Shown piece after piece: positions 1 to 64,000 of a stretch of 64,000 bases of DNA. Position numbers and translations under genes: made by a program. Every line of letters starts with the position of its first letter. Positions within the stretch are counted from its first letter, which is position 1. The notes under the pieces are model-generated. The model saw nothing but the letters and a program-made list of their open reading frames with translations. It had not been told where the DNA came from and did not search any database. The DNA is taken from contig JAAYBV010000001.1 of the NCBI GenBank assembly GCA_012744475.1, forward strand, positions 1-64,000. The letters run 5' to 3'. This DNA comes from Phycisphaerae bacterium (GTDB lineage: Bacteria; Planctomycetota; Phycisphaerae; Sedimentisphaerales; Anaerobacaceae).

Positions 1-1342
1 AGACGAGCCAGTCCTCTTGCTCATCCAGGGCAATGATCCCCTGCTCAATGCAGCTATAGGCAATCTCTACGGGTGAATCATTGCTCCATATCTCAGGGCC
101 GCCATTGGACACAACGCAGTTCACCACACTGACATGGCTGGACCTCGGATCGCTGTTGATGTCCACCGCAAGGAACGGGGCCTCCGGCGCGCGATTCTCC
201 AGGATAGTGCAATTGATGATCTCCAGGGAACTGCCTTCCCGCGTGCTCCACGCCCCTCCACGCCTGCCGGCTTGGTTTCCGACCAGAAGCGAATTGACCA
301 GTGTCACATCGCCAAACTGGCTGTGGCAGACCCCTCCGCCTGAGACGCCGGTGTTCCCCACAAACAGACTGCTCTCAATACGCGCGCTGCCTTCACACAG
401 GATTGCGCCTCCTACATAGGGTGTAGCGGCATTTCCTCGGAAGACACAGCGGACCACCGTATTGGTCGTTGAAATCCCATCCAGGTACAGCGCCCCTCCC
501 TGTCTGGCACGGTTGTCTGCGAACGTACAACCAACGACCACGCCAGCCCCTATCAAGCTGGCGGAACCTCCCTTCCGCCACGCATAGTTCTCGGTAAACA
601 CACAGTGGTTCAGAACAACATTGCCACCTCTTAAAGCCCCTCCTTCTTCCGCTGCATTCCTGACGAATTGGCATCGCTCGATCACCGCAGACGCTCCCCA
701 TGTCACGAGACGAACTGCCCCCGAACAGTAGGGATGCCGGCCGTCGGTGCAATTGGCGAAGAAGGTGCAGTTGCTGATCGTCATGTTGCCCAGGATCTCT
801 AACGCTCCGAAGCTCGATCCCCCACCCGTTATGACGCATCCGTCTAATCGCGATCCATCGCCGTAGATGTACATCACACTCGAATTGTCCGTACGCGTGG
901 GGTCGTCTTTCATCATCGCCGGATCGGTCACTTCTGCATCGTTGCCCAGCAGATCGCCGCTGAGCACGGTCTGGCATGTCTCGCTGTCCCGCCGATTCGG
1001 GTCGTCCGCACCGATCCCGGCGCAGCCTCCCAGAAGGCTCATCCCGCCGCTCAGACGGAAGGAGACATTCCGATCGCGCCCCCCATCAGGGTTCCGACGA
1101 TCTCGATCGGGCTTATAGATTCCTTGCGCGACGCGGATTTCGATGGGTTCGCCCACCGCTTCGGCATCGGCGAGGGCATCCTGGAGGAACCGATACGCCG
1201 TGGTCCAGGACCGGCCGTCGCCATTCGCCGCCGCGTCGTCATCGACGTAGACGATGCGCTGGGCCGCTAAAGCGGCGGCGCCGGCAACCAGTAGAAAGAC
1301 TCCCGTGATGAATGCGACTCTGCGAACCATCCTCCGCATCAT
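1..1342 (-). CDS. Secreted right-handed beta-helix protein, C-terminus beyond left edge
   Basis: The frame is open from the start codon at 1342 to the window edge, about 447 codons, and has no stop inside the window. A GGAGGG ribosome site precedes the two adjacent ATG codons. The product opens with basic residues and a hydrophobic signal peptide ending near 'AAALAAQ', then 'YVDDDAAANGDGRSW', the usual opening of planctomycete pectate-lyase-like surface proteins. The rest is a ladder of short turns such as 'ISNCTFFANC', 'LNHCVFTENYA' and 'GCTFADNRARQGGALYL', typical of parallel beta-helix or polymorphic-outer-membrane-type repeats. It is probably exported and binds or cleaves polysaccharide, but no catalytic residues could be assigned and the C-terminal anchor lies outside the window. 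It is the last gene of a minus-strand run after rlmN. Confidence 0.85.
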   Translation of the reverse strand, partial: MMRRMVRRVAFITGVFLLVAGAAALAAQRIVYVDDDAAANGDGRSWTTAYRFLQDALADAEAVGEPIEIRVAQGIYKPDRDRRNPDGGRDRNVSFRLSGGMSLLGGCAGIGADDPNRRDSETCQTVLSGDLLGNDAEVTDPAMMKDDPTRTDNSSVMYIYGDGSRLDGCVITGGGSSFGALEILGNMTISNCTFFANCTDGRHPYCSGAVRLVTWGASAVIERCQFVRNAAEEGGALRGGNVVLNHCVFTENYAWRKGGSASLIGAGVVVGCTFADNRARQGGALYLDGISTTNTVVRCVFRGNAATPYVGGAILCEGSARIESSLFVGNTGVSGGGVCHSQFGDVTLVNSLLVGNQAGRRGGAWSTREGSSLEIINCTILENRAPEAPFLAVDINSDPRSSHVSVVNCVVSNGGPEIWSNDSPVEIAYSCIEQGIIALDEQEDWLV

Positions 1343-1420
1343 GATGCTCCCTCCGTATCCGATCTCGGCATTCAACTCTGTCAGAAATCATAGCACATCC
1401 GACGGGATTTGTCCAGCGTG

Positions 1421-1485
1421 TTCGTAGTTTGCTCGTAAGAGCATACATGGTAACGCCTCACGGCGTCACTACAAACAACTACGAA
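1421..1485. terminator. Nested hairpin overlapping the rlmN stop codon
   Basis: TTCGTAGTT (1421-1429) pairs with AACTACGAA (1477-1485), and an inner hairpin ACGCC-TCAC-GGCGT sits at 1453-1466. It overlaps the rlmN stop codon, so it could end transcription before the beta-helix gene, but there is no long U tract. The inner core recurs at 8068-8081 as ACGCC-TGAT-GGCGT, so this is also a small dispersed repeat. Confidence 0.45.
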
Positions 1486-2513
1486 CGGGCGCGGCCGTAG
1501 CCGGCCTGGAGCTGGCCGCAGGCGGCCTGGATTTGGCGGCCGAGCCGGAAGCGGGTGACGGTCTCGACGCCGGCGTCGGTGAGGACCGAAGCGAATCGGG
1601 CGATACGGTCGCGGCTGCTGCCCGCCAGCTCGCAGCCCGGGTACGGGTTGTGCTCGATCAGGTTGACGTTGCAGGGGATGCCGCGCAGCAGCTTGACGAG
1701 CAGGTGGGCATGGGCGGTCGAGTCGTTGAGCTTGTCGATCAGCACGTATTCGAAGGTCACGCGCTGCTGCGTTCGCGCCTGGTAGGTATGCACGGCCTTG
1801 AGCAGCTCCGCGAGCGGGTACTTGCGGGCGATGGGCATGATGCGGCGGCGCAGCGGATCGCTCGGCGCGTTCAGCGAGATCGCCAAGCGGGGTCGGACGT
1901 CTTCGTCGGCCAGCCGGACGATCGCAGGCGCGACGCCGCACGTGCTGATCGTGATGTGCCGGATCCCGATGTTCTTGCCGGAAGCGTGGTTCAGGATGCG
2001 GATGGACTTGAGCACGGCGTCGTAGTTCTCGAACGGCTCGCCCATGCCCATGTAGACCACGTTGTTGATCTTACCCGCGTCTTGCTCCGCCTGATTCACT
2101 TCGTCGGCGATCTCGCCGGCGGTCAGGCTGCGGCGGAGCTGGATCCGCCCCGTCGCGCAGAACGCGCAGCCCATCGCGCAGCCGACCTGCGTCGAGACGC
2201 ACAGCGTCAGCCGTTGCTCATCGCGCAGCAGCACCGCCTCGACCCGCTCGCCGTCGGCCAGCTCGAAGAGGTACTTCCGCGAGCCGTCCGGGTCCGCCAG
2301 GCAGTCGAGCGTCTTGAGCTGCGAAATGAAATAACCCCGCGCGCCGAGCGTCTCGCGAAACGCCTTGCTCAGCGGCGTGATATCCGAAACGGCCGCCGCG
2401 TTCTTGGCGTGCACGAAGCTGAAGATGTACTTCGCCTGGTAGGCCTTCTGCCCCAGTTCCACCACGAGCCGCTCCAGCTCGCCCAACGTCATGTCCTTGA
2501 TGTCCTTGCTCAT
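1479..2513 (-). CDS. rlmN: Dual-specificity 23S rRNA m2A2503 / tRNA m2A37 methyltransferase
   Basis: This is a radical-SAM enzyme that methylates C2 of A2503 in 23S rRNA and A37 in some tRNAs. The 344-residue length fits the family. The [4Fe-4S] motif is C112-x3-C116-x2-C119 in 'GCAMGCAFCATG'. Other family landmarks are 'NNVVYMGMGEPFENYD', 'ISTCGVAPAI', 'AISLNAP' and the 3'-end 'NLIEHNPYPG'. A cysteine in the C-terminal 'ACGQLQAGYG' is at the position expected for the second catalytic cysteine that resolves the methyl-RNA intermediate. The ATG at 2513 is the natural start of the conserved N-terminal domain. It is a housekeeping gene transcribed toward the beta-helix gene. Confidence 0.95.
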   Translation of the reverse strand: MSKDIKDMTLGELERLVVELGQKAYQAKYIFSFVHAKNAAAVSDITPLSKAFRETLGARGYFISQLKTLDCLADPDGSRKYLFELADGERVEAVLLRDEQRLTLCVSTQVGCAMGCAFCATGRIQLRRSLTAGEIADEVNQAEQDAGKINNVVYMGMGEPFENYDAVLKSIRILNHASGKNIGIRHITISTCGVAPAIVRLADEDVRPRLAISLNAPSDPLRRRIMPIARKYPLAELLKAVHTYQARTQQRVTFEYVLIDKLNDSTAHAHLLVKLLRGIPCNVNLIEHNPYPGCELAGSSRDRIARFASVLTDAGVETVTRFRLGRQIQAACGQLQAGYGRARS

Positions 2514-2669
2514 CGCCGCATTCTACCACATCGGACGTTCGCAGGCGAACGGCTCTCTTGGCCCGGTGGGCCGAGTGCTCCTGGCTCATCGCCCGCCGGA
2601 AGGCAAAGGAATAGCCGGCTTTGGGCTGACCCACGGGACGACCCTCATGACGTGACAGAGCAGCAGAGA

Positions 2670-3641
2670 CTAACACGGTCCACTCTGGAGGAAGCGCGCT
2701 CGTGAGGCGGGAGCAGCTTGTGGATCGAACAGCATTCGTCCGACGTCGCGGGGCAGGTCGGTCTCGATGAGGTCGATGCCCATGTCCAACAGCGCACGGT
2801 ATTGCCGGCGCAAGTCGTTTACGTCTGTGACCTGTCGCTCGACGAGCAGGCGGTCGATGTTGCGAGAGGTGCCGCCCATGCAACTGGCGCCTCTGGTGTG
2901 GATCATCTCGCACAATTGAGGCTCCTGCGGCGGCGAGTGGCCGACGAACGCGACGATGTTGGACCACGGCACGCCGGTCCGGTCGAACGCCGCCACCTGC
3001 TCGGCGTTCGGAATCATCACCTCCATCATGATGTGCGGGTTCATCGCGTAGCACCGCTGCGCATCGGCAAAGCTGTACACAATCAGAACGGCGTAGGCCT
3101 CGGCGTTGTGCTCGGCGAGCTTGCGCGCGCGGGCTTCGACGGGCACGTCCTTCTGATCCAGCACGAGGATCGTCTTGCCCCGCGCCCATTGCAGCGCCTC
3201 GTCGAGCGTGGGAATCGAATACTCCGTGAGGACTCCCGCGGCGTCTTTCAGCCGCAGCGCCTTCAGTTCCTCCCACGTGCGATCGACCACGCGCCCGGTT
3301 CCGTTGGTCGTCCGCTCCAGCGTGGGGTCATGGTGCAGCACGATGACGCCATCCTTGGTGTAGCGGGGATCGACCTCCATCATCGCGTGCGTGTGCCGCA
3401 GGGTGTTCTCGAAGGTCGCGATGCAGTTCTCCGGAAGACCCTTTCCCGCGCCGCCCCGATGGGCGCTGACCAAGTGCAGCGATTGGCCATCGTGCCGGAG
3501 GAGGTTCTTCAGGCCCTCCGGGGTCCTCGCATCGATGGTCCACAAGGCCGGTGACGGCTGCGAGGTTGTCGCCGCACCGCAGGCCGGCCTCCATGCCAGA
3601 AGGCAGAGGGCCGCGATTCCAATGACACTCGTGCGTTTCAC
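2670..3641 (-). CDS. Secreted glycerophosphodiester phosphodiesterase family protein
   Basis: The 323-residue protein has an N-terminal signal peptide (residues 1-23, ending 'PACGAA'). The GDPD-type TIM barrel is marked by H61-R-G-G, 'PEN' with E71, 'EVDPRYTKDGVIVLHHD' (E89, D91, H104) and 'TTNGTG'. These match the metal-binding and catalytic residues of glycerophosphodiesterases, which release glycerol-3-phosphate and an alcohol. The C-terminal half is less conserved but keeps 'GIDLIETDLP', the family's closing strand. The signal peptide suggests periplasmic or surface phosphodiester scavenging. It lies between ftsK and rlmN with 34 bp and 156 bp spacing. The substrate is not predictable. 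Confidence 0.85.
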   Translation of the reverse strand: MKRTSVIGIAALCLLAWRPACGAATTSQPSPALWTIDARTPEGLKNLLRHDGQSLHLVSAHRGGAGKGLPENCIATFENTLRHTHAMMEVDPRYTKDGVIVLHHDPTLERTTNGTGRVVDRTWEELKALRLKDAAGVLTEYSIPTLDEALQWARGKTILVLDQKDVPVEARARKLAEHNAEAYAVLIVYSFADAQRCYAMNPHIMMEVMIPNAEQVAAFDRTGVPWSNIVAFVGHSPPQEPQLCEMIHTRGASCMGGTSRNIDRLLVERQVTDVNDLRRQYRALLDMGIDLIETDLPRDVGRMLFDPQAAPASRARFLQSGPC

Positions 3642-3675
3642 AGTGTCGCCTCCATCCGGGGCACGGGCTTGCGGC

Positions 3676-6174
3676 TCAATCGTCGTCGGCGGTGCTGGAG
3701 ATGTAGCCTTGCTGGCCTTCGCTGGCGTAGGCGCGAGCGGGTTCCGGGTCCTCCTCTTCCTCGGCCAGATCGGCGTAGCCGGCCTCGCCGTCGTCGCTCA
3801 TCTGGCTGCGGATCGCCTCGTATTCCTCCAGCGTCATCAGCACCTCGCGGGCCTGGCTGCCTTTGTACTCGCCGAGGATGCCGGCAGCCGCCATCATCTC
3901 GATCATGCGCGAGGCGCGGGCGTACCCGACGCTGAGTTTGCGCTGGAGCAGGGACACGCTGCCTCGTTTGCTCTCGAGGACCACGCGCACGCCCTGGTCG
4001 AACAGCTCATCGCGCGGCATCTCGCCGGCGTCGACGCGCTTGAGCTGCGTCAGCTCCGGATGGAACTGCGGCTCGGCGACGTCCTTGAGGTGCTTGATGA
4101 TGCCGCGAATCTCCGCCTCGTCGAGGAACGTGCCCTGGGCGCGGATCAGGTCGCTGGTGCCGGGCTTGAGGAAGAGCATGTCGCCTTCGCCCAGGAGCGT
4201 CTCGGCGCCGTTCTGGTCGAGGATGATCCGGCTGTCCATCCGGGCGGCCACGCGGAAGCCGATGCGGCACGGCATGTTCGACTTGATCAGGCCGGTGACG
4301 ACCGTTGCCTGCGGACGCTGCGTCGCCAGAACGATGTGGATGCCGACGGCACGGCTCTTCTGGGCCAGGCGGACGATGTAGGCTTCGATCTCCTTCGAGG
4401 CGGTCATCATCAGGTCGGCCAGCTCGTCGATCACGATCATGATGTAGGGCAGCTTCTTGGGGATCTGCGCCTCTTCGTCCGGGGTGCTCGGCGCAAATCG
4501 CGCGACGACTTCTTCGGCGCCCAGCTTGTTGAACTCAGCGATGTTCTTGACTCGCGCCTCGGCCAGCAGGGCATAGCGCTCATCCATCTTCACCGTTGCC
4601 CACTCGAGGATCTGCACCGCCATCTGCGTCTCGGTCACGATCGGGCACATCAGGTGCGGGACCGTGCTGAAGGCGGTCATCTCGACCATCTTCGGGTCGA
4701 TCAGGATCATCTGCACGTCGTCAGGCCGCTTGGTCAGCAGGATACTGACGATGATGCTGTTGATGCAGACGCTCTTGCCCGATCCGGTGGTGCCCGCGAT
4801 CAGCAGGTGCGGCATGCGGGTCAGGTCGGAGACCAGCGCCTCGCCCGCGGAGTCCTTGCCGAGGAACAGCGGGATTTCCATCTTGCTCGCTCGCGTGCCC
4901 CCCAGGTCCATCAGGCTCTTGATGCGGACCTTTTCCTTGGCGCTGTTGGGCACTTCGATGCCGATGGTGTGCTTGCCGGGCAACGGCGCGACGACGCGGA
5001 CGGCGCCGGCGCTCAGCGCCCGTGCGATGTCGTTGGACAGGTTGGTGATCCGGCTGACTTTGATGCCCGCGGCCAGCTCCAGCTCGAACATCGTCACGAC
5101 CGGCCCGGTATCGGCGGCCACGACCCGCGCGTTGATGTTGAATTCGCTCAGCAGCTTCTCCAGCGCGCTGGCCTTGGCCTTGACGACCTTCTCCTGGATG
5201 GCGGCGTAGCCATACTCGGGATCGGCCAGCAGCTCCATCGGAGGCAGGGTGTAGTCGTCGTAGGAGGGCTGGACGAAGGGCGGCGGCGGGCGTTTCTCGA
5301 CGCGCTGCCGCACCTCCATCGGCAGCGGACGCTTCACCGCACGCGCGACCGGAGCCTCAAGGGCTTCCTCGACTTCTTCGTCCTCTTCCGGGCTTGCCGC
5401 CTGGTCTTCGTATTCGTCCTGCTCGGCCTCGGCCTCGTCGTCGGCATAGTCCTCTACTTCCTCACGGGCTTTGGCCGTCCCGCCGCCGGCCGTGGCCAGC
5501 GATTTCTGCCTGGCGCTGAGCCGTTGCCAGATTTCGCTGAGCGCTTCGGAGTGCTCCCTGGCGACCGACCAGGCGGGCACGACGAAACCGATGACCCGGC
5601 GCACGGCGATTCCGCAGGCGGCCAGCACGCCGATGATGATGCTGTCGGCCAGCAGGGCCAGACCGACCGCCCAGGTCGCCGAGACGAGGATGAACGTGCC
5701 CAGGACCGCGAAGCGGCTCCGCAAGAACGTGGCGGCCGAGACCCCGAGCACCCCGCCCGAGCCGAGCGGGAAGGCGTAGACCTTGTGCGGCCAGAAGAAG
5801 TAGAACGTTGTCGAGACCGCGATCGTCAGCAACACCATCCCCACGAAGCGGAAGACGACCTGGCTGACGGTGCGATCCGCGATCCGCGCCAGCAGGTAGC
5901 ACAGCAGCGATCCGAGCAAAACGAAGGCGCCGGGACCGACGTAGTACAGAAGATAGAACGCCGCAAAGGCGCCTATCGAGCCACACCAGTTCGTCGCCGG
6001 CTCGTTCGGCGGATACGAATACGTGCTCGGACGGTCTGCAATGTCGAAGCTCAGGCAACTGAACAGAAGCACCAGACAGACAACGACCCCGATGCACAGA
6101 AGCGCCAGGCGAACCCCCGCCCCGATGATCTTGTGCCTGTTCCTCTTCGCTCGTGACTTCCTGTTCGTGGCCAC
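3676..6174 (-). CDS. ftsK: FtsK/SpoIIIE-type DNA translocase
   Basis: The 832-residue septal DNA pump moves chromosome ends through the closing division site and activates dimer resolution. Four hydrophobic segments occupy residues 20-185 ('LLCIGVVVCLVLLFSCL' and following). An acidic linker follows (about 235-275), then the alpha/beta motor with Walker A 'AGTTGSGKSVCINS' near residue 460 and Walker B 'IMIVIDELADLMM'. The C-terminal gamma winged helix that reads KOPS sites is visible as 'SLLQRKLSVGYARASRMIE'. The start is GTG at 6174 behind AAGGGGG. The C-terminus is a short acidic tail. Length matches SpoIIIE-size homologues, not the long linker form of E. coli. Confidence 0.95.
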   Translation of the reverse strand: MATNRKSRAKRNRHKIIGAGVRLALLCIGVVVCLVLLFSCLSFDIADRPSTYSYPPNEPATNWCGSIGAFAAFYLLYYVGPGAFVLLGSLLCYLLARIADRTVSQVVFRFVGMVLLTIAVSTTFYFFWPHKVYAFPLGSGGVLGVSAATFLRSRFAVLGTFILVSATWAVGLALLADSIIIGVLAACGIAVRRVIGFVVPAWSVAREHSEALSEIWQRLSARQKSLATAGGGTAKAREEVEDYADDEAEAEQDEYEDQAASPEEDEEVEEALEAPVARAVKRPLPMEVRQRVEKRPPPPFVQPSYDDYTLPPMELLADPEYGYAAIQEKVVKAKASALEKLLSEFNINARVVAADTGPVVTMFELELAAGIKVSRITNLSNDIARALSAGAVRVVAPLPGKHTIGIEVPNSAKEKVRIKSLMDLGGTRASKMEIPLFLGKDSAGEALVSDLTRMPHLLIAGTTGSGKSVCINSIIVSILLTKRPDDVQMILIDPKMVEMTAFSTVPHLMCPIVTETQMAVQILEWATVKMDERYALLAEARVKNIAEFNKLGAEEVVARFAPSTPDEEAQIPKKLPYIMIVIDELADLMMTASKEIEAYIVRLAQKSRAVGIHIVLATQRPQATVVTGLIKSNMPCRIGFRVAARMDSRIILDQNGAETLLGEGDMLFLKPGTSDLIRAQGTFLDEAEIRGIIKHLKDVAEPQFHPELTQLKRVDAGEMPRDELFDQGVRVVLESKRGSVSLLQRKLSVGYARASRMIEMMAAAGILGEYKGSQAREVLMTLEEYEAIRSQMSDDGEAGYADLAEEEEDPEPARAYASEGQQGYISSTADDD

Positions 6175-6340
6175 CGTACCGCACCCCCTTCAATGGGTCC
6201 TATAAAATCCAACGCCACGGAAGCGCACACCCTCCGGGCTCTTGTCCAACCTGTGTTTATATCGGCACCACACAGGTCTTTTCTGCAGTATTGTCTGGCC
6301 GGCCACGAGCCGCCGTCGGCGCGTTCGCTGAAAACGCGCG

Positions 6341-7984
6341 TCAGGGTTTGGCGATCGTGGTGGCGTAGCGGTTAGTGATGGGCAATCGGCGGTCTTTGCC
6401 GAAGGCCTTGGGGGTGATGCGAACGCCGGGCGGGGACTGGCGGCGCTTGTACTCGTTGCGGTCGATCATCCGGATCACGCGCTCGACGTCTTTGGCGGGC
6501 AGGCCGGAGGCGACCAGCTCGCGGGCGGACAGGTCCTTCTCGACGTAGCCCTTGATGATTTCGTCGAGCAGATCGTAATCCGGCAGCGAGTCGGCGTCCT
6601 TCTGATCGGGCCGCAGCTCGGCGCTGGGCGGGCGCGTGATGACGGCGGACGGAATCAGCTCGCGGCCGGCCTTCTCGTTCATGTAGGCAGCGAGGCGATA
6701 GACCACCGTCTTGAGCACATCCTTGATGACCGCGAATCCACCGGCGCTGTCGCCATAGAGCGTGCTGTAGCCGACGGAGGTTTCGCTCTTGTTGCCGGCG
6801 GTCAGCACGAGCGCTCCAGCCTGGTTGCTCAGGGACATCAGGATCGTGCCGCGAATCCGCGCCTGGAGGTTCTCGTAGGCCAGACCCTTCTCGTCCCAGG
6901 TCGGGTCCGCCTGGAGCGCCTTGTTGAACGGCGTCAGGATCGGCTCGATGGGAATTGTCAGCAGCACAAAACCCAGGTTATTGGCCACCTTGGCCGCATC
7001 GGCGATGGTCTCGGGGCTGTTGAACCGCGAGGGCATGGTGATGCCCAGCACGTTCTCGGCGCCGAGGGCGGCCACGGCGATGGCGGCGGTGACCGCCGAA
7101 TCGATCCCGCCGCTGATGCCCAGCAGCACCTTGCGAAACCCGTTCTTTCTCGCGTAGTCCCGCGTGCCCAGGACAAGGGCCTGATAGACCTCGTCCAGCA
7201 GTTCCTCGGCCCCTGTGACCGGCGGCCGGACCGGGGCGATGGTGACGGTGCCGGCGGACCGCGCCACGTCGGCGATCAGCAGGTCCTCGTCAAAGGCTCT
7301 GGCCCTGGCGGCGATCCGACCGGCGGAGTCGGCCAGGATGCTCCGGCCGTCGAAGACCAGTTCGTCCTGTCCGCCGATCAGATTGCAGTAGGCCACGCCG
7401 CAGCCAAAGGCTTTCGTGCATCGTGCGATGATACGGCCCCGTTCGTCAAGCTTGCCCATGTGGAAGGGCGAGGCGGAGACATTGACCAGCAGATCGAAGG
7501 GATCGACATCGGCGAAGAACCGCCGGAGAGTCTCGGTCTCCCAGAGGTCCTCGCAAATGGTCAGGGCGACTCTCAGCCCGCCAATCTCGATGAGAACGGG
7601 ACGGTTGCCGGGCTTGAAGTAGCGACGCTCGTCGAAGACGCCGTAATTGGGCAGCTCGCGTTTCTGGTAGGTTTCAGCGATGCGCCCCTCCTGGATCACG
7701 ACCGCGGCGTTGAACGCGGTGCCGTTGACGCTCTCGACGAAGCCGGCCACGACAGTCTTCCGGGGACAGGCGCCCGCCAAGGTTTCGACTGCGGTCCAGT
7801 TGTCTTCCAGAAACTGCCTCTTGTACACCAGGTCTTCGGGAGGGTAGCCACAGACCGCCAGTTCGGGGAAGACCACCAGGTCCGCTCCGGCCTCGACGGC
7901 CTGTGCCCACATCGTCTTCATCTTCTCCACATTGCCCGACAGATCGCCGACGGTGGCGTTGAATTGGCCCAGAGCGACTCGCAC
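6341..7984 (-). CDS. nadE: Glutamine-hydrolysing NAD+ synthetase
   Basis: The 547-residue enzyme makes NAD+ from deamido-NAD, ATP and glutamine. Residues 1-260 form a nitrilase-type glutaminase with the catalytic Glu in 'VFPELAVCGYPPEDL', Lys in 'YQKRELPNYGVFDE' and Cys in 'ALTICEDLWE'. Residues 270-547 form the synthetase with the P-loop 'GISGGIDSAV' and 'GNKSETSVGYSTLYGD'. It uses a GTG start at 7984 with a GGAG 11 bases upstream. It closes the minus-strand run that starts the window. Because it can use glutamine, it should work without a separate ammonia supply. Confidence 0.95.
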   Translation of the reverse strand: MRVALGQFNATVGDLSGNVEKMKTMWAQAVEAGADLVVFPELAVCGYPPEDLVYKRQFLEDNWTAVETLAGACPRKTVVAGFVESVNGTAFNAAVVIQEGRIAETYQKRELPNYGVFDERRYFKPGNRPVLIEIGGLRVALTICEDLWETETLRRFFADVDPFDLLVNVSASPFHMGKLDERGRIIARCTKAFGCGVAYCNLIGGQDELVFDGRSILADSAGRIAARARAFDEDLLIADVARSAGTVTIAPVRPPVTGAEELLDEVYQALVLGTRDYARKNGFRKVLLGISGGIDSAVTAAIAVAALGAENVLGITMPSRFNSPETIADAAKVANNLGFVLLTIPIEPILTPFNKALQADPTWDEKGLAYENLQARIRGTILMSLSNQAGALVLTAGNKSETSVGYSTLYGDSAGGFAVIKDVLKTVVYRLAAYMNEKAGRELIPSAVITRPPSAELRPDQKDADSLPDYDLLDEIIKGYVEKDLSARELVASGLPAKDVERVIRMIDRNEYKRRQSPPGVRITPKAFGKDRRLPITNRYATTIAKP

Positions 7985-8148
7985 TTTTGCTCTAACTCCA
8001 AACGACTCGATGCACTAAAAGCCCGGCACGACGCTCTTGCCGTTCGCAGTGTGCCCGCAGGGCATAACGCCTGATGGCGTCACTTCAGACGATTCTATCG
8101 GTCCGCCCTTGGGCGGCAACTCTTTTTGTCGCCGCCTCGCCGATCGGG

Positions 8149-8204
8149 CGCCTGCCGGTAGGGGCGAATAATCATTCGCCCCTACGCGGGTTGACCGGCA
8201 GGCG
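8149..8204. repeat. Nested perfect palindrome in the nadE/GNAT intergenic region
   Basis: The inner stem GTAGGGGCGAAT (8158-8169) pairs perfectly with 8174-8185 across a four-base loop. The outer arm CGCCTGCCGGT (8149-8159) matches 8194-8204 inverted. It occupies the 310-base gap between divergent nadE and the GNAT gene, with a small ACGCC/GGCGT hairpin at 8068-8081. The inner stem resembles dispersed extragenic palindromes found in many genomes. No gene was seen in this gap. Confidence 0.75.
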
Positions 8205-8218
8205 GGCCCGTCTATAAT
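8191..8218 (+). promoter_or_regulatory. Sigma70-type promoter for the GNAT gene
   Basis: TTGACC (8191-8196), 16-base spacer, TATAAT (8213-8218). The -35 box overlaps the right arm of the palindrome at 8194-8204, so the repeat may have supplied or may modulate the promoter. The start codon lies about 70 bases after the expected transcription start. Confidence 0.7.
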
Positions 8219-8294
8219 GGCCGTCGGTTGCGGATCGCGGTGACGTGGTTCGCAGGCAACCTCGAACGCCTGGAGATGGACATCCCGAGCGACC

Positions 8295-8729
8295 ATGGAG
8301 AACCGACCGACATTCCGCCTTGCCCGCTCGCTGGACGATCTGATCAAGGTCTTCATCGTTCGCGGTATCGTCTTCATGGACGAGCAGCACGTGCGCTACG
8401 GCCAGGAAATGGACGAGCACGAGCATGCCGCCATCCATATCCTCGGCGAGCTCGACGGCGAGCCTATCGCCGCCGGGCGAATTCGTTTCACCGGCCCGTT
8501 TGCCAAACTCGAACGGCTTGCCGTGCGAAAACCCTATCGCGGGCGGGGCTACGGCGACCAGCTCGTGCGTTTTGCCATGGACGTCGCTCGGGGGATGGGC
8601 TCCAACCGCTTCAAGCTCAACGCCCAGTTGGCCGTCCGCGATTTCTACGCCCGGCATGGGTTCCGCGTCTGTGGCGAGAATTTCACCGAGGCCAACATCG
8701 AACACTGCCCCATGATCCGCGAAGACTAG
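8295..8729 (+). CDS. GNAT family N-acetyltransferase
   Basis: This 144-residue protein is a single GNAT domain. The acetyl-CoA-binding motif A is visible as 'LERLAVRKPYRGRGYGDQLV', with R-G-R-G-Y-G as the pyrophosphate loop, and the C-terminal strand-turn reads 'VRDFYARHGFRVCGENFTE'. The arrangement with 'EHAAIHILGELDGEPIAAGRIR' resembles the ElaA-like subgroup, whose substrates are mostly unknown. It has its own near-consensus promoter and no clear Shine-Dalgarno sequence. A gene of unknown function follows 43 bp downstream on the same strand. The substrate cannot be deduced. Confidence 0.8.
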   Translation: MENRPTFRLARSLDDLIKVFIVRGIVFMDEQHVRYGQEMDEHEHAAIHILGELDGEPIAAGRIRFTGPFAKLERLAVRKPYRGRGYGDQLVRFAMDVARGMGSNRFKLNAQLAVRDFYARHGFRVCGENFTEANIEHCPMIRED

Positions 8730-8772
8730 ACCCGGGTACAGTCCAAGATGACAACCATGAGCGGGGCCCGAT

Positions 8773-10929
8773 ATGAAGACGACCATCACAATTCTGTGTT
8801 GTGTGCTGGTGACGGGGGGTGTTCTTGTCGCGAAGGAAGCCGCAAGAACGTATCGCGACGAGTCCTTCCTCCAGGACTACAGCGAGAGGGTCCCCCTGGC
8901 ATCTGAGCTTCACGGCGCCCAACTGCGGAAGGTCCGCGCCGACCGCAACGGCCGAGTCCTTGTGCTCTCGGACAAAGGGCTGTTGCAGGTCCACGAAGGC
9001 AGGCTCAAGCCGGACCGGCTTCATCGGCCTCTGGCGGATATGCAGATCAGGGACATGGAAGTCCACGAGGGCCAATTCGTGTTTCTCACCGACAAGCACG
9101 TCCTGAGCAACGCCTGGGCTGGCCGATTTCTTGCGAGCCACAAGATGCGCGATGCCGAGAGGTTTGCGATGGGGACAGCATTCGATTTCCTGGTCGCCGG
9201 GAGCGAACGTGTCGCCTGCTTTCGTGGGCCGGATGCGGTCCGCGAGCTATCCACCGAAGGCGGCGTCAGACAAGCCGTCTTCGACCCTGTGCGAAAGCAA
9301 TTCCTCGTGCTCACAGAGACCGCGTTGTGGCGCGTGACGTCGGCCGGGGAGCAAGCCGCTGTCTTTCGGCACGGGCAAATGAACTGCCTTGCCCCGACAG
9401 ACGAGGATTGGTGGATGGGCACGTCAAACGGCTACCTGCGTCTCGATCGGAGGTCGTTCGAGCAGCGGTCGGACATCGAAACGAAGGTGCCCTGCACTGA
9501 GATTCTCTGCATCCGACCCATCGGCGACAAGACGTGGTTCGGGACGCCGCGAGGCGCATTCGCCATGAATCGCGACGGCACGATCGATTACTATGCGTCG
9601 AATCGCTGGCTCGTGGATGATGCGGTGATCGACATCGCGCCGGGGCCCGACGGCTCGGTGCTGATCCTCTCGAAGACCGGCCTGAGCATCATTCACTTCG
9701 AGCCGATGACGCTGGCCGGCAAGGCCGAGCACTTCGACAAGCTAACGCGCCGGCGGCACATTCGCTATGGCTTCAACAGCGCGTTCGCCATGAGCGAGCC
9801 GGGCGACCTGTCCACCGGGACGCTGATCGACGAGGACAACGACGGGCTCTGGACGTCGATGTACCTGGCGGGCGAGCTGTTCCGCTACGCCGTCACCCGA
9901 TCGGATGAGGCGCTGCGCAACTGCTATGAGTCCTTCGAAGCCATGGAACGGCTCACCGAGATCACGCCGATGGAGGGCTTTCCCGCCCGCTCCTTCGACC
10001 GCGCCGGCTATCAGGTGGCCGACAAGCCGCGCTGGCAACCGGCGGCGGACGCACATTGGGTCTGGAAGGCGACCACCAGCAGCGACGAGATCGTGGGACA
10101 TTTCTTCGTTTATGCGATCTTCGCCGAGATCGTGCCGGACCAGAGCTGGCGCGACCGGGCCGTGGCGCTGATCGACGCCATCATGGACCACATCGTGCGG
10201 AACGACTGGTACTTGGTGGACTACGACGGCAAGCCCACGCAGTGGGGTCGCTGGCACCCGGAATACGTGAACCGGTTCCCTCGTCAGGTGGGCGACCGGC
10301 GGCTGAACTCGGTCGAGATCATCGCGTTCCTCCAAACCGCCTGGCATTTCACGGGCAAGGACATCTACCGGCAGAAGGCCTTCGAGCTGTTCGAGAAGCA
10401 CGGTTACCTCGACAACATCATGATCCCGATCTGGGAGATCGGCCGCGTGCCCGGGATCGATCTGACGACGGAATGGAACCACTCCGACGATGAGCTGGCC
10501 TTCCTGAGCTACTGGAACCTGTACCGCTACGCCTTCAACGAGGATCTTCGTGAACAGTATCGCCGGACCATCAAAGAACACTGGCAGATCGAGCGGCCTG
10601 AGAAGAACCCGCTGTGGAACTTCATCTACGCCGATACGGGGGCCGAGCAGTTCGACCTGGCCGAGTCGATCTGGAGCCTGCAGCAGTTCCCTCTCGACAC
10701 GATCGGCTGGGACATCCGCAACAGCGACCGGCGAGACCTCACGTTCCTGGAACCGAATTTCCGGGAGCAGTCCACGCCCGAGGTTCTGCCGCCCGACGAA
10801 CGGCCGATGAGCAAGTACAACGGCAACGCCTTTCGCCTGGACGGCGGCGAGGGCGGCCGGCGTGAATTCAGCGGAGATATCTACCTGTTGCCCTACTGGA
10901 TGGGCCGCTACCTCGGCGTCATCCACTGA
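8773..10929 (+). CDS. Secreted propeller plus alpha/alpha-toroid protein, function unknown
   Basis: The 718-residue protein has a signal peptide (residues 1-20). Residues 40-310 contain propeller-like blades with recurrent 'W-x-GT..G' strands ('WWMGTSNGYLRLDRRS', 'TWFGTPRGAFAMNRDG'), as in ligand-binding propellers of hybrid sensors. From about 320 the sequence becomes helical and resembles six-hairpin glycosidase or epimerase toroids ('GLWTSMYLAGELFRYA', 'HFFVYAIFAEIVPD', 'TTEWNHSDDELAFLSYWN'). A role in carbohydrate binding or cleavage is likely from the fold and from neighbouring glycosidase-like genes, but no catalytic acid pair could be assigned with confidence. The ATG at 8773 follows a GGGG stretch. 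Confidence 0.6.
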   Translation: MKTTITILCCVLVTGGVLVAKEAARTYRDESFLQDYSERVPLASELHGAQLRKVRADRNGRVLVLSDKGLLQVHEGRLKPDRLHRPLADMQIRDMEVHEGQFVFLTDKHVLSNAWAGRFLASHKMRDAERFAMGTAFDFLVAGSERVACFRGPDAVRELSTEGGVRQAVFDPVRKQFLVLTETALWRVTSAGEQAAVFRHGQMNCLAPTDEDWWMGTSNGYLRLDRRSFEQRSDIETKVPCTEILCIRPIGDKTWFGTPRGAFAMNRDGTIDYYASNRWLVDDAVIDIAPGPDGSVLILSKTGLSIIHFEPMTLAGKAEHFDKLTRRRHIRYGFNSAFAMSEPGDLSTGTLIDEDNDGLWTSMYLAGELFRYAVTRSDEALRNCYESFEAMERLTEITPMEGFPARSFDRAGYQVADKPRWQPAADAHWVWKATTSSDEIVGHFFVYAIFAEIVPDQSWRDRAVALIDAIMDHIVRNDWYLVDYDGKPTQWGRWHPEYVNRFPRQVGDRRLNSVEIIAFLQTAWHFTGKDIYRQKAFELFEKHGYLDNIMIPIWEIGRVPGIDLTTEWNHSDDELAFLSYWNLYRYAFNEDLREQYRRTIKEHWQIERPEKNPLWNFIYADTGAEQFDLAESIWSLQQFPLDTIGWDIRNSDRRDLTFLEPNFREQSTPEVLPPDERPMSKYNGNAFRLDGGEGGRREFSGDIYLLPYWMGRYLGVIH

Positions 10930-11073
10930 CGTGCGCTTCCTTCTCACACAGCACAGGCCTGCCGGCCAAATGGGCGTGGTCTATCGCGATCGAAAGTGGT
11001 AGGATGCAGCGAGATCGGACTGTCGTCGCGGCCATCCGCGACACAATTTCCCAGAGAAGGAGAATCCATCGAC

Positions 11074-12228
11074 ATGAGCTTTGATTTCGAGACCGTGCCC
11101 GACCGCCGGAACACAGACAGCCTCAAGTGGCGCCGCTACCAGGGTCGGGACATCATCCCGATGTGGGTGGCGGACATGGACTTTCGGGCGCCGGCGTGTG
11201 TGCTGGAGGCGCTGCATGCACGGGTCGAGCATGGGGTGTTCGGGTATGCGGTACCGCCGGAGGGGCTGATGGAGGCGGTGGTCGAGCGGGTGGAGCGGCG
11301 GTATGGATGGAGGATCGAGCCTTCGTGGATCGTGTGGCTACCCGGCCTCGTTCCGGCGCTGAACCTGGCGAGCCGGGCCTATGGCGACGACGGCGACGAG
11401 GTGCTGACCTTCACGCCGGCGTATCCGCCTTTTCTCGCGGCGCCGGGGCACGTGCACCGCGAAATGAAGGTGGTCCCGTTGCGGCGGGCCGGCGACCGCT
11501 GGACCTTCGACCTCGAACGGTTCGAGCGCGAGCTGTCGAATCGCTCCAGGGTCCTGCTGCTGTGCAATCCGCACAACCCCGTCGGCCGGCGGTACGAGCC
11601 GGACGAGCTGCGCGGCGTCGCCGAGATCTGCCTGCGTCGCAACGTGGTCATCTGCTCGGACGAGATTCATTGCGACCTCGTCCTCGACGGCGGCCGGCAC
11701 GTGCCCATCGCCACACTCAGCGAGGAGATCGCCGCTCGCACGATCACCCTGATGGCCCCGAGCAAGACGTTCAACATCCCTGGACTCAACTGTGCCTTCG
11801 CGATCATCCCGAACGTGGAACTGCGAAAGCCCTTCAAGAAGGCCCGCGAGGGAATCGTCCCTGGCACCAACGCCCTGGGTTACGCCGCCTGTCTGGCCGC
11901 CTACCGCGACGGCGAGCCGTGGAGGGCGGCTCTGATCGAGGTTCTCCGCCGCAACAGCCGTCTCGTCTACCAGGCCGTCAACGAAGAGATTCCGGGGCTG
12001 TCGATGGACCAGGTCCAGGCGACCTACCTGGCGTGGATCGATACCACGGAACTGGGTCTGTCCGAGCCGGCGAAGTTCTTCGAGCAGGCGGGCGTGGGAC
12101 TCTCGGACGGCGCGGACTTCCTGGGGCCCGGCTACGTCCGGCTGAATTTCGGATGCCCGGAAAAGACCCTGCGCGAAGGCCTCGACCGCATGAGAAGCGC
12201 TGTCGCGCAACTTGCTCGCCATCGATAG
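11074..12228 (+). CDS. MalY/PatB-type PLP-dependent cystathionine beta-lyase
   Basis: The 384-residue fold-type I PLP enzyme opens 'RWRRYQGRDIIPMWVADMDF'-like (here 'WRRYQGRDIIPMWVADMDF'), the signature of the MalY/PatB subgroup. The Schiff-base lysine is K231 in 'APSKTFNIPGLNCAF'. 'LCNPHNPVGR' and 'CSDEIHCDLVL' supply the phosphate- and pyridine-ring contacts. The C-terminal 'GPGYVRLNFGCPEKTLREGLDRM' is also typical. The likely reaction is C-S bond cleavage of cystathionine or cysteine, giving homocysteine or sulfide. The start at 11074 is chosen because AGAAGGAGA sits 11 bases upstream and the family N-terminus begins there. The next gene follows 39 bp later and may share its transcript. 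Confidence 0.9.
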   Translation: MSFDFETVPDRRNTDSLKWRRYQGRDIIPMWVADMDFRAPACVLEALHARVEHGVFGYAVPPEGLMEAVVERVERRYGWRIEPSWIVWLPGLVPALNLASRAYGDDGDEVLTFTPAYPPFLAAPGHVHREMKVVPLRRAGDRWTFDLERFERELSNRSRVLLLCNPHNPVGRRYEPDELRGVAEICLRRNVVICSDEIHCDLVLDGGRHVPIATLSEEIAARTITLMAPSKTFNIPGLNCAFAIIPNVELRKPFKKAREGIVPGTNALGYAACLAAYRDGEPWRAALIEVLRRNSRLVYQAVNEEIPGLSMDQVQATYLAWIDTTELGLSEPAKFFEQAGVGLSDGADFLGPGYVRLNFGCPEKTLREGLDRMRSAVAQLARHR

Positions 12229-12267
12229 ACCAATCCTGCAACGCGATTGCTTTCGGAGGTTCCGCTT

Positions 12268-15200
12268 ATGAAGCCATCCTGTTTGATTCTCAGTCTGGTC
12301 CTGTCTTTCGTGTCCCTGGCCTGGGCCGTTGAAGCGACGCAGGACGACTACGGTGCGCCCGCGGTGGAAGTCCGGCAGGAAGACGAGCGATGGGTCGTGC
12401 AGGGGCGCAGAAGCCGCGTCGAGGTCAATCCTTCCGATCTGCAAATGACCCTCGGCGCCGGCGGCCGTACTTGGTCCACTGTCGCGTCGGCCGCAGGCGA
12501 TCTGATTGTCGAAGCGGATGGAAAGACGTACACGCTGCGACTGGCCGATGCGAAGAGAAGGGAAGTATCGCCCTACCAGACCGGATTCAAGACCGGTCTC
12601 AAGATCGCGCTAAGCGGTTTCGCTCACGAAGGGACGGAGATCGACCTTTCGATCGCGCTATCCGCCTGCCTGGAAGGTCCGCGGGAGGACCTCGTCTGCG
12701 AGTTGATTGCTGACGAGAGCCGTTGCCAAGTGATGGAGTGTCTTTGGCCGCCGGCGCTGGCCGACAGCTCGTTCGATACGACGATCGTTCCGTTCATGCA
12801 GGGGATGCTCCTGCCCAAGGACTGGCCGCAGAAGGTCTACCTGTATGATACGCTGAGTTATGGGCGCGGTTTGTACATGCCGTGGTGGGGACATCAACAA
12901 GCCGACTCGGCCCTGCTCGTGGTGCTGGAGACGCCGGACGATGGGGGCTGCCACTTCGATCATCCGGCGGGCGGGCCGACCCGGATGCAACTGCGATGGG
13001 TCCACTCCCTCGGCCGGTTCCGCTACCCGCGACGCGTCCGCCTCTGTCTCTTCGACAAGGGCAACTACGTGGACATGGCCAAGCGTTACCGCACGTATGT
13101 CCGCCAGATTGGCCACTTCGTCTCACTCCAGGAGAAGATCGCCCGCACGCCGCTCGTGGCCAAACTCGTCGGCGGCCCCGTCATCCACGCGGGCATCCTG
13201 GTTCACATCCAGCCCGAGTCGCAGTACTACAGCAAGGACGACCCCTCCAAGAATCACATCCTCACGACGTTCGACCAGATGGCCGCGTACCTTCGCGGTG
13301 TGGCCGGCAAAGGCGTGCCGCGCGCGTACGTCCATCTCGACGGATGGGGCTTCCGTGGCTACGACAATCTGCACCCCGATGTGCTGCCGCCGAGCCCGGA
13401 GGCAGGAGGCTGGGACGGGATGAAGCGGCTCGCCCAGACGTGCGAAGACCTGAACTACGTGTTCGCCATCCACGATCAGTACCGGGACTACTACTGCGAC
13501 GCGAAATCGTACGATGCGCGGCACACCATCGTCGACCGCAACGGGGAGCGGCCCCTGTATGGCCTGTGGTACGGCGGGCGGCAGTCCATCCTCTGCTCGC
13601 GACTGGCGCCGGGACACGTGCAGAAGAACTACAGCGCCCTGCTGGACCACGGCATCAAAGTGCGCGGCGCCTATCTGGACGTCTTTGCCGTGGTGCCTCC
13701 CGACGAGTGCTACAGTCCCGAACATGCGGCGACGCGCGCCGACTGCCTGACGTATCGAGGGATGTGCTTCGACTTCATCCGCTCGACCGGGGGTGTGGTC
13801 AGTTCCGAGGAGCCGGCCGACTGGGCGATTCCGCACCTTGACTTGGTTCACCATGGGCCGTACGCCCTGACGCCGGGTCCGGGCGAGGGTCCGGCCATGG
13901 GCGTTCCGATCCCCTTGTTCAATCTCGTCTATCACGATGCGCTGCTGATGCCCTGGTCGCTGAGCAAGGGCGCCTGGGGCATTCCCGAGACCGACCTGGG
14001 CTATCTGCACGGCCTGGCCAACGCGGGCCTTCCCTATCTGTCGCTCGATCCGGGCGAGGCAGAGCTGGAGCAGGTTCGCACCATGTGCGCTCTGCACCAG
14101 CGCGTCGGACTTCTGGAGATGACGAAGCACGAGTTCCTCGACGAGTCCCGCCGCAAGCAGCGCACGACCTTCGCCGACGGCACCTCCGTCACGATCGATT
14201 TGAACGATGACAGCTTCCGCATCACGCCGGAGTTGCCGTCGGCCGCCAGCCCCGCCAAGTACATCGGCGGCAGGCGGAACTACCACTTCGACGGTGCGAT
14301 CTCCCGCGCCGTGCTGGAGAACTACCTGTCGCGCGCGATCACCATGAGCGAAGTCCTGCACGGACAGGGCAACGTGGACGATAACCTTCGTATGCTCGGG
14401 AACATCGGCGCCAAGTTCATCGGCCGGGCCATCTATCGCTGGGGCGGAGAGGCCGGATTGGAGAACCTGCTCGCCACGGCCAGGCCCATCGCTGAGCGGA
14501 TGCACGCCATCGATCCGAACATCATCCTCCAGGCAGCCGCCTTCGAGATCGTCAGCGAGCAGGTCAACCGGATTCCCATTCCGGCGAGCCTCTTCGAAGA
14601 GTTCGGCCTCGAAGCGGAAGAGCGGAACTTCCACTACGAGAACATGCTCTATCCGGATGGGCACCGGATCGACCAGTGGGGGCGCGGGTCATCCGTGCCG
14701 GACATGAGCCGGCTGGAAACGCGGATGTGGTTCACCTACCTCTGCCAACGCTATATCGACATCGGCGTCGAGGCGATTCACTTCGGGCAGGTCGAGATCA
14801 TGGACGACCGCGATCCCGACCACGTCCACTGGCGTGACATGATGCGCCGCGTTCGGCAATATGCCCGCCGGCACGCTCGGCGGCACATGGTCATCTGCGA
14901 CGCGCACGTGCCGAGCGGAGGCATCGTTCACGAGGGCGAGCTGATGTTCGACCTGCACTCGTTCCCGCTGCGGATCGACGAGGTCGTCGAGCGGCCCCAG
15001 GAGGGTGTGCTGAAGGTCGGCTATCTCGATAGCCTCTTCGGCCGCAGCAAGGGCGGCGTGACCCCGAGCGGATGGTCGTGCGAGAGCCTGCCGTATCTGG
15101 TCGAGCTGGACAACTTCGGACGAAGCGGACGCGAGGGGCAGAACATCGGCGACCATTGGATCTGGGGCTACGACGAGATCTGCTGGTTCGCTCACCAAAG

Positions 15201-15411
15201 CCTCGAATACCGCAACCAGTGGCTTCGCTATGCCTGGGATTGGATCTGCCGGCACGACCGCAACGGTTACCTGCAGATGCCCGGCAGCCGCACGCTCGCG
15301 GCACCCGTCGGCGATGTGCACTGGTACTGGGCCAACACGCCGAGCGACGCCGTGCCGACCGGCTTCGGCCAGGAAGAGACCATCAAGGCCATCTGGACCG
15401 ACGAACCATAA
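12268..15411 (+). CDS. Secreted two-module putative glycoside hydrolase (GH101/129/DUF5696-like N-terminal half)
   Basis: The 1047-residue protein has a signal peptide (MKPSCLILSLVLSFVSLAWA). The N-terminal half has a beta-sandwich lead-in (25-300), then a TIM-barrel-like part with 'AYVHLDGWGFRGYDN' (about 352-366), 'GAYLDVFAVVPPDE' with D471, and 'VVSSEEPADW' with E514/E515. The Asp-then-Glu spacing recalls clan members such as endo-alpha-N-acetylgalactosaminidases, so D471 and E514 or E515 are candidate nucleophile and acid/base. The C-terminal half (670-1047) is a second barrel-like module with 'GVEAIHFGQVEIMDD' and 'MVICDAHVPSGG'. The ATG at 12268 follows CGGAGGT. Assignment to a precise family is uncertain; both modules are visible, their pairing is unusual. 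Confidence 0.6.
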   Translation: MKPSCLILSLVLSFVSLAWAVEATQDDYGAPAVEVRQEDERWVVQGRRSRVEVNPSDLQMTLGAGGRTWSTVASAAGDLIVEADGKTYTLRLADAKRREVSPYQTGFKTGLKIALSGFAHEGTEIDLSIALSACLEGPREDLVCELIADESRCQVMECLWPPALADSSFDTTIVPFMQGMLLPKDWPQKVYLYDTLSYGRGLYMPWWGHQQADSALLVVLETPDDGGCHFDHPAGGPTRMQLRWVHSLGRFRYPRRVRLCLFDKGNYVDMAKRYRTYVRQIGHFVSLQEKIARTPLVAKLVGGPVIHAGILVHIQPESQYYSKDDPSKNHILTTFDQMAAYLRGVAGKGVPRAYVHLDGWGFRGYDNLHPDVLPPSPEAGGWDGMKRLAQTCEDLNYVFAIHDQYRDYYCDAKSYDARHTIVDRNGERPLYGLWYGGRQSILCSRLAPGHVQKNYSALLDHGIKVRGAYLDVFAVVPPDECYSPEHAATRADCLTYRGMCFDFIRSTGGVVSSEEPADWAIPHLDLVHHGPYALTPGPGEGPAMGVPIPLFNLVYHDALLMPWSLSKGAWGIPETDLGYLHGLANAGLPYLSLDPGEAELEQVRTMCALHQRVGLLEMTKHEFLDESRRKQRTTFADGTSVTIDLNDDSFRITPELPSAASPAKYIGGRRNYHFDGAISRAVLENYLSRAITMSEVLHGQGNVDDNLRMLGNIGAKFIGRAIYRWGGEAGLENLLATARPIAERMHAIDPNIILQAAAFEIVSEQVNRIPIPASLFEEFGLEAEERNFHYENMLYPDGHRIDQWGRGSSVPDMSRLETRMWFTYLCQRYIDIGVEAIHFGQVEIMDDRDPDHVHWRDMMRRVRQYARRHARRHMVICDAHVPSGGIVHEGELMFDLHSFPLRIDEVVERPQEGVLKVGYLDSLFGRSKGGVTPSGWSCESLPYLVELDNFGRSGREGQNIGDHWIWGYDEICWFAHQSLEYRNQWLRYAWDWICRHDRNGYLQMPGSRTLAAPVGDVHWYWANTPSDAVPTGFGQEETIKAIWTDEP

Positions 15412-15640
15412 ACGATGGACGACGAGCCTGCCTCCTGCATGGCCCGCAAGTGGACCTGCCGGGCAAGCGCCCTCGCTCCCTGCCCCCGGGGCCTCGCCCG
15501 ATCGAAGCAGATCCCAAACGGGGTACGTTCTCGTAAGACATGACGTACTCACATGCAGGATGCTCAGCTGCTCCAGGGAATGTTGCCTCCATGGGAGAGC
15601 GACACTGAGTGAAACGTGTGTGCGTAAGGAGTCCTGGCAA

Positions 15641-16093
15641 ATGATGCTGCTGAGACAGAGAATTGGACGGGCCGGAATGTCCCTGCTGGCGTTCGTCGTT
15701 GGCGCTCTTGTTGGCCTGGCCGCTTCGGCGTACTTGTATCATAAGTACGTCTTCTCCTGGACCGCGACCAACCAGGCCGCAGACATCGCCTGGCAGTTGA
15801 GAACAGTCAGCCATCTCCGTTTGGGAGAGACCGAAGAGGCGGTCGAGCTTATCGAGGAGCAGATCGACTTCCATGTCGTGGCTCTCGGCCAAGAGAGGAG
15901 CACTGCGAAAGACGGCTACCCTTATCATGTGCTTCGCGAAGCGAGAACCTATCGAGATCTCTTTCCGTCGGACTCATCGCATTCTTCGAAAGCCATCCAC
16001 ATTCTTGAAGAGTATCCCGCGCTTGGAACATTTGAGTGTGTGAACTCCCTGGCTCGGCTGGCTCAAAGGTCTCGATCGCAAGAATCACCATGA
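15641..16093 (+). CDS. Small membrane-anchored hypothetical protein
   Basis: The 150-residue protein has one N-terminal transmembrane segment at about residues 12-33 ('MSLLAFVVGALVGLAASAYLYH'), followed by a soluble helical domain outside ('QAADIAWQLRTVSHLRLGE', 'AVELIEEQIDFHVVALG'). The start at 15641 has AAGGAG eleven bases upstream. No family was recognised. The helical part could act as a spacer or partner-binding domain. It lies 229 bp after the large glycosidase, with no gene between them; the gap shows nothing beyond low-complexity GC-rich sequence. Confidence 0.6.
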   Translation: MMLLRQRIGRAGMSLLAFVVGALVGLAASAYLYHKYVFSWTATNQAADIAWQLRTVSHLRLGETEEAVELIEEQIDFHVVALGQERSTAKDGYPYHVLREARTYRDLFPSDSSHSSKAIHILEEYPALGTFECVNSLARLAQRSRSQESP

Positions 16094-16185
16094 GGCGACA
16101 GTGGCGCCATCATAGCGCTTGGTGGGTTCGCTTCTATGATTTGTGCCCCTTGTGCACAGGGGATCTCACAGGGGTCCTTCGGCGG

Positions 16186-16265
16186 GTGGCAGTCTCAAAA
16201 CCGAAGGCTTTGGGGATGGGTCATACGCGAACCGCGGCTGAGTCCTGCGGACTTGAGGCAGCCAC
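16186..16265. repeat. MITE-like element 1 of the GTGGCAGCCTCAA family
   Basis: GTGGCAGTCTCAA (16186-16198) and inverted TTGAGGCAGCCAC (16253-16265) bound an 80-bp element with an internal TTGGGGATGGG. Ends match at 11 of 13 positions. It lies in the gap between two converging genes. Related copies occur at 24370, 26796, 29394 and 42309. Confidence 0.75.
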
Positions 16266-16286
16266 GCGAGGTCACGGTAGCACCGG

Positions 16287-18518
16287 TCAGTTCTGGAGGA
16301 CGTGGCAGTGGGTCCGCAGTAGCTCGCGGATGTCCACCAGGCCGGCTTCGGAGCCGAGATAGCCGCGCAGGGCGGTCACCCTCTTCTCCGTGTCGGAATT
16401 GCTCTTGGGGTAAGCGAACAGGTACTTGATCGAGGCATCGACGGCGCCGGTGGTGTTGCCGGCGGCTTCGGCTCGCTGGGCCTGTAGGGCGAATCGCTGC
16501 CCGTGCTTGCCGCAGGCCGTCTCCAGAGCCTTCTTGAGCTTGCCGACCGCCGCATTGGCCGCCGCTTCGAGAAGCCTCCCCTCGTCGGGCAAAACCAGTG
16601 GGTCTTCCGGGACGTTGTGCGCCGCATCGGGTGAAACGAACTGGTCCGACTGAGCGTGCTGGCCCTCCACGCGCTCGGCCAGCAGCACCTCGCCCGTTGC
16701 GGTGTCGAGCATCTTCAGCATGCAGCCGACCTTGGCCGTCCAGGTCGCCGTCTGGATCGGGTACTGGAACGTGACCATGTGCGGCACGAGCACCTCCCTC
16801 GGCGTGGTCGCCGCGAGCATCTGAGCAGCGCCGAAATCGGTCGCCGCATTCACCAGACGCTGCTTGGCCTCGTCCACCTCGGCGCGGGCCCTGCGCTTCG
16901 CCGCCTGTGCGCCGGCATCGTGCGGGTCGGCGTGGTCGTACCGCGCCAGTCTCGCTTCGGCCTCCGCCAGTCTATGTCGTGCCCTGTCGAGTTCTCTCTG
17001 CGCGTGGTCGAGAGTCTTGATCGCCTCGCCATACTCCGGATTGGGTTGGGACACGAATCCATCCTGGTAGGTGGATTCGCCTTGGCCGGTCTGCCTGGTC
17101 TGGCTCGTCACGTTGCCTTCGAGCACCTGGCCGACGAGCAGCGCATCGACACCGTGCAGCTTGCCGGCGGGCACGCGGAACTGCGGATCGATCAGGTCTG
17201 TGGCGCTGAGCTGCTGCTCATCAAGGATGGTCTGAAGGTCGCGTCGCTCCACCAGCATCATGTTGGCCGGTCGCGCGTGGGTCAGGTGCTCCAGCGAGAT
17301 CGATGCGAGCGTATCGGCAATCACCTGTTGCTGCGGCGTTGCGCGAAAGCCGACGAACCCCACCGTATACTGCACTGCCTGCTGCACCTGGCCGGCGCAC
17401 TGGCCGAGCAGGCGCCGGGCATCGAAGTTGTCAGGCTCGTACCCTAACGCCACGACCGCATGAAACAGGCCGCAGCCGTCGGCACCGTCCCGCGCACATT
17501 GCTGAGAGGCCTGCACATGTTGACTGGCCAACGTTGCTCGCGCTTCAGCCGCAAGAGTCGCTGCACCGCCGTAACCCCCGAGCAGGTCCTGGCTCTTCAG
17601 AAACAGCCGCAGCGCTGTGGCGTAGTCGCCGCCGGCCATGGCCTGGCGGCCCTGCCCGATCCAGCGGTCGCACACCGCCTGCCTGGCCTGCTCCAGCAGA
17701 CCGGGAAGCTGGGGATGGAAAGCGTACAATTGCTGCGCCTGCTCCAGAACGCGCAGCGCCTCTTCGCAATCGCCCTGTGCCAGAAGCGTTTGCCCGCGCG
17801 CGACCAGCCCCGTCGCCTCGCGCCGGTTCTGCACGGTCTGCAGGATGTCTTTCGCCTCGTGCCCATCGCCGCGGTAGTTCAGCGCCGTCTGGGCCTCGGT
17901 CACCGCCGTCTCCAGGTCGTTCGCATACAGGCGGTCTTTGGCCCGCGCCAGGTAATACTGATACGCCCGCTCCTGAATCTGCTTGAGGTCGCCCTGCCCG
18001 CCGGGCATCGTCCGATTGAGGCGCAACGCCTCGGTCATTCGCCCGACGGCAGCGCTCCACTGTCCCTGCTCGGCCAGCGACAGCGCTTCGCTGCGCATCC
18101 GTTCAGCATCGGCCACGGCGCCGGCGATGCGCTGGCTCATCGAGCGATACAACGGCTCGGCCGGACAATAGCGGACGCAGCGCTCGATGAACTTCTGCGC
18201 GCCCGCCAGGTCGGCCTGCCCGAAGCAGAGTTCCGCTTCGCGATAGTAGAACTGGCCCGCCTGCTGTTTGGTCTGTTCGAGCTTCTCCCGATAGCGATCG
18301 GCCGCTTTGTTGTTGTTGCCCTTCTCCGCCAGGGCGACGGCCTCTTCCAGCTCCTCGATGGCCTTCTCGTACTGGCCCTCCTGCGAGAGCCGGGCGCCCT
18401 TCTTGTATGCCTTCTGGTGCGCGCATCCGGCCGCGACCAGAAGGACCGACAACGCCATCACCACGGGCAACAGCCTGCCCATCCATTGGCCTCGATTCCC
18501 ACGTGTTGTCCGCATCAT
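16287..18518 (-). CDS. TPR-repeat lipoprotein with C-terminal CsgG-like domain
   Basis: The 743-residue protein carries a lipoprotein signal ending 'LLVAAGC' (Cys near 32). Residues 35-350 are degenerate TPR helices ('GARLSQEGQYEKAIEELEEA', 'GRQAMAGGDYATALRLFLKS'). From about 385 the sequence matches the CsgG/penicillin-binding-activator type fold: 'DTLASISLEHLTHARPANMM', 'LVERRDLQTILDEQQLSA' and 'GKLHGVDALLVGQVLEGN', interrupted by a coiled-coil insert (about 495-560, 'LDRARHRLAEAEARLARYD'). CsgG proteins make outer-membrane secretion pores, but in this form the domain more often acts in envelope assembly, so function is inferred. It is divergent from the abiE pair. Confidence 0.75.
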   Translation of the reverse strand: MMRTTRGNRGQWMGRLLPVVMALSVLLVAAGCAHQKAYKKGARLSQEGQYEKAIEELEEAVALAEKGNNNKAADRYREKLEQTKQQAGQFYYREAELCFGQADLAGAQKFIERCVRYCPAEPLYRSMSQRIAGAVADAERMRSEALSLAEQGQWSAAVGRMTEALRLNRTMPGGQGDLKQIQERAYQYYLARAKDRLYANDLETAVTEAQTALNYRGDGHEAKDILQTVQNRREATGLVARGQTLLAQGDCEEALRVLEQAQQLYAFHPQLPGLLEQARQAVCDRWIGQGRQAMAGGDYATALRLFLKSQDLLGGYGGAATLAAEARATLASQHVQASQQCARDGADGCGLFHAVVALGYEPDNFDARRLLGQCAGQVQQAVQYTVGFVGFRATPQQQVIADTLASISLEHLTHARPANMMLVERRDLQTILDEQQLSATDLIDPQFRVPAGKLHGVDALLVGQVLEGNVTSQTRQTGQGESTYQDGFVSQPNPEYGEAIKTLDHAQRELDRARHRLAEAEARLARYDHADPHDAGAQAAKRRARAEVDEAKQRLVNAATDFGAAQMLAATTPREVLVPHMVTFQYPIQTATWTAKVGCMLKMLDTATGEVLLAERVEGQHAQSDQFVSPDAAHNVPEDPLVLPDEGRLLEAAANAAVGKLKKALETACGKHGQRFALQAQRAEAAGNTTGAVDASIKYLFAYPKSNSDTEKRVTALRGYLGSEAGLVDIRELLRTHCHVLQN

Positions 18519-18572
18519 TACGCCCCGCCTTTCTTTCCAGCTTCATTCGACGTCGTCGTCACTTGCCGGCCC

Positions 18573-18600
18573 ATTCTATCGCGTCCCATTTCTTCGGCAA
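18573..18600 (-). promoter_or_regulatory. Promoter of the TPR/CsgG-like lipoprotein gene
   Basis: On the minus strand TTGCCG (18595-18600) and TAGAAT (18573-18578) are separated by 16 bases, about 55 bases before the start codon at 18518. The rest of the 281-base divergent region holds the abiE promoter. Confidence 0.55.
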
Positions 18601-18764
18601 CCGCCATGCCCCGGGCGCGCCATACAGGACGCATGGTTCTGCGCCTCTGCCTCTTTAAGGCCACGGTGCCTCCGCCCGTCACGCCGTTGACCGACTTGAA
18701 CCCCGGCAAACCGCCCCCAGCGGCCAAATCCTTTCAAGAGAAGCCCAAGAAACGCCGAAGTATA

Positions 18765-18800
18765 TTGCGACAGATTATCATATATGATAAGATATTGCAA
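18765..18800 (+). promoter_or_regulatory. Leaderless abiE promoter with palindromic operator
   Basis: TTGCGA (18765-18770), 17-base spacer, TAAGAT (18788-18793) predicts transcription starting at or next to the A of the abiEi ATG at 18800, matching the absence of a Shine-Dalgarno sequence. A perfect 16-bp palindrome, TTATCATATATGATAA (18775-18790), fills the spacer and enters the -10. AbiEi antitoxins are known to repress their operon by binding inverted repeats, so this is the probable operator. Confidence 0.65.
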
Positions 18801-19435
18801 TGAAATGGCATGAATTGCTCCAAATGGTGGCCGATGTACCGGTCTTCCGCACGGGTTTTCTGGCCGCAGGTGCCGAAAGCCTGCCCGCTCTGCGACTTCA
18901 ACTGAGCCGTTGGGTCAAGGCCGGCAAACTGGTCCAGCCTGCCAAGGGACTCTATACACTGGCCGAGCCTTACCGCAAGATCAGCATCCATCCGTTCGTC
19001 CTTGCCAACGCGATGAAGAAGGCCTCGTACGTGAGTCTCCAGTCGGCGCTGGCGCACTTCGGGATGATCCCCGAGCACGTTCCCACGGTGACGAGTGTCA
19101 CGACACAGCGACCCCAACGGGTCGAAACCCCCTTGGGGGTGTTCGTATTTCGGTGCATCAAGACAAGCTGGTTCCACGGCTACAGGCAGGTCGACTTCGG
19201 GAATCGTCAGCAGGCGTTCATCGCCACACCCGAAAAGGCGCTGCTCGATCTGGTACACCTGACCGCGGGCGCCGACAGCCTTGATTTTCTGTCCGAGCTT
19301 CGCCTCCAGAATCTGGATACGCTCGACATGGACGCCTTGATCACTTTGGCAGAGGCAGCGCAGAGTCCGAAGCTGTGTCGCGCCGCGCGACGGATTGCCG
19401 GACTGGTCGCGGAAGAGACCGGGGAGAGACGATGA
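18800..19435 (+). CDS. abiEi: AbiEi family antitoxin / transcriptional repressor
   Basis: The 211-residue protein has an N-terminal winged helix (residues 1-60, 'LRLQLSRWVKAGKLVQPAKG', 'LYTLAEPYR') and the AbiEi C-terminal domain ('SYVSLQSALAHFGMIPEHVP', 'IATPEKALLDLVHL'). In type IV toxin-antitoxin systems of this class the antitoxin represses the operon and counteracts the AbiEii nucleotidyltransferase without binding it tightly. The start is leaderless or nearly so. Its TGA overlaps the toxin ATG by four bases, implying translational coupling. The role is plasmid- or phage-related stabilisation or abortive infection. Confidence 0.9.
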   Translation: MKWHELLQMVADVPVFRTGFLAAGAESLPALRLQLSRWVKAGKLVQPAKGLYTLAEPYRKISIHPFVLANAMKKASYVSLQSALAHFGMIPEHVPTVTSVTTQRPQRVETPLGVFVFRCIKTSWFHGYRQVDFGNRQQAFIATPEKALLDLVHLTAGADSLDFLSELRLQNLDTLDMDALITLAEAAQSPKLCRAARRIAGLVAEETGERR

Positions 19436-20250
19436 AAGACTACCTCAGACAGATTCTCGTTGGCGCGGCCGACGCAAACGTGGCGCGACGTGTGGCGACG
19501 GAGTATCTCCAGGCCCGGCTTCTCCAGTCGCTGCAGGACCAGGGCGCGTACGCCACGTGGGCTTTTCAGGGTGGGACGGCGCTGCGATTTCTCTATGCGA
19601 TGCCGCGATTCTCAGAGGATCTCGACTTCGCCTTGGTCGAGCCGCAGATCGATGCTCGCTTCGGCGAAAACGTCACCGGCTGCCGCCGCACCTTCGAAGC
19701 CGAGGGCTACGATGTCGACGTTCGCATCAAGGAGACCAAGACAGTCAAATCCGCGTTCGTGCGTTTGCGGGGTCTGCCGTATGAACTGGGGCTCTCGCCG
19801 CACCGGTCCGAGACGCTCTCGGTCAAGGTGGAAGTGGACTCGCACCCGCCCGCCGGGGCGCGCATCGTTTCGTCTCTCGTCAGAAGATACGTCATCCTCA
19901 ACCTGCGCCACTACGACAAGGCGTCGCTGCTGGCAGGCAAGCTGCACGCGATCCTGACGCGTCCCTACACCAAGGGTCGCGACATTTACGATCTGATCTG
20001 GTATCTGTCGGACCGCACCTGGCCTGTCCCGAATTTGGAGTTGCTCAACAACGCCCTGGCGCAGACGGGTCGGCAGGACCCTGAAGTCACCCCGGAGAAC
20101 TGGCGTGGCCTCATCCGCCGGCGCATCGAAACCCTCCAGTGGAAGCAGGTCGTCGACGACGTCAAGCCCTTCCTCGAACGCCCTGGCGATGTCAACCTAC
20201 TGACCCGGGAGACCCTCTTATCCGTCCTGGAGCGACCTTCGGGGGCGTAA
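19432..20250 (+). CDS. abiEii: AbiEii family nucleotidyltransferase toxin
   Basis: The 272-residue protein has the DNA-polymerase-beta-like nucleotidyltransferase signature G47-G48-T49 ('FQGGTALRFLY') and S61-E-D63-L-D65 ('RFSEDLDFALVE'). 'LRHYDKASLLAGKLHAILTR' and 'KGRDIYDLIWYLSDR' are further AbiEii/AbiGii motifs. Studied relatives transfer nucleotides to tRNA acceptor ends and stop growth. All listed catalytic residues are present, so the toxin should be active. The ATG at 19432 overlaps the antitoxin stop and is chosen over the longer upstream frame for that reason. Confidence 0.92.
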   Translation: MKDYLRQILVGAADANVARRVATEYLQARLLQSLQDQGAYATWAFQGGTALRFLYAMPRFSEDLDFALVEPQIDARFGENVTGCRRTFEAEGYDVDVRIKETKTVKSAFVRLRGLPYELGLSPHRSETLSVKVEVDSHPPAGARIVSSLVRRYVILNLRHYDKASLLAGKLHAILTRPYTKGRDIYDLIWYLSDRTWPVPNLELLNNALAQTGRQDPEVTPENWRGLIRRRIETLQWKQVVDDVKPFLERPGDVNLLTRETLLSVLERPSGA

Positions 20251-20366
20251 GCGCCCTGCCCAATAGGCCTTATGCGGCGTTGATCTGGAAGACTTGAAAT
20301 CGCGTCGGCTCCGATGCATAATCAGCCTGTTGATGCCCAGCCGTTTGGCAAGAGGAGATACGACAG

Positions 20367-21773
20367 ATGCCGACGATGCCCACACGACGGACGTTCTTGA
20401 AGGCGGCGGCGCTGTCTGTCGCGGCGATGGGATGGCCCGGCATGGGCAAGGGGCGGGAGCGAAGCACATCGCCGAATTTCGTCGTTGTCTTTCTCGATGA
20501 CTCAGGATGGGCGGATTTCAGGCCGTTTGCCACACAGGACTACCCGACGCCCCACGTCGAGCAACTGGCGACAGAGGGCTGCTGCTATCGGAATTTTTAC
20601 GTGCCCCAGGCCGTGTGCTCGGCCTCGCGGGCGGCGCTGCTAAGCGGCTGCTATCCGGGCCGGACGAAGGTCTTCGGCGCGCACGGGCCGGGGGCCAGAG
20701 GGCTCGATCCAAAATTCGCCACACTGGGCGAGGTGCTCAAGAGGCGCGGTTACGCGACCGCCGTTTTCGGCAAGTGGCACATCGGCGACCAGCCTGAGAC
20801 GCGTCCGCCGGCCAGGGGATTCGACGAGTCGTGCGGGCTGATGTACTCCAACGACATGTGGGAATTCCATCCGGAGAACCCGGACTACTGGGGTCGGCAT
20901 CCTCTGCAGTTCTGGGAGAACGGCAAAGTCACGATCGATCGCGTCACGAAAGAGCATCAGCCGATGCTCACGACGTGGTACACCGAGCACGCGGTGGACT
21001 TCATCGGGCGTCACAAGGACGAGCCGTTCCTGCTGTACGTGCCGCACTCGATGCCGCATGTGCCGCTGTTCTGCAGCGACAAGTTCAGAGGCAAGTCCGG
21101 CGTGGGCCTCTACGGCGACGTGATGATGGAACTCGACTGGTCCGTAGGCCGGATCACGCAGGCGCTCAAGGCCAACGGACTCGAGGACAACACGCTCGTG
21201 ATCTTCACCTCGGACAACGGTCCATGGATCTCGTACGGCAACCACGCCGGCAGGACACCCTTCCGCGAGGCCAAGGGCACCAGCTTCGACGGCGGCACAC
21301 GCAGCGCGTGCATCATGAAGTTCCCCGGGCGGATCGAGGCAGGCACAGTCTCGAAGAAGGCCTTCTGCTCGATCGATATCCTGCCCACACTGGCGCATTT
21401 GGCCGGAGCCGAGATGCCCGCCAATCCCGTCGACGGCAGGAACGTATGGGACCTGATCGCCGGCAAGGGCGGCGCGACGAACCCGCATGACTACTATCCG
21501 TTCTCGACGGGCGAGACCTTCGAAGGCGTTATCAGCGGGGACGGCCACTGGAAGCTGCACCTGCCGCACAAGTATCGCACCCTGGTGACGCCGGGCCGCG
21601 ACGGCGCCGCCGGCAAGTACCGCCAGGAAGACATCGTCCTGTCCCTGTTCGACATGGAGCTCGATCCGCACGAGACCGCCAACGTGCTGGACAAATACCC
21701 CGAGGTCGCCGCTCGAATGAAAGGATACGCCGACCGCCACCGCGAAGAATTCTACCCGCCGAAGCAGGGATAG
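20367..21773 (+). CDS. Twin-arginine-exported sulfatase
   Basis: The 468-residue type I sulfatase begins with a Tat signal, 'TRRTFLKAAALSVAA'. The active-site cysteine C84 in 'CSASRAALLSG' is the one converted to formylglycine by an anaerobic-type or FGE maturase; none is encoded in the window. Metal ligands appear as 'FLDDSGW' and 'FTSDNGPW', with 'GKWHIGD' supplying the Lys/His pair. Such enzymes remove sulfate from sulfated glycans. AGAGGAGA lies nine bases before the ATG at 20367. It converges on the minus-strand glycosidase operon with a 12-bp gap, consistent with a joint role in glycan breakdown. Confidence 0.92.
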   Translation: MPTMPTRRTFLKAAALSVAAMGWPGMGKGRERSTSPNFVVVFLDDSGWADFRPFATQDYPTPHVEQLATEGCCYRNFYVPQAVCSASRAALLSGCYPGRTKVFGAHGPGARGLDPKFATLGEVLKRRGYATAVFGKWHIGDQPETRPPARGFDESCGLMYSNDMWEFHPENPDYWGRHPLQFWENGKVTIDRVTKEHQPMLTTWYTEHAVDFIGRHKDEPFLLYVPHSMPHVPLFCSDKFRGKSGVGLYGDVMMELDWSVGRITQALKANGLEDNTLVIFTSDNGPWISYGNHAGRTPFREAKGTSFDGGTRSACIMKFPGRIEAGTVSKKAFCSIDILPTLAHLAGAEMPANPVDGRNVWDLIAGKGGATNPHDYYPFSTGETFEGVISGDGHWKLHLPHKYRTLVTPGRDGAAGKYRQEDIVLSLFDMELDPHETANVLDKYPEVAARMKGYADRHREEFYPPKQG

Positions 21774-21785
21774 CGCAGGCAGCAA

Positions 21786-23321
21786 TCAGGGCAGTGAACC
21801 CTTGAGAGGCGACAGCTTGTCGGAATGGGCGATCTGCTGGCCGTCGGCAAAGACGCGGAATCCGTTGTCTTTGCCGTACTTCGAGCCCACTCGATCCCAG
21901 AGGATGGTGAGCGTTCGCCCGTGGTACAGCACCCCGTCGAGGCAGAACCAGTCCCATGCATCCGGCAGGATCAACGGATGGACCTCGACGAGATTGTCCC
22001 CTCGCGGAACCAGCCCAACCAGCCCGCTGATGACCAGGTCGCAGAAGGTCGAGTGATTGTAGTACCGGCTGCGGTCCGAATCGGGCTTGAGCCACGTGCC
22101 GTTGACCTCGTCGAGATACTCGCCGATGTAGGGCCTGCCTCGGGACTGCTGCGACCGCGCGTAGGTCAGCAGCGCATCGAAGTAGTCCGCCTTCGTGACG
22201 TAGGACTGCTCGTAGTGACGCAGCAGGTTGGCCAAAGCCACGAGCGTCTGGCTCGTCGCGAAGGGCCAGACGGCGCCGTCCCACTCGCACGTTCCGACGC
22301 CGTGACTGCGAAAGTCCGGATGCCTGCGCTCGGCGGTGGTGATCCCCATCGGCGCCTTGAACCCCTGAGGGTCGGTGAGCTGCCGCCACGCTCCTTCGCA
22401 GCCCGGCTCGGGCAAATCGAAATACCACGGGATGAACCCGATCTCCTCGCGCACGTCGGCCAGCACGCCGTCGGGATGGCGGACCTTGAAGAACTCCGCC
22501 TGCTCGTCCCACAGCAGTTCGTGGATGAGCGCCTTGAGTCGGGCGGCTTTCTCGGCATAGTGTCTGGCGGTTGCGTCATCTCCCGCCAGCGCCGCAACCT
22601 TCGAGATGGCGACCATGTTCGCGTACATGTAGCTGTTCAGCGGAGGTCTGGCGTTCTTGTCGCGGCGCGAACCGCTGATCGATTCCTCCATCCCATCCCG
22701 CACGTCGTATTGCCAGAAGAGGCCGTTCTCCAGACCTCTTTCCTTCTCCCACGCGCAGCAGTCGCGGACGAAGGCGTCGAGCAGGCTCACGACAAAGGCC
22801 CTGTCCAGATCAACGAGGTACCGCTCGTACAACGCCCACGTGGCCCAGTTGCTGTACTGATGGAAGTGCGGCTGCAAATCGCCTTCGTGGCCCTTGTACC
22901 AGAACCGGGCGTACTCGTCGATGTACCGCCGGTCGCGCAGCCATCGCCCTTCGCGAATGTGGTGGCCCAGAGCACAACTGATCGTGTTGTGCTTGCCGGC
23001 GTGGCCGACCTTGTCGAGAAACTCGGTGAAGACAAACCCGTCCGGCGTCTGTTTGAGATGTTTGCGAAACGTCCACCAGCGGAAATAGTAGATCTGCTCG
23101 AACCCCTTGTCAGGGCACTCGAAGAACGGAACGTTGCGGACCATCCAGGCCCACGCCTCACTGTTCGGGATGTGATTGACGATGTTCTCCGGCTCCATGC
23201 CGTTGAAGAAATCGACGTGACGGCGGAACGCGTCCGCGTCGAGCACGAACATCGCGCCGCTCGCTTGCGCCGCCATGATAACGACCGTACTTAAGATCGA
23301 AAGTGCCAACGTCCTGCCCAT
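21786..23321 (-). CDS. Secreted MGH1-like alpha/alpha-toroid glycoside hydrolase
   Basis: The 511-residue protein has a signal peptide (MGRTLALSILSTVVIMAAQASGA). The helical toroid shows 'YSNWATWALYERYLVD', 'ENGLFWQYDVRDGMEESISG', 'LNSYMYANMVAISKVAAL', 'IGFIPWYFDLPEPGCEGAW' and 'GTCEWDGAVWPFATSQTLVA', the pattern of the MGH1-like (GH63/trehalase-related) domain. D in 'DVRDGMEES' and E in 'CEWDGAVWP' are the likely catalytic region. The ATG at 23321 has GGAGG five bases upstream. An alternative ATG at 23354 overlaps the upstream stop as ATGA. It is the last gene of the GH172/nucleoside-hydrolase-like operon. Confidence 0.75.
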   Translation of the reverse strand: MGRTLALSILSTVVIMAAQASGAMFVLDADAFRRHVDFFNGMEPENIVNHIPNSEAWAWMVRNVPFFECPDKGFEQIYYFRWWTFRKHLKQTPDGFVFTEFLDKVGHAGKHNTISCALGHHIREGRWLRDRRYIDEYARFWYKGHEGDLQPHFHQYSNWATWALYERYLVDLDRAFVVSLLDAFVRDCCAWEKERGLENGLFWQYDVRDGMEESISGSRRDKNARPPLNSYMYANMVAISKVAALAGDDATARHYAEKAARLKALIHELLWDEQAEFFKVRHPDGVLADVREEIGFIPWYFDLPEPGCEGAWRQLTDPQGFKAPMGITTAERRHPDFRSHGVGTCEWDGAVWPFATSQTLVALANLLRHYEQSYVTKADYFDALLTYARSQQSRGRPYIGEYLDEVNGTWLKPDSDRSRYYNHSTFCDLVISGLVGLVPRGDNLVEVHPLILPDAWDWFCLDGVLYHGRTLTILWDRVGSKYGKDNGFRVFADGQQIAHSDKLSPLKGSLP

Positions 23322-23350
23322 AAGGACCTCCGCGAGGTCGCGCAGAATGG

Positions 23351-24508
23351 TCATGGGAGTTTCAGAAGGAGCGCTTTCAAGGCCCCGGTCATGGCGGCCT
23401 GATAGCGGTCCAGGTCGCGTACGTGGAAGATGTAGCGGTCCTTGGCCTTCGAATCGTGCGTCCACCTCGTGACACCCTCGTCGGAGCACGTCACTCTGAT
23501 TGGGTCGAACGAGAACGCCGGTTGATTCGTCGCGTCGGCCAAGATGCTTTGTCCGGCCGCATGGAGAAAGCCGCCGGTGCACCACATGTGCCGATCCTGC
23601 GCGCCGAAGGTATCGAGCAGTTGCGGATCGACGGGTCCGAGAAGCGAGCGAAGCCAGTTGTGGTCGGTCTTTCTCGCGAGCATCCACAGGAAGAAATTCT
23701 GCACGCGGCTCGACAGGTGCGGCAGGATCTCGCCCTGGCGGAACGAGTAGTGCGTGCCGTACTCCATGATCGGCCGGTCCGAGTTCATCTGCTCGAAGCA
23801 CGGCATCCAGTAGATCGGACAGGGAAGATCGAAGATCGCTGCGTAGCTGAGTGGCGCCAGACTCACGTTGTATTCGAGCTTCGCCGCCTTCTCTTTGTCG
23901 GGCGAGCCGGTGCCGGCATTGAGGTAGATGCCCGCGCATTTCTCCGCAAAAAGTTGCGGCGCCTTCTTGCCCGCGACCGCGATGTCACGGCACGAGCCTA
24001 TGACGTTGATGACGACCGGCTCAGGCGAGCGGCGCAGAATGTCCAGAACCATGTCGATGCCGATGTGATCGCTGGCGCCGGCATCGGCCTGGCTGTCATC
24101 GCGGGAGCGCATCGGACGCGGCGTGCCCACGGAAACGGGCACGTGCAGTCCCGTGACGTAGTTCATCTGCGCCACGGCCATCACATCCGGATTATGGTCG
24201 TTCGTGGAATGCGGCTCGAAGTCGATCAAGACCGCCTTGAGGTCGATTTGCCTCGTGTAGGCCAGCGCGAAGACGCTGGCGAGGTCCCAATGGTCGTCCG
24301 GGTCGCAGTGCGGGCGGAACAGGTCCGTAGCGTGGATCATCGGCACGGGGCGCCCCTGCGGGGCGACGGGTGGCAGCCTCAAGTCCGCAGGACTTGGGGA
24401 TGGGGTGTTTCTGGAAACCGTCGGCAAGCTCTGCTTGCCGCTGCCACCCGATGTGACCATCGCGACAGCGGCTGCGGCGGCTTTCAAGAGTGTCCGTCGT
24501 GTTGGCAT
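23351..24508 (-). CDS. Tat-exported nucleoside-hydrolase-like protein
   Basis: The 385-residue protein has a Tat signal ('PTRRTLLKAAAAAVAM'). The mature part is nucleoside-hydrolase-like: 'IHATDLFRPHCDPDDHWDLA' replaces the usual DxDxxxDD calcium site, with further 'VVINVIGSCRDIAVAG' and 'KCAGIYLNAGTG' strands. The altered metal site suggests hydrolysis of another N- or O-glycosidic bond, or loss of catalysis. About 27 residues after the signal are encoded by a MITE-like repeat. A GTG at 24517, three codons earlier, is closer to AAGGAG and is an alternative start. The stop overlaps the alternative start of the next gene by four bases. Confidence 0.75.
   Translation of the reverse strand: MPTRRTLLKAAAAAVAMVTSGGSGKQSLPTVSRNTPSPSPADLRLPPVAPQGRPVPMIHATDLFRPHCDPDDHWDLASVFALAYTRQIDLKAVLIDFEPHSTNDHNPDVMAVAQMNYVTGLHVPVSVGTPRPMRSRDDSQADAGASDHIGIDMVLDILRRSPEPVVINVIGSCRDIAVAGKKAPQLFAEKCAGIYLNAGTGSPDKEKAAKLEYNVSLAPLSYAAIFDLPCPIYWMPCFEQMNSDRPIMEYGTHYSFRQGEILPHLSSRVQNFFLWMLARKTDHNWLRSLLGPVDPQLLDTFGAQDRHMWCTGGFLHAAGQSILADATNQPAFSFDPIRVTCSDEGVTRWTHDSKAKDRYIFHVRDLDRYQAAMTGALKALLLKLP
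24370..24447. repeat. MITE-like element 2, in frame inside a coding region
   Basis: GTGGCAGCCTCAA (24370-24382) and inverted TTGCCGCTGCCAC (24435-24447) bound 78 bp lying wholly within the nucleoside-hydrolase-like gene. Its length is a multiple of three and the gene reads through, encoding a Ser/Pro-rich linker between the Tat signal and the mature domain. TTGGGGATGG and TCGGCAAGC match internal parts of copies 1 and 4. Confidence 0.75.
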
Positions 24509-24537
24509 CGCCTTCACGAATCTCCTTTCCAAGCGGA

Positions 24538-26655
24538 CTACTGCCGCTGGACCCAGAAGAAGTCGATTCCGACCTCCGGCTGCGTGACATCTTCGCCCGC
24601 GCCCCTCCATTCGAGCGTCAGGGTGTGCTCGCCCGCGGTCAGTTCGCCGGGCATCAGTGCGACGCGACGCAGCAGTGTGCGATAGGGCCGATGCAGATCG
24701 ACCTCCTCGTCCCGGTCCGCCAGTTTGAGCGGCTGACCGTCGAGATAGAATGCGACCTTTCCCGATCGCGGCGTCAGAGCGAATGCGACGTTGATCTGCT
24801 TCTTGCCCGCATCATCAATGGCGAGCTTGAAGCTCTTGCGCTCGCCGCTGCTCTTCGGGGTCCAGACGAGCAGCTTGCCGCCCGCCCAGAGCGCCCCGGC
24901 GTCCAGGCGCGTATTCTGTTTGTCGGTCAGGCACTCTTCGCTGGCGAAGAACACTGAGTTGGCCGCCCCCATCCGGGCCGCCGGCTGCCAGCCTTCGGGC
25001 AGGACCGGCGCCCGCAGGTCTGCCGGCATGATGGCCAGATGGTCGTCGGTCACGCCGGGACGCGCGTAGTGGTATCCGATGCGGGCGTATGACATGCCCG
25101 GCGTCCGTTCGTGGCTGAACAGCTCCATATAGAACCGGATGTTCTGCCGGAACGGGATCGCGTCGAGAATGTGCCAGCGGTAGTTCGTGACGAAGCCCCG
25201 GTTGCCCGGGCCGTCGTTGCGGGGCTGGCCGCAGTAGGGATACAGGAAGATATCGGGCGACGACCACGAGTAGTTGAAGTAGTCCTCGGAGCCGGTCCCG
25301 AAGATCGACGGCCGCGGCTCGTTGTCCACGAACACCTTCTCATCGCCCTCGCCCCACCAGTTGCCGTAGGGCGTGGGCACCTCGGCGGGATTCAGCAGAT
25401 AGGCGCTCGTCCCTACGTAGACGCCGTGCCCGTGCGCCAGCAGGAAAGGCAGGTCCTGCACGTCGCGGTTGGATGCGATCAGGTCGTGATCGACGCGCCA
25501 TCGCGCGCGAAAGTGCATGGATCGCTCATCCCAGGTTCGCGGCGCAACGGTGACCGCGCCGGTGGCCTCGACGCTCTGACCGCCGTGGTTGACCAGCTCG
25601 ACCTTGCACGAGCGCTCGAAGGGCATCGCGAATCGGCAGATCATCGTCCCGTCCGGCCGTACGGTGAAAGGCAGCGACTGATAGGGATTGATGCCCGGCG
25701 CGGCGCCGAAGAAGTCGCCTACGGGGGATTGCACTTGCGGCCAGGGATAGCCGTCGCACGTCACTTGAAGGACCGTCTGCCGGAGGGCCTTGTCCATATC
25801 GACCGCCTTCAGCTTGATCGTCAGTTGCTCGACTGCCTGCGAGCCTTCGAACTCGGCGACGGTCTTCTTCTCCGATGCCACCACGGCAACGTCAAACGAC
25901 TTGGCGCCGGCCTGCGAGCGAGGTTTCACGCCCTCGTCCGGGTCGTCGAGCGCCTTTGTCACGCGGTCGATCATCGAGCGATACGTGTGGATATCCTCCG
26001 GTCGGAACGACACGACCGATGCGCTCTTGTCGTACAGCCGCACCTGAAGCTCGTAGAAGTGAATCTCCTTGACGTTGCCCGTCCACACGACGCGAAGGTG
26101 CTTGGCGAATGGAATCGGTGCGTACGAAGCATCGCGCTGGTACACGGTCCTGCCGAACGTCTCCGCGTCGATCTCTTTGAATTGCCCGAAACGTTCGTAC
26201 GGACGACGGAAGAATTCGTCGGCACTGCCCTCGTAGATCGGCGTCTCGGCACCGTCGAGGACCACTCGCACCTGTCCGGCGATGGCGGCGGTCCACAGGC
26301 GCACGATCGCGCCGGGCCCGGCGACGTCGGCAATCAGGTACTCACCGATCCCGTCGGCGTCGGGCTCGCGGAGCACCTTCTCGAAATTCGGGATCGGCTC
26401 ACCGCCGAAGCCGTCGGAATTGGCGAACCAGTCCGGTCCGCCGGGCAGGCGGCTGCGACGATCGGTGGAGGAGAACTGCACGGTGCGATACGCCGGGTCC
26501 GGGAAGCTCGACAGGCCGGCCATGTCGATCATTTCCTCGAAGAGCGAGCCGGTGGTGATCGCCGCCCGCCCGGCTCCGGCGGACCCAAGGAGCGCCAGCA
26601 ACCCGATCAGCAATAGAAAGGATGTGGTCCTGATTCCGTGTGCGTTCGCATCCAT
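24538..26655 (-). CDS. GH172 family (DUF2961) secreted glycosidase
   Basis: The 705-residue protein has a signal peptide ending near 'GAGRAA'. The DUF2961 core carries 'NWWGEGDEKVFVD' (about 428-440) and 'FGTGSEDYFNYSW' (about 451-463), the carboxylate-rich motifs of GH172, whose studied members act on fructose dianhydrides, alpha-arabinofuranosides or related furanosides. The C-terminal 160 residues form a jelly-roll ('IDDAGKKQINVAFALTP', 'GEHTLTLEWRG'). The ATG at 26655 has GAGG nine bases upstream. It heads the operon with the two genes above; the next start lies 29 bp downstream. Confidence 0.85.
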   Translation of the reverse strand: MDANAHGIRTTSFLLLIGLLALLGSAGAGRAAITTGSLFEEMIDMAGLSSFPDPAYRTVQFSSTDRRSRLPGGPDWFANSDGFGGEPIPNFEKVLREPDADGIGEYLIADVAGPGAIVRLWTAAIAGQVRVVLDGAETPIYEGSADEFFRRPYERFGQFKEIDAETFGRTVYQRDASYAPIPFAKHLRVVWTGNVKEIHFYELQVRLYDKSASVVSFRPEDIHTYRSMIDRVTKALDDPDEGVKPRSQAGAKSFDVAVVASEKKTVAEFEGSQAVEQLTIKLKAVDMDKALRQTVLQVTCDGYPWPQVQSPVGDFFGAAPGINPYQSLPFTVRPDGTMICRFAMPFERSCKVELVNHGGQSVEATGAVTVAPRTWDERSMHFRARWRVDHDLIASNRDVQDLPFLLAHGHGVYVGTSAYLLNPAEVPTPYGNWWGEGDEKVFVDNEPRPSIFGTGSEDYFNYSWSSPDIFLYPYCGQPRNDGPGNRGFVTNYRWHILDAIPFRQNIRFYMELFSHERTPGMSYARIGYHYARPGVTDDHLAIMPADLRAPVLPEGWQPAARMGAANSVFFASEECLTDKQNTRLDAGALWAGGKLLVWTPKSSGERKSFKLAIDDAGKKQINVAFALTPRSGKVAFYLDGQPLKLADRDEEVDLHRPYRTLLRRVALMPGELTAGEHTLTLEWRGAGEDVTQPEVGIDFFWVQRQ

Positions 26656-26795
26656 CGTGTCTTCCCTCAACTGAAGATACCCATCCGCAAAACGATTCCG
26701 CCGGCGGTTGTCTGGCGGCCCAGCGCCGGCCCGATCTGTGCTGCCATAGCATAGCAACTGCGGCGCCGGATGTCACCCATCTGTCGCACGGATCG

Positions 26796-26847
26796 TGTGG
26801 TAACCAAGTCCCCCATCCCCAAACGCTGGCGCGTTTGAGGCTGCCAC
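26796..26847. repeat. MITE-like element 3, short copy
   Basis: TTGAGGCTGCCAC (26835-26847) is an exact copy of the family's right end, and CCCCATCCCCAAA matches the internal region of copies 1, 2 and 5 in reverse. The left end is degenerate. It lies between the 3' end of the UPF0280 gene and the GH172 start. Confidence 0.55.
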
Positions 26848-26860
26848 GCGCGGGGGCAGA

Positions 26861-27553
26861 CTACCGTGGAGCTTTGACCAGATAAGGCAGGCGGCCGGCC
26901 AGGCCGATGCGGTCGTCCTTGACGACAACCAGACCGTCGATGCCGTCGATGGCCATGATGCGTTCGAGTGCGGTATCCACATCGTCGGCCGTTCGGACGA
27001 GGTTGGCCGCCTGCGTCGCGGCCGCGTCAGCCAGGGCGCCGTCGCGGGCGACGACGGTGGCCAGGTCGCACTGGCCCAGGCTCGTGGAGTGACCCATTCT
27101 GCCCGACGAGGAGCAGATGGAGATCGGCGTATCCTCCGGGCGCAGAGAGAACGCGAGGCGGTCCGCCAGCTTGACGGTTCCCGTGTGCAGGCCGATGACG
27201 ACAGGCGAGGTCGCTCGCACGAAGATGTCGCCGCCGTTGTCCACAATCGCCTCGGCGGCGCCGGCCTTCAGGGCCGCCTCGACGGCCAGCTCGGCCATGG
27301 CCCCGGCGACGGCCGCCATCGGACCGACACCCACCGACCGGGCCGCGCGCGCCATGCGCTGCGCGACCTCGGGCGCATCGGGCAGCAGCTCGACCGGCTC
27401 GAACGATGTGCCGAACGCCGGATGCCGGAGGATATAGTCCTCCAGAATCCGGCGCTGGCGCACGACCTCTTCGGTGACAGCGTCGAACGCCTCGCAGCAG
27501 ATGCGCAGCGCCGCCTCGTGGTGAGTGAACGTTTGATAGGTTCGCTTGGTCAT
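26861..27553 (-). CDS. UPF0280 (COG2122, ApbE-like) protein of the homocysteine operon
   Basis: The 230-residue protein is of the UPF0280/DUF375 family, which is distantly related to ApbE flavin transferases. Visible motifs are 'VGPMAAVAGAMAELAVEAAL', 'AIVDNGGDIFVRA', 'LGQCDLATVVARDGALADAAATQ' and 'GSSSGRMGHS'-like 'CSSSGRMGHSTS'. In methanogens a COG2122 protein assists the DUF39/NIL pair in making homocysteine from aspartate semialdehyde and sulfide. The gene follows that exact pair here with a 46-bp gap. The start at 27553 is chosen from family length; no good ribosome site is seen. Confidence 0.85.
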   Translation of the reverse strand: MTKRTYQTFTHHEAALRICCEAFDAVTEEVVRQRRILEDYILRHPAFGTSFEPVELLPDAPEVAQRMARAARSVGVGPMAAVAGAMAELAVEAALKAGAAEAIVDNGGDIFVRATSPVVIGLHTGTVKLADRLAFSLRPEDTPISICSSSGRMGHSTSLGQCDLATVVARDGALADAAATQAANLVRTADDVDTALERIMAIDGIDGLVVVKDDRIGLAGRLPYLVKAPR

Positions 27554-27599
27554 GACGGCACCCACAGGTCGTATTCGACCGATAGAACCTATTCTGGGG

Positions 27600-28019
27600 T
27601 CAGAACGCCGATGCGCAGGCGCCGAACGGGCAGACGCGGATGCAGGCGAGGCACTCGATACACTCGGCCTCGTTATAGAGGACCTCTCTCGTCGCCTTGT
27701 TCGGCATGTGCAGCGCCTTCGTCGGGCAGTGGGCCACGCACTGGCCGCAATGCGTGCAGCGATCTTCATCGCGCGTGACGCCCTTGCCGGTATGGTTGAC
27801 CGTCACGTTGAAGGTGCGGACGAACGCGATGCCCTTCTCGATGTCTGCCGGCGTGCCGGTCACGTCGAGCACCAGGTACCCTTCCTCTTCCGGCGTCACC
27901 TTGGCGCGATACACGTTGACGATGAGATTGTAGTCCTTCACCAGATGGTAAATGATCGGCTTCTCACATTCACACTTGGGAAAGAACAGCATCAGTTTCT
28001 GGGTCACGGTTTCATTCAT
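27600..28019 (-). CDS. NIL-domain ferredoxin of the homocysteine operon
   Basis: The 139-residue protein has an N-terminal NIL domain (residues 5-75, 'KPIIYHLVKDYNLIVNVYRA'), followed by two [4Fe-4S] motifs, 'CTHCGQCVAHCP' and 'CIECLACIRVCP'. In methanogens its counterpart works with the DUF39 protein to turn aspartate semialdehyde plus sulfide into homocysteine, probably delivering electrons or sulfur. Its ATG overlaps the DUF39 stop codon by four bases (28016-28019), showing tight translational coupling. Confidence 0.9.
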   Translation of the reverse strand: MNETVTQKLMLFFPKCECEKPIIYHLVKDYNLIVNVYRAKVTPEEEGYLVLDVTGTPADIEKGIAFVRTFNVTVNHTGKGVTRDEDRCTHCGQCVAHCPTKALHMPNKATREVLYNEAECIECLACIRVCPFGACASAF

Positions 28020-29206
28020 GATGCCTTCTCCCGTATTGCCAGAGGCTTCATCGCATTGTCCCTGGGCAGCATGGCCATCGGTTGGGCCAGCAGGAAATCT
28101 CCCTTGCGGATCTCGTCGGCCAGCAGGTTGGCAATCTCCAGGGCCTTGAAGTAGGACGAGAGGGAACCGACGGCGATGGTCTTGCCGTCGATTTCGATTT
28201 CGCCGCGGCGCAGTTGCTCGTAGTTGACCTTCGCGATGGTCTTTCCTGTCTTCTGTGGGTAATCGCCGCTGTAGTCGATCACCGGCGCGAAGATGTCGCG
28301 ATCGCGCACACAGGTCCGCTTGAGAATCTGCTCGTTGAGGATGGGTATGGGCACGCCCACACCCAGGGCGAGCGAGATTCCGTAGCCGCGAAGACTCGCG
28401 CCCCGCACGAACTCGGGCTTCATCTGCTTCATGTCGGCGGTCAGGGCCAGCGTTCCGGCTCCTTCGGTGGGCACGCCGTCAGGCGTCCTCTCGCACGCGC
28501 CGGTGTGCTGCGTGCCTTCGGCGTAGACGTGCCCGTGTGCCCCCGCCAGCCAGACCTTGGTCCCGATGCCGATCGTCTCGTAGTACGGATCGTTCAGCAG
28601 CGGCGACAACTGTCCGGCGGAACAATACGTGGCGTTCTTGCGATTCGGCTCCAGCGTCCCCATGTACGTGTAAATCGTCCGGTCCGAATCGTTGACCGCG
28701 ACGTTGTAGTTCTGATAGCAGTTGCGCGGGTTGACCATGATCGCCTGGTTCAGGTCGTCGATGGTGAAGTAGGTGCGAATCTCTCGCCGGGGGTAGTCGT
28801 CGGTCCCGTAGGAGAGGGCGAACAGTTGCAGGGTCGCGCCGGCGACGAGGTCCTCGATCACGTGGCCGCCGCCGTAGCGGAATTCGCCCGGCGGGTACAT
28901 GTTCGCCGGATCGCCGTGGCGCAACTGCGTGGCGCCGAGGTAGACATCGACCGCCGCAATGCCCGTGTAGACCAGCACATCTTCGATCCAGGCCTCGGTC
29001 ATCCGGATCTTCGGCTTGGAGTGTCCGAAGTTCAGGAAGCAGCCCGAAGAGCACATCGGGCCGAACGTCGCAGTGGTCACGACGTCCACTTCCTCTGCGG
29101 CCGCTTCGAGGCCCTTCTTGTCCACGTAGTCCATAATCTCGTCGGCCGTCAGCACCACCGCTTTGCCCGACTCGATCCGCTGGTTGATCTGCTCATAGGT
29201 CTTCAT
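28016..29206 (-). CDS. DUF39 (COG1900) homocysteine biosynthesis protein
   Basis: The 396-residue protein of the DUF39 family is the sulfurtransferase-like component of the O-acetylhomoserine-independent route to homocysteine. It shows 'MCSSGCFLNFGHSKPKIRMT' (the catalytic-cysteine region), 'YGGGHVIEDLVAGA', 'GIGTKVWLAGAHGHVYAEGT' and 'DIFAPVIDYSGDYP'. The usual C-terminal CBS or ferredoxin extension is absent; the ferredoxin is the next, overlapping gene. The ATG at 29206 has CAGGATGG eight bases upstream. It is first in the operon, behind a strong promoter. Confidence 0.9.
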   Translation of the reverse strand: MKTYEQINQRIESGKAVVLTADEIMDYVDKKGLEAAAEEVDVVTTATFGPMCSSGCFLNFGHSKPKIRMTEAWIEDVLVYTGIAAVDVYLGATQLRHGDPANMYPPGEFRYGGGHVIEDLVAGATLQLFALSYGTDDYPRREIRTYFTIDDLNQAIMVNPRNCYQNYNVAVNDSDRTIYTYMGTLEPNRKNATYCSAGQLSPLLNDPYYETIGIGTKVWLAGAHGHVYAEGTQHTGACERTPDGVPTEGAGTLALTADMKQMKPEFVRGASLRGYGISLALGVGVPIPILNEQILKRTCVRDRDIFAPVIDYSGDYPQKTGKTIAKVNYEQLRRGEIEIDGKTIAVGSLSSYFKALEIANLLADEIRKGDFLLAQPMAMLPRDNAMKPLAIREKAS

Positions 29207-29285
29207 TGTCCATCCTGTTCCGAGAACGCCCTCCTCCTTCTCCAAGGCCCACTTCTCGTGGCCCGGCCCGCCGCGCGAAACCCTG

Positions 29286-29314
29286 AGTATGCAGGTCGGG
29301 CTCGCTCCTGTCAA
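29286..29314 (-). promoter_or_regulatory. Promoter of the homocysteine operon
   Basis: On the minus strand TTGACA (29309-29314), a 17-base spacer and CATACT (29286-29291) precede a leader of about 73 bases. The leader shows no recognisable SAM riboswitch. The 29207-29723 gap also holds element 4; 29489-29723 shows no clear gene or promoter. Confidence 0.7.
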
Positions 29315-29393
29315 TCGTCGTTCCGCGTCGTTTGGCGGCGCGGGATCTGTACCGACTTCAGGGCAAGGCCCGTTTTCCACCACGGAGCGCCCT

Positions 29394-29488
29394 GTGTGGC
29401 AGCGGCAAACGGAGCAAGGCGGAGTTTGCCGATGGCTTCGACGGCATGCGTATCACCATCGGCAAGCCTGCGTTTGCCGCTGCCACAC
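29394..29488. repeat. MITE-like element 4 with 18-bp perfect inverted ends
   Basis: Bases 29394-29411 (GTGTGGCAGCGGCAAACG) are a perfect inverted match to 29471-29488. The 95-bp unit lies between the homocysteine promoter and the EPS cluster. The internal CATCGGCAAGC resembles element 2. Confidence 0.8.
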
Positions 29489-29723
29489 GGCTGCCAGGAT
29501 ATTTTCACAGACACGACGCGGAAGGTCTTCGTACCTGCCTGGACCGACCGCGCACCTCGCTCCTGCGAGGGCGAGTCATACGGCTGAAGGGGCAGATATT
29601 ATCGGGCGATTGCGGCATCGGGTTCCAGGATTCTGCGCATCGGCTCCTCCGGCGGTGCGATTTGGGATTCTATATGGGCAAAAGACTTAAGCGCGCCCTG
29701 GCAGGAACCGATAAACCTGTGGA

Positions 29724-31604
29724 ATGTGCCGCTTACGATTGGATATTCATGGTTTTGTTCGCCGCACGGGCGTGTGGCTGACGGTCACTGCCCTGAGCGC
29801 CACCGTTGCCGGATGCAGCGACAAGCTCCTGGACCCGGCGCAGATCGGGCGGTTCCGTCCGACGCCGGCGGTCAACGTCATCCTCGATTCGCTCGGGGTC
29901 GCCGAGGAGACGCCGGTGGCGTGGAAGACCGCCAGCGAGCCGCGCCCGCAGGACCTCGTCGCGGTCAAGGGCGACTACACTCTGCGCACGGGCGACCTCG
30001 TGCGCATCTCGATCTTCGAGCTGTTCCAGGAAGGCGCGACGATGGTCAACGACTACGTCGTCTCAGAGACCGGCAAGATCTCGATCCCTGAGGTCGGCGT
30101 GATCCAGGCGGCGGGCCTGACCGAGACGCAGTTGGAGCAGGAGATTCGCCAGTCCCTGGCGCCGTCCATCCTGAAGGAGCCGTCCGTGACGGTCTCGCTG
30201 ATGAACTCGCAGCAGCGGACTTTCTCGGTTCTGGGCAACGGCGTCCCGCAGCCGGGCCGCTACGGCATCCCTCGCTACGATTTCCGATTGACCGATGCCC
30301 TGGCGACCGCCGGCGGGCCGATGCAGTTCAACGTCAGTCACATCTACGTCGCACGCGCCCAGGACACGACGACCGCCGCGCCGGCAACCCGTCCGGCGGT
30401 GTCCGAGGCGGATGAGCTCCCATTCGTCGCGCCGCAGACGTCGTGGGACGAGCCTCTGCCCGGCCCGACCGCGCCGCCGCACGGACAACCGTCGCTGACG
30501 GCGCCGCAGGGCGACATCCCGGTGCCCTCCCAGCCGGCCGAGAAGTTCGAACTCCAGCGCGAGATGCTCGACCTGATCGCGCCGTCGGTCGGAGCCCGCC
30601 GACCGACCGATCCAAGCCCTGTGTCTCCAACACGCAGTGCGTCGGGGCAGGAGAGCATTTCGGCCTCCGTGGTGCCGCCGAGCTACCGACTGCTTGTGCC
30701 CGAAGAGTCCGCCGTGCAGAACACACCGCCCAGCGGTGATCTCCTGATCAGTCCGACGGAGTTCGGACCGAGCGGGCCGGGTGCGAACGCGACAGGCCAA
30801 TCGGAACCCAATGGCAGGGTCGAGTGGGTCTTCCGCAACGGCAAGTGGGTCGCGATCTCGACCGAGTCGGGACAGGAGACTTCGTCCGAGACGCCCCCGC
30901 CTCAGGAGCCTCTCCCGCAGGGCGGTTCGGCGCCCGCGACAGCCGGCCCGCAGACGCCGAGCGGCGAGATCGGATGGGTCTTGCAGGACGGCAAATGGGT
31001 GCCCGTCCCGAAGGGCCAGCTCCAGACGGCGGCCGCGCCGTCGGGGGCGAAACCTGCGGAGCAGGCGAAGCCCTCGAAGCCCGAGATGCTGCCGATGGAC
31101 GCCGAGTGGCAGAAGGCGGTGCAGACGCGTCTGATGAAGATCCCGGCCGACAGACTGCTGGCGGGCGACCAGCGGTACAACATTGTCATCAAGCCGGGCG
31201 ACACGATCTACGTCCCGGTCGATATGATCGGCGAGTTTTGTATCATGGGCAACGTCAATCGCGCCGGATTCATCGGTCTGACGGGCCGGCCGATGACGCT
31301 GAAGATGGCGATTGCCGCCGCCGGCGGTCTCGGGCCGCTGGCGTATCCCAAATACTGCGAGGTCGTGCGACGCCTGGGCGGTGACCGGGAGGAGATCGTC
31401 ATGGTCGACCTGGACAAGATCGCCAGCGGAGAGCAGCCCGACTTCTACATCAAGCCGAACGACCTGATCAACGTCGGGACGCATCCCACCTCGCGGTGGC
31501 GGGCGGCGCTGCGCAACGCCTTCCGTGCGGCCTATGGTTTCGCGTTTGTGTACGATCGCAACTTCGCCTATCAAGACGACTATTACGGCACCTCGATATT
31601 CTGA
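29724..31604 (+). CDS. Wza/EpsA-type polysaccharide export lipoprotein
   Basis: The 626-residue protein has a lipoprotein signal with C31 ('LSATVAGC'). The Poly_export domain spans about residues 85-160 ('YTLRTGDLVRISIFELFQ', 'VSETGKISIPEVGVIQAAG') and an SLBB part follows ('RTFSVLGNGVPQPGRYGIP', then 'YNIVIKPGDTIYVPVDMIG' and 'NRAGFIGLTGRPMTLKMAIA'). Between the two SLBB parts, at residues 210-470, is a long Pro/Ala-rich insert that holds two 'W-V-x-x-G-K-W-V' units ('VEWVFRNGKWVAIS', 'IGWVLQDGKWVPVPK'). It should form the outer-membrane exit of the EPS system encoded downstream. The start at 29724 has a weak ribosome site. Confidence 0.88.
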   Translation: MCRLRLDIHGFVRRTGVWLTVTALSATVAGCSDKLLDPAQIGRFRPTPAVNVILDSLGVAEETPVAWKTASEPRPQDLVAVKGDYTLRTGDLVRISIFELFQEGATMVNDYVVSETGKISIPEVGVIQAAGLTETQLEQEIRQSLAPSILKEPSVTVSLMNSQQRTFSVLGNGVPQPGRYGIPRYDFRLTDALATAGGPMQFNVSHIYVARAQDTTTAAPATRPAVSEADELPFVAPQTSWDEPLPGPTAPPHGQPSLTAPQGDIPVPSQPAEKFELQREMLDLIAPSVGARRPTDPSPVSPTRSASGQESISASVVPPSYRLLVPEESAVQNTPPSGDLLISPTEFGPSGPGANATGQSEPNGRVEWVFRNGKWVAISTESGQETSSETPPPQEPLPQGGSAPATAGPQTPSGEIGWVLQDGKWVPVPKGQLQTAAAPSGAKPAEQAKPSKPEMLPMDAEWQKAVQTRLMKIPADRLLAGDQRYNIVIKPGDTIYVPVDMIGEFCIMGNVNRAGFIGLTGRPMTLKMAIAAAGGLGPLAYPKYCEVVRRLGGDREEIVMVDLDKIASGEQPDFYIKPNDLINVGTHPTSRWRAALRNAFRAAYGFAFVYDRNFAYQDDYYGTSIF

Positions 31605-31622
31605 TGGAATTGACCGATTCTC

Positions 31623-32660
31623 GTGACTGCGACACCTTGTACTGCTGCCGATCCGCACGATTCGAGTCCGGCTCGAAGAACCTGGGGCGAACTCGCGCGG
31701 TGCAGCTACGTCAAGATGGCCATCGTCGCCGGACTGCTTGGTCTGCTCTTCCGAAGTGAAATCGAGCGTACGGTCCGTCTCTGGGTGAGCGACCCGAACT
31801 GGTCGCACGGATTCCTCATTCCGTTGTTCAGCCTGTACCTCATCCATCAGAGCAAAGACAGCATTCTGGGTCTGGAATACATTCGTGATCCGCTGGCCGA
31901 GATCCTCGCCGGCCGTCGTCCCGCGCGCCTGAGTCCGGGTCAGACGCGTCCCTGCTACGCCGGTCTGGTCCTGCTGCTGGCCACTCTGGTCTTCTACGTG
32001 TTCAACGTGGTCAGCCCGTCCGGATACGCCTATTTCCGTCCGCTGTCGCTGATTCTGGCGATCGGTTCGGTGGTGCTGTTCCTGGGCGGCCGGCGTCTGC
32101 TCGCCCGGACGTGGCTGCCGATCGCTTTTCTGATTTTCGCGGTGCCGCTGCCGCGTCGTTACTACGTGGGTCTGACGATCCCGATGCGGAAGATCGCCGC
32201 CGTGGTGGCAACCGCCTTATTGAACCTGGTCGATGGACTCGAAGCCGGATCCAGCGGCGTGGTGATCGATGTCGTGTATAAGGGCCGGCATCTGGAGCCT
32301 CCACTCGACGTCGCCGAGGCATGCAGCGGGATGCGCCTGCTGATGGCCTTCCTCGCCCTCGGCGTGGCGATGGCCTATCTGCATTACCGCCCGCTGTGGC
32401 AGCGTCTCGTTCTGCTGGCCAGTACAATTCCCATCGCGATTCTCTGCAACATCGTTCGCGTGACGGTGACGGGGTTCATCCACGTGCTGGCCGATCCGAA
32501 GTACACGCGCGGAATCTACCATGATGCGCTCGGCCTGGCGATGCTGCCGCTGGCCTTTGGCCTGTATGGTTTTCTGGCCTGGTTCATGTCGAGCCTGTTC
32601 GTCGATGAAGACCGGCTCGGCAGAAGCAATGTGATCGTTCGCGGGCGCCCCAGATCATGA
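31623..32660 (+). CDS. Exosortase (EpsH-like cysteine transpeptidase)
   Basis: The 345-residue integral membrane protein has about eight hydrophobic helices. The exosortase catalytic triad is visible: C234 in 'EACSGMRLL', R279 in 'NIVRVTVTG' and H300 in 'GIYHDALG'. Exosortases cut PEP-CTERM-type signals and sort surface proteins. The frame begins after the exporter stop; a GTG at 31623 is taken as the start because no ATG precedes the first membrane helix in this frame. The next gene starts inside its stop (ATGA, 32657-32660). No protein with a clear PEP-CTERM tail was found in the window. Confidence 0.88.
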   Translation: MTATPCTAADPHDSSPARRTWGELARCSYVKMAIVAGLLGLLFRSEIERTVRLWVSDPNWSHGFLIPLFSLYLIHQSKDSILGLEYIRDPLAEILAGRRPARLSPGQTRPCYAGLVLLLATLVFYVFNVVSPSGYAYFRPLSLILAIGSVVLFLGGRRLLARTWLPIAFLIFAVPLPRRYYVGLTIPMRKIAAVVATALLNLVDGLEAGSSGVVIDVVYKGRHLEPPLDVAEACSGMRLLMAFLALGVAMAYLHYRPLWQRLVLLASTIPIAILCNIVRVTVTGFIHVLADPKYTRGIYHDALGLAMLPLAFGLYGFLAWFMSSLFVDEDRLGRSNVIVRGRPRS

Positions 32661-33412
32661 GCAGCCGGACCGACACCAGAGAGAGATACCTTCAGCCGGC
32701 GTTTCTGATCTGCACCGCCGTGCTGGCGCTGGCCGGCGCGGGCATGTCAGTGGCCAGGCAGAAGCTCGGACTCTATCTCAGGAAAGAGCCGCTGCCGCTC
32801 CGGAAATCTCTCGACGCACTGGAGGAGGCGGCGCTGGCGCCCTATACGGTGGTCGCGAAACTGAAGATTCAGAACGAGGACGTCGTGCGATCGCTGGGCA
32901 CCGAGGACTACATTCAGTGGGTGCTGGAGGACCCATGCCAGCCGAGCCAGAATCCGACCCGGAGGGTCATGCTGTTCGTCACCTACTACCGTCTGCCCGA
33001 CCGGGTGCCGCACGTGCCCGAGGAATGCTACACGGGCGGTGGATACCGCCGGCTGGACACCGAGCCTGTGGCCTTTCGCATCGGCTCGCCGGACGACCCG
33101 CGCGACATTCCCGGCCGTTATCTCGTCTTCGAGAGTTCCGGGGGCGCTCCATTGTCCGGGGCCCCGAGGTTCCCGGTCCTGTACCTGTTCCGAGTCAGCG
33201 GCGAATACGCGGGCAGCCGCGATGCAGCACGGATGGCCTTGAATCGAAACATTTTCAGCAGGCAAGCGTATTTCTGTAAAGTCGAGTTGGTGTTCAACCA
33301 GGCCTTCACCGCGCCGACACGGGCGATGGCGGTCTCGGCGGGGGAGAGGCTTCTGACGGTTGTACTGCCCTTGCTGGAGCGCGATCATTGGCCGGACGGC
33401 ATACAACCTTAG
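32657..33412 (+). CDS. EpsI-like exosortase-associated protein (DUF3485)
   Basis: The 251-residue protein has one N-terminal membrane helix (residues 13-30) and an extracytoplasmic domain with 'RVPHVPEECYTGGGYRRL', the EpsI motif. EpsI proteins are fused to or encoded beside exosortases and are needed for EPS export. The variant here carries an extra acidic residue and a threonine where many EpsI have hydrophobic residues. The stop lies 28 bp before the start of the giant TPR gene, within the same transcript. Confidence 0.82.
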   Translation: MSSRTDTRERYLQPAFLICTAVLALAGAGMSVARQKLGLYLRKEPLPLRKSLDALEEAALAPYTVVAKLKIQNEDVVRSLGTEDYIQWVLEDPCQPSQNPTRRVMLFVTYYRLPDRVPHVPEECYTGGGYRRLDTEPVAFRIGSPDDPRDIPGRYLVFESSGGAPLSGAPRFPVLYLFRVSGEYAGSRDAARMALNRNIFSRQAYFCKVELVFNQAFTAPTRAMAVSAGERLLTVVLPLLERDHWPDGIQP

Positions 33413-33440
33413 ACCGACAGGCGTAGAAAGGGGAGCATCG

Positions 33441-36400
33441 ATGGCAAGAAGGCGTCTCAACAAGAAGGTCGCGCTGATGGGCTCGACCGTCTTCTTGATC
33501 CTGGCTATGCTGGCGGTGGTGGTCATACTGCGTCTGACTCGCGATCCGGCGCAGTTCGAGGCCGACGGCGATGCGGCGTGGGCGGCCCAGGACTACGAGA
33601 CCGCGCGACGCAACTATGCCGAGGCGCTGGGGCGCACGCGCGTGTCTGAGGACAAGATCGATCTGTACTTCAAACTCGCGGAAGTCTACCGGGTGACCGA
33701 CGATTGGCGCCGCGTGCTCGCCTGCTGGGAGCAGATCATCATTTCCGACCCGCAGAACACCCGCGCCCGGCTGGGGCTCCTCAAGTACACCTACATCATG
33801 GCCGACAGCCTCAGCGCGGTTGGCCAGAACGTCGGCGCCTGCTGGAAGGACGTCTCCACGCAGGCGACCGACCTGCTGGAGACCGCCACAGACGCCGATC
33901 TGTTGGACGAGGAGAAAGGTCCTTGGGAACCGTCTCTGGGTGATGCGGAGCCGGCGGCATGGGATTGTGGAATCACGCGTCTTGGTCCCTTTCTGCACTT
34001 TGTACGAGGCCGGGCGGCACTGGAAATGGCTCGTATGGGCGCGGGCACCAGCCCGGAAGAACTGCTTACGGAGGCCAAGAATCATCTCCAGCAGGCCAGG
34101 CAGTTTGACCCCAAGAACGCCGGCGTCTATCGATACCTTGCGGCCGCGTTTCAGGAGGAGGCCCGCCTCGCCGAGTCGAAGGGCAATCTCGACCTGTGGG
34201 AGAAGGCTGCCAGGCAGGCCGAGGAGACTCTGGCCGAGGCTATGGAGGTGGCAGGGGATCAGCCAGGCGCGCACATCGAGTTGCTGGGTCGCAGGCTTAT
34301 GGAGGCCAAGACCGGGTCTCTCACGCTGGCGCGAGACCGGACGAAGGCCCTCGAGGAACAGTGCCAGGCGCTGGCTGAGAGGTTCCCTTCGAACGCAGAG
34401 GTGTTCTCGGCGCTGGCCGAGTTCTATTCGCTGCAATCGGCCTACCTTCACACCGACGCGGCCGCCGAGAAGCTCGATCGGGCAATCGCCGCGGTGGAGA
34501 GAGGCCTCGCTCTGGACCCGACGAACGTTCCGGCTTTCCGTTTGGCGGCCAGGCTGTACTATCGTCGCTTCACGCTTTACGCCGACGAATCCGCGTTGCA
34601 CAAGGCCATCGAACTGGCTGAAACGGCTCTGGAATTACCGGATGCGCAGGACCGGCCCGGACCCAGGCAGTACGCCGGACAGATGTACCGATTCTCCCTG
34701 TGCGCGCTGCTCGGCCGGTTCCACCTCGAACAGACGCGACTGTCGCAGCGCTCGGACGAGGTCCATGCGACCGTCCTGGCCAAGGCGGAGAAGGTGGTTC
34801 ATGAGATCGAGCAGATTCAGGGCAGCGGCGAGAATCCCCAGGTGGTCAAGTGGCGTGGTATGCTGGAATTGGCTCAAGGCCACACGGGCCAGGCTGTCCG
34901 CGATCTCTATGCGGCGTACGAGCAGATCGAGGCGGCCAGCGGTTCGGACGACGAGGGCGACGCCTTTCTCTCCTACACGCTGGCCGGGCTGTTCAAGAAC
35001 ACCTCCGAGGTTGGCGCCGTGATTGAGTTCCTCGGGTCGGCTCTCAATTCAGGGATTGTCAACACCCGCCCCGATACGGTCCTGGACTACGGCGATGCGC
35101 TGCTGCGCGTGCGTTCCTACGATGTCGCGTTGAGTGCGGTCAACAGTTTTGAGGAGCGGTTCGGCGCGACCTCTCGAAGCCGGCAGCTTCGCGTCCGCAC
35201 GCTGCTCGCCAAAGGCCATGTCACCGAGGCCGAAGAAGCCATCGCTCAACTGGACCAGGCCGATCCCAACACACTGAAGATCCGTCTGATTCTGGCGGCC
35301 TCGCAGGCCACGCAATTGCAGGAGGCGATTCAACGCAGCGCTTCGGTGCCGTCGTCACGCGCCGAACCAGCCTCACAGGGTCAGGTCGGCCCAACGGAAG
35401 ATGCGGTGCGGGCCATGCAGGCCGACCTGTATGAATGTCGCAGACGGCAGGCGGATCTGATCCAGCGCCTGCTGCTCGTCGATCCGACCGCTGTGGATGG
35501 CAAGGGCCTGGAAACGCTGTGCACGATGCTGATTGCGCAGAACGACGCGACCCTGGCCAGAGCAGTTGTGGAGGCGTTCCTGAAACAGTCCGGGCAGGAT
35601 GTGGAGGCCCTGTTTTGCCGGGGCCTTCTGTCGGAGCCCGATCCCGCGAGCTGTTCGGAGTCGCGGCGTCGCGAGATCCGATTGCAGGCGATTCGCAGCC
35701 TGAGCGATCCTGTCGTCCGGGCGGCGGAGCTGGGTCTGTTCTATGAGGCCGGCGGTCAGCTCGACGAGGCCATTGCGCAGTGGGAGTCTGTGCTCGATGC
35801 CACCGAGTCCCAGACGCCTCAGGCCGCTGGGGCCTATCTGCGAAGCGGACCGCCGAGCTGGCGGCATCGAGCGGTCGGCCAGCTCTTCGACATGGCTCGC
35901 CGCAAGAACGACTGGACGCTGGCCCAGAGGGTGGTCACAGCGGCAGCGGCCGACAACCTCGATGACTGCGAAGGCCATCTTTTTGCCGGCCGACTGGCAT
36001 TTGCCAGGGGACAACACGCGGAGGCATTGGACCATCTGGACGCATGCCTCAAGCTGCGGCCGATCTTCTCCTATGGCTACATGTTTCGAAGCAACGTTCA
36101 GGCGGCTCTCGGCAATGAGCTCGCCTGCCTTGAAGATGCGCGGAAGGCATCCCGGCTGAATCCCATCGATCCCCTGATCGCCAGGACACTGGCGAACGCG
36201 CTGCTCGTTCGCAACCAGGGACTGGGAGACCGCGCCTCGGCCGAACAACGGGACGAGGCGCAGCTTGCCCTGGAACGCGCCATCCAGTTGAACCCGACAG
36301 ACACGCAGGCGCTGCTGGCATATGCCGCCCTGGTCGACGAGACCGATCCGCTCAGAGCGCTGGGCATTCGGCAGACGGTTCAGATCACCGCGCCGAGTCT

Positions 36401-38423
36401 GGAGAACGCCGTGATGCTGGGGCGCCTGGCGACACGGGTTGCCGTCGAGCAGACGGACCCGGCTCGAAAGGGGGCGTTCCTGGCGATCGCCGAGACGGCC
36501 TTCGAACAGGCCCGGCAGATCGACACTCACAACGAGTTCATGCTCCAGAGCTACGCGGAGTACTATCGCGTCACGGGCCAGCCGGACAAGGCGGCCCAAC
36601 TGCTCGTCGATTCGCAGGACGGTCGGCTTCTGTGGCGCCACTACTACCGCATCGGTCGCTACGAGCAGGCTCGCAAGCTCCTCGAACCGCTTCTCGACGA
36701 GCCGGCCAACAGGAACGACGCCCTCAAAGGAATGGTCCTCGTCGCTCAGGCGACCGGAGATAAAGACGCCGTCAAGGCATACTCGGAGCAGTTGCTCGGT
36801 CAGGAGGACAATGCCGCCAATCGTCTGGCTCAGATTCGCGCGTTTCTCGATCTGGGCCTGGTTCGGGACGCAGAGCAGAAGCTGCACAGCTTTCGGGAAC
36901 GGTATCCTGACGAGCCTCGTCTTCTGGTGCTGGAGGCCTTTGTCGCGAAGTATCAGGGCCAGTTGGAGCGTGCCCTGGAGTTGACGAATCGCAACCTCGA
37001 GAAGAACCAGCAGGACGCCGCAGGCTGGCGTCTGCGGGGCGAGATCAGCCAGCTCATGGGCAACTACGATCAGGCGATTCTGGACTTCCGCAGGAGCCGG
37101 CTGCTTGCCGACGACCCCGATGCCGCTGTTGCGCTGGCCAACGCGTACCTCTGGGCCGGGAGGCACGAAGAGGCCATCAGTGAGTTGCTGGCGGTGTTGA
37201 AAGCACCTGCGGCGCCGGCATCGGCCAGGATGCTGCTGGAACGAACCTATCGCAGGCTCGGACGCGACGAATCGCTCGAGCAGTTCTATTCGAAGACCCT
37301 GGCGGAATTCCCGGAAAGCGCCGCCTGGCTGACGCGTGCCGGGGCCTTCGCCATCGACCGACGCGATTTCGACGAGGCCGTGAAGCTGTACGGCAAGGCC
37401 TATCGCCTCGCGCAGACGGCGACTTCCGATGTCCGGCAAAGCGGTACATTGCGTGCGGCGGTTCTGGATGGATATCTGCATTCGCTGATTCTCAGCGCCG
37501 GAGACCCCACCGCAGGAGGGGATTCCTGGCGTCCCGAGCGGCTGGACGAGCTCTTCCGGGAGGCCGGAAAGCACGTCGATACCGACTGGGCGGCAGTGGC
37601 CTTCTGTCGGATGGCTGAGGCCAGGAAGAAGCTCGGCGATGACGCCGAAGCCGGACGCTTGTGCCGGCAGGCGGTCGACAAGGCCTGGAGCAATGACCGA
37701 CTGGCCATGGAGATTCTGCTTCGCGTCCGTCGTCTGCTGGGACCGGAGGACGTCTCGCGCTATTGCCGAGGCCGGCTGGCGGCGAATCCCGACTCTCTGG
37801 CGGCCAACGCCACGATGTTCCATCTGGCCCGCATCGAGAACGATTATGACGATGCTGTCGAGTATGTCGACAAGTGCATTGCCTTGAGCGGGTCTGATGC
37901 CGATGCCCATCGCAATGCCACCGCCTATACGCTCCAGAAGGCCGATCTGCTGACGGTCGCTTATCAGGGAACTTCCGATAAACGATATCTCCAGGCGGCT
38001 GTGGGCGTCTACGAAAGTCTGGCGGAGAAAATGCCGACAAACCACAGTGTTCTGAACAACCTGGCGTACCTGTTGGCGCAGAATGACGAGCGGCTCGACG
38101 AGGCGCAGCGATACGCCGAACGCGCGCTGAACGCCAATCCGGACCAGGCGGCGTACCTGGACACGTACGCTCTGATTCTGCATAAGAAAGGAAACGACGC
38201 CGCGGCGGTCCGGTTCATCACCGCGGCCATCCAGCAGTACGAGGTGGCCCAGACGGCGTCGGCTACGGCGTACGAGCATCTGGGCATGATCAAGGAGGGC
38301 CTGGGCGACAAAGCCGGCGCGTTGGCGGCCTATCGCCACGCCAGGGGACTGGCAGACGAGGAACGGTCCGACACTGCCAGGCGTCTGGACGCGGCCATCG
38401 AGCGATTGCAGACGGCCCGGTAG
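33441..38423 (+). CDS. Giant membrane-anchored TPR protein of the EPS/exosortase cluster
   Basis: The 1660-residue protein has an N-terminal membrane anchor (about 10-32, 'ALMGSTVFLILAMLAVVVIL'), followed by TPR units over the rest ('AWAAQDYETARRNYAEALG', 'ALAFAI'-type helices, 'NHSVLNNLAYLLAQNDERLD', 'AYLDTYALILHKKGNDAA'). It probably serves as a periplasmic scaffold joining the outer-membrane exporter, the BY-kinase and the exosortase, in the manner of PrsT-like proteins but much larger. The ATG at 33441 has GGGGAG six bases before it. No enzymatic motif was found. Confidence 0.85.
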   Translation: MARRRLNKKVALMGSTVFLILAMLAVVVILRLTRDPAQFEADGDAAWAAQDYETARRNYAEALGRTRVSEDKIDLYFKLAEVYRVTDDWRRVLACWEQIIISDPQNTRARLGLLKYTYIMADSLSAVGQNVGACWKDVSTQATDLLETATDADLLDEEKGPWEPSLGDAEPAAWDCGITRLGPFLHFVRGRAALEMARMGAGTSPEELLTEAKNHLQQARQFDPKNAGVYRYLAAAFQEEARLAESKGNLDLWEKAARQAEETLAEAMEVAGDQPGAHIELLGRRLMEAKTGSLTLARDRTKALEEQCQALAERFPSNAEVFSALAEFYSLQSAYLHTDAAAEKLDRAIAAVERGLALDPTNVPAFRLAARLYYRRFTLYADESALHKAIELAETALELPDAQDRPGPRQYAGQMYRFSLCALLGRFHLEQTRLSQRSDEVHATVLAKAEKVVHEIEQIQGSGENPQVVKWRGMLELAQGHTGQAVRDLYAAYEQIEAASGSDDEGDAFLSYTLAGLFKNTSEVGAVIEFLGSALNSGIVNTRPDTVLDYGDALLRVRSYDVALSAVNSFEERFGATSRSRQLRVRTLLAKGHVTEAEEAIAQLDQADPNTLKIRLILAASQATQLQEAIQRSASVPSSRAEPASQGQVGPTEDAVRAMQADLYECRRRQADLIQRLLLVDPTAVDGKGLETLCTMLIAQNDATLARAVVEAFLKQSGQDVEALFCRGLLSEPDPASCSESRRREIRLQAIRSLSDPVVRAAELGLFYEAGGQLDEAIAQWESVLDATESQTPQAAGAYLRSGPPSWRHRAVGQLFDMARRKNDWTLAQRVVTAAAADNLDDCEGHLFAGRLAFARGQHAEALDHLDACLKLRPIFSYGYMFRSNVQAALGNELACLEDARKASRLNPIDPLIARTLANALLVRNQGLGDRASAEQRDEAQLALERAIQLNPTDTQALLAYAALVDETDPLRALGIRQTVQITAPSLENAVMLGRLATRVAVEQTDPARKGAFLAIAETAFEQARQIDTHNEFMLQSYAEYYRVTGQPDKAAQLLVDSQDGRLLWRHYYRIGRYEQARKLLEPLLDEPANRNDALKGMVLVAQATGDKDAVKAYSEQLLGQEDNAANRLAQIRAFLDLGLVRDAEQKLHSFRERYPDEPRLLVLEAFVAKYQGQLERALELTNRNLEKNQQDAAGWRLRGEISQLMGNYDQAILDFRRSRLLADDPDAAVALANAYLWAGRHEEAISELLAVLKAPAAPASARMLLERTYRRLGRDESLEQFYSKTLAEFPESAAWLTRAGAFAIDRRDFDEAVKLYGKAYRLAQTATSDVRQSGTLRAAVLDGYLHSLILSAGDPTAGGDSWRPERLDELFREAGKHVDTDWAAVAFCRMAEARKKLGDDAEAGRLCRQAVDKAWSNDRLAMEILLRVRRLLGPEDVSRYCRGRLAANPDSLAANATMFHLARIENDYDDAVEYVDKCIALSGSDADAHRNATAYTLQKADLLTVAYQGTSDKRYLQAAVGVYESLAEKMPTNHSVLNNLAYLLAQNDERLDEAQRYAERALNANPDQAAYLDTYALILHKKGNDAAAVRFITAAIQQYEVAQTASATAYEHLGMIKEGLGDKAGALAAYRHARGLADEERSDTARRLDAAIERLQTAR

Positions 38424-38490
38424 CCGACGTGCGACGCGATGCGTTCTCGCAGATGGATTCTGTGGGGGCGGGCTTCGGGGAGTGACACCG

Positions 38491-40725
38491 ATGAAGAGAA
38501 ATCCGAGCCCGATGAACATCGGGAAGAACAGGAAGAGCGGCTCGCCGACCGCGAGCGCCTCGGTGACGGCCTTGACACCCAGGGAAGTCTTCGGGATGCT
38601 GCGCCGGCACCTCTGGCTGATCCTGTTCATGACCACCCTCGGAATGGCCCTGGGAGCCGCCGGATGGGTTCTGGTCCGGCGCTACGCGCCGCTGTATCGC
38701 GCCGAGACGATCCTCAAAGTGCTTCCGCCGATCGAGACCGATCCGATGGAGATCGTGGCGACCCAGGTGCAACAGGACCTCCAGTACGGCCATCGTGTCT
38801 CCCTGGCCAATCTCATGAAGCGCCAGGACAGCCTTCAGGGGCTGCTGGAAAGCGACAAGGTGCGGGGCACCACGTGGTTCCGTCAGAAGTTGCATGGAGA
38901 CATTCGCGACGCGGTCGCCAGTCTGGAGGACAATCTCAATGCGTTCCCACACCGGGAGGCCGAGCACATCATCGTCTCGATGACCTGCGGCAGTCCGAAG
39001 GAAGCGGCGCTGATCGTCAACGAGATGGTGCGTCTGTTCGTCAGCCAGCACGGCGACACGCAGCGGCAGGACGTCAACCAGAAGCTGATCGAGCTGACGG
39101 CTCGTCAGAGCTTTGTGGAGAAGGAGGTCGCCGACAGCGAACGCGCCCTGCAACGCGTCCGGGAGGAAAGCGGGATGACCGATCTGGAGCGTCCCTCGGG
39201 CCACTACTTCCAACACACGATCACCATGCGGCTGAACGACCTCGAACTCCAGGAGAGCGAGCTGTCGCTGGCGATCAAGCAGCTTCGGGCCGACATCGAA
39301 AACCTCAAGGTGCTGGCCGAGGGCCCCATCACCGATCAGGTCGAGCACGCCATCGAGCGCGACCCGGTGATGATCGCACTGGCCCAGCAGTTGGCATTGC
39401 TGGAAGGGCAGTTGTCCGGCCGGCTCACGAAGTTCGGCCAGGACCACCGGGTGGTTCGTCAGACCCAGGAACTGATCGGCGAGATCGAGCAGAAACGCGG
39501 TCAGCGGCGTCTGGAGATTGCCGAGCAGACCCGACGTGCGAATCTCTACAACGCCCGGGACACCCTCCGCGTTCTGGAGGAGCGACAAACGGAACTGCAA
39601 CTGCTCAGGGACCAGGCACGCGACAAGCAGAAGACGCTGGACGAGGCGCGAGCCCGCTACGAGCAATACACGAAAGTGCGGGACGAGCGCATCGAGATGC
39701 TCAATCAGATCAAGACACAGATCGAGAAGCTGCGGATCATGCTGAGCGATCCGGACACGCCCAAGGTGCAGCCGCTGGGTCTGGCCCCGGAGCCCTTGAA
39801 GATGGTCATGTCCCGGCACGTCGTGCTCTGGGGTCCGGGTGGCACGATGCTTGGCCTGATGCTCGGCCTGGCTCTGACATTCCTGATCGAGATGCTCAAC
39901 GACCTCGTGCGGACTCCGAACGACGTTCGGCGCTTCGTGCATTTGCCTCTGCTGGGAATGATCCCGGACGCTGCCGAGGACCGTGCCGTCGACGATGTCG
40001 ACCTGTGTCACGTTGTAAAGGACGCGCCGTATTCGCTGCTGGGCGAGTGCTACCGGCGCTGCCGCACCAACCTGGACCTGACGGGCGAGGCGGGCTTCAA
40101 GACCCTGCTGATCGCCAGCGGCGCGCCGGGCGACGGCAAGACCTCTGTCGCGTGCAACCTGGCGGCGGCCTTCGTCGCCAAGTACGAGAAGGTGCTGTTG
40201 ATCGATGCGAACCTGCGTCAGCCGAGCCTGCACCTGGCCTTTCCTCGAACGGGTTCCGAAGAGACGAAGGAGACGCGTCGGCAGGGGCTGACGAGCATCC
40301 TGACCGGGCAGTGCGACTATCAGTCCGCCATTCGACCGAGCAGCATCGCCGGGCTGGACCTCATCTACGCCGGTCCGCCCACTGCCAGTCCGGCCGAGGT
40401 GCTGGCCGGCCGCCGGATGAAAGAGCTGATCGAAGGCGTGGCCCAGCACTACGACCGCGTGATCATCGACAGTCCGCCCGTGCTGCTGGTCAGCGACGTC
40501 AAGGTGCTGGCGCGGCTCGTCGACGGGACACTGCTCGTGTACAACGCTGCGGCGACCACACGCGGAGCGGCCCGGCGGACGCTCCGTGAGCTGCAGGAGG
40601 TAGGCGCCAACGTCCTCGGCTGTGTGCTGTTCGGCGCCGAGGCCATGAAGGGCGGCTATTTCCGCCAGCAATTCAAGGCGTACCGCAAGTATCTCAAGCC
40701 CCAGTTAGCCGCCAATTCCGCGTGA
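38491..40725 (+). CDS. Wzc-like polysaccharide co-polymerase with BY-kinase domain
   Basis: The 744-residue protein has a Wzz domain with membrane helices at about 40-60 and 450-470. Between them is a long periplasmic coiled coil ('LRVLEERQTELQLLRDQARD'). The cytoplasmic ATPase has Walker A 'SGAPGDGKTSVACN' (about 542-555), Walker A' 'VLLIDANLRQPSL' and Walker B 'YDRVIIDSPPVLLV'. The C-terminal tail has only three tyrosines ('GGYFRQQFKAYRKYL'), fewer than in typical tyrosine autokinases. It controls chain length and export of the polysaccharide. The ATG at 38491 is preferred over a GTG at 38482 because of spacing to GGGGA. Confidence 0.88.
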   Translation: MKRNPSPMNIGKNRKSGSPTASASVTALTPREVFGMLRRHLWLILFMTTLGMALGAAGWVLVRRYAPLYRAETILKVLPPIETDPMEIVATQVQQDLQYGHRVSLANLMKRQDSLQGLLESDKVRGTTWFRQKLHGDIRDAVASLEDNLNAFPHREAEHIIVSMTCGSPKEAALIVNEMVRLFVSQHGDTQRQDVNQKLIELTARQSFVEKEVADSERALQRVREESGMTDLERPSGHYFQHTITMRLNDLELQESELSLAIKQLRADIENLKVLAEGPITDQVEHAIERDPVMIALAQQLALLEGQLSGRLTKFGQDHRVVRQTQELIGEIEQKRGQRRLEIAEQTRRANLYNARDTLRVLEERQTELQLLRDQARDKQKTLDEARARYEQYTKVRDERIEMLNQIKTQIEKLRIMLSDPDTPKVQPLGLAPEPLKMVMSRHVVLWGPGGTMLGLMLGLALTFLIEMLNDLVRTPNDVRRFVHLPLLGMIPDAAEDRAVDDVDLCHVVKDAPYSLLGECYRRCRTNLDLTGEAGFKTLLIASGAPGDGKTSVACNLAAAFVAKYEKVLLIDANLRQPSLHLAFPRTGSEETKETRRQGLTSILTGQCDYQSAIRPSSIAGLDLIYAGPPTASPAEVLAGRRMKELIEGVAQHYDRVIIDSPPVLLVSDVKVLARLVDGTLLVYNAAATTRGAARRTLRELQEVGANVLGCVLFGAEAMKGGYFRQQFKAYRKYLKPQLAANSA

Positions 40726-40849
40726 TCTGCGCGGGACCGATCGAGCTGGGGAGAAACGAATCCCGACAAAAGGGGCTTTCCTTCGGGGGACGGCCTCGTA
40801 GAATGAGACGCCGTTGGGTGGCTTGGCGTTCTGCAAAAGGATGACGTTT

Positions 40850-41788
40850 ATGGAGAAGTTTCTGGTGACGGGCGGGGCCGGCTTCATCGGCTCGAACATC
40901 TGTCGACGGTTGGTTGCCGAGGGCTGCTACGTGCGCGTGGTGGACAATCTGCTGACAGGCAAGCGCAGCAACCTCGATGACCTGATCGACAAGATCGACT
41001 TCGTCCAGGCCGACATGGGAGACCCGAACGTGGCGCGGTCCGTGATGAAGGGCATTGATGTCGTCCTGCACGAAGGTGCGCTGCCGAGCGTGCCCCGCAG
41101 CGTCGACGAGCCCGAGCTGACGCACAAGCACTGCGTGGATGCGACGTTTACGCTGCTGATGGCCGCACGCGATGCGGGCGTCAAGCGTTTCGTCTACGCC
41201 GCCAGCTCGTCGGCCTATGGCGACACGCCGACGCTGCCCAAGGTCGAGACGATGCCCACCAGTCCGCTGTCACCGTATGCGGTCGGCAAGCTCGTGGGCG
41301 AGTACTACTGCTCGGTCTTTGCCAAGGTCTTCGGTCTGGAGACGATTTCGCTTCGTTACTTCAACGTGTTCGGGCCGTACCAGGACCCGACGAGCCAGTA
41401 CGCCGCCGCGATTCCCGCCTTCGTGACATCCATCCTCAAGGACCAACCTCCCACCATCTACGGCGACGGTGAGCAGAGCCGCGACTTCACCTACATCGAC
41501 AACGTCGTGCAGGCCAATCTCTGCGCCGCCCGGGCGAAGAAGACCAACGGCGAAGTCGTCAACATCGCCTGTGGCGAGAAGGTCACCGTCAACGAGATCA
41601 TCGCTCTGATCAACGAGATGGTGGGCAAGAAAGTCGTGCCTCACTACGCGCCCGCCCGCGCCGGCGACGTCAAGCACTCGCTGGCCGACATCACCGCCGC
41701 CAGGAAGCTGATCGGATTCGAGCCCGTCGTCCTCTTCCGCGACGGCCTCCAACGCGCCATCGCCTGGTACCGCGACAACCTGATGTGA
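40850..41788 (+). CDS. NAD-dependent nucleotide-sugar epimerase (extended SDR)
   Basis: The 312-residue extended SDR has the Rossmann motif 'TGGAGFIGSNICRRL' (residues 6-13) and catalytic Y143-x3-K147 in 'SPYAVGKLVGEYY'. 'RYFNVFGPYQDPTSQYAAAI' and 'RDFTYIDNVVQANLCAA' are typical of UDP-hexose(NAc) 4-epimerases of the WbpP/GalE type. It would supply a precursor to the polysaccharide pathway. The ATG at 40850 has AAAAGGA eight bases upstream; another ATG lies nine bases before it. It closes the EPS gene set. Confidence 0.9.
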   Translation: MEKFLVTGGAGFIGSNICRRLVAEGCYVRVVDNLLTGKRSNLDDLIDKIDFVQADMGDPNVARSVMKGIDVVLHEGALPSVPRSVDEPELTHKHCVDATFTLLMAARDAGVKRFVYAASSSAYGDTPTLPKVETMPTSPLSPYAVGKLVGEYYCSVFAKVFGLETISLRYFNVFGPYQDPTSQYAAAIPAFVTSILKDQPPTIYGDGEQSRDFTYIDNVVQANLCAARAKKTNGEVVNIACGEKVTVNEIIALINEMVGKKVVPHYAPARAGDVKHSLADITAARKLIGFEPVVLFRDGLQRAIAWYRDNLM

Positions 41789-41808
41789 CCGTTGCCCGCC
41801 GAGCCGCG

Positions 41809-42210
41809 TCAGTCGATTTCGGTGCGGAGGGCGTCGGCTTGTTCGAGCAGTTGCTCGCGGGTGAGGTCCTGCCGGGGAGCCAGCTCGAACGTCCATTCGT
41901 AATCGTCCGTGATTTGGCCGGGATAGAGAACGCCCGCGAAGAAGTCGAACGGAAAGCGGTCGTGCAGCGGCGCCTTCAGTTCGCGATGCGTGTCGAGCGT
42001 CTCGAAACCTTCCTTGCTGGCGCGGACCCAGTAGTCTCCGTACCAGTTGAACGACACGGTGACCGGCGAGACGCCGATCTGTTCGTCGTTGAGCGTGACC
42101 AGAGCGCCCTGAGGCTCCGTGTTGATCGTCAGTTTCCGTTCGACGCAGCCACAGAGGAGCACGGTCGCCAAGGCGGCCGCGACTACGAACAACAGGGAAC
42201 GCGTATTCAT
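41809..42210 (-). CDS. PEGA-domain lipoprotein
   Basis: The 133-residue protein has a lipobox 'LLCGC' and a PEGA motif 'LTINTEPQGALVTLNDEQIG', 'SPVTVSFNWYGDYWVRASKEGFE'. PEGA domains are surface- or envelope-associated beta units and often mark cell-wall or S-layer-linked proteins. The ATG at 42210 has AAAGGA eight bases upstream. It converges on the EPS epimerase with a 20-bp gap. Confidence 0.75.
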   Translation of the reverse strand: MNTRSLLFVVAAALATVLLCGCVERKLTINTEPQGALVTLNDEQIGVSPVTVSFNWYGDYWVRASKEGFETLDTHRELKAPLHDRFPFDFFAGVLYPGQITDDYEWTFELAPRQDLTREQLLEQADALRTEID

Positions 42211-42308
42211 ATCCACAGTCCTTTAAGGCGATTGAGTCCTTTCAGTTCGCCATTATAGGTACGCGCCGTCTCTTGGAAAGCGCAAAACCCTACGCGTCCG
42301 TACGATCC

Positions 42309-42427
42309 GGGTGGCAGCCTCAAGTCCGGAGGATTTGGGGATGGTCCATTGTGTTGGTCGCCCCGTGCATTCGAGGCAACGGAGGAATCTGCCATACCCC
42401 AACACTGCGCGTTTGAGGCTGCCACCC
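42309..42427. repeat. MITE-like element 5 with 15-bp perfect inverted ends
   Basis: GGGTGGCAGCCTCAA (42309-42323) is the perfect inverse of 42413-42427. The 119-bp unit lies between the PEGA and Ycf46-like genes and is the best-kept copy of the family. Confidence 0.82.
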
Positions 42428-42449
42428 CTCCGTCACGATCGACGACAGC

Positions 42450-43937
42450 TCAATCGGCGGGCACGCAGCGGCCTTTGCCCCATTCGCGCAGAGCGCAGAC
42501 CTTCTCGGCCATCGTCACCGAAAGGGGAGGCGAGGCTCGCAAGGCCGCGATCAGACGCTCCGTGTCCAGCTCAGTCTTGTCTGCGTAGGCGGTATGCAGC
42601 GCCGAGGTGACCGCCTGCTCGATCTCCGAGCCGCTGTAGCCTTGCGACACTTCGCTCAGAGCGGCCAGGTCGAATTTCTCGGGGTCGCGGCCGCGTTTTC
42701 GCAGGTGGATCGCGAAGATTTGCCGGCGCACTGGCGGCGTGGGGAGGTCGACGAAGAAGATCTCATCAAAGCGGCCTTTGCGGAGCAGCTCAGGCGGCAG
42801 CGCCTCGATGTCGTTGGCGGTGGCGACCGTGAAGACGGGCGCCTCGTGCTCCTGGAGCCAGGTCAGCAGCGTGCCGAACATGCGCTGAGACAGTCCGCCG
42901 TCGGCGCTGCGGCTGGCGGCCGAGGCGAAGGCCTTCTCGATCTCGTCAACCCAGAGGATCACCGGCGCCATCATCTCGGTCTGCCTCAGCGCATCGCGCA
43001 GGTTACGCTCCGACTCGCCGATGAAGCTGGCGTACAGCGTGCCCGGGTCCAGCCGCAGCAGGGGCTGGTGCCACGCGGTGGCGATAGCCTTGGCGCACAG
43101 GCTCTTGCCCGCGCCCTGCACGCCCAGCATGAGCACACCCTTGGGGGCCACCAGGCCGAACGCCTGCGCCTCGGCGCTGAAGACGTCCTGTCGCTGGTGC
43201 AGCCAGGTCTTGAGGCGGTTCATCCCGCCGATTTCACTCAGATCGAGCGGCGTCTGGATGTATTCGAGCAGCCCGCCCTGCTGGATCATGCGTCTCTTGT
43301 TGGCGATGATCACGTTGATGTCGTCGTCGCGGAAGCGCTGATCGGCGGCGACCGCGTCGCGAATGATCCGCGCCGCCTGGCGACGCGTCAGCCCGCGCAG
43401 ATTGCGGACGATCGTGTCGAGGCCTTTCTGGGTGATGCCGACTTCGATCGGTTTCTTGCGATGCAGATGCTGGAGCGTGCTTCGGATGATCTGAAGCAGC
43501 TCCTTCTCGTCGGGATACGAAATCTCGAACGACCGGGTGTAGGCTTTGACTGTGTCGGGCAGCTTATCGGCGCTGTCGATCATCACCAGGGTGATTGGCG
43601 TGCTGTCGAAGCCGTCGATCATGTCGCGCAGGATGCGCAGGGCCTTGCCGCCCCGGAGATGCTCGGCCAGGTCGAGCGTGACACAGAGGGAGCCGGGCTT
43701 GGCGCGTGCGAGGTTGGCCAGTCCGGCGGCCGGGCTGTCGGTGTTGGCGATGGCCGGGCTGCCGTCGATCAACCCGTCCCGCACCCCGTCGGCGACCGAC
43801 CAGACCCACATGTCCCGCTTAAGCTTCTCGGCGACCTTTCGCACGATCTCCAGCGCGTAGCGCTCTTCCGTGGTCATGATGGAGATGCAGCAGTCGCCCC
43901 CCTCGATCAGTTGCTCGAATCGTTCACAATCGTTCAT
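42450..43937 (-). CDS. Ycf46-like AAA+ ATPase
   Basis: The 495-residue protein has the Ycf46 layout. An N-terminal 'sensor' domain ('CISIMTTEERYALEIVRKVA', 'VWSVADGVRDGL') is followed by 'LEYIQTPLDLSEIGGMNRLK' and the AAA+ module. Walker A is 'GVQGAGKSLCAKAIA', Walker B 'VILWVDEIEKAFA' and the arginine-finger region 'ELLRKGRFDEIFFVD'. In cyanobacteria Ycf46 has been linked to CO2 or photosynthesis regulation; here it must have another role. The start at 43937 has AAGGA just upstream. It is divergent from pheT. Confidence 0.85.
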   Translation of the reverse strand: MNDCERFEQLIEGGDCCISIMTTEERYALEIVRKVAEKLKRDMWVWSVADGVRDGLIDGSPAIANTDSPAAGLANLARAKPGSLCVTLDLAEHLRGGKALRILRDMIDGFDSTPITLVMIDSADKLPDTVKAYTRSFEISYPDEKELLQIIRSTLQHLHRKKPIEVGITQKGLDTIVRNLRGLTRRQAARIIRDAVAADQRFRDDDINVIIANKRRMIQQGGLLEYIQTPLDLSEIGGMNRLKTWLHQRQDVFSAEAQAFGLVAPKGVLMLGVQGAGKSLCAKAIATAWHQPLLRLDPGTLYASFIGESERNLRDALRQTEMMAPVILWVDEIEKAFASAASRSADGGLSQRMFGTLLTWLQEHEAPVFTVATANDIEALPPELLRKGRFDEIFFVDLPTPPVRRQIFAIHLRKRGRDPEKFDLAALSEVSQGYSGSEIEQAVTSALHTAYADKTELDTERLIAALRASPPLSVTMAEKVCALREWGKGRCVPAD

Positions 43938-44037
43938 GGTCCTTCCCGGTGTCTGCAAAGCGTCTGTCGGGGCCGCTCCCCTTGGCCTTCCAGCCTATCG
44001 CAAACGCCCTCGATTCGCAAGTCTCAGGTCCGTGGAG

Positions 44038-44066
44038 TTGACAGGCGGGGGGGGCCTGGGTAGGCT
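44038..44066 (+). promoter_or_regulatory. Promoter of pheT
   Basis: TTGACA (44038-44043), a 17-base G-rich spacer, then TAGGCT (44061-44066). The leader to the pheT start is about 30 bases, so there is no room for a T-box or long attenuator. Confidence 0.6.
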
Positions 44067-44102
44067 ATGGCCCTATCACGGATACTCGTAAGGACGGATT
44101 TC

Positions 44103-46118
44103 ATGAAGATTTCGCTGAACTGGCTGAACGACTACGTCGAGACGGGACTTGCCGCCGAACGCATCGCGGCGATTCTGAGCGATCTGGGTTTTCCCTGCGA
44201 GGGGATCGAACGAGTGGGCGACGACACCGTGCTCGACGTCGAGGTCACCAGCAACCGGGGCGACTGTCTCAGTCACATCGGGGTCGCGCGGGAACTGGCG
44301 GCCGCGACGGGCAGGGAGCTGAGGCTGCCCCAGGTCGAACTGTGTGAAATGGACAGGGACGCGTCCGCATTCGTCGGGGTCGAAATTGCCGAGCCCTCTC
44401 TGTGCGGCCGATATACCGCCCGGGTGATCGAGGGCGTCACGATCGGACCGTCGCCCGAGTGGATGGTCAGGCGGCTGGAAGCCGTCGGGATGCGCAGCAT
44501 CAACAACGTCGTCGACGCGACGAACTACGCCATGATGGAAACAGGGCAGCCGCCGCACGCCTTCGACTACAACACCATCAAAGACAGCAGGATCGTCGTT
44601 CGCAAGGCCATCGCCGGCGAGCGGATCGTCAGCATCGACGGCTCCAACTGCGAGTTGACGCCGGAGATGCTGGTGATCGCCGACGCCAGGCGGCCGGTCG
44701 CCGTCGCCGGCGTGATGGGCGGCCTGGAGACCGAAGTGGGCGACAAGACCACCACGATTCTGCTGGAAGAGGCTCATTTCGATCCGGTCTGCACACGCAC
44801 GACGAGCCGCCGTCTGGCTCTGCCTTCAGAGGCAGCGTTCCGTTTCGAACGGCTCGTGGACATCGAGAAGATCGACTGGGCCTCGAGACGGACTGCACAG
44901 TTGATCGTTCAGGTGGCCGGTGGTCGCGTGGCCAAAGGCGTGGTGGACGCCTATCCAGGAAAACCTCAGCCCCGGCAAGTGACGATGAGGCTTTCGCGTC
45001 TGGGCAAGCTGCTCGGCATCGAGGTCCCCTCCGAGACGGTCCTGAAAATCCTCGCTTCTCTGTGCTTTTCGCCGCGTCTGTCGGACGGTTCGGTGGTGTG
45101 CTCGGTCCCCACGTGGCGCAGCGATATCCAGCGGGAGGTGGACCTGATCGAGGAAGTTGCCCGCGTTCATGGCTACGACAAGGTCCCCACGCGCAAGAGC
45201 ATCCGGATCGAGGCGGTGCCCGCCGACGCGCGTCAGAGGCTGGCCCAGTCCATCGGCGGCTTTCTCAACGGCTGCGGGTTCTATGAGACCGTCACCGTGA
45301 CGTTCATCGATCAGGCGATTGCCGCGCTGTTTGCCGACGGCGGCGCCATCGGCGACCTGGGTGTCAGGGACGTCTCTCGCAAGAGCGCCAATCTGCTGCG
45401 GCAGACGCTGCTGGGCTCGCTGTTGGAGGTCCTCAGGACGAATGTCAATGCCAAGAACCTGCCGTGTCGCGTCTACGAGATTGCCGACACGTTCAAGCCG
45501 AGGCAGGACCGAAATGCTCTGCCCGAAGAGAAGACCAAAGTGGCCTTGGTTTGCAGCGGCGACTTTCGTGAGCTGCGGGGCGCCGTGGAGGGGTTGATCC
45601 GGCATATCGACCGTCGGGCGACGGTCGATTTCGTGCCGGCCGATTGTTCTTGGGCGGATGTGGGCGCCGAGGTCACGGTCAACGGCCGCATCATCGGCGT
45701 GGCCGCTGTCTTCTCGGATGCCGTCCGGAATAGGTTGGACTTCAAAGATGTGTCGCCGTGCGGCGCCGAACTCGATTTCGCCGAGCTGCTGGAGCTGAAG
45801 GGCGCTCCGATCTCCATTCGGCCGGTCCCGCGTTTTCCGGCCGTCGAGCGCGACCTGTCGATCGTTGTGCCCGAGGACACGGCCTGGAGGGCCATTGCCC
45901 AGGCCATCGAGAGCAGCGCTCCGGCCGAGTTGGAGGACGTCCGATTCGTGGACATCTATCGAGGCAAGGGCATCGCACCCGACAAGAAGAGCGTGACCGT
46001 TTCCCTGCGATTCCGAGATGAAGACGGGACGCTGACGCACGAGACGGTCGATGGCTATCAGGCGGCCATCGTCCAGAGTCTCCATCAGGCCGTAGAGGCG
46101 GAATTACGGACATTGTGA
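44103..46118 (+). CDS. pheT: Phenylalanyl-tRNA synthetase beta subunit, short form without EMAP domain
   Basis: The 671-residue subunit shows the B1/B2 editing and B5 core: 'DLGFPCEGIERVGDDTVLDV', 'DVEVTSNRGDCLSHIGVARE', 'NNVVDATNYAMMETGQPPHA', 'AGVMGGLETEVGD' and 'RSDIQREVDLIEEVARVHGYD', ending in the ferredoxin-like anticodon-binding domain ('RFPAVERDLSIVVPE', 'RFRDEDGTLTHETVD'). Typical bacterial PheT is near 800 residues; the tRNA-binding OB-fold (EMAP-II-like) that normally follows 'GLEVEGIE' is missing. The gene is intact from AAGGA-preceded ATG to stop, so this is a stable short form. pheS is not in the window. Confidence 0.93.
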   Translation: MKISLNWLNDYVETGLAAERIAAILSDLGFPCEGIERVGDDTVLDVEVTSNRGDCLSHIGVARELAAATGRELRLPQVELCEMDRDASAFVGVEIAEPSLCGRYTARVIEGVTIGPSPEWMVRRLEAVGMRSINNVVDATNYAMMETGQPPHAFDYNTIKDSRIVVRKAIAGERIVSIDGSNCELTPEMLVIADARRPVAVAGVMGGLETEVGDKTTTILLEEAHFDPVCTRTTSRRLALPSEAAFRFERLVDIEKIDWASRRTAQLIVQVAGGRVAKGVVDAYPGKPQPRQVTMRLSRLGKLLGIEVPSETVLKILASLCFSPRLSDGSVVCSVPTWRSDIQREVDLIEEVARVHGYDKVPTRKSIRIEAVPADARQRLAQSIGGFLNGCGFYETVTVTFIDQAIAALFADGGAIGDLGVRDVSRKSANLLRQTLLGSLLEVLRTNVNAKNLPCRVYEIADTFKPRQDRNALPEEKTKVALVCSGDFRELRGAVEGLIRHIDRRATVDFVPADCSWADVGAEVTVNGRIIGVAAVFSDAVRNRLDFKDVSPCGAELDFAELLELKGAPISIRPVPRFPAVERDLSIVVPEDTAWRAIAQAIESSAPAELEDVRFVDIYRGKGIAPDKKSVTVSLRFRDEDGTLTHETVDGYQAAIVQSLHQAVEAELRTL

Positions 46119-46244
46119 GATTCTCATGAACCGCCTGAGATGCCACGCGCGACGCAACGTTTTTTTTCACGTCCCGAACGTCGAATGCCGATAAGGGGTA
46201 TAGGCGTGTGGGCCAAGGTGCTGTTGACCTCCAGAGCTATTTGC

Positions 46245-46273
46245 TTGACGGACCCGCCGCCATATGGTATAAG
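46245..46273 (+). promoter_or_regulatory. Near-consensus promoter of the structured RNA
   Basis: TTGACG (46245-46250), 17-base spacer, TATAAG (46268-46273). Transcription should begin near 46278-46280, at the base of the RNA's closing stem. 46119-46244 holds no gene. Confidence 0.75.
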
Positions 46274-46277
46274 ACAA

Positions 46278-46512
46278 TTGCGGGCTGACCCCTGCAGTGT
46301 TCGTGAGAATGCGTACTGTTGAAAGAACCGATACCCGTTCTGAGGGAAATCAGGTCTTGCCGGGCCGGACATGCCTACTCGATAGGACATCCGGACGCGA
46401 GCAACGATTGCCCACCTTGCAGTAATGGGTTCTCTTCAAAATCCATTCTCACGGCACAGGTGGAGGTGAGCTGGCAATAGATAAAAGGCCTGTCTATGCA
46501 GGCCTTTTTTTT
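46278..46512 (+). ncRNA. Structured non-coding RNA, 6S RNA-like rod
   Basis: Promoter and strong terminator frame about 235 bases without a protein. It folds as one long rod: ATTGC/GCAAT (46277-46281/46474-46478), GTGAGAATG/CATTCTCAC (46303-46311/46444-46452), TTGAA-GAACC pairing with GGTTC-TTCAA (46319-46329/46428-46439), an open central region, and an apical arm with TTGC/GCAA (46357/46401), CCGGA/TCCGG (46365/46390) and CCTA/TAGG. A helix-bubble-helix rod of about 200 bases with a small hairpin possible on the 3' bubble strand (CCCA/TGGG) is the layout of 6S RNA, which holds RNA polymerase. 5' GCGGGC..(A/T)CCCCTG also resembles E. coli 6S. SRP, RNase P and tmRNA core motifs were looked for and not found. 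Confidence 0.55.
46483..46512 (+). terminator. Intrinsic terminator of the structured RNA
   Basis: AAAAGGCCTG (46483-46492) pairs perfectly with CAGGCCTTTT (46499-46508) across a six-base loop and runs into eight T residues (46505-46512). Confidence 0.92.
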
Positions 46513-46696
46513 ATTGGTGCCGCTGACAGCCACGACGCGTCTGTGTTTGTCGGACGTTCCGGGGCCGAAAGGCCATAAAGACTTGGGGGTTTTGGGGTTA
46601 AGACGGCCATGGGATTGGCCGATGAGAGGGTGAGGACCTGCTGTTCTCCGTGTGGTGTCTCCGCATGAGGATGTCTTGACTTAGTGAGGAGCTGCA

Positions 46697-49312
46697 ATGC
46701 CGAGTGTCCGTAACTTCACCGTTCTGCCAGCTCTGCCGGACTGTCTGCAAGAGTTGGATTACGTCGCGAGGAATATGTTCTGGGCCTGGAACCCACCGCT
46801 TGTGGAGTTGTTCAAGCGGATTGACCCGAACCTGTGGGTGGCCTGCGGCCACAATCCGGTCAAGCTGCTGGGGGCCGTCTCGCAGACGCGTCTGCAGGCA
46901 CTGGCGCGCAATGAGAGCTTCCTGAACGAGTTGAAGCAGGCGGCAGCGGCATCGCGATCGTATCTCCAATCCTCGACCTGGTACGAGAGGGTTTGTCCGC
47001 AGACGAGCAGAGAGGTCGTCGCGTATTTCAGTGCGGAGTTCGGACTCCACGAATGCCTTCCGATCTACTCCGGCGGCCTGGGAATTCTCGCGGGCGACCA
47101 TCTCAAGAGCGCCAGCGATCTCGGCATCCCGCTGGTCGGCGTCGGTCTGATGTACCAGAAGGGCTACTTCCGCCAGTACCTGAACATCGACGGCTGGCAG
47201 CAGGAGGCCTACGTGGAGAACGACGTGTTCAACATGCCGATGGAGCTGGTCCGCAAGGAGAGCGGCCGGCCCCTGACGGTGAGCGTCGAGTATCCCGGCC
47301 GCAACGTCCAGGCGCAGGTCTGGTGCATCTGCGTGGGTCGGATCAAGCTGTATCTTCTGGACACCAACATCGCTCCGAATTCGTCGGTCGACCGCATGAT
47401 TACCAGCAACCTTTACGGCGGCGACCGCGAACTGCGAATCCGCCAGGAGATCCTGCTCGGCATCGGCGGGCTCAAGGCCCTGCTGGCGATGGGCATTGAG
47501 CCGACGGTCTGCCACATGAACGAGGGGCACGCCGCCTTCATGGCGCTGGAGCGCATTCGACAACTGCGCAATGCCAAGAACATGACGTTCGAGGAAGCGG
47601 TGGAAGCGACCCGCTCCGGCAACGTCTTCACGGTCCACACCCTGGTCAAGGCCGGCCTCGACGAGTTCAGCGTGGAGCTGATGGACAAATACTTCGGAGG
47701 CTACTTCCCGCACCTGGGTGTGAACCGCACGCAGTTCCTGTCCCTGGGACGGCTTCTGCCGGACGATGAGGCCGAACCGTTCAAAATGCCGGTGCTGGCC
47801 ATTCGCTTGAGCGGCTACGTCAACGGCGTCAGCAAACTGCACGGGCAGATCTCGCGCGAAGTGTGGGGATCGCTATGGCCCGGCATTCCGGAGAAGGAAG
47901 TTCCGATCATCTCGATCACCAACGGTATCCATCTCAAGACGTGGCTGTCGGAGGAGATCGGCAGTCTGTACCAGCGGTATCTGGGTCCGTCCTGGTCCGA
48001 GAGCGTGTTCGACAAGTCGGTGTGGGACCAGACCGATCAGATTCCGGACGAGGAGTTGTGGAGCGCCCATCAGCGCTGCAAGGAACGGCTGATCGTGTTC
48101 GCCCGCAAGCGGCTGATGGCCCAGATGCAGCGTCGCGGCCGGTGTCATGGCGAGCTGCGGCAGGCCGAAGAAGTGCTTGACCCCAAGGCCCTGACGATCG
48201 GTTTCGCCCGGCGCTTCGCCGCCTACAAACGCGGCGATCTGCTCCTCCGGGACGCGAAGCGTCTGGCCAGGCTGCTGAACGATCCGGAGCGCCCGGTCCA
48301 GTTCATCTTTGCCGGCAAGGCCCATCCGAAGGACACCGGCGGCAAGGAGATCATCCGCCATATCATCCATTTCGCCTCCGACGAGACCGTGCGACGGCGC
48401 ATCGTCTTCCTGGAGGACTACGACATGGACGTGGCGCGATTCCTCGTGCGAGGCGTCGATGTCTGGCTGAACAATCCGCGTCGGCCGATGGAAGCCAGCG
48501 GCACCAGCGGCATGAAAGCGGCGGTCAACGGCGTGCTGAACATGAGCACCCTCGATGGCTGGTGGCCCGAGGGGTACATTCCCGAAGGCGGCTGGGTCAT
48601 TGGCGACGAGCAGAACTATCAGAACCAGGACTACCAGGACATGATCGAGGCGCAGGCGATCTACAGCATCCTCGAGAACGAGGTGGTGCCGCTGTATTAC
48701 ACCCGCAGCGCTGACGACCTGCCCCGCGCGTGGATTGCGAAGATGAAAGCCACCATCCGGTGGGTCGGGCCGCGTTTCAACACGCATCGCATGCTGGCCG
48801 AGTACGTGCGCCGGTTCTACAACCCGGCGGCGGCTCGCTATCGATACCTGGCCGCCGAAGCGATGAGCCGGGCGAAGGCCTTCTCTCGCTGGAAATCGGA
48901 GATTCGCCAGGCCTGGTCGGAGTTTGCGGTCAGGGACGTCACGGTGCTGGTCAACGGCGAGCAAGACGAGGAGCGGTTGAATCCGAGGCAGCCGCAGTTG
49001 AAGGTGGGCTCGGAGCTGAACGTTCGCGCGTTGGTCAAACTGGGGCGCGTTCGTCCGGAAGACGTCTCTGTCGAGCTGTATTCGGGACCGACCGATTCCT
49101 GGGGCAACATTCAGGAGGGTTCGCCCGTCGCGATGCGGCACGAGCAGAGAGCCTCGGACGATGGAGAGCACTGGTTCACCGGCTCGATGGAGTGCAAGAC
49201 GACCGGACAGCATGGCGTGGCCGTCCGCGTCCTGCCCAGCCATCCCGATCAGGTCAATCCCTACGATCTGGGCCTCATCCTCTGGGAAAAACGGCCCAGC
49301 GGATCGCTGTAA
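46697..49312 (+). CDS. glgP: Alpha-glucan (glycogen/starch) phosphorylase
   Basis: The 871-residue enzyme of the short bacterial/archaeal phosphorylase type releases glucose-1-phosphate from alpha-1,4-glucan. It begins with the DUF3417 lead ('ELDYVARNMFWAWNPPLVEL') and has 'VAYFSAEFGLHECLPIYSGG' and 'LAGDHLKSASDLG'. The PLP lysine is K607 in 'EASGTSGMKAAVNG'. The conserved HTPVPAG loop reads H314-T-L-V-K-A-G here. The C-terminal 110 residues form an extra beta domain. The ATG at 46697 follows GAGGAG. The gene begins 184 bp after the RNA terminator and has no clear promoter of its own in that gap. Confidence 0.92.
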   Translation: MPSVRNFTVLPALPDCLQELDYVARNMFWAWNPPLVELFKRIDPNLWVACGHNPVKLLGAVSQTRLQALARNESFLNELKQAAAASRSYLQSSTWYERVCPQTSREVVAYFSAEFGLHECLPIYSGGLGILAGDHLKSASDLGIPLVGVGLMYQKGYFRQYLNIDGWQQEAYVENDVFNMPMELVRKESGRPLTVSVEYPGRNVQAQVWCICVGRIKLYLLDTNIAPNSSVDRMITSNLYGGDRELRIRQEILLGIGGLKALLAMGIEPTVCHMNEGHAAFMALERIRQLRNAKNMTFEEAVEATRSGNVFTVHTLVKAGLDEFSVELMDKYFGGYFPHLGVNRTQFLSLGRLLPDDEAEPFKMPVLAIRLSGYVNGVSKLHGQISREVWGSLWPGIPEKEVPIISITNGIHLKTWLSEEIGSLYQRYLGPSWSESVFDKSVWDQTDQIPDEELWSAHQRCKERLIVFARKRLMAQMQRRGRCHGELRQAEEVLDPKALTIGFARRFAAYKRGDLLLRDAKRLARLLNDPERPVQFIFAGKAHPKDTGGKEIIRHIIHFASDETVRRRIVFLEDYDMDVARFLVRGVDVWLNNPRRPMEASGTSGMKAAVNGVLNMSTLDGWWPEGYIPEGGWVIGDEQNYQNQDYQDMIEAQAIYSILENEVVPLYYTRSADDLPRAWIAKMKATIRWVGPRFNTHRMLAEYVRRFYNPAAARYRYLAAEAMSRAKAFSRWKSEIRQAWSEFAVRDVTVLVNGEQDEERLNPRQPQLKVGSELNVRALVKLGRVRPEDVSVELYSGPTDSWGNIQEGSPVAMRHEQRASDDGEHWFTGSMECKTTGQHGVAVRVLPSHPDQVNPYDLGLILWEKRPSGSL

Positions 49313-49332
49313 GACGGCCGGCCGGAAAGACG

Positions 49333-49824
49333 CTACTCGTTCTCTCGATCGCTCAGCAGCTTGTAGGCCACCTCCGCCGACGGGGCCTGCTCCAGCGCGC
49401 TCTTGAACGACGCATCGAGCATCAGCCGGCTGATCCGCGCCAGCGCCTGGATGTGGGGACCGGTCTGGTCGAGCGGGCTGATCAGCAGGATCACGGTCGA
49501 CACGGGCTTGCCGTCCACGCTCTGAAACTCGATCGGCTGACGCGCGATGCCCAGCGCCATGACCAGATCCTTGACCGCGTTGCACTTGCCGTGCGGGATC
49601 CCGATCCCGGACCCGATCCCCGTGCTGCGGGTCATTTCCCGGCTGAACACCGCCTCCAGCACAACGTTCTTGTTCAAGAGCAGTCCGTTCTCATCGAGCA
49701 GATGCACCAGTTCGCTGATCACGGCATTCTTGTCCGTGCCTTTCAGCGGCACCCTGACGGAATTCGGTTGCAGTATCTGTGTCAAAATCATGGTTCGTGC
49801 GACCAAAGGAAGCTTCAGCAACAT
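49333..49824 (-). CDS. PTS EIIA-Ntr-like phosphotransfer protein
   Basis: The 163-residue protein of the PTS IIA (fructose/PtsN) type has the phosphorylatable histidine in 'GSGIGIPHGKCNAVKD'. 'STVILLISPLDQTGPHIQAL' is the usual following strand-helix. A family-like N-terminus begins at the ATG at 49791 ('MILTQILQPNSVRVPL'), while 49824 is closest to the predicted transcription start; the first is the likelier native start on family length, the second is reported because it lies in the same frame. No EI or HPr is nearby. Probably a regulator of carbon, nitrogen or potassium balance. Confidence 0.8.
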   Translation of the reverse strand: MLLKLPLVARTMILTQILQPNSVRVPLKGTDKNAVISELVHLLDENGLLLNKNVVLEAVFSREMTRSTGIGSGIGIPHGKCNAVKDLVMALGIARQPIEFQSVDGKPVSTVILLISPLDQTGPHIQALARISRLMLDASFKSALEQAPSAEVAYKLLSDRENE

Positions 49825-49845
49825 ATCCTGATAAACAAGGGTCGC

Positions 49846-49874
49846 ACTATAACACTCTCTCCCGACTCTGCCAA
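49846..49874 (-). promoter_or_regulatory. Promoter of the EIIA gene
   Basis: On the minus strand TTGGCA (49869-49874), a 17-base spacer and TATAGT (49846-49851). The start site lies about 15 bases before the ATG at 49824. Confidence 0.72.
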
Positions 49875-50049
49875 GGGCTTTCGTCCGGCCGATGAATTAT
49901 TTCTGATCGCCTCGGCGCACAGCCATACCCCCCAAGCCACATGGGCCCGGCCGAGGACAAGGAAACTCACGGCAGGGAGCGGGCCCGGTTCCGTGTTTCG
50001 GATGCGCGTCCATGTTGGCAGGCATGCCTGTGTCGAGATGGCGGGTGTG

Positions 50050-50337
50050 CTACTGCTTCTTCATGGCGTTCTTGATGACGCCCACGATTGCCATCAGGAC
50101 GCCGCCGCCCACGCCGCCGCCGGCGATGCTTCCCACGATACTGCCGATGTCCGTCCCGCCACTGCCGGTGGCGATCCCCAGGAGACCGAGCAGTTGGCCG
50201 CCGATTCCGCCGCCCAGGATGCCGGCGATGGAATTACCGAGCGTCCCCAGGGAGAACTGTTTCATCAGACCGCCTGCCACATTCCCGCCGACGGCCCCGC
50301 TGACCAATTGAATGATTAACGGCAACAGGTTTCCCAT
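50050..50337 (-). CDS. Small glycine-rich hydrophobic protein
   Basis: The 95-residue protein is made of two hydrophobic Gly-rich segments ('LPLIIQLVSGAVGGNVAGG', 'NSIAGILGGGIGGQLLGLLG', 'GSIAGGGVGGGVLMAIVGV'), with a C-terminal 'KNAMKKQ'. The pattern suggests glycine-zipper membrane helices like those of small envelope or holin-like proteins. AAAGG precedes the ATG. Function is unknown. It sits among other small genes (EIIA, DUF4332, lipoprotein). Confidence 0.6.
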   Translation of the reverse strand: MGNLLPLIIQLVSGAVGGNVAGGLMKQFSLGTLGNSIAGILGGGIGGQLLGLLGIATGSGGTDIGSIVGSIAGGGVGGGVLMAIVGVIKNAMKKQ

Positions 50338-50470
50338 CGCACTTGCCTTTCAGATGGTTCGCTTGTGTTTGTGTTCGGCGCGGATAGCCGTCAACGAGGG
50401 CGCCTCAGGCACCGCAGGTTGTCCCGCATTGGCGGCTGCCGCGGTTGCGTTTCTGTGCGTGCTTCGACGG

Positions 50471-50881
50471 TCAGTATTCCACGCCGGCCGGTAGCTTCTT
50501 GGCCTGCTCGATCCAATCGGTCACCATCGCGAGCGTCGGCACCCGTCGGGTCAGCTTCTTCTGTGTGTTCACTTCGGTCATCTTCTTCTCAAGGTTGGCG
50601 GGAACGCGGTTCTTGAGCTCCTTGACCGTATCGACGCCGGAAGCCTCCAGGAGTTCGGAGTACTCCGACCCGATGCCTTTGATGCGGTACAGGTCGACCA
50701 TGTTCACCCACTTGAGAATCAGGGACTCACTGATCCCCGTCTTCTGGGCCAGTTCGGCTCGCCCCTTCTTCGTCTTGCCGGCGGCCAGCATCTGGTCGGT
50801 ATTGCTCACCCCGGCGGCCCGGAGCTTCTCCCCGTAGGTTGGACCAATCCCCTCTACGTCTTCGATCTTGTACTGCGCCAT
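50471..50881 (-). CDS. DUF4332 helix-hairpin-helix protein
   Basis: The 136-residue protein has two helix-hairpin-helix units, 'IEDVEGIGPTYGEKLRAAGV' and 'LYRIKGIGSEYSELLEASGV', the DUF4332 signature. HhH motifs bind DNA non-specifically, so a nucleic-acid role is possible, but the family is uncharacterised. AAAGGAG lies six bases before the ATG. Confidence 0.82.
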   Translation of the reverse strand: MAQYKIEDVEGIGPTYGEKLRAAGVSNTDQMLAAGKTKKGRAELAQKTGISESLILKWVNMVDLYRIKGIGSEYSELLEASGVDTVKELKNRVPANLEKKMTEVNTQKKLTRRVPTLAMVTDWIEQAKKLPAGVEY

Positions 50882-51220
50882 CTCTCAACTCCTTTCACGC
50901 GAGCGCCACACCACTGTCGATTGAGGAATCCGATACTCCTCAGAAATCGCCAGATATCGACAGGACAGCATGGACCGCCATTTGTCCGTTCGCAACAAGG
51001 AAAAACCTTCAATTACAGACCTTGACCTGAAATCCATTCGACGTCAATTATAGAACAGCCGGGGTTGCATCCGGCATCGTCTCTGATTCTATAGCGGGAA
51101 AGTGGGAATTGAGTGGGTGAATTCATCGTTATGGGGAGCACCGGTTCCGCCGGCTCGGATGGCCTTGCGGAGCCGCCCGTAGACAGAAGGCGCACTTTCT
51201 CTGGCAAGAGCCGCAAGCGT

Positions 51221-51249
51221 TGACTTGACGCTGTCCCCTCTGCGATATA
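51221..51249 (+). promoter_or_regulatory. Promoter of the small lipoprotein gene
   Basis: TTGACT (51221-51226), 17-base spacer, GATATA (51244-51249). It lies about 50 bases before the lipoprotein start. The rest of the 50882-51300 gap shows only the weak hairpin GAGGA/TCCTC and no gene. Confidence 0.5.
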
Positions 51250-51300
51250 GCCTGACTGTCGCGTGGACGCAAACATTGTTCGACTTGAAAGGAGCCTGCC

Positions 51301-51756
51301 GTGAGATTCAAGAAGCGTCAAATCCTGTCGTGTTGCCTGATCCTCCTCCTGTCGATGACCTTCGGATGCCGCAAGAAGGCCGATGACCAGACGGCTTCCG
51401 GCACCGGGACGAAACCCCCGGCCCCGGCTGCCACCCAGACTCGGGCTGCCGCTGTGGACCTGGAAAGGGCCGTCAGCGAGATCCAGACCGAGGCCCAGAC
51501 CATGACGGTCGAAAGCCTCAAGGCCACCGCGCTGAAGTACAAAGATGCCATCCTCGCCAAGCAGGCGGACGTCGAGAAGCTGGCCGCCAAGATCAAGGAG
51601 ATCCCGCTCACCGAGGCCCTGGGAGAAGAAGCGAAGAAGCTCAAGGCCGATCTCGGAAATCTGGAGACTGGTCTGAAGGCGCTGAAGGATCGCTTCCAGG
51701 TCTACTACGATGCGCTGAAACAGAAGGGCGCCGACCTGACCGACCTCGCGCTGTGA
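51301..51756 (+). CDS. Small coiled-coil lipoprotein
   Basis: The 151-residue protein starts at GTG 51301 with AAAGGAG seven bases upstream. The signal 'LLLSMTFGC' ends in the lipid-attached cysteine near residue 23. A Pro/Thr linker is followed by an amphipathic helical coiled coil ('LERAVSEIQTEAQTMTVESL', 'AKQADVEKLAAKIKEIP'). It may act as an envelope spacer. No family was recognised. A zinc metallopeptidase gene follows 91 bp downstream. Confidence 0.7.
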   Translation: MRFKKRQILSCCLILLLSMTFGCRKKADDQTASGTGTKPPAPAATQTRAAAVDLERAVSEIQTEAQTMTVESLKATALKYKDAILAKQADVEKLAAKIKEIPLTEALGEEAKKLKADLGNLETGLKALKDRFQVYYDALKQKGADLTDLAL

Positions 51757-51847
51757 GGTGGTCCACACCACGGGGGGGATGACAGGGGGGCCGCGAGGCC
51801 TCAGGCAGAGTGGCGGTGGTTCGCGCTCGTAGAACAAGGAGAATACC

Positions 51848-52702
51848 ATGCGCTGGAAAGACAGGCGCGCCAGTTCAAACGTCGAAGACCGTCGGGGCCT
51901 TTCCGTCAAACAAGGCATGGTCGGCGGGGGACTCGGAACGCTCATCCTCGTCCTGGCCATCTACTTCCTCGGAGGCAACCCGTCCCAGCTTCTGAACTCC
52001 CTCCAGATGCAGGCGTCAACGGACTCATCGTCGTACGTGCCGACGGCCGAGGAGAATGAACTGGCGCAGTTCGTCTCTGTCGTGCTGGCGGAGACCGAGA
52101 ACGTCTGGACCGATCTGTTCCGCCAGCAGGGGTTGAGCTACGAGTATCCGAAACTGGTCCTCTACACCGGCACGGTGCAGACCGGATCGGGATATGCCAC
52201 TTCGGCCACCGGTCCGTTCTATGCGCCGGGCGATCGCAAGGTGTACATCGATCTGAGCTTCTATCAGGAACTGCAGCAGCAGTTTCACGCGCCCGGCGAC
52301 TTCGCCATGGCCTACGTGATCGCCCATGAGGTGGGCCACCACGTGCAGACGCTTCTGGGCATCACGGAGAAGGTGATGTCTCTGCGGTCGGGGCTCAGCG
52401 AGACGCAGTTCAACAAGTACATGGTGTGTTTCGAGCTCCAGGCGGATTACTTGGCGGGCGTGTGGGCCCACTACGCCGACCGGGTGAACCTGCTCGAAGC
52501 CGGCGACCTCGACGAGGCGCTCAACGCCGCCAGCGCTGTGGGCGACGACCGCATCCAGAAGGCGGCACGCGGTTACGTCGTGCCCGACAGCTTCACCCAC
52601 GGAACCTCCGAGCAGAGGAGGCGATGGTTCCACAAGGGATTCACCGCCGGAACCCTCCGCGACGCCGACACCTTCGCCGCCGAGGGCCTGTCCCTGCGCT
52701 AA
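51848..52702 (+). CDS. ypfJ: YpfJ-type neutral zinc metallopeptidase
   Basis: The 284-residue protein has one membrane helix at about 28-43 ('GGGLGTLILVLAIYFLGG') and an outer domain with the zinc site H160-E161-V-G-H164-H165 ('IAHEVGHHVQTLLG'), followed by 'RLELQADYLAGVWAHYAD'-like 'FELQADYLAGVWAHY', where the downstream Glu is the third ligand. Opening 'MRWKDRRASSNVEDRRG' is typical of the family, whose substrate is unknown. CAAGGAGA precedes the ATG. Confidence 0.9.
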   Translation: MRWKDRRASSNVEDRRGLSVKQGMVGGGLGTLILVLAIYFLGGNPSQLLNSLQMQASTDSSSYVPTAEENELAQFVSVVLAETENVWTDLFRQQGLSYEYPKLVLYTGTVQTGSGYATSATGPFYAPGDRKVYIDLSFYQELQQQFHAPGDFAMAYVIAHEVGHHVQTLLGITEKVMSLRSGLSETQFNKYMVCFELQADYLAGVWAHYADRVNLLEAGDLDEALNAASAVGDDRIQKAARGYVVPDSFTHGTSEQRRRWFHKGFTAGTLRDADTFAAEGLSLR

Positions 52703-52868
52703 CGGTGAGGACCGCCGTCGCTGCGTACGAGAGCACAAGGCCTATCCGTAGCATCCGCTCCAGGCCGGTGACGAGTCGGTGGGTATGTACCCGCACCGTC
52801 CCACGCGGCGTCCCGGCGCGCCCCTTTGCGAGATACGAACAACAAGATACGAGATACCGTTCTTTTCC

Positions 52869-52896
52869 TTGCCTTTCCGCCCCGCCGCTCTACAAT
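52869..52896 (+). promoter_or_regulatory. Orphan promoter reading into an intergenic region
   Basis: TTGCCT (52869-52874), 16-base spacer, TACAAT (52891-52896) point rightward, but the next annotated gene is on the opposite strand. Downstream to 53044 there is only a short reading frame from 52927 without a known match. A small RNA or an antisense transcript of the 53045 gene is possible. The remaining 52703-53044 gap shows degenerate GAGATACGA words. Confidence 0.5.
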
Positions 52897-53044
52897 AGAA
52901 CCCGTGCAGGCGGAACCGACGGCCCCGATGAGACGCGGAAGACCCTCGCTCCGCCAATGGGAAGTGTTGGGGGCGAAGCACCTCTCACAAGCGATGTGTG
53001 GAGGCCGCCCACTAGATATGAGTAAAGTAATATATCCATCCGCC

Positions 53045-54343
53045 TTATGGGCGAGATTTCCTCCTGAAGAGCACCCAAGCGGACAGGCTCAGAACCAGGA
53101 CAGCACAGGAAAACACCAAGACTACCGGTGTGTGCCCAGTCTCAGCAATCACAGGGCCCGTTGAGTCGTCGTTCGTGACTGTACTGAGATCGCCTGCATT
53201 GCCTGCGAAAGTCTCCTCATCGGCGTCAGTGTTGTCAGAGGATGCCGAAGTCACCTTGTTGTCCGGGTGAAATGACTCCATATTGGCATCCATCATGTCG
53301 ACGAACTCTTGATCGACTTGTGCCTTGGGTCTGCCTTCAAACCACTCATACTTGACCCCCATTCGACTCCTGGCATCCTGGTACGCAACCGGAGTGCCAT
53401 CAGGTACGTCCAATACAAAGGCGCGCAACGTCTCGAAATCCGGAGTGAAGTCTATGGCACTACGCTTAACCACGCTGGTCGACTCCATGAATTGCCCATC
53501 CTCATACTGCTCCCGAGTGCTTATCTCTGCTGCAACCGGCACGAAGACACCTGATATGTTCGCAATCTCGATGGACTCTACAGTCATTTCAACCTTGACG
53601 ACTGCTATTCGTGGTACGGCCGATTCCACACCCTCTGGGAGGCGGGGAGGGGGCGTGCCGAGCCGGCGATCACCATCCAGGTCGCCGACTTCCTTCTGCA
53701 CAGTAATGCGTCTTGGATTGAAACCAGCATCGGGATCAAGCCACAGCGAGTGTTTTCCATACTTCGTTGCAGCCTCGAGAACACAGGTGTCGTGCCCATC
53801 GACGCTCTCCATGGCGTCGCGCAAGCGCAAGGACGTTGCTTCTCGCAACACTTCCGGAATCGTCAGGTTGTTGCAACCAGACAGGTGCCCGTCAAACACG
53901 GCAGAACTCCCAATGTCAACATGAATGGTGGAGCGCAATTCATCGACGTTCGAGAAGATATTCACTCTGCCTGTCTCCCGGTTCTCTCTGGGATAATCGT
54001 ATACCATGGCCTCAGGCTCATTCTCCCGCAATACGAACTTCCTTGCACGGCTGCGAAATGTCTGGCCTCCGTCAACAGAAGTCTTTCTCATGAACTCAAA
54101 GCCCAAGCTGTTTCCGTCCCTGTACACCATCCCGGTCTTTGCCATACGGAATCCTTTGGGCTCCCATGCGCCTGCAAACGTGGTGTTTGATTCAAGCTCG
54201 AACGCTACCCGGCTATTGATTGGTTTCAGTGACTGTTCATAGAGGCGAAGAACCTCTTCGGCTGTCCAATCTGCTCCAAGAGCCAATCTGGGAGTAAGAA
54301 CAAGCACGCACGTTAAGACTTTGGTGACGATGTGGACTCTCAT
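53045..54343 (-). CDS. Secreted membrane-anchored hypothetical protein
   Basis: The 432-residue protein has a signal peptide ending 'RLALGADW', a long beta-rich ectodomain and a C-terminal membrane helix with basic tail ('PVVLVFSCAVLVLSLSAW', 'RRKSRP'). The ectodomain resembles outer-membrane lipoprotein-sorting or LolA-like sheets ('LEAATKYGKHSLWLDPDAGF', 'TVQKEVGDLDGD'), so a surface role is likely. The tail could be a sorting signal, but no PEP or LPXTG motif is present. AGGAGA precedes the ATG at 54343. Codon use seems less GC-biased than in the neighbours. Confidence 0.65.
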   Translation of the reverse strand: MRVHIVTKVLTCVLVLTPRLALGADWTAEEVLRLYEQSLKPINSRVAFELESNTTFAGAWEPKGFRMAKTGMVYRDGNSLGFEFMRKTSVDGGQTFRSRARKFVLRENEPEAMVYDYPRENRETGRVNIFSNVDELRSTIHVDIGSSAVFDGHLSGCNNLTIPEVLREATSLRLRDAMESVDGHDTCVLEAATKYGKHSLWLDPDAGFNPRRITVQKEVGDLDGDRRLGTPPPRLPEGVESAVPRIAVVKVEMTVESIEIANISGVFVPVAAEISTREQYEDGQFMESTSVVKRSAIDFTPDFETLRAFVLDVPDGTPVAYQDARSRMGVKYEWFEGRPKAQVDQEFVDMMDANMESFHPDNKVTSASSDNTDADEETFAGNAGDLSTVTNDDSTGPVIAETGHTPVVLVFSCAVLVLSLSAWVLFRRKSRP

Positions 54344-54591
54344 CGGATCTCTCCTATCCGACATTTCCCATATGACCTCCCCGGCAACATCGCCGGACTC
54401 GTGACTCCCAATATACCACCGGCCTCTGGGGAATTCAAGCATTAGGAATGCCCCATGGCACGACAACCGAGGTTGAATCGGGGGGGCAAATCGGCATTCA
54501 GGATGCCCACACAGCCGTTTTGTCCCAAAATTGTCGATAGTCACAGCGTCGCCTCTTCCGCTTTCTCTGGGTTGTCCCCTCCTGCACCCGG

Positions 54592-54750
54592 TCATATCGG
54601 CACGGCCCTCGGCGAGATGGCGGCGAACCGTCGAATCCGATCCAGAGTCGCTCGGTACAGGCGACCCGGCACCGCGACTTCCGCCAACTGGAACGTCACG
54701 TATCGAGCATGGTACACCACCTTGCCGCCGATCTTGACCAGCTTGTCTCG
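54592..54750 (-). pseudogene. Remnant of an IS1380-type transposase C-terminus
   Basis: The minus strand reads 'DKLVKIGGKVVYHARYVTF', 'QLAEVAVPGRLYRATLDRI', 'RRFAAISPRAVPI', then TGA at 54592. This is the C-terminal end of IS1380-family DDE transposases, about 53 codons. Nothing upstream continues it in any frame, so it is a relic. It lies directly beside the repeat array at 54777. Confidence 0.7.
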
Positions 54751-54776
54751 TGGAGATACTATGGACAGTCACCTAT

Positions 54777-55437
54777 TAAGGGTACGGAGGGTCCTGAATT
54801 ACTGCAATACCGGGCGGTGTCGTTCTGCGGCGTTCGGGCAGACAAGTCAGGGAGACTCTGTATGGCACTTTGGGTTCTTGTTCTGGCGATGGTGCTGGGC
54901 GATAGAGTTCCGAGTTTCAAGTGTTGAGTCTCAAGTTTGAAGAGGTTTGCTTCACGCTTCACGGGCGACGGGCGGCTTGCGACTGCACTCTGCGAACGCG
55001 TGACCATCCTGACCCAGGGCTTCAAGGTGCTGTTCTGTTGAGACGCAGAGTGTTGAGTTTCGAGTTTGGCGTGTCAAGTTGAAGATTGAAGTGTGAAGGC
55101 CGTGGGTCTGGGAAGAGTCTCGGGGACGCTTTGTTCATCTTGGTTTGGATGCACGAAGCTGTATCCAGACGGTTCGCTTGGGCTCGTCGCTCGCAACGGC
55201 AAAAGCCGATGATGATCGGTACCTGCGAATCGCAGGTAGCGCGGTTGGTCGGTATGCGGTTAATGGGCAGCGCGGGTGCGAGGCCTTAGAGAGGACGTGC
55301 CATCGGTGACGAGCGGCGCCTGCCCTGAGTCCCAATGCGCATCGAGATCGAGCGGGGATGTTTGCCCTGCGTCGGCGAGATACGAGATACGAGCGCAGCC
55401 TGCCCCGAGCGAAGTCGAGGGGAGATGCGCCCGGCGT
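54777..55437 (+). repeat. Repeat array, copy L1 (blocks R1, R2, R3)
   Basis: R1 (54777-54967) shares 'GTCAGGGAG', 'TGGGTTCT', 'AGTGTTGAGT' and 'GCTTCACGCTTCACG' with 63418-63615 inverted. R2 (55171-55275) contains the palindrome CCTGCGAATCGCAGG and the lead GGTTCGCTT, as in 62850-62956 inverted. R3 (55384-55437) carries GAGCGCAGCCTGCC and GAGCGAAGTCGAGGGGAGAT, as in 62701-62758 inverted. Together they fill the 54344-55436 gap with the IS1380 relic. No intact gene is present in this 1.1 kb. Confidence 0.75.
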
Positions 55438-56525
55438 CAGGCGAGTTCGCGGCGGCGCAGGTGGGTGTAGAAGCCGTAGCCGAGCAGGGTCAGGAGGACG
55501 ACGGCGGAGGTGTGCTGGAAGAGGCTGGGGCCCATGTTGTGGACGTGGGGCGCAGCGGCCAATTCCATGTGGGGGGCAATGGCGTCGAGCAGGAGGCCGC
55601 CGGCGAGGGCGCAGACGGCGACGGTGATCAGGTAGAGAACCGCCGTGCGGCGGCCGAGGGTGTTCCAGATCGTGGCCAGACCCGCGGCATTCGTGACCGG
55701 GCCTGTCATGAGGAAAACGAATGCGGCGCCGGGGCTCAGGCCCTTGAGGATCATCGCCGCAGCCAGGGGCACCGACCCGGAGGTACACACATAGATGGGA
55801 ATGCCGATCAGCATCATCACGAGCATGGCGGGCAGGCCCCGGCCCAGCTTCTGCGCAAAGAAGTCGTCCGGCATCAGTGCGGAGATCACGGCCGCGATGG
55901 TCAGACCGACCAGCAGGGATTTGCCGATGTCGCGGGGCAGGGACAGGAAGCCGTACCGCAGGCCGTCGAGAAGCCGGCGTCGGGGCGTGATCAGAGGGTG
56001 ACAGCGACACTCACCAACGGGTCGAGAACCATCCGATTGCGGATTGACGGGATCGTTGTCTTCCGACTCAGCGTCTTTGTCCTCCGGGGTCTGTCCGAAG
56101 AGGCTCACGAGCAGGCCACCCACGAGACTGGTCACCAGCGCGGCCATCGGTGCGAAGATCGCGAAGACGGGCCCCAGAAGGCTGTAAGTCACCAGGATGC
56201 AGTCTACACCCGTCTGCGGCGTGGCCAGCAGGAAGGCGATTGTCGAGCCCTTGCTGGCTCCGCGCTGACGGAGGGACATGGACACGGGGATCACGCCGCA
56301 GGAGCACAGAGGCATCGGAAGGCCGAAGAGTGCCGCCTTCAGAACGGGCAGAATGCCCTTCCCACCGAGGTGCCGCTCGACCATTCGTTGTGAGATAAAG
56401 ATGGACAGCAGGCCGGCCACAAGGAATCCGAACAGCAGATAGGGCGACATCTGCGCTATCGTGGCCCAGAAATCCACCGCGACTTGTCTGAGAATCTCAA
56501 GCACAGCCTGCAACCTTTCGTTCAC
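55437..56525 (-). CDS. SO_0444-family permease, putative Cu/Zn or arsenite-type efflux
   Basis: The 362-residue permease has about eight membrane helices. The signature 'GLPMPLCSCGVIPVSMSLRQ' (C74, C76) and the mirror-repeat 'GIPIYVCTSGSVPLAAAMIL' with 'MTGPVTNAAGLATIW' define the SO_0444/DUF318 group of transition-metal exporters. A soluble loop at 150-195 includes 'GECRCHPLITP', a possible metal-binding site. Its start overlaps the 3' end of the ferredoxin-like gene by 29 bases, so the pair is co-translated. It is last in the Rrf2-hcp operon. Confidence 0.85.
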   Translation of the reverse strand: MNERLQAVLEILRQVAVDFWATIAQMSPYLLFGFLVAGLLSIFISQRMVERHLGGKGILPVLKAALFGLPMPLCSCGVIPVSMSLRQRGASKGSTIAFLLATPQTGVDCILVTYSLLGPVFAIFAPMAALVTSLVGGLLVSLFGQTPEDKDAESEDNDPVNPQSDGSRPVGECRCHPLITPRRRLLDGLRYGFLSLPRDIGKSLLVGLTIAAVISALMPDDFFAQKLGRGLPAMLVMMLIGIPIYVCTSGSVPLAAAMILKGLSPGAAFVFLMTGPVTNAAGLATIWNTLGRRTAVLYLITVAVCALAGGLLLDAIAPHMELAAAPHVHNMGPSLFQHTSAVVLLTLLGYGFYTHLRRRELA

Positions 56526-57264
56526 CGGTTTGCCCCGCGCGGATCGTTTCGTGTCGAATCACGCTGCCGCGAAGAGACACAGTGACATCCTGGAAGTCCA
56601 TCGATTTGCCGCTACGGGCGATGGCCTCGCGGGCCACGCGCGTCAGGCCGGAACAGCACGGCACCTCCATGTGCACCACGGTCAGCGAGCGGATCGTATT
56701 GGCCCGGAGGATGTCCGCCAGCTTCTCGATGTAGAACTGCGCATCGTCGAGCTTGGGGCAGCCCATCGCCACGCTGCGGCCCTTGAGAAACCGCTGGTGG
56801 AAATCGCCCATCGCAAACGGCACGCAGTCCGCCGCCAGCAGCAGGTCCGCATCGGCGAAATACGGCGCCGTTCGCGCCACCAGCTTCAACTGGACGGGCC
56901 AGTGTCTCAGTTGCGACGGCGCCGCTGGTTCATCGGCGGCTTCGGTCGGCGCAGCCTTCGCCGCCTCGTCGAACCGCTGCATCGCCAAGCCCGGACAGGC
57001 AAACCCCGGCTCGGGTTTGTTCTCTTTCGCCAGATGGGCCTTGGTGGCCTCCTCATCGAACTCGGCCGCCTCCCGCTGCTCGATCGTGATGGCGTCCTGG
57101 GGGCAGTGCCCCAGGCACGCCCCCAGGCCGTCGCAGTAGGTTTCGCTGACCAGTTTCGCCTTGCCGTTGATGATCTTGATCGCGCCCTCGGCGCAGGCGG
57201 TGACGCACTGGCCGCAGCCGTTGCACTTTTCCTCATCGATCTTTACGATGTTTCGTACTGCCAT
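56497..57264 (-). CDS. Ferredoxin-domain protein of the hcp operon
   Basis: The 255-residue protein has two [4Fe-4S] motifs near the N-terminus, 'CNGCGQCVTACAEGA' and 'CDGLGACLGHCPQDA'. The rest is a conserved C-terminal domain with several cysteines ('LAADCVPFAMGDFHQ', 'SVAMGCPKLDDAQFY', 'MEVPCCSGLTRVA'). This arrangement is frequently encoded next to hcp, and it is probably the electron donor to Hcp. GAGGTGTATC precedes the ATG. The permease start overlaps its 3' end. Confidence 0.85.
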   Translation of the reverse strand: MAVRNIVKIDEEKCNGCGQCVTACAEGAIKIINGKAKLVSETYCDGLGACLGHCPQDAITIEQREAAEFDEEATKAHLAKENKPEPGFACPGLAMQRFDEAAKAAPTEAADEPAAPSQLRHWPVQLKLVARTAPYFADADLLLAADCVPFAMGDFHQRFLKGRSVAMGCPKLDDAQFYIEKLADILRANTIRSLTVVHMEVPCCSGLTRVAREAIARSGKSMDFQDVTVSLRGSVIRHETIRAGQTGERKVAGCA

Positions 57265-57449
57265 GATACACCTCGGTTCCTACGGGTTTGGAGGTACCGC
57301 AGTTTGTCGTCAAGCCCTCCGTGGGGGTGCGGCCACGAACAAGAACCGCACCTCGTTCATGGCCAGACCCCTCGACTTCACTTCGTTCCACTCGGGGTGA
57401 CAAGGAAGCTGCGATCAGTCCTCCTTCACCGTACAGGATCGCCAGCCGC

Positions 57450-59099
57450 TCAGGTGGCGAGCGTGGCGGCGATATCGTCTTTCACACTGCCGATCGGCTT
57501 GATGTCGAACTTCTCGACCAGCACGTTGAGCACGTCCGGCGTGACGAAAGCCGGCAGGCTCGGTCCCAGGCGAATGTTCTTGACACCCAGGTGCAGCAGC
57601 GTCAGCAGTATCGCCACCGCCTTCTGCTCAAACCACGAGAGGATCAGCGACAGCGGCAGATCGTTGACGCCGCAGTCGAACGCCCCCGCCAGCGCCACGG
57701 CGATCTGCACCGCCGAATAGGCGTCGTTGCACTGCCCGACGTCGAGCAATCGCGGGATGCCGTCGATGTCGCCGAATTCGAGCTTGTTGAAGCGGTACTT
57801 GCCGCAGGCGAGCGTCAGGATCACGCAGTCGCCGGGCACCTGTTCGGCGAACTCGGTGTAGTAGTTGCGTCCGGGCTTGGCGCCGTCGCATCCGCCGATC
57901 AGGTAGAAGTGGCGGATCTTGCCCGCCTTGACCAGGTCGATGACCTTGCCGGCAGCGTTCATCACGGCGTTGCGTCCGAAGCCGACGGTGATGTACTTGG
58001 CCGGCGCATCGGCGGCAAAACCGGGCGCCGCCAGCGCCGCCTGGATGACCGGCGCGAAGTTGCGGTCGTCGATGTGCTTGACGCCGGGCCAGCCGACCAG
58101 GCCGAGCGTGAAGATGCGGTCCTTGTAGCTGTCCTTGGGCTTCATGATGCAGTTGGTCGTCATGACGATCGGGCCGGGGAACTCGTCGAACTCGGTGCGC
58201 TGGTTCTGCCAGGCGCCGCCGTAGTTGCCCGCCAGGTGCTTGTACTTCTTCAGGCCGGGATAGGCGTTGCAGGGCAGCATCTCGCCGTGCGTATAGATGT
58301 TGATTCCCTTGCCCTCGGTCTGTTTGAGCAGCTCGTCGAGGTCTTTGAGGTCGTGGCCGGAGACCAGGATGCACTTGCCCTTGACCGGCGTGATGCGCAC
58401 CTTTGTCGGCTCGGGATGGCCGTAGACGCCTGTGTTGGCGGCGTCGAGCAGCTCCATCGCGCGGAGGTTGATCTCGCCGGTCTGGAGGGCCTTGGCAAGC
58501 AGGTCGTTGACATCGGACGGGCCGGTGGTCAGGTAGTCGAGCATGCGGTGGAAGTCGGCATAGAGCTTGGGGTCTTCCTTGCCGAGGATCTCGGCGTGGT
58601 CGACATAGGCGGCGGCCCCTTTGAGGCCGTAGACGATCAGCTCTTGCAGGCCGGCGGGCGTGCCACCGAGCTTCTCGATCCACTTGGCGATCGAAACGTC
58701 CTGCGCCTTGGCGAGCAGACCTTGGAGGTCATCCGTATTCTCCCACCAGCGGACCGGACAGGAGAAGGTCTCGGGTGTCTTGCCCGCCTGGCGGGCGGCC
58801 TTCTCGTACAGCGATTGGGCCTTGCCCTTGATGATCGCCGCCTCCTGGAGGAACGTGCCGAACCACCGCAGATCGAAGTTCACGTTCGTGATCGTGCTGA
58901 ACAACGCCTTGACCGTGAAGACGTCGACCGCCCGGTCCCGCGCGCCCATCTGGTGGGCGCGGTACGCGTACCGCGAAATGTCCTTCGTCGCGTAGATCAG
59001 CAAATCCTGAAGCGCTGCCGTCTGTGGATCCTTGCCGCACGCTCCCGCAACCGTACACCCCGTTCCTTTGGCTGTCTGCTCACACTGATAACAAAACAT
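57450..59099 (-). CDS. hcp: Hybrid cluster protein (nitric oxide / hydroxylamine reductase), class I
   Basis: The 549-residue protein has the N-terminal cluster motif C3-x2-C6-x8-C15-x5-C21 of class I (anaerobe-type) Hcp. Hybrid-cluster ligands are in 'VSGHDLKDLDELL', 'NIYTHGEMLPCNAYPGLKKY', 'TNCIMKP', 'FYLIGGCDGAKPGRNYY', 'LACGKYRFN' and 'DVGQCNDAYSAV'. Hcp detoxifies NO, reducing it to N2O, and can reduce hydroxylamine. AAAGGAG lies seven bases before the ATG. It is co-transcribed with the Rrf2 regulator upstream. Confidence 0.96.
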   Translation of the reverse strand: MFCYQCEQTAKGTGCTVAGACGKDPQTAALQDLLIYATKDISRYAYRAHQMGARDRAVDVFTVKALFSTITNVNFDLRWFGTFLQEAAIIKGKAQSLYEKAARQAGKTPETFSCPVRWWENTDDLQGLLAKAQDVSIAKWIEKLGGTPAGLQELIVYGLKGAAAYVDHAEILGKEDPKLYADFHRMLDYLTTGPSDVNDLLAKALQTGEINLRAMELLDAANTGVYGHPEPTKVRITPVKGKCILVSGHDLKDLDELLKQTEGKGINIYTHGEMLPCNAYPGLKKYKHLAGNYGGAWQNQRTEFDEFPGPIVMTTNCIMKPKDSYKDRIFTLGLVGWPGVKHIDDRNFAPVIQAALAAPGFAADAPAKYITVGFGRNAVMNAAGKVIDLVKAGKIRHFYLIGGCDGAKPGRNYYTEFAEQVPGDCVILTLACGKYRFNKLEFGDIDGIPRLLDVGQCNDAYSAVQIAVALAGAFDCGVNDLPLSLILSWFEQKAVAILLTLLHLGVKNIRLGPSLPAFVTPDVLNVLVEKFDIKPIGSVKDDIAATLAT

Positions 59100-59201
59100 T
59101 TGCGATCTCCTTTGTTATATTCTGTTCCTGGTCCGCTATCCCGTGACGCGACTCCCGACGGCCGGATGACCTCGGCGTGAGGCTTCTCGTCGGCCCGGCC
59201 G

Positions 59202-59540
59202 CTATAGCAATCTTGTGGTTTCCGACGGGCGCGGGGTCTTGACGACCAGCACGCGGAAAACGCCGTCGCTCTCGTTGTGCCATGCGTGCGGAATTCGGGC
59301 CGGACTGTCGATCAACGTATCCGGTCCAACCTCGCGCCGCTCCTGCCCGATCTCGACCACGCCTCGCCCTTCGAGGACGTAGAAGAACACATCCACGGGT
59401 GTGACATGCCTCTTGAGCGATTCACCGGGCCCCAGGGTGATGTGCATCACCTGAGCGTGCTCGCTGTCATGCAGCTTGCTCACCTTGACGTGGTGCGGGT
59501 TCTGAATTCCCGGTGCGGCCTTGGCATCCATCACTTGCAT
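59202..59540 (-). CDS. Cupin-domain protein, second of the operon
   Basis: The 112-residue single-cupin protein has the metal motifs 'KRHVTPVDVFFYVLEGRG' and 'DSPARIPHAWHNES'. Encoded in the Rrf2-hcp operon 27 bp after the first cupin, it may bind metal or sense redox state; no substrate is evident. AAAGGGG lies ten bases before the ATG at 59540. Confidence 0.8.
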   Translation of the reverse strand: MQVMDAKAAPGIQNPHHVKVSKLHDSEHAQVMHITLGPGESLKRHVTPVDVFFYVLEGRGVVEIGQERREVGPDTLIDSPARIPHAWHNESDGVFRVLVVKTPRPSETTRLL

Positions 59541-59567
59541 TGTGCGGCATCCCCTTTCTCATTCGAT

Positions 59568-59915
59568 CTAACGAATCATGATCAACAGCATTTTGAATCG
59601 TTCGACGGCGGCCACCGAGTGCGGCACGTGCGCCGGCATGATGATCAACTCGCCGGCGGCGACGTCCTGGCCCCGTCCGCCGATCACCAGGTGCGCCCGG
59701 CCTTCGACGATCTGAACCACCGCGTCGTAGGGCGAGGTATGCTCGCTGAGCTTCTGGCCCCGGTCGAAGGCGAACAGCGTGATCGTCCCGCTGTCCTTGT
59801 CGAGGATCGTCTTGCTGACGATGGAGTCGGCGGCATATCCGGTCAGCGCCCCGAGCGACTCGGGCTTGCCCACGCACGCCTCCAGGAGCACCGTCTGTTT
59901 CGTTCGTTCGGTCAT
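59568..59915 (-). CDS. Cupin-domain protein, first of the operon
   Basis: The 115-residue single cupin has 'RGQKLSEHTSPYDAVVQIVE' and 'EGRAHLVIGG' and 'IIMPAHVPHSVAAVERF'. It is the type found with anaerobic redox or NO-stress genes. The start at 59915 overlaps the Rrf2 stop by four bases and has AGGAG eight bases upstream. It is translated with the regulator. Its precise role is unknown. Confidence 0.85.
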   Translation of the reverse strand: MTERTKQTVLLEACVGKPESLGALTGYAADSIVSKTILDKDSGTITLFAFDRGQKLSEHTSPYDAVVQIVEGRAHLVIGGRGQDVAAGELIIMPAHVPHSVAAVERFKMLLIMIR

Positions 59916-60358
59916 TTGCGTCTCCTGCGCCGTGTGGACTTCTGTGCCGGACGCCGGCTCTGCGCCAGTTCGCCCAGCGTCACGGCGCCAAGGTACTGGT
60001 CCATCTGCTCCTGGAGTCGTCCGATCCGCGCCCGGATCGGGCAGCCGTCCTGCCTCTGACAGGCGCCGTCGCCCAAGAGACACCGATTCAGCCGCAGCGG
60101 GCCCTGGATCGCTTCGATTATCGCCAGGATCGGCACCTCCTGAGGTGGCCGAGCCAGACGGAAGCCTCCCTTGGGCCCCATGTCGCTTTCCACAAGTCCT
60201 TCTTTGTGAAGCCTTTGCATCAGTTTGCACGCCAGTTGGTACGACACGTCCTCTTCGTCCGACAGCGCCCGGGTCGACACCGATCCATCCCCATAACGAC
60301 CGGCCAGGTTCACCGCCAGACGCAGGGCGTAATCCGTATTCCGCCTGAGTATATCCAT
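59912..60358 (-). CDS. Rrf2-family iron-sulfur transcriptional regulator, NsrR-like
   Basis: The 148-residue regulator has an N-terminal winged helix ('MDILRRNTDYALRLAVNLAG', 'VSYQLACKLMQRLHKEGLVE', 'MGPKGGFRLARP') and the cluster-binding triad C93-x6-C100-x5-C106. Such proteins sense NO, iron-sulfur status or redox state and repress detoxification genes. It is divergent from nothing but heads the hcp operon, so autoregulation via the operator at 60417 is likely. The C-terminus is a basic tail of arginines and lysine. Confidence 0.9.
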   Translation of the reverse strand: MDILRRNTDYALRLAVNLAGRYGDGSVSTRALSDEEDVSYQLACKLMQRLHKEGLVESDMGPKGGFRLARPPQEVPILAIIEAIQGPLRLNRCLLGDGACQRQDGCPIRARIGRLQEQMDQYLGAVTLGELAQSRRPAQKSTRRRRRK

Positions 60359-60416
60359 CGTATCTCACCCGAGTTCGTCGGCTGGCGACAGGCCGACACC
60401 GGCCCGCCACTCTGTA

Positions 60417-60453
60417 TAGGATAAATATAGTCCTACTTGTTCGCTCGCGGCAA
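60417..60453 (-). promoter_or_regulatory. Promoter of the Rrf2-hcp operon with candidate operator
   Basis: On the minus strand TTGCCG (60448-60453), an 18-base spacer and TATATT (60424-60429). The inverted repeat TAGGA-N9-TCCTA (60417-60435) covers the -10, where an Rrf2 protein would block polymerase. The leader to the rrf2 start is about 60 bases. Confidence 0.62.
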
Positions 60454-60587
60454 GAGAAAAATGAGAAAAACGAAGAATTTCTTTCTGCGTGTCCCCATCG
60501 ACCGGATTGGACGATTTCTCGTCACGATTCTCTCGGCCCCAATAGACATGTCTGCATTCGTCGAGCCGATTCCGCGGCGCGCCGCGA

Positions 60588-62042
60588 TCAGGGCAGCAGC
60601 TTGACGCCGGCTCCGCCGACGAAGGATTGCGCAACATCCCACGCCTTTTGCCGGGTCGAGACGTCGGGATAGCGCGGCGCCGAGGTCACACCGTGCCGTG
60701 CCAGCAGACGGGCGGCGTCCACGCGCGCCTGCTGCGCCAGGTTGGCCGCCTCGCCGAGAAGCCGCATCGACTCCTGAGGGGAGTGAAAACCCATACCGTT
60801 CGTCGCCGAGACGTAGTCCCAGCGAAACTGCGCGCCGCGAACCAGCGCCCGCGCCGCCCGGAGATCGTCGTCGGCCGTACCCGCCTGCACGGCGGCGGCA
60901 ATGTCGAAGTGCGCGTGCACCAGCGCCTCCTCCGCCTGCAACATCGCCTCGCTCACCTTGGTCTGGATGCCTTCCACGCGGCCGCGCAATTCGTCCTCGC
61001 TCCAGCGGTGGCACACGGCACAACTGTTCGCGATGTTCAGCAGAGGACTCTGAACGTGATGGTCGGTGAACTTGACGCCTCCTTCGGTGCGGTAAGGCAT
61101 GTGACAATCGGCACACGAGACGTCGCGGAACGAATGCACGCCGGTCCGGTACAACTCGTAGTCCGGATGCTGGGCCTTGACGATCCGCGCGCCCGAAATC
61201 GGGTGCACGTAGTCCGCGAAGTCGATGGCGTCATAGTACGCCAGCATGTCGTCGGCGGTCGTGCCCTTCGGCCAGGGGAAGGTCAGATAGTTCTTCAGGC
61301 CTGCCGATTCATCCGTCTTGAAGTAATACTCCGCATGGCACTGGGTGCAAACCAGCGAGCGCATCTCCTGATGGCTGGCCTCGTCGATGCTGCGTCCCAT
61401 CGCGGCGAACGCCTCGCGCAGCGCCGGCCGCGTGATCCGCAGGCGCAGCGTGTTCGGATCGTGGCAATCCTGACAGCCAATCGGGTGTGTGATCTCGCTC
61501 GTCAGATCGTGGAAGTTGGCGGCATAGAATTCCTTCACGCCCATCTTGTCCATCATACGGGGCACATCCGTGCTCTTGCAGGTCCAGCAGGTGGCGGCCT
61601 GGAACGGCGTGGCGATCCGCGCCGTCTCGCGGACGTCCTGCACCGCGTAGTAATGCCCGCGTGCCTGGAGGTACTCCTTGCTGAACCCGTAACCGGCGAA
61701 CAGGATCACCTGGAACGAGTCCTCTTCGAGATAGTCGCGCGGATCCGCGCCGCCGAACTTCGTCCTGGTGTCGGTGATGCGCGTCTTCAGGTACGACTCG
61801 TACTGCCTCGGATAGCTCTGTCCCCAGACGGCGTTGTCGGGCTCCCACTGAGCGATCGGCGTGGCGACCATGGTCGGCCGCTGCGCTTCCCACCGTCGCT
61901 CCATCACCGAGACCGCCAGCAGCCCGAGCACGAGGATCGCTCCGGCGGCCGAGACGAGAATCGCCGCCCCCGCCCACAGCGGCAGCGGGCCGGCGCTGCT
62001 CGTAAAGAGCTTCGACTTGCTCTCGGGAGTTCCTGACGCCAT
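60588..62042 (-). CDS. nrfA: Pentahaem cytochrome c nitrite reductase
   Basis: The 484-residue enzyme reduces nitrite to ammonia with six electrons. The catalytic haem site is the lysine-ligated 'CWTCKS' (about 151), followed by four CxxCH sites: 'CQDCH' (about 187), 'CTQCH' (about 228), 'CADCH' (about 309) and 'CAVCH' (about 339). The N-terminus is a signal anchor ('LPLWAGAAILVSAAGAILVL'). The ATG at 62042 overlaps the nrfH stop (TGATG). It lies between nrfH and the divergently regulated hcp operon. Confidence 0.96.
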   Translation of the reverse strand: MASGTPESKSKLFTSSAGPLPLWAGAAILVSAAGAILVLGLLAVSVMERRWEAQRPTMVATPIAQWEPDNAVWGQSYPRQYESYLKTRITDTRTKFGGADPRDYLEEDSFQVILFAGYGFSKEYLQARGHYYAVQDVRETARIATPFQAATCWTCKSTDVPRMMDKMGVKEFYAANFHDLTSEITHPIGCQDCHDPNTLRLRITRPALREAFAAMGRSIDEASHQEMRSLVCTQCHAEYYFKTDESAGLKNYLTFPWPKGTTADDMLAYYDAIDFADYVHPISGARIVKAQHPDYELYRTGVHSFRDVSCADCHMPYRTEGGVKFTDHHVQSPLLNIANSCAVCHRWSEDELRGRVEGIQTKVSEAMLQAEEALVHAHFDIAAAVQAGTADDDLRAARALVRGAQFRWDYVSATNGMGFHSPQESMRLLGEAANLAQQARVDAARLLARHGVTSAPRYPDVSTRQKAWDVAQSFVGGAGVKLLP

Positions 62043-62635
62043 CACTGGCCCCCTTTCTTCATCCAATCGAGTCCCGCATCGGGCAAGGCCGGCCGCAGCA
62101 TCGACGGGCTTGTCGAGAGGCTGCGAACCGAGCCGTGGACATTCTCATGACAATCCCAGCATCGCCGCTCCGGGGACGACGCCAGGCGAACCATCGCCAG
62201 TTGGTCGCTGTGGCAGCGGACGCAGTTGCTCTGAACGACCGGCACCGCCGGAGCCGACAGTTCCAGCACCTGCGGCTCGGCGCGGAGCGTGAATACGTAC
62301 GAGTGCTTCATCCCGTCCCGGGCCTTGTAGGCGTACTTGGCCGCGATGTTGTGGTGCGGCACGTGGCAGTCGACGCACACCGCCACGCGTCCGTGGCTGC
62401 CCCGCTGCCAACTGGCGTAGGCGTCGGTCATGACATGGCAGTTGATGCACGTCAGAGGACTGTCCGACAGGTACGAGGTTGCGTTGGCCACGCGGACCAG
62501 CAGCAGCGCCAGAGCGACCGCCACGCCGGCCAGACCGTAAATGCTCACCTGCCAGGCCTTTGGCAGACCCGAAAGCGTCACCACCGACATGACTCGATGC
62601 CACAGTCCCATGGCGCGAATCATACGCCGGGGCAT
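62042..62635 (-). CDS. nrfH: NrfH tetrahaem membrane cytochrome, electron donor to NrfA
   Basis: The 197-residue NapC/NirT-type protein has one membrane helix ('VSIYGLAGVAVALALLL') and four haem sites, 'CINCH', 'CVDCH', 'CVRCH' and 'CWDCH'. It oxidises menaquinol and passes electrons to NrfA. The start at 62635 ('MPRRMIRAMGLWHR') has GGGGA four bases before it; 62623 and 62611 are further in-frame ATGs. The nrfA start overlaps its stop. Confidence 0.9.
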   Translation of the reverse strand: MPRRMIRAMGLWHRVMSVVTLSGLPKAWQVSIYGLAGVAVALALLLVRVANATSYLSDSPLTCINCHVMTDAYASWQRGSHGRVAVCVDCHVPHHNIAAKYAYKARDGMKHSYVFTLRAEPQVLELSAPAVPVVQSNCVRCHSDQLAMVRLASSPERRCWDCHENVHGSVRSLSTSPSMLRPALPDAGLDWMKKGGQ

Positions 62636-62700
62636 CGTTCCCCGCAACCGCCACCGATTAAGGGTTTTCCCTAATGCCACGCCGAGGCCGCGGCCCCGGC

Positions 62701-62956
62701 CGACGGCGGGGTGGTATCTCCCCTCGACTTCGCTCGGCAGGCTGCGCTCGTATCTCACCCACGCCGGCAAGCCTCGTTCACGTCACGTGGGGCGAGCGTG
62801 CTCGCTCGCCATCCGGTTCCTTCTTCTCCAAGAGTTGGCCCCGATGTCCCCCATCCGATGCGAACCGGCCAAGTACGCTGCCTGCGATTCGCAGGTACCG
62901 GTCATCGTTGGCCTGACACGGTTTCCAGCAGGGAACCAAAGCGAACCATCCGCCGA
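62701..62956 (-). repeat. Repeat array, copy L2, blocks R3 and R2
   Basis: R3 (62701-62758) and R2 (62850-62956) are inverted copies of 55384-55437 and 55171-55275. The CCTGCGATTCGCAGG palindrome lies at 62881-62895. It fills the 335-base gap between nrfH and the VOC gene. Confidence 0.75.
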
Positions 62957-62970
62957 CGGGGCGGCGTGTC

Positions 62971-63339
62971 TCACAGGATCTTGAATCTGCAGTCGTGCGG
63001 CCAGATCTCGGACTCGGGACGGTCGAACTGGAGGAACTCGATGGGGGCGCCGTGGTCGACGATGAAGGCGACCGTCACGCCCTCGGTGGGGCTGTTCGGC
63101 GCGATCAGCACGGCTCTGCCGGCGATCGCTGCCTCGATGTCGTCGACGACGAACGCCACGTGGGGCACTGTTTTGACCAGTTCCGGCAGCGGACAATCCG
63201 GATCGAACTTCATCCACTCGACGCCATAGGGACTCTCGAAACAGCCGGAGGCGTACATCTTGTACCGGGCGCTGTAGTCGTCTTCGGGCAGCGCCCGATC
63301 CGTGGGAATCCCCACGTGATGATACCGCAATACGCCCAT
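62971..63339 (-). CDS. VOC-superfamily (glyoxalase-like) protein
   Basis: The 122-residue protein opens 'MGVLRYHHVGIPTDRALPED' and has 'VEWMKFDPDCPLPELVKTVP', 'HVAFVVDDIEAAIAG', 'AFIVDHGAPIEFLQFDRP', matching the VOC beta-alpha-beta-beta-beta fold. H-E ligands ('YHHVG', 'PIEFLQ') suggest a metal centre. AAAGGGG lies six bases before the ATG at 63339. It sits between repeat blocks R2 and R1 of the L2 array, so it may have been carried with them. The substrate is unknown. Confidence 0.75.
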   Translation of the reverse strand: MGVLRYHHVGIPTDRALPEDDYSARYKMYASGCFESPYGVEWMKFDPDCPLPELVKTVPHVAFVVDDIEAAIAGRAVLIAPNSPTEGVTVAFIVDHGAPIEFLQFDRPESEIWPHDCRFKIL

Positions 63340-63417
63340 GTACGCCCCTTTCGCATCGACTCGCAGCATGCGTCGTTCGCCGGGTACGGTCCCAAACCGC
63401 GCGTCTCTCGTGAAGCG

Positions 63418-63615
63418 TGAAACGTGAAGCGTGAAGCCAGGCCCTTCAAACTCGAAACTCAACACTTCAAACTCGGCACTTCATCGCCCACGACCACATG
63501 CACCAGCACCACGCCCAAAACCAGAACCCAGAGCGCCACACACAACCTCCCTGACTCGCCTTCTGCACGAACGCCAAAGAACAGCGACACCCGCAGGTTT
63601 ACCCATTAAGGACCC
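63418..63615 (-). repeat. Repeat array, copy L2, block R1
   Basis: Inverted copy of 54777-54967, sharing the CGTGAAGCGTGAAGC, ACTCAACACTT and CCTCCCTGACTCGCC words. It fills most of the gap 63340-63652. Confidence 0.72.
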
Positions 63616-63652
63616 ATATTAACCGCGATAGGTGGTTGTCCCTATTGTCGTC

Positions 63653-64000
63653 TCAGTTCTGAGGCCGGTCGGTGCCCTGACGGACTCTGAATTGATAGGG
63701 GGAAAGCCCATATCCAAGGACGCTCTCGTCGGGCAACGAGAGCATGAAGCCATCGTCCGTGATCTCATACTTGAAGTCACGACCGGTGAATGGGTCCTTG
63801 GGCAGGCCGGCAGGCAGTACCTCGGGCAGATGGCCTTCTCTGGCGCGAAAGAGATAGACTTCTATCCCCGCCCTGACCGCGGTGACGTGCGCCAGGTGGC
63901 GGATGTGTGGCTCGTATACACGCGTCATTTCTGTCTGACAGAGTATAACAATGGAAAGTCCCAGCAGTCTTTCGGGGTGGGCCAACATCATTCGCTGGGA
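63653..64000 (-). CDS. C-terminal fragment of a hypothetical protein, cut by the right edge
   Basis: The frame is open to the edge; two internal ATG codons near 63991 are unlikely to be the true start. 'AGIEVYLFRAREGHLPEVLP', 'GLPKDPFTGRDFKYEITDDG' and 'FMLSLPDESVLGYG' form the pilin-like 'DPF-TG-x-F-x-Y' tail common to planctomycete hypothetical membrane proteins. Function is unknown. Confidence 0.6.
   Translation of the reverse strand, partial: SQRMMLAHPERLLGLSIVILCQTEMTRVYEPHIRHLAHVTAVRAGIEVYLFRAREGHLPEVLPAGLPKDPFTGRDFKYEITDDGFMLSLPDESVLGYGLSPYQFRVRQGTDRPQN

What the first reader, a model, noticed from the sequence alone, without database searches (positions are those of the whole stretch)
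12268..15411. Double-barrel secreted glycosidase of uncertain family
Two TIM-barrel-like halves are joined in one 1047-residue exported protein. The first carries an Asp/Glu pair (D471, E514/E515) reminiscent of GH101/GH129-type enzymes, the second has its own conserved acidic loops. This pairing was not recognised in any known family.
Basis: partly seen in the sequence, partly recalled or inferred. Interest (0 to 1): 0.5.

Follow-up and report, generated by a model that had tools for sequence, protein, structure and literature searches.

The report
Secreted GH129 enzyme with unclassified second domain
A planctomycete encodes one probably exported protein that joins a recognisable sugar-cutting enzyme of a known family (the kind that removes N-acetylgalactosamine from mucin-like glycans) to a second, strongly conserved domain that matches no family in the libraries searched and is probably another glycan-degrading enzyme.

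Summary
The gene is real (ATG at 12268, GGAGG upstream, 1047 aa, signal-peptide-like N-terminus), and the same unbroken fusion occurs in three other genomes of its genus. The second half (about 670-1047) is unrelated to the first and has no convincing match in Pfam, NCBIfam or PDB sequences. I aligned 35 family members, most found by searches confined to the window's phylum: 28 unfused (24 of these frames are 397-441 aa), 4 fused to GH129, 2 to an esterase-like domain, 1 in a modular protein. Ten acidic residues are invariant, and purifying selection is at least as strong as on the GH129 half. Two relatives carry GH129 fused to an esterase instead, so GH129, esterases and this domain exchange fusion partners. 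Both structure predictions of the second half were poor (mean pLDDT 39 and 42); weak fold matches favour TIM-barrel glycosidases but do not prove a barrel. Best reading: a bifunctional exported glycan-degrading enzyme, GH129 plus a candidate new glycosidase-like family.

The parts
12254..12259 (+). CGGAGG, Shine-Dalgarno-like site before the ATG at 12268
   Evidence: sequence read directly
12268..12330 (+). signal-peptide-like N-terminus (residues 1-21)
   Evidence: by eye from the translation; no predictor run; residues 1-55 are 60-67% identical among fused orthologues
12433..14223 (+). GH129 domain, residues 56-652 (catalytic D471 and E514, stacking W434)
   Evidence: phmmer to 5wzn E=2.2e-121 covering chain residues 16-628 of 640; residue mapping; same Pfam models hit as by NagBb, though not at the same strength
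14224..14277 (+). variable linker, residues 653-670
   Evidence: 56-72% identity to three fused orthologues against 84-85% and 93% for the flanking domains
14278..15408 (+). unclassified C-terminal domain, residues 671-1047
   Evidence: family of 35 aligned members; no convincing Pfam, NCBIfam or PDB-sequence match

Best explanation
An exported, bifunctional glycan-degrading enzyme. The N-terminal GH129 module removes terminal alpha-linked N-acetylgalactosamine (or a close analogue) by the NagBb mechanism: D471 as nucleophile, E514 as general acid/base, W434 as stacking platform, and a metal site conserved at H307, H356, D358 and H402. The C-terminal module belongs to an undescribed family, so far seen only in Planctomycetota, that elsewhere is mostly a free, probably secreted protein. 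It most likely acts on another linkage of the same glycan, probably as a TIM-barrel glycosidase using some of its invariant carboxylates. Shown: the gene, the GH129 similarity, conservation of the catalytic residues, the family and its purifying selection. Inferred: substrate, roles of the residues, export, barrel fold and catalytic nature of the C-terminal module.
For: GH129: E=2.2e-121 to NagBb, 38.7% identity over 584 aligned positions; D471, E514, W434 and D366 are conserved in NagBb and in 20 of 20 aligned locus relatives, the four metal-site positions in 17 of 20. Pfam control: NagBb (613 of 640 residues given) itself misses the Pfam GH129 cut-off, 25.1 against 25.6, and has DUF5696 as its best hit as the window does. 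C-domain: 42 invariant positions among 35 members; dN/dS 0.08 against 0.11-0.14 for the GH129 half. Fusions: to GH129 in 4 genomes, to an esterase-like domain in 2 (L107, L112); GH129 itself to an abhydrolase/acetyl-xylan-esterase-like domain in 2 (L121, L136). Co-occurrence in class samples: 14 genomes have both, 8 close GH129 only, 14 C-domain only. Genes near some unfused members: GH116, GH2, GH130, GH51-like, apiosidase-like, sialate-esterase. Fold searches lean to GH27/GH36/GH31/GH13/GH168 barrels.
Against: No reliable fold for the C-domain. Other unfused members have neighbours with no glycan link: tRNA synthetase, M16 peptidases, sensor kinase, OPT transporter, xylose-isomerase-like, C69 peptidase; the neighbours scanned were chosen by me and no background rate was measured. 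In the 10 other genomes with both families, the two lie on different contigs in 9 and 850 kb apart in one. 14 of 28 C-domain genomes in the class sample lack the close GH129, and 3 of the 14 co-occurring genomes (G640, G614, G741) have only partial C-domain matches. The second-model fold lists also hold pyridoxal kinases, RecA and acetyl-CoA carboxylase. The GH27-like strand GVEAIHFGQ has Gly-Gln where GH27 has its Asp nucleophile (recalled motif). The window's GH101 score is below the cut-off that NagBb passes.
Confidence: 0.55

Rival explanations
1. The C-terminal domain is a non-catalytic glycan-binding or substrate-presenting module that targets the GH129 to its polymer.
For: It is appended to unrelated enzymes (GH129, esterase-like) as binding modules are; no catalytic residue has been shown.
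Against: About 375 aa with 42 invariant positions, ten of them acidic, is large and strongly constrained for a binding module; 28 of 35 members are not fused to another recognisable domain.
Confidence: 0.2
2. The C-terminal domain is an enzyme, but not a glycosidase (for example an esterase, lyase, isomerase or epimerase).
For: Fusion with and adjacency to esterase-like proteins; the weak fold evidence allows other alpha/beta folds.
Against: No family signature in Pfam or NCBIfam; the first-model fold lists are headed by glycosidases.
Confidence: 0.2
3. The GH129 module acts on another alpha-glycoside (sulfated or acylated GalNAc, alpha-galactoside, 3,6-anhydrogalactoside) and not on mucin-type GalNAc. 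This concerns the first module only and is compatible with the best explanation.
For: Only 38.7% identical to NagBb; DagB, a GH129-like 3,6-anhydro-D-galactosidase, also matches at E=1.6e-17 (activity from PMC5698469, passages); a sulfatase gene lies at 20367-21773.
Against: Stacking Trp, both catalytic residues, D366 and the four metal-site residues are as in NagBb; DagB homologues keep only one of the two NagBb catalytic residues (PMC5698469, passages).
Confidence: 0.3
4. Two adjacent genes joined by an assembly or frame error.
For: The C-domain is usually a separate gene.
Against: The same unbroken fusion is found in four genomes of the genus (window, L016, L017, L113), with purifying selection on both sides.
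Confidence: 0.01

Closest known systems
NagBb, GH129 alpha-N-acetylgalactosaminidase of Bifidobacterium bifidum (PDB 5wzn)
   Same: Homology over window residues 56-652 and chain residues 16-628 of 640; catalytic Asp/Glu, stacking Trp, and the four His/Asp residues that read Ala in 5wzq are all present
   Different: The window protein has a signal-peptide-like N-terminus and a further 395 residues; 38.7% identical; its Pfam GH101 score is below the cut-off that NagBb passes
DagB (ZGAL_3152), GH129-like alpha-1,3-(3,6-anhydro)-D-galactosidase (PDB 5opq)
   Same: Matches residues 82-647 at E=1.6e-17
   Different: Far more distant; per PMC5698469 (passages read) its homologues keep only one of the two NagBb catalytic residues, whereas the window has both
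[quoted passage not shown]
   Same: Weak match around the barrel: Pfam GH101 24.0 bits against cut-off 25; phmmer E=0.032
   Different: Below cut-off; the window protein is much closer to GH129
GH27, GH36, GH31, GH13 and GH168 TIM-barrel glycosidases (for the C-domain only)
   Same: Top fold matches of two low-confidence models, Z up to 6.9 and 6.4
   Different: No sequence similarity detected in PDB searches; model confidence too low for a fold claim

Membership tests
GH129 (N-terminal module) | Full-length sequence similarity to a characterised GH129 enzyme | tested here: met
   NagBb 5wzn E=2.2e-121, query 56-652 to chain 16-628 of 640; 38.7% identity over 584 positions
GH129 (N-terminal module) | Catalytic Asp and Glu (NagBb D435, E478) | tested here: met
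   D471 and E514 align with them. D435 as catalytic: PMC5698469 passages; E478 and the split of roles are recalled
GH129 (N-terminal module) | GalNAc-stacking Trp398 and metal-site residues | tested here: met
   W434 = W398 (role from the PMC8106489 passage). H307, H356, D358 and H402 align with NagBb H271, H320, D322 and H366, which read Ala in 5wzq; that these are the metal ligands is recalled
GH129 (N-terminal module) | Pfam PF11308 (Glyco_hydro_129) above its cut-off | tested here: not met
   Not listed for the window protein at E 1; 16.2 and 15.5 bits for the fused orthologues in L016 and L113; cut-off 25.6. Not a fair defining feature, since NagBb itself scores 25.1
GH129 (N-terminal module) | Alpha-GalNAcase activity | not testable with these tools
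   needs an enzyme assay
GH101 | Pfam PF12905 above cut-off | tested here: not met
   24.0 bits against cut-off 25
Any Pfam or NCBIfam family (C-terminal domain) | A model above threshold for at least one family member | tested here: not met
   17 of the 35 members scanned: Pfam only a chance reovirus polymerase hit (best E 1.5) in 2 of 17; NCBIfam 0 of 17 at E 0.01
TIM-barrel glycosidase, clan GH-D or GH168 type (C-terminal domain) | (beta/alpha)8 fold matching the clan | tested here: inconclusive
   Models with mean pLDDT 39.3 and 41.9; best Z 6.9 and 6.4; no Foldseek E below 0.001

The most novel reading that the evidence does not exclude
The C-terminal domain founds a new glycoside hydrolase family, largely confined to Planctomycetota, with its own carboxylate pair among the invariant E760/D895/E946/D948/E970, and the fused protein is a two-step exported enzyme in which GH129 removes capping alpha-GalNAc so that the second domain can cut the exposed chain, or the reverse.
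Probability: 0.4. Interest if true: 0.55.

Novelty: new variant of a known kind. Interest (0 to 1): 0.4.

Why it matters
Planctomycetota encode many glycan-degrading enzymes that cannot yet be assigned (general knowledge). A compact, strongly conserved family of about 375 residues that swaps fusion partners with GH129 and esterases is a concrete candidate for a new carbohydrate-active enzyme family. The fusion names a likely shared substrate class, alpha-GalNAc-bearing and possibly acylated or sulfated glycans, which makes the function directly testable.

Tried and rejected
Internal duplication (C-half as a second GH129 barrel): BLASTP best 16.2 bits, E 3.2; profile-profile probability 0.1%. 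Rejected. Gene-joining artefact: rejected, the same fusion is in four genomes. L024 and L104 as further fusions: their long frames begin with odd sequence upstream of a signal-peptide-like start (by eye), so they were counted as unfused; L106 has a short odd head and was also counted as unfused.

GH27, GH36, GH31, GH13 and GH168 lead the fold lists, but every Z is below 8; families not listed are not excluded. A single-sequence PDB hit of the C-domain (7ar9 chain T, E 0.004, 68 residues) was dropped because the profile search did not return it; a chance NCBIfam hit of the whole protein (14.8 bits against cut-off 106) was dropped too.

Relatives elsewhere: viral contigs none by single sequence and none confirmed of 106 pattern stretches for the alignment; plasmids none; genome contigs 5 relatives of 17 stretches, all titled Planctomycetota or an order I place there (Phycisphaerales, Sedimentisphaerales). 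The genome searches were confined to the window's phylum and class, so presence in other phyla is not excluded. GH129-half relatives in the phylum sample: 28 of 392 genomes at E 1e-10, at most 37% identical outside the window's own gene.

Neighbourhood function: carbohydrate genes occur near some unfused members, but I chose the neighbours scanned, measured no background, and many are unrelated, so this has little weight. Co-occurrence: Fisher P=5e-13 by genome, 5e-9 by genus, 3e-9 if the three partial C-domain genomes are counted as negative, and 1e-5 if the window's genus is left out as well. Relatives are not independent, and I assumed that the 391 genomes lie within the 397.

A correction: a first mapping of the metal-site histidines used a wrong position (392, a Cys); the right residue is H402.

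Literature searches: GH129 (25 of 74 papers listed), GH129 with Planctomycetes, NagBb (10 of 13), DUF5696, family 129, Planctomycetes with new glycoside hydrolase family, GH168. In these listings I saw no title that describes this fusion or domain. Passages only were read of PMC5698469, PMC8106489 and PMC11943901 (not used in the argument).

Full report
What is there. The frame 12268-15411 (+) is an intact gene of 1047 codons plus stop. The ATG at 12268 has GGAGG upstream, and the N-terminus looks like a Sec signal peptide (by eye). The window lies in a Planctomycetota genome, judged by the titles of the named records that hold close relatives of the gene.

First half. A phmmer search of PDB sequences matches residues 56-652 to NagBb, the GH129 alpha-N-acetylgalactosaminidase of Bifidobacterium bifidum, at E=2.2e-121 over chain residues 16-628 of 640. 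Identity is 38.7% over 584 aligned positions. H307, H356, D358 and H402 align with NagBb H271, H320, D322 and H366, which read Ala in the 5wzq chain; that these bind the metal is recalled. D471, E514, W434 and D366 are conserved in 20 of 20 locus relatives aligned. The four metal-site positions are conserved in 17 of 20: L128 and L129 differ at three of them and L141 at one. Pfam reports DUF5696 above cut-off and DUF6259 and GH101 just below theirs. NagBb itself, as 613 residues, has DUF5696 as its best hit, passes GH101 (32.7 against 25), and misses the Pfam GH129 cut-off, 25.1 against 25.6. The window protein is not listed for the Pfam GH129 model at all, and two fused orthologues score 16.2 and 15.5 bits. 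So the first half is GH129 by similarity to a characterised member, although the Pfam GH129 model passes for neither.

Second half. Residues 653-1047 have no convincing match in PDB sequences, Pfam or NCBIfam. They are unrelated to the first half. Relatives were found in 9 of 392 phylum genomes, in 28 of 397 class genomes, and in 5 loci of genome contigs; these sets overlap, and the first two were confined to the window's phylum. 42 positions are invariant among the members that have a residue there (38 positions in 35 of 35, 4 in 34 of 34), ten of them acidic: E760, D812, E817, E835, D849, D895, E946, D948, E970 and E1036. By my count are fused to GH129, 2 to an esterase-like domain, 1 lies inside a modular protein, and 28 are unfused. 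Of the unfused frames 24 of 28 are 397-441 aa, and many have signal-peptide-like or lipoprotein-like N-termini by eye.

The fusion is real and maintained. The four GH129 fusions (window, L016, L017, L113) are all from the window's genus, and all four same-genus genomes listed in the class sample have it. Against the three orthologues, the GH129 half is 84-85% identical with dN/dS 0.11-0.14; the C-domain is 93% identical with dN/dS 0.08; the short linker is 56-72% identical.

Fusion partners. In two relatives of the same family but other genera (L121, L136) GH129 carries instead a C-terminal domain that matches Abhydrolase_7, acetyl xylan esterase and glucuronyl esterase models. In two genomes of another family (L107, L112) the C-domain is fused behind an esterase-like domain with no Pfam match ('GHSGGG' and the esterase label are my reading). 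In L109 a homologue of that domain, 69-72% identical, lies in the gene directly before an unfused C-domain gene. One member (L026) sits between a weak discoidin-like and an HpiC1-like region with a weak dockerin match. Four more copies lie beside it, with GH130, GDSL lipase and sodium:solute symporter genes in the same cluster.

Co-occurrence. In class samples, 14 genomes have both the close GH129 (E up to 1e-60) and the C-domain, 8 only GH129, 14 only the C-domain. Three of the 14 (G640, G614, G741) have only partial C-domain matches; counting these as negative leaves 11, 11 and 14, and dropping the window's genus as well leaves 7, 11 and 14. All of these exceed chance by Fisher's test, but shared ancestry is not controlled, and the two samples (397 and 391 genomes) were assumed to be nested. 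In the 10 genomes outside the genus with both, they lie on different contigs in 9 and 850 kb apart in G714.

Fold of the second half. Only window and the search for related loci sequences may be handed to the predictor, which left six similar rows; mean pLDDT was 39.3 and 41.9. Fold comparison of these poor models puts GH27, GH36, GH31, GH13 and GH168 barrels high, but with Z at most 6.9 and Foldseek E no better than 0.002, and the lists of the second model also hold pyridoxal kinases, RecA and acetyl-CoA carboxylase. I treat the barrel as likely but unproven. The sequence GVEAIHFGQ resembles the GH27 strand that ends in the nucleophile (motif recalled), but has Gly-Gln there, so a GH27-type nucleophile is not evident.

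Mechanism. Most likely the exported protein removes alpha-linked GalNAc or a close analogue with its GH129 module and acts on a neighbouring bond of the same glycan with its second module. The chemistry of the first module rests on homology to NagBb; that of the second is inference from size, invariant acids, free-standing relatives and enzyme fusion partners.

Verdict. The first half is a known family. The second half is the interesting part: a conserved family without a name in the libraries searched. Since the protein is a known enzyme with an undescribed companion domain, I rate it a new variant of a known kind, with a real chance that the companion is a new glycosidase family.

Noticed in passing
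window 20367-21773 (+), 21786-23939 (-), 24538-26757 (-): Sulfatase with a weak Tat-signal match, an MGH1-like glycoside hydrolase and a DUF2961 protein in a row downstream; a DUF2961 gene also lies near the fusion in L016 (4315-6831).
   Followed up: partly
window 18800-20250 (+): AbiEii-type nucleotidyltransferase toxin gene preceded by a 211-aa frame that could be its AbiEi-like partner (not tested).
   Followed up: no
window 8773-10929 (+): 718-aa signal-peptide-like protein with no Pfam or NCBIfam hit at E 1; by eye a repeat-like first half and a helical-barrel-like second half.
   Followed up: no
L026 (G127) 5592-15618 (-): Five paralogues of the C-domain in one cluster with GH130, and SSF transporter and GDSL lipase genes next to it; one paralogue is modular with discoidin-like, HpiC1-like and weak dockerin matches.
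   Followed up: partly
L121, L136: GH129 fused to an abhydrolase/acetyl-xylan-esterase-like domain in two genomes of the same family but other genera.
   Followed up: partly
window 16287-18518 (-): 743-aa CsgG-like/TPR protein, convergent with the fusion gene; frames of similar size (743-755 aa) lie near the fusion in L016, L017 and L113 (homology not tested).
   Followed up: no
window 29724-32660 (+): Polysaccharide export (SLBB) protein followed by an exosortase, EpsH type.
   Followed up: no
L029 (G000:C24) 7432-9930 (+): A second, distant GH129-like gene in the window's own genome, 29% identical over query residues 148-560 of the fusion protein.
   Followed up: no

Follow-up and report, generated by a model that had tools for sequence, protein, structure and literature searches.

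A 6S RNA gene between pheT and an alpha-glucan phosphorylase gene in a Phycisphaerae bacterium

A forward-strand locus at 46278-46480 of the 64,000-nucleotide stretch of DNA analysed here (the window) is almost certainly a gene for 6S RNA (SsrS), the open-promoter mimic that holds RNA polymerase in check, and by homology its product would share the mechanism of that family. The Rfam 15 model of 6S RNA (RF00013) matches positions 46286-46470 at 63.1 bits, relative to a gathering score of 46.4, and does so over its full length (model positions 1-187 of 187), this being the sole Rfam 15 match across the whole window. A permissive Rfam scan of 46245-46512 revealed no competitor near its cut-off, with STnc350 (19.4 bits, cut-off 60) and Thr_leader (18.4 bits, cut-off 55) as the next-best families, and other Rfam families were rejected as none reached its curated cut-off. 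The initial annotation, made from the letters of the DNA, had called the RNA a probable divergent 6S RNA and had proposed a 6S covariance search as a check; the call is upheld by this full-model match, by compensatory changes among relatives and by the match of the relatives' own model to E. coli ssrS, and no other family scores close enough to contest it. Its warning that ordinary searches may miss so divergent a sequence holds for BLASTN against E. coli genomes, which returned no match to the window RNA, an absence expected for a fast-evolving RNA, but not for covariance searches, in which RF00013 scores well above its threshold. The window RNA is an ordinary and well-supported addition to the known 6S family, and of little surprise as such.

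The RNA is framed by signals of its own. The sigma70-type promoter at 46245-46273 (+) consists of TTGACG (46245-46250), a 17-nt spacer and TATAAG (46268-46273), with a TG at 46265-46266 characteristic of an extended -10 element; it carries 10 of the 12 consensus bases, which about 2 in 10,000 shuffles of the upstream 75 nt achieve at that distance (P ~0.0002). Our built-in consensus scan reported the terminator and not the promoter, because it demanded T at the last -10 position, where TATAAG ends in G. Promoters with at least 9 of 12 consensus bases are found at the matching place in 40 of 49 homologues, versus 2.6 expected from shuffles. The intrinsic terminator at 46483-46512 (+) comprises an 11-bp stem (46483-46508) closed by a 4-nt loop and followed by a T-run to 46512, and all 49 homologues have a terminator within 60 nt of the RNA, where 0.25 would be expected. 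Placing the start 7 nt past the -10 box and the end in the T-run gives a putative primary transcript of ~233 nt at 46280-46512 (+). The ~230 nt between promoter and terminator are structured and hold no recognised gene; likewise, from the end of pheT (46118) to the start of the phosphorylase gene (46697) there is no known gene, and the open reading frames are short or antisense. The near-consensus promoter, the stretch of about 235 non-coding bases and the intrinsic terminator described in the initial annotation are thereby all recovered, and these signals support a discrete non-coding gene of ~200 nt, expressed, as its sequence would have it, from its own promoter as a ~230-nt transcript ending at the terminator.

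The comparison of relatives indicates that the rod of helices, in which a central bubble lies between the closing stem and the apical stem, is real and covarying. The single-strand fold reaches -103.9 kcal/mol, as opposed to a mean of -72.7 for dinucleotide shuffles (z = -6.3). In a MAFFT alignment of 40 homologues, which was not fitted to the Rfam structure, the RNAalifold consensus contains 43 pairs, 24 of which have changed on both sides, so that the check for compensating changes suggested in the initial annotation comes out in favour of the fold; 94.9% of cells are paired. Cells changed on both sides number 164 versus 45.5 in shuffles, and the covariation score is 0.342 versus 0.181 in shuffles (0 of 500 as high) and 0.06-0.10 in slid registers, where 37-47% of cells are paired. 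As the Rfam model found the homologues and the consensus derives from the same alignment, this test favours the unslid register, and the compensatory changes are its stronger part.

In consensus coordinates, the closing stem pairs 46290-46311 with 46444-46466 (both +) through 19 pairs, 10 of them changed on both sides and with 95% of cells paired. Further in lies the downstream (P2-like) helix, in which GAACC at 46325-46329 pairs with GGUUC at 46428-46432 (both +); 96.5% of the cells of its five pairs are paired, and the first pair is compensatory between G-C and A-U in 14 sequences. The two sides of the central bubble, 46330-46344 and 46413-46427 (+), are unpaired in the consensus save for an isolated pair, 46338:46419, that crosses the bubble and is weak (80% of cells). 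In E. coli 6S RNA a -10-like recognition region occupies the place that matches the 3' side of this bubble (PMC8876501). The apical (internal) stem and loop at 46345-46412 (+) is formed by interrupted helices (46345-46351/46406-46412, 46361-46370/46389-46397 and 46374-46377/46383-46386), and 13 of its 18 pairs have changed on both sides.

An order-level model, R1, was built from 40 of the homologous RNAs. R1 scores the window RNA at 194 bits, which is no independent proof since the model contains the window sequence, and it matches E. coli ssrS at 33 bits over the whole ssrS length. In this alignment U46332 of the window, within GAACCGAUA, lies opposite E. coli U44, within GAGCCGAUA, and U44 is the pRNA start in E. 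coli 6S RNA (PMC8876501). The start motif reads AACCGAU in the window and AGCCGAU in E. coli; among the 40 relatives, alignment columns 52-55, 57 and 58 (AACC.AU) are invariant and column 56 is G in 37. The alignment thus places the predicted start nucleotide of the pRNA in the 5' bubble beside the downstream helix, with a predicted pRNA 5'-AUCGGUUCUUUCAAC... (46312-46332, -) whose first five bases are identical to those of the pRNA predicted likewise from E. coli U44.

By analogy with the E. coli and Bacillus systems, the RNA would mimic an open promoter, bind the housekeeping sigma70/sigmaA RNA polymerase holoenzyme and repress transcription under nutrient scarcity. On the return of NTPs, the polymerase would use the bubble as template from U46332 and synthesise a short pRNA beginning AUCGGUUC, which would melt the downstream helix and release the enzyme. 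The primary-sigma region 1.2 is present in two sigma70 proteins of the genome. It is very improbable that the RNA binds the polymerase core without sigma, as does Ms1 of actinobacteria: a passage in PMC9130861 describes Ms1 as structurally related to 6S RNA and as a ligand of core polymerase, and to that extent the two share a 6S-like structure, but the window RNA matches no Rfam family other than 6S above its curated score and retains the start motif of the E. coli pRNA as well as the downstream helix.

By PheT searches, the window belongs to the class Phycisphaerae of Planctomycetota and probably to Sedimentisphaerales, the name on several of the best-matching records. Across the source genome and 60 relatives, the Rfam model finds a 6S match in 49 of the 61 genomes and R1 in 53. 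The source genome yielded one 6S copy, and a search of it for a second found none. Within the genus, one draft assembly of 660 contigs (G001) gave no 6S match, and four other species carry 6S RNA with strong scores. More widely, a significant match is present in at least 174 of 391 sampled genomes of the phylum, a lower bound because few candidates were scored per genome, and one that does not imply absence elsewhere. In one of the genomes of the phylum (G360) two 6S matches were seen (C1:274203-274382 and C12:1007728-1007907); neither reaches the Rfam cut-off, and the pair may represent a duplicated 6S gene. A statement in PMC5673643, citing Wehner et al. 2014, reports that Pirellula staleyi and Rhodopirellula baltica lack 6S RNA, which contrasts with the number of matching genomes found here. 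The locus adds a well-supported 6S RNA to a little-studied phylum, and its mechanism would be the one already known.

Upstream the RNA is flanked by pheT (44067-46118, +; Pfam B3_4, B5, FDX-ACB and tRNA_synthFbeta) and downstream by an alpha-glucan phosphorylase gene (46697-49312, +; Pfam Phosphorylase and DUF3417). Of the 72 loci with PheT that have 600 nt or more of sequence beyond it, 38 have a 6S RNA that starts less than 600 nt past the pheT stop, and six more have one at a greater distance. The linkage is common and not fixed, since L031 and L094, the loci whose PheT comes closest (85%), hold other genes, and no 6S match, in the 4 kb after pheT. A phosphorylase homologue is present in 28 of 79 loci, and within the genus and family of the source organism it flanks 6S RNA in several genomes. 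This conserved order, with the RNA upstream of the phosphorylase gene and on its strand, is what a cis-acting leader or attenuator of that gene, as opposed to a free RNA, would display; such a role is nonetheless exceedingly improbable given the terminator that follows the RNA in every homologue, the many relatives whose RNA has no phosphorylase match in the examined flank, and the failure of any leader family to reach its Rfam cut-off.

An AAA+ ATPase gene (PF00004; 42450-43958, -) precedes pheT and runs in the opposite direction, and in L067 and L097 the pheT strand encodes an AAA+ protein of similar appearance between pheT and 6S RNA; these differences in placement suggest local rearrangement around 6S RNA. 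A gene for a PTS EIIA-2 domain protein (PF00359; 49333-49824, -) adjoins the phosphorylase gene, and ARAGORN found no tRNA and no tmRNA in the window (1-64000). We rejected zapA as an ancestral link between pheT and 6S RNA, as no ZapA match was found in the source genome; among the open reading frames between pheT and 6S RNA in relatives with longer gaps, read by eye, none was recognised as zapA.

With the locus taken as a 6S RNA gene, the behaviour of the bubble in the free RNA deserves comment. In the free-energy ensemble of the window RNA most of the bubble is paired on either side, with mean unpaired values of 0.15 and 0.29, and forcing the consensus fold on it costs ~9 kcal/mol above its own minimum. 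The bubbles of most relatives are more open in the free fold (0.3-0.8 unpaired, commonly 0.4-0.8), and E. coli 6S RNA, treated likewise but with bubble limits that are approximate, has values of 0.84 and 0.34. Of the proposal in the initial annotation that mutually consistent helices surround a central open region, the covarying helices stand and the comparison of relatives supports the opening, but the RNA's own thermodynamic fold largely closes the bubble. A decayed 6S pseudogene, the reading that a minimum-energy fold with most of the bubble paired might encourage, is extremely unlikely when promoter, terminator, helices and pRNA start motif are all intact and the gene is kept, with strong scores, in four other species of the genus. 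The modelled closure may reflect either a collapsed resting state or an inaccurate energy model. It is a rather doubtful conjecture that 6S RNA of this lineage rests with a collapsed bubble when free and is opened by polymerase only, and that the gene order shared with Aquifex marks an ancient chromosomal pheT-6S linkage and is no coincidence.

Set beside E. coli ssrS, the window RNA shares a full-length covariance match, a rod whose comparative consensus has a central bubble, a downstream helix adjoining CCGAU, and the segments UGUUCG, CACCUUG and GGGUUC. It differs in its lack of BLASTN similarity, in a bubble predicted to be more closed in the free RNA, and in its neighbours, which are pheT and the phosphorylase gene in the window and zapA and fau in E. 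coli. The 6S entry of Aquifex aeolicus is flanked by pheT (table in PMC4227106) and in this respect resembles the window 6S RNA, whereas the pRNA is proposed to start with G in Aquificaceae (PMC4227106) and predicted to start with A in the window RNA.
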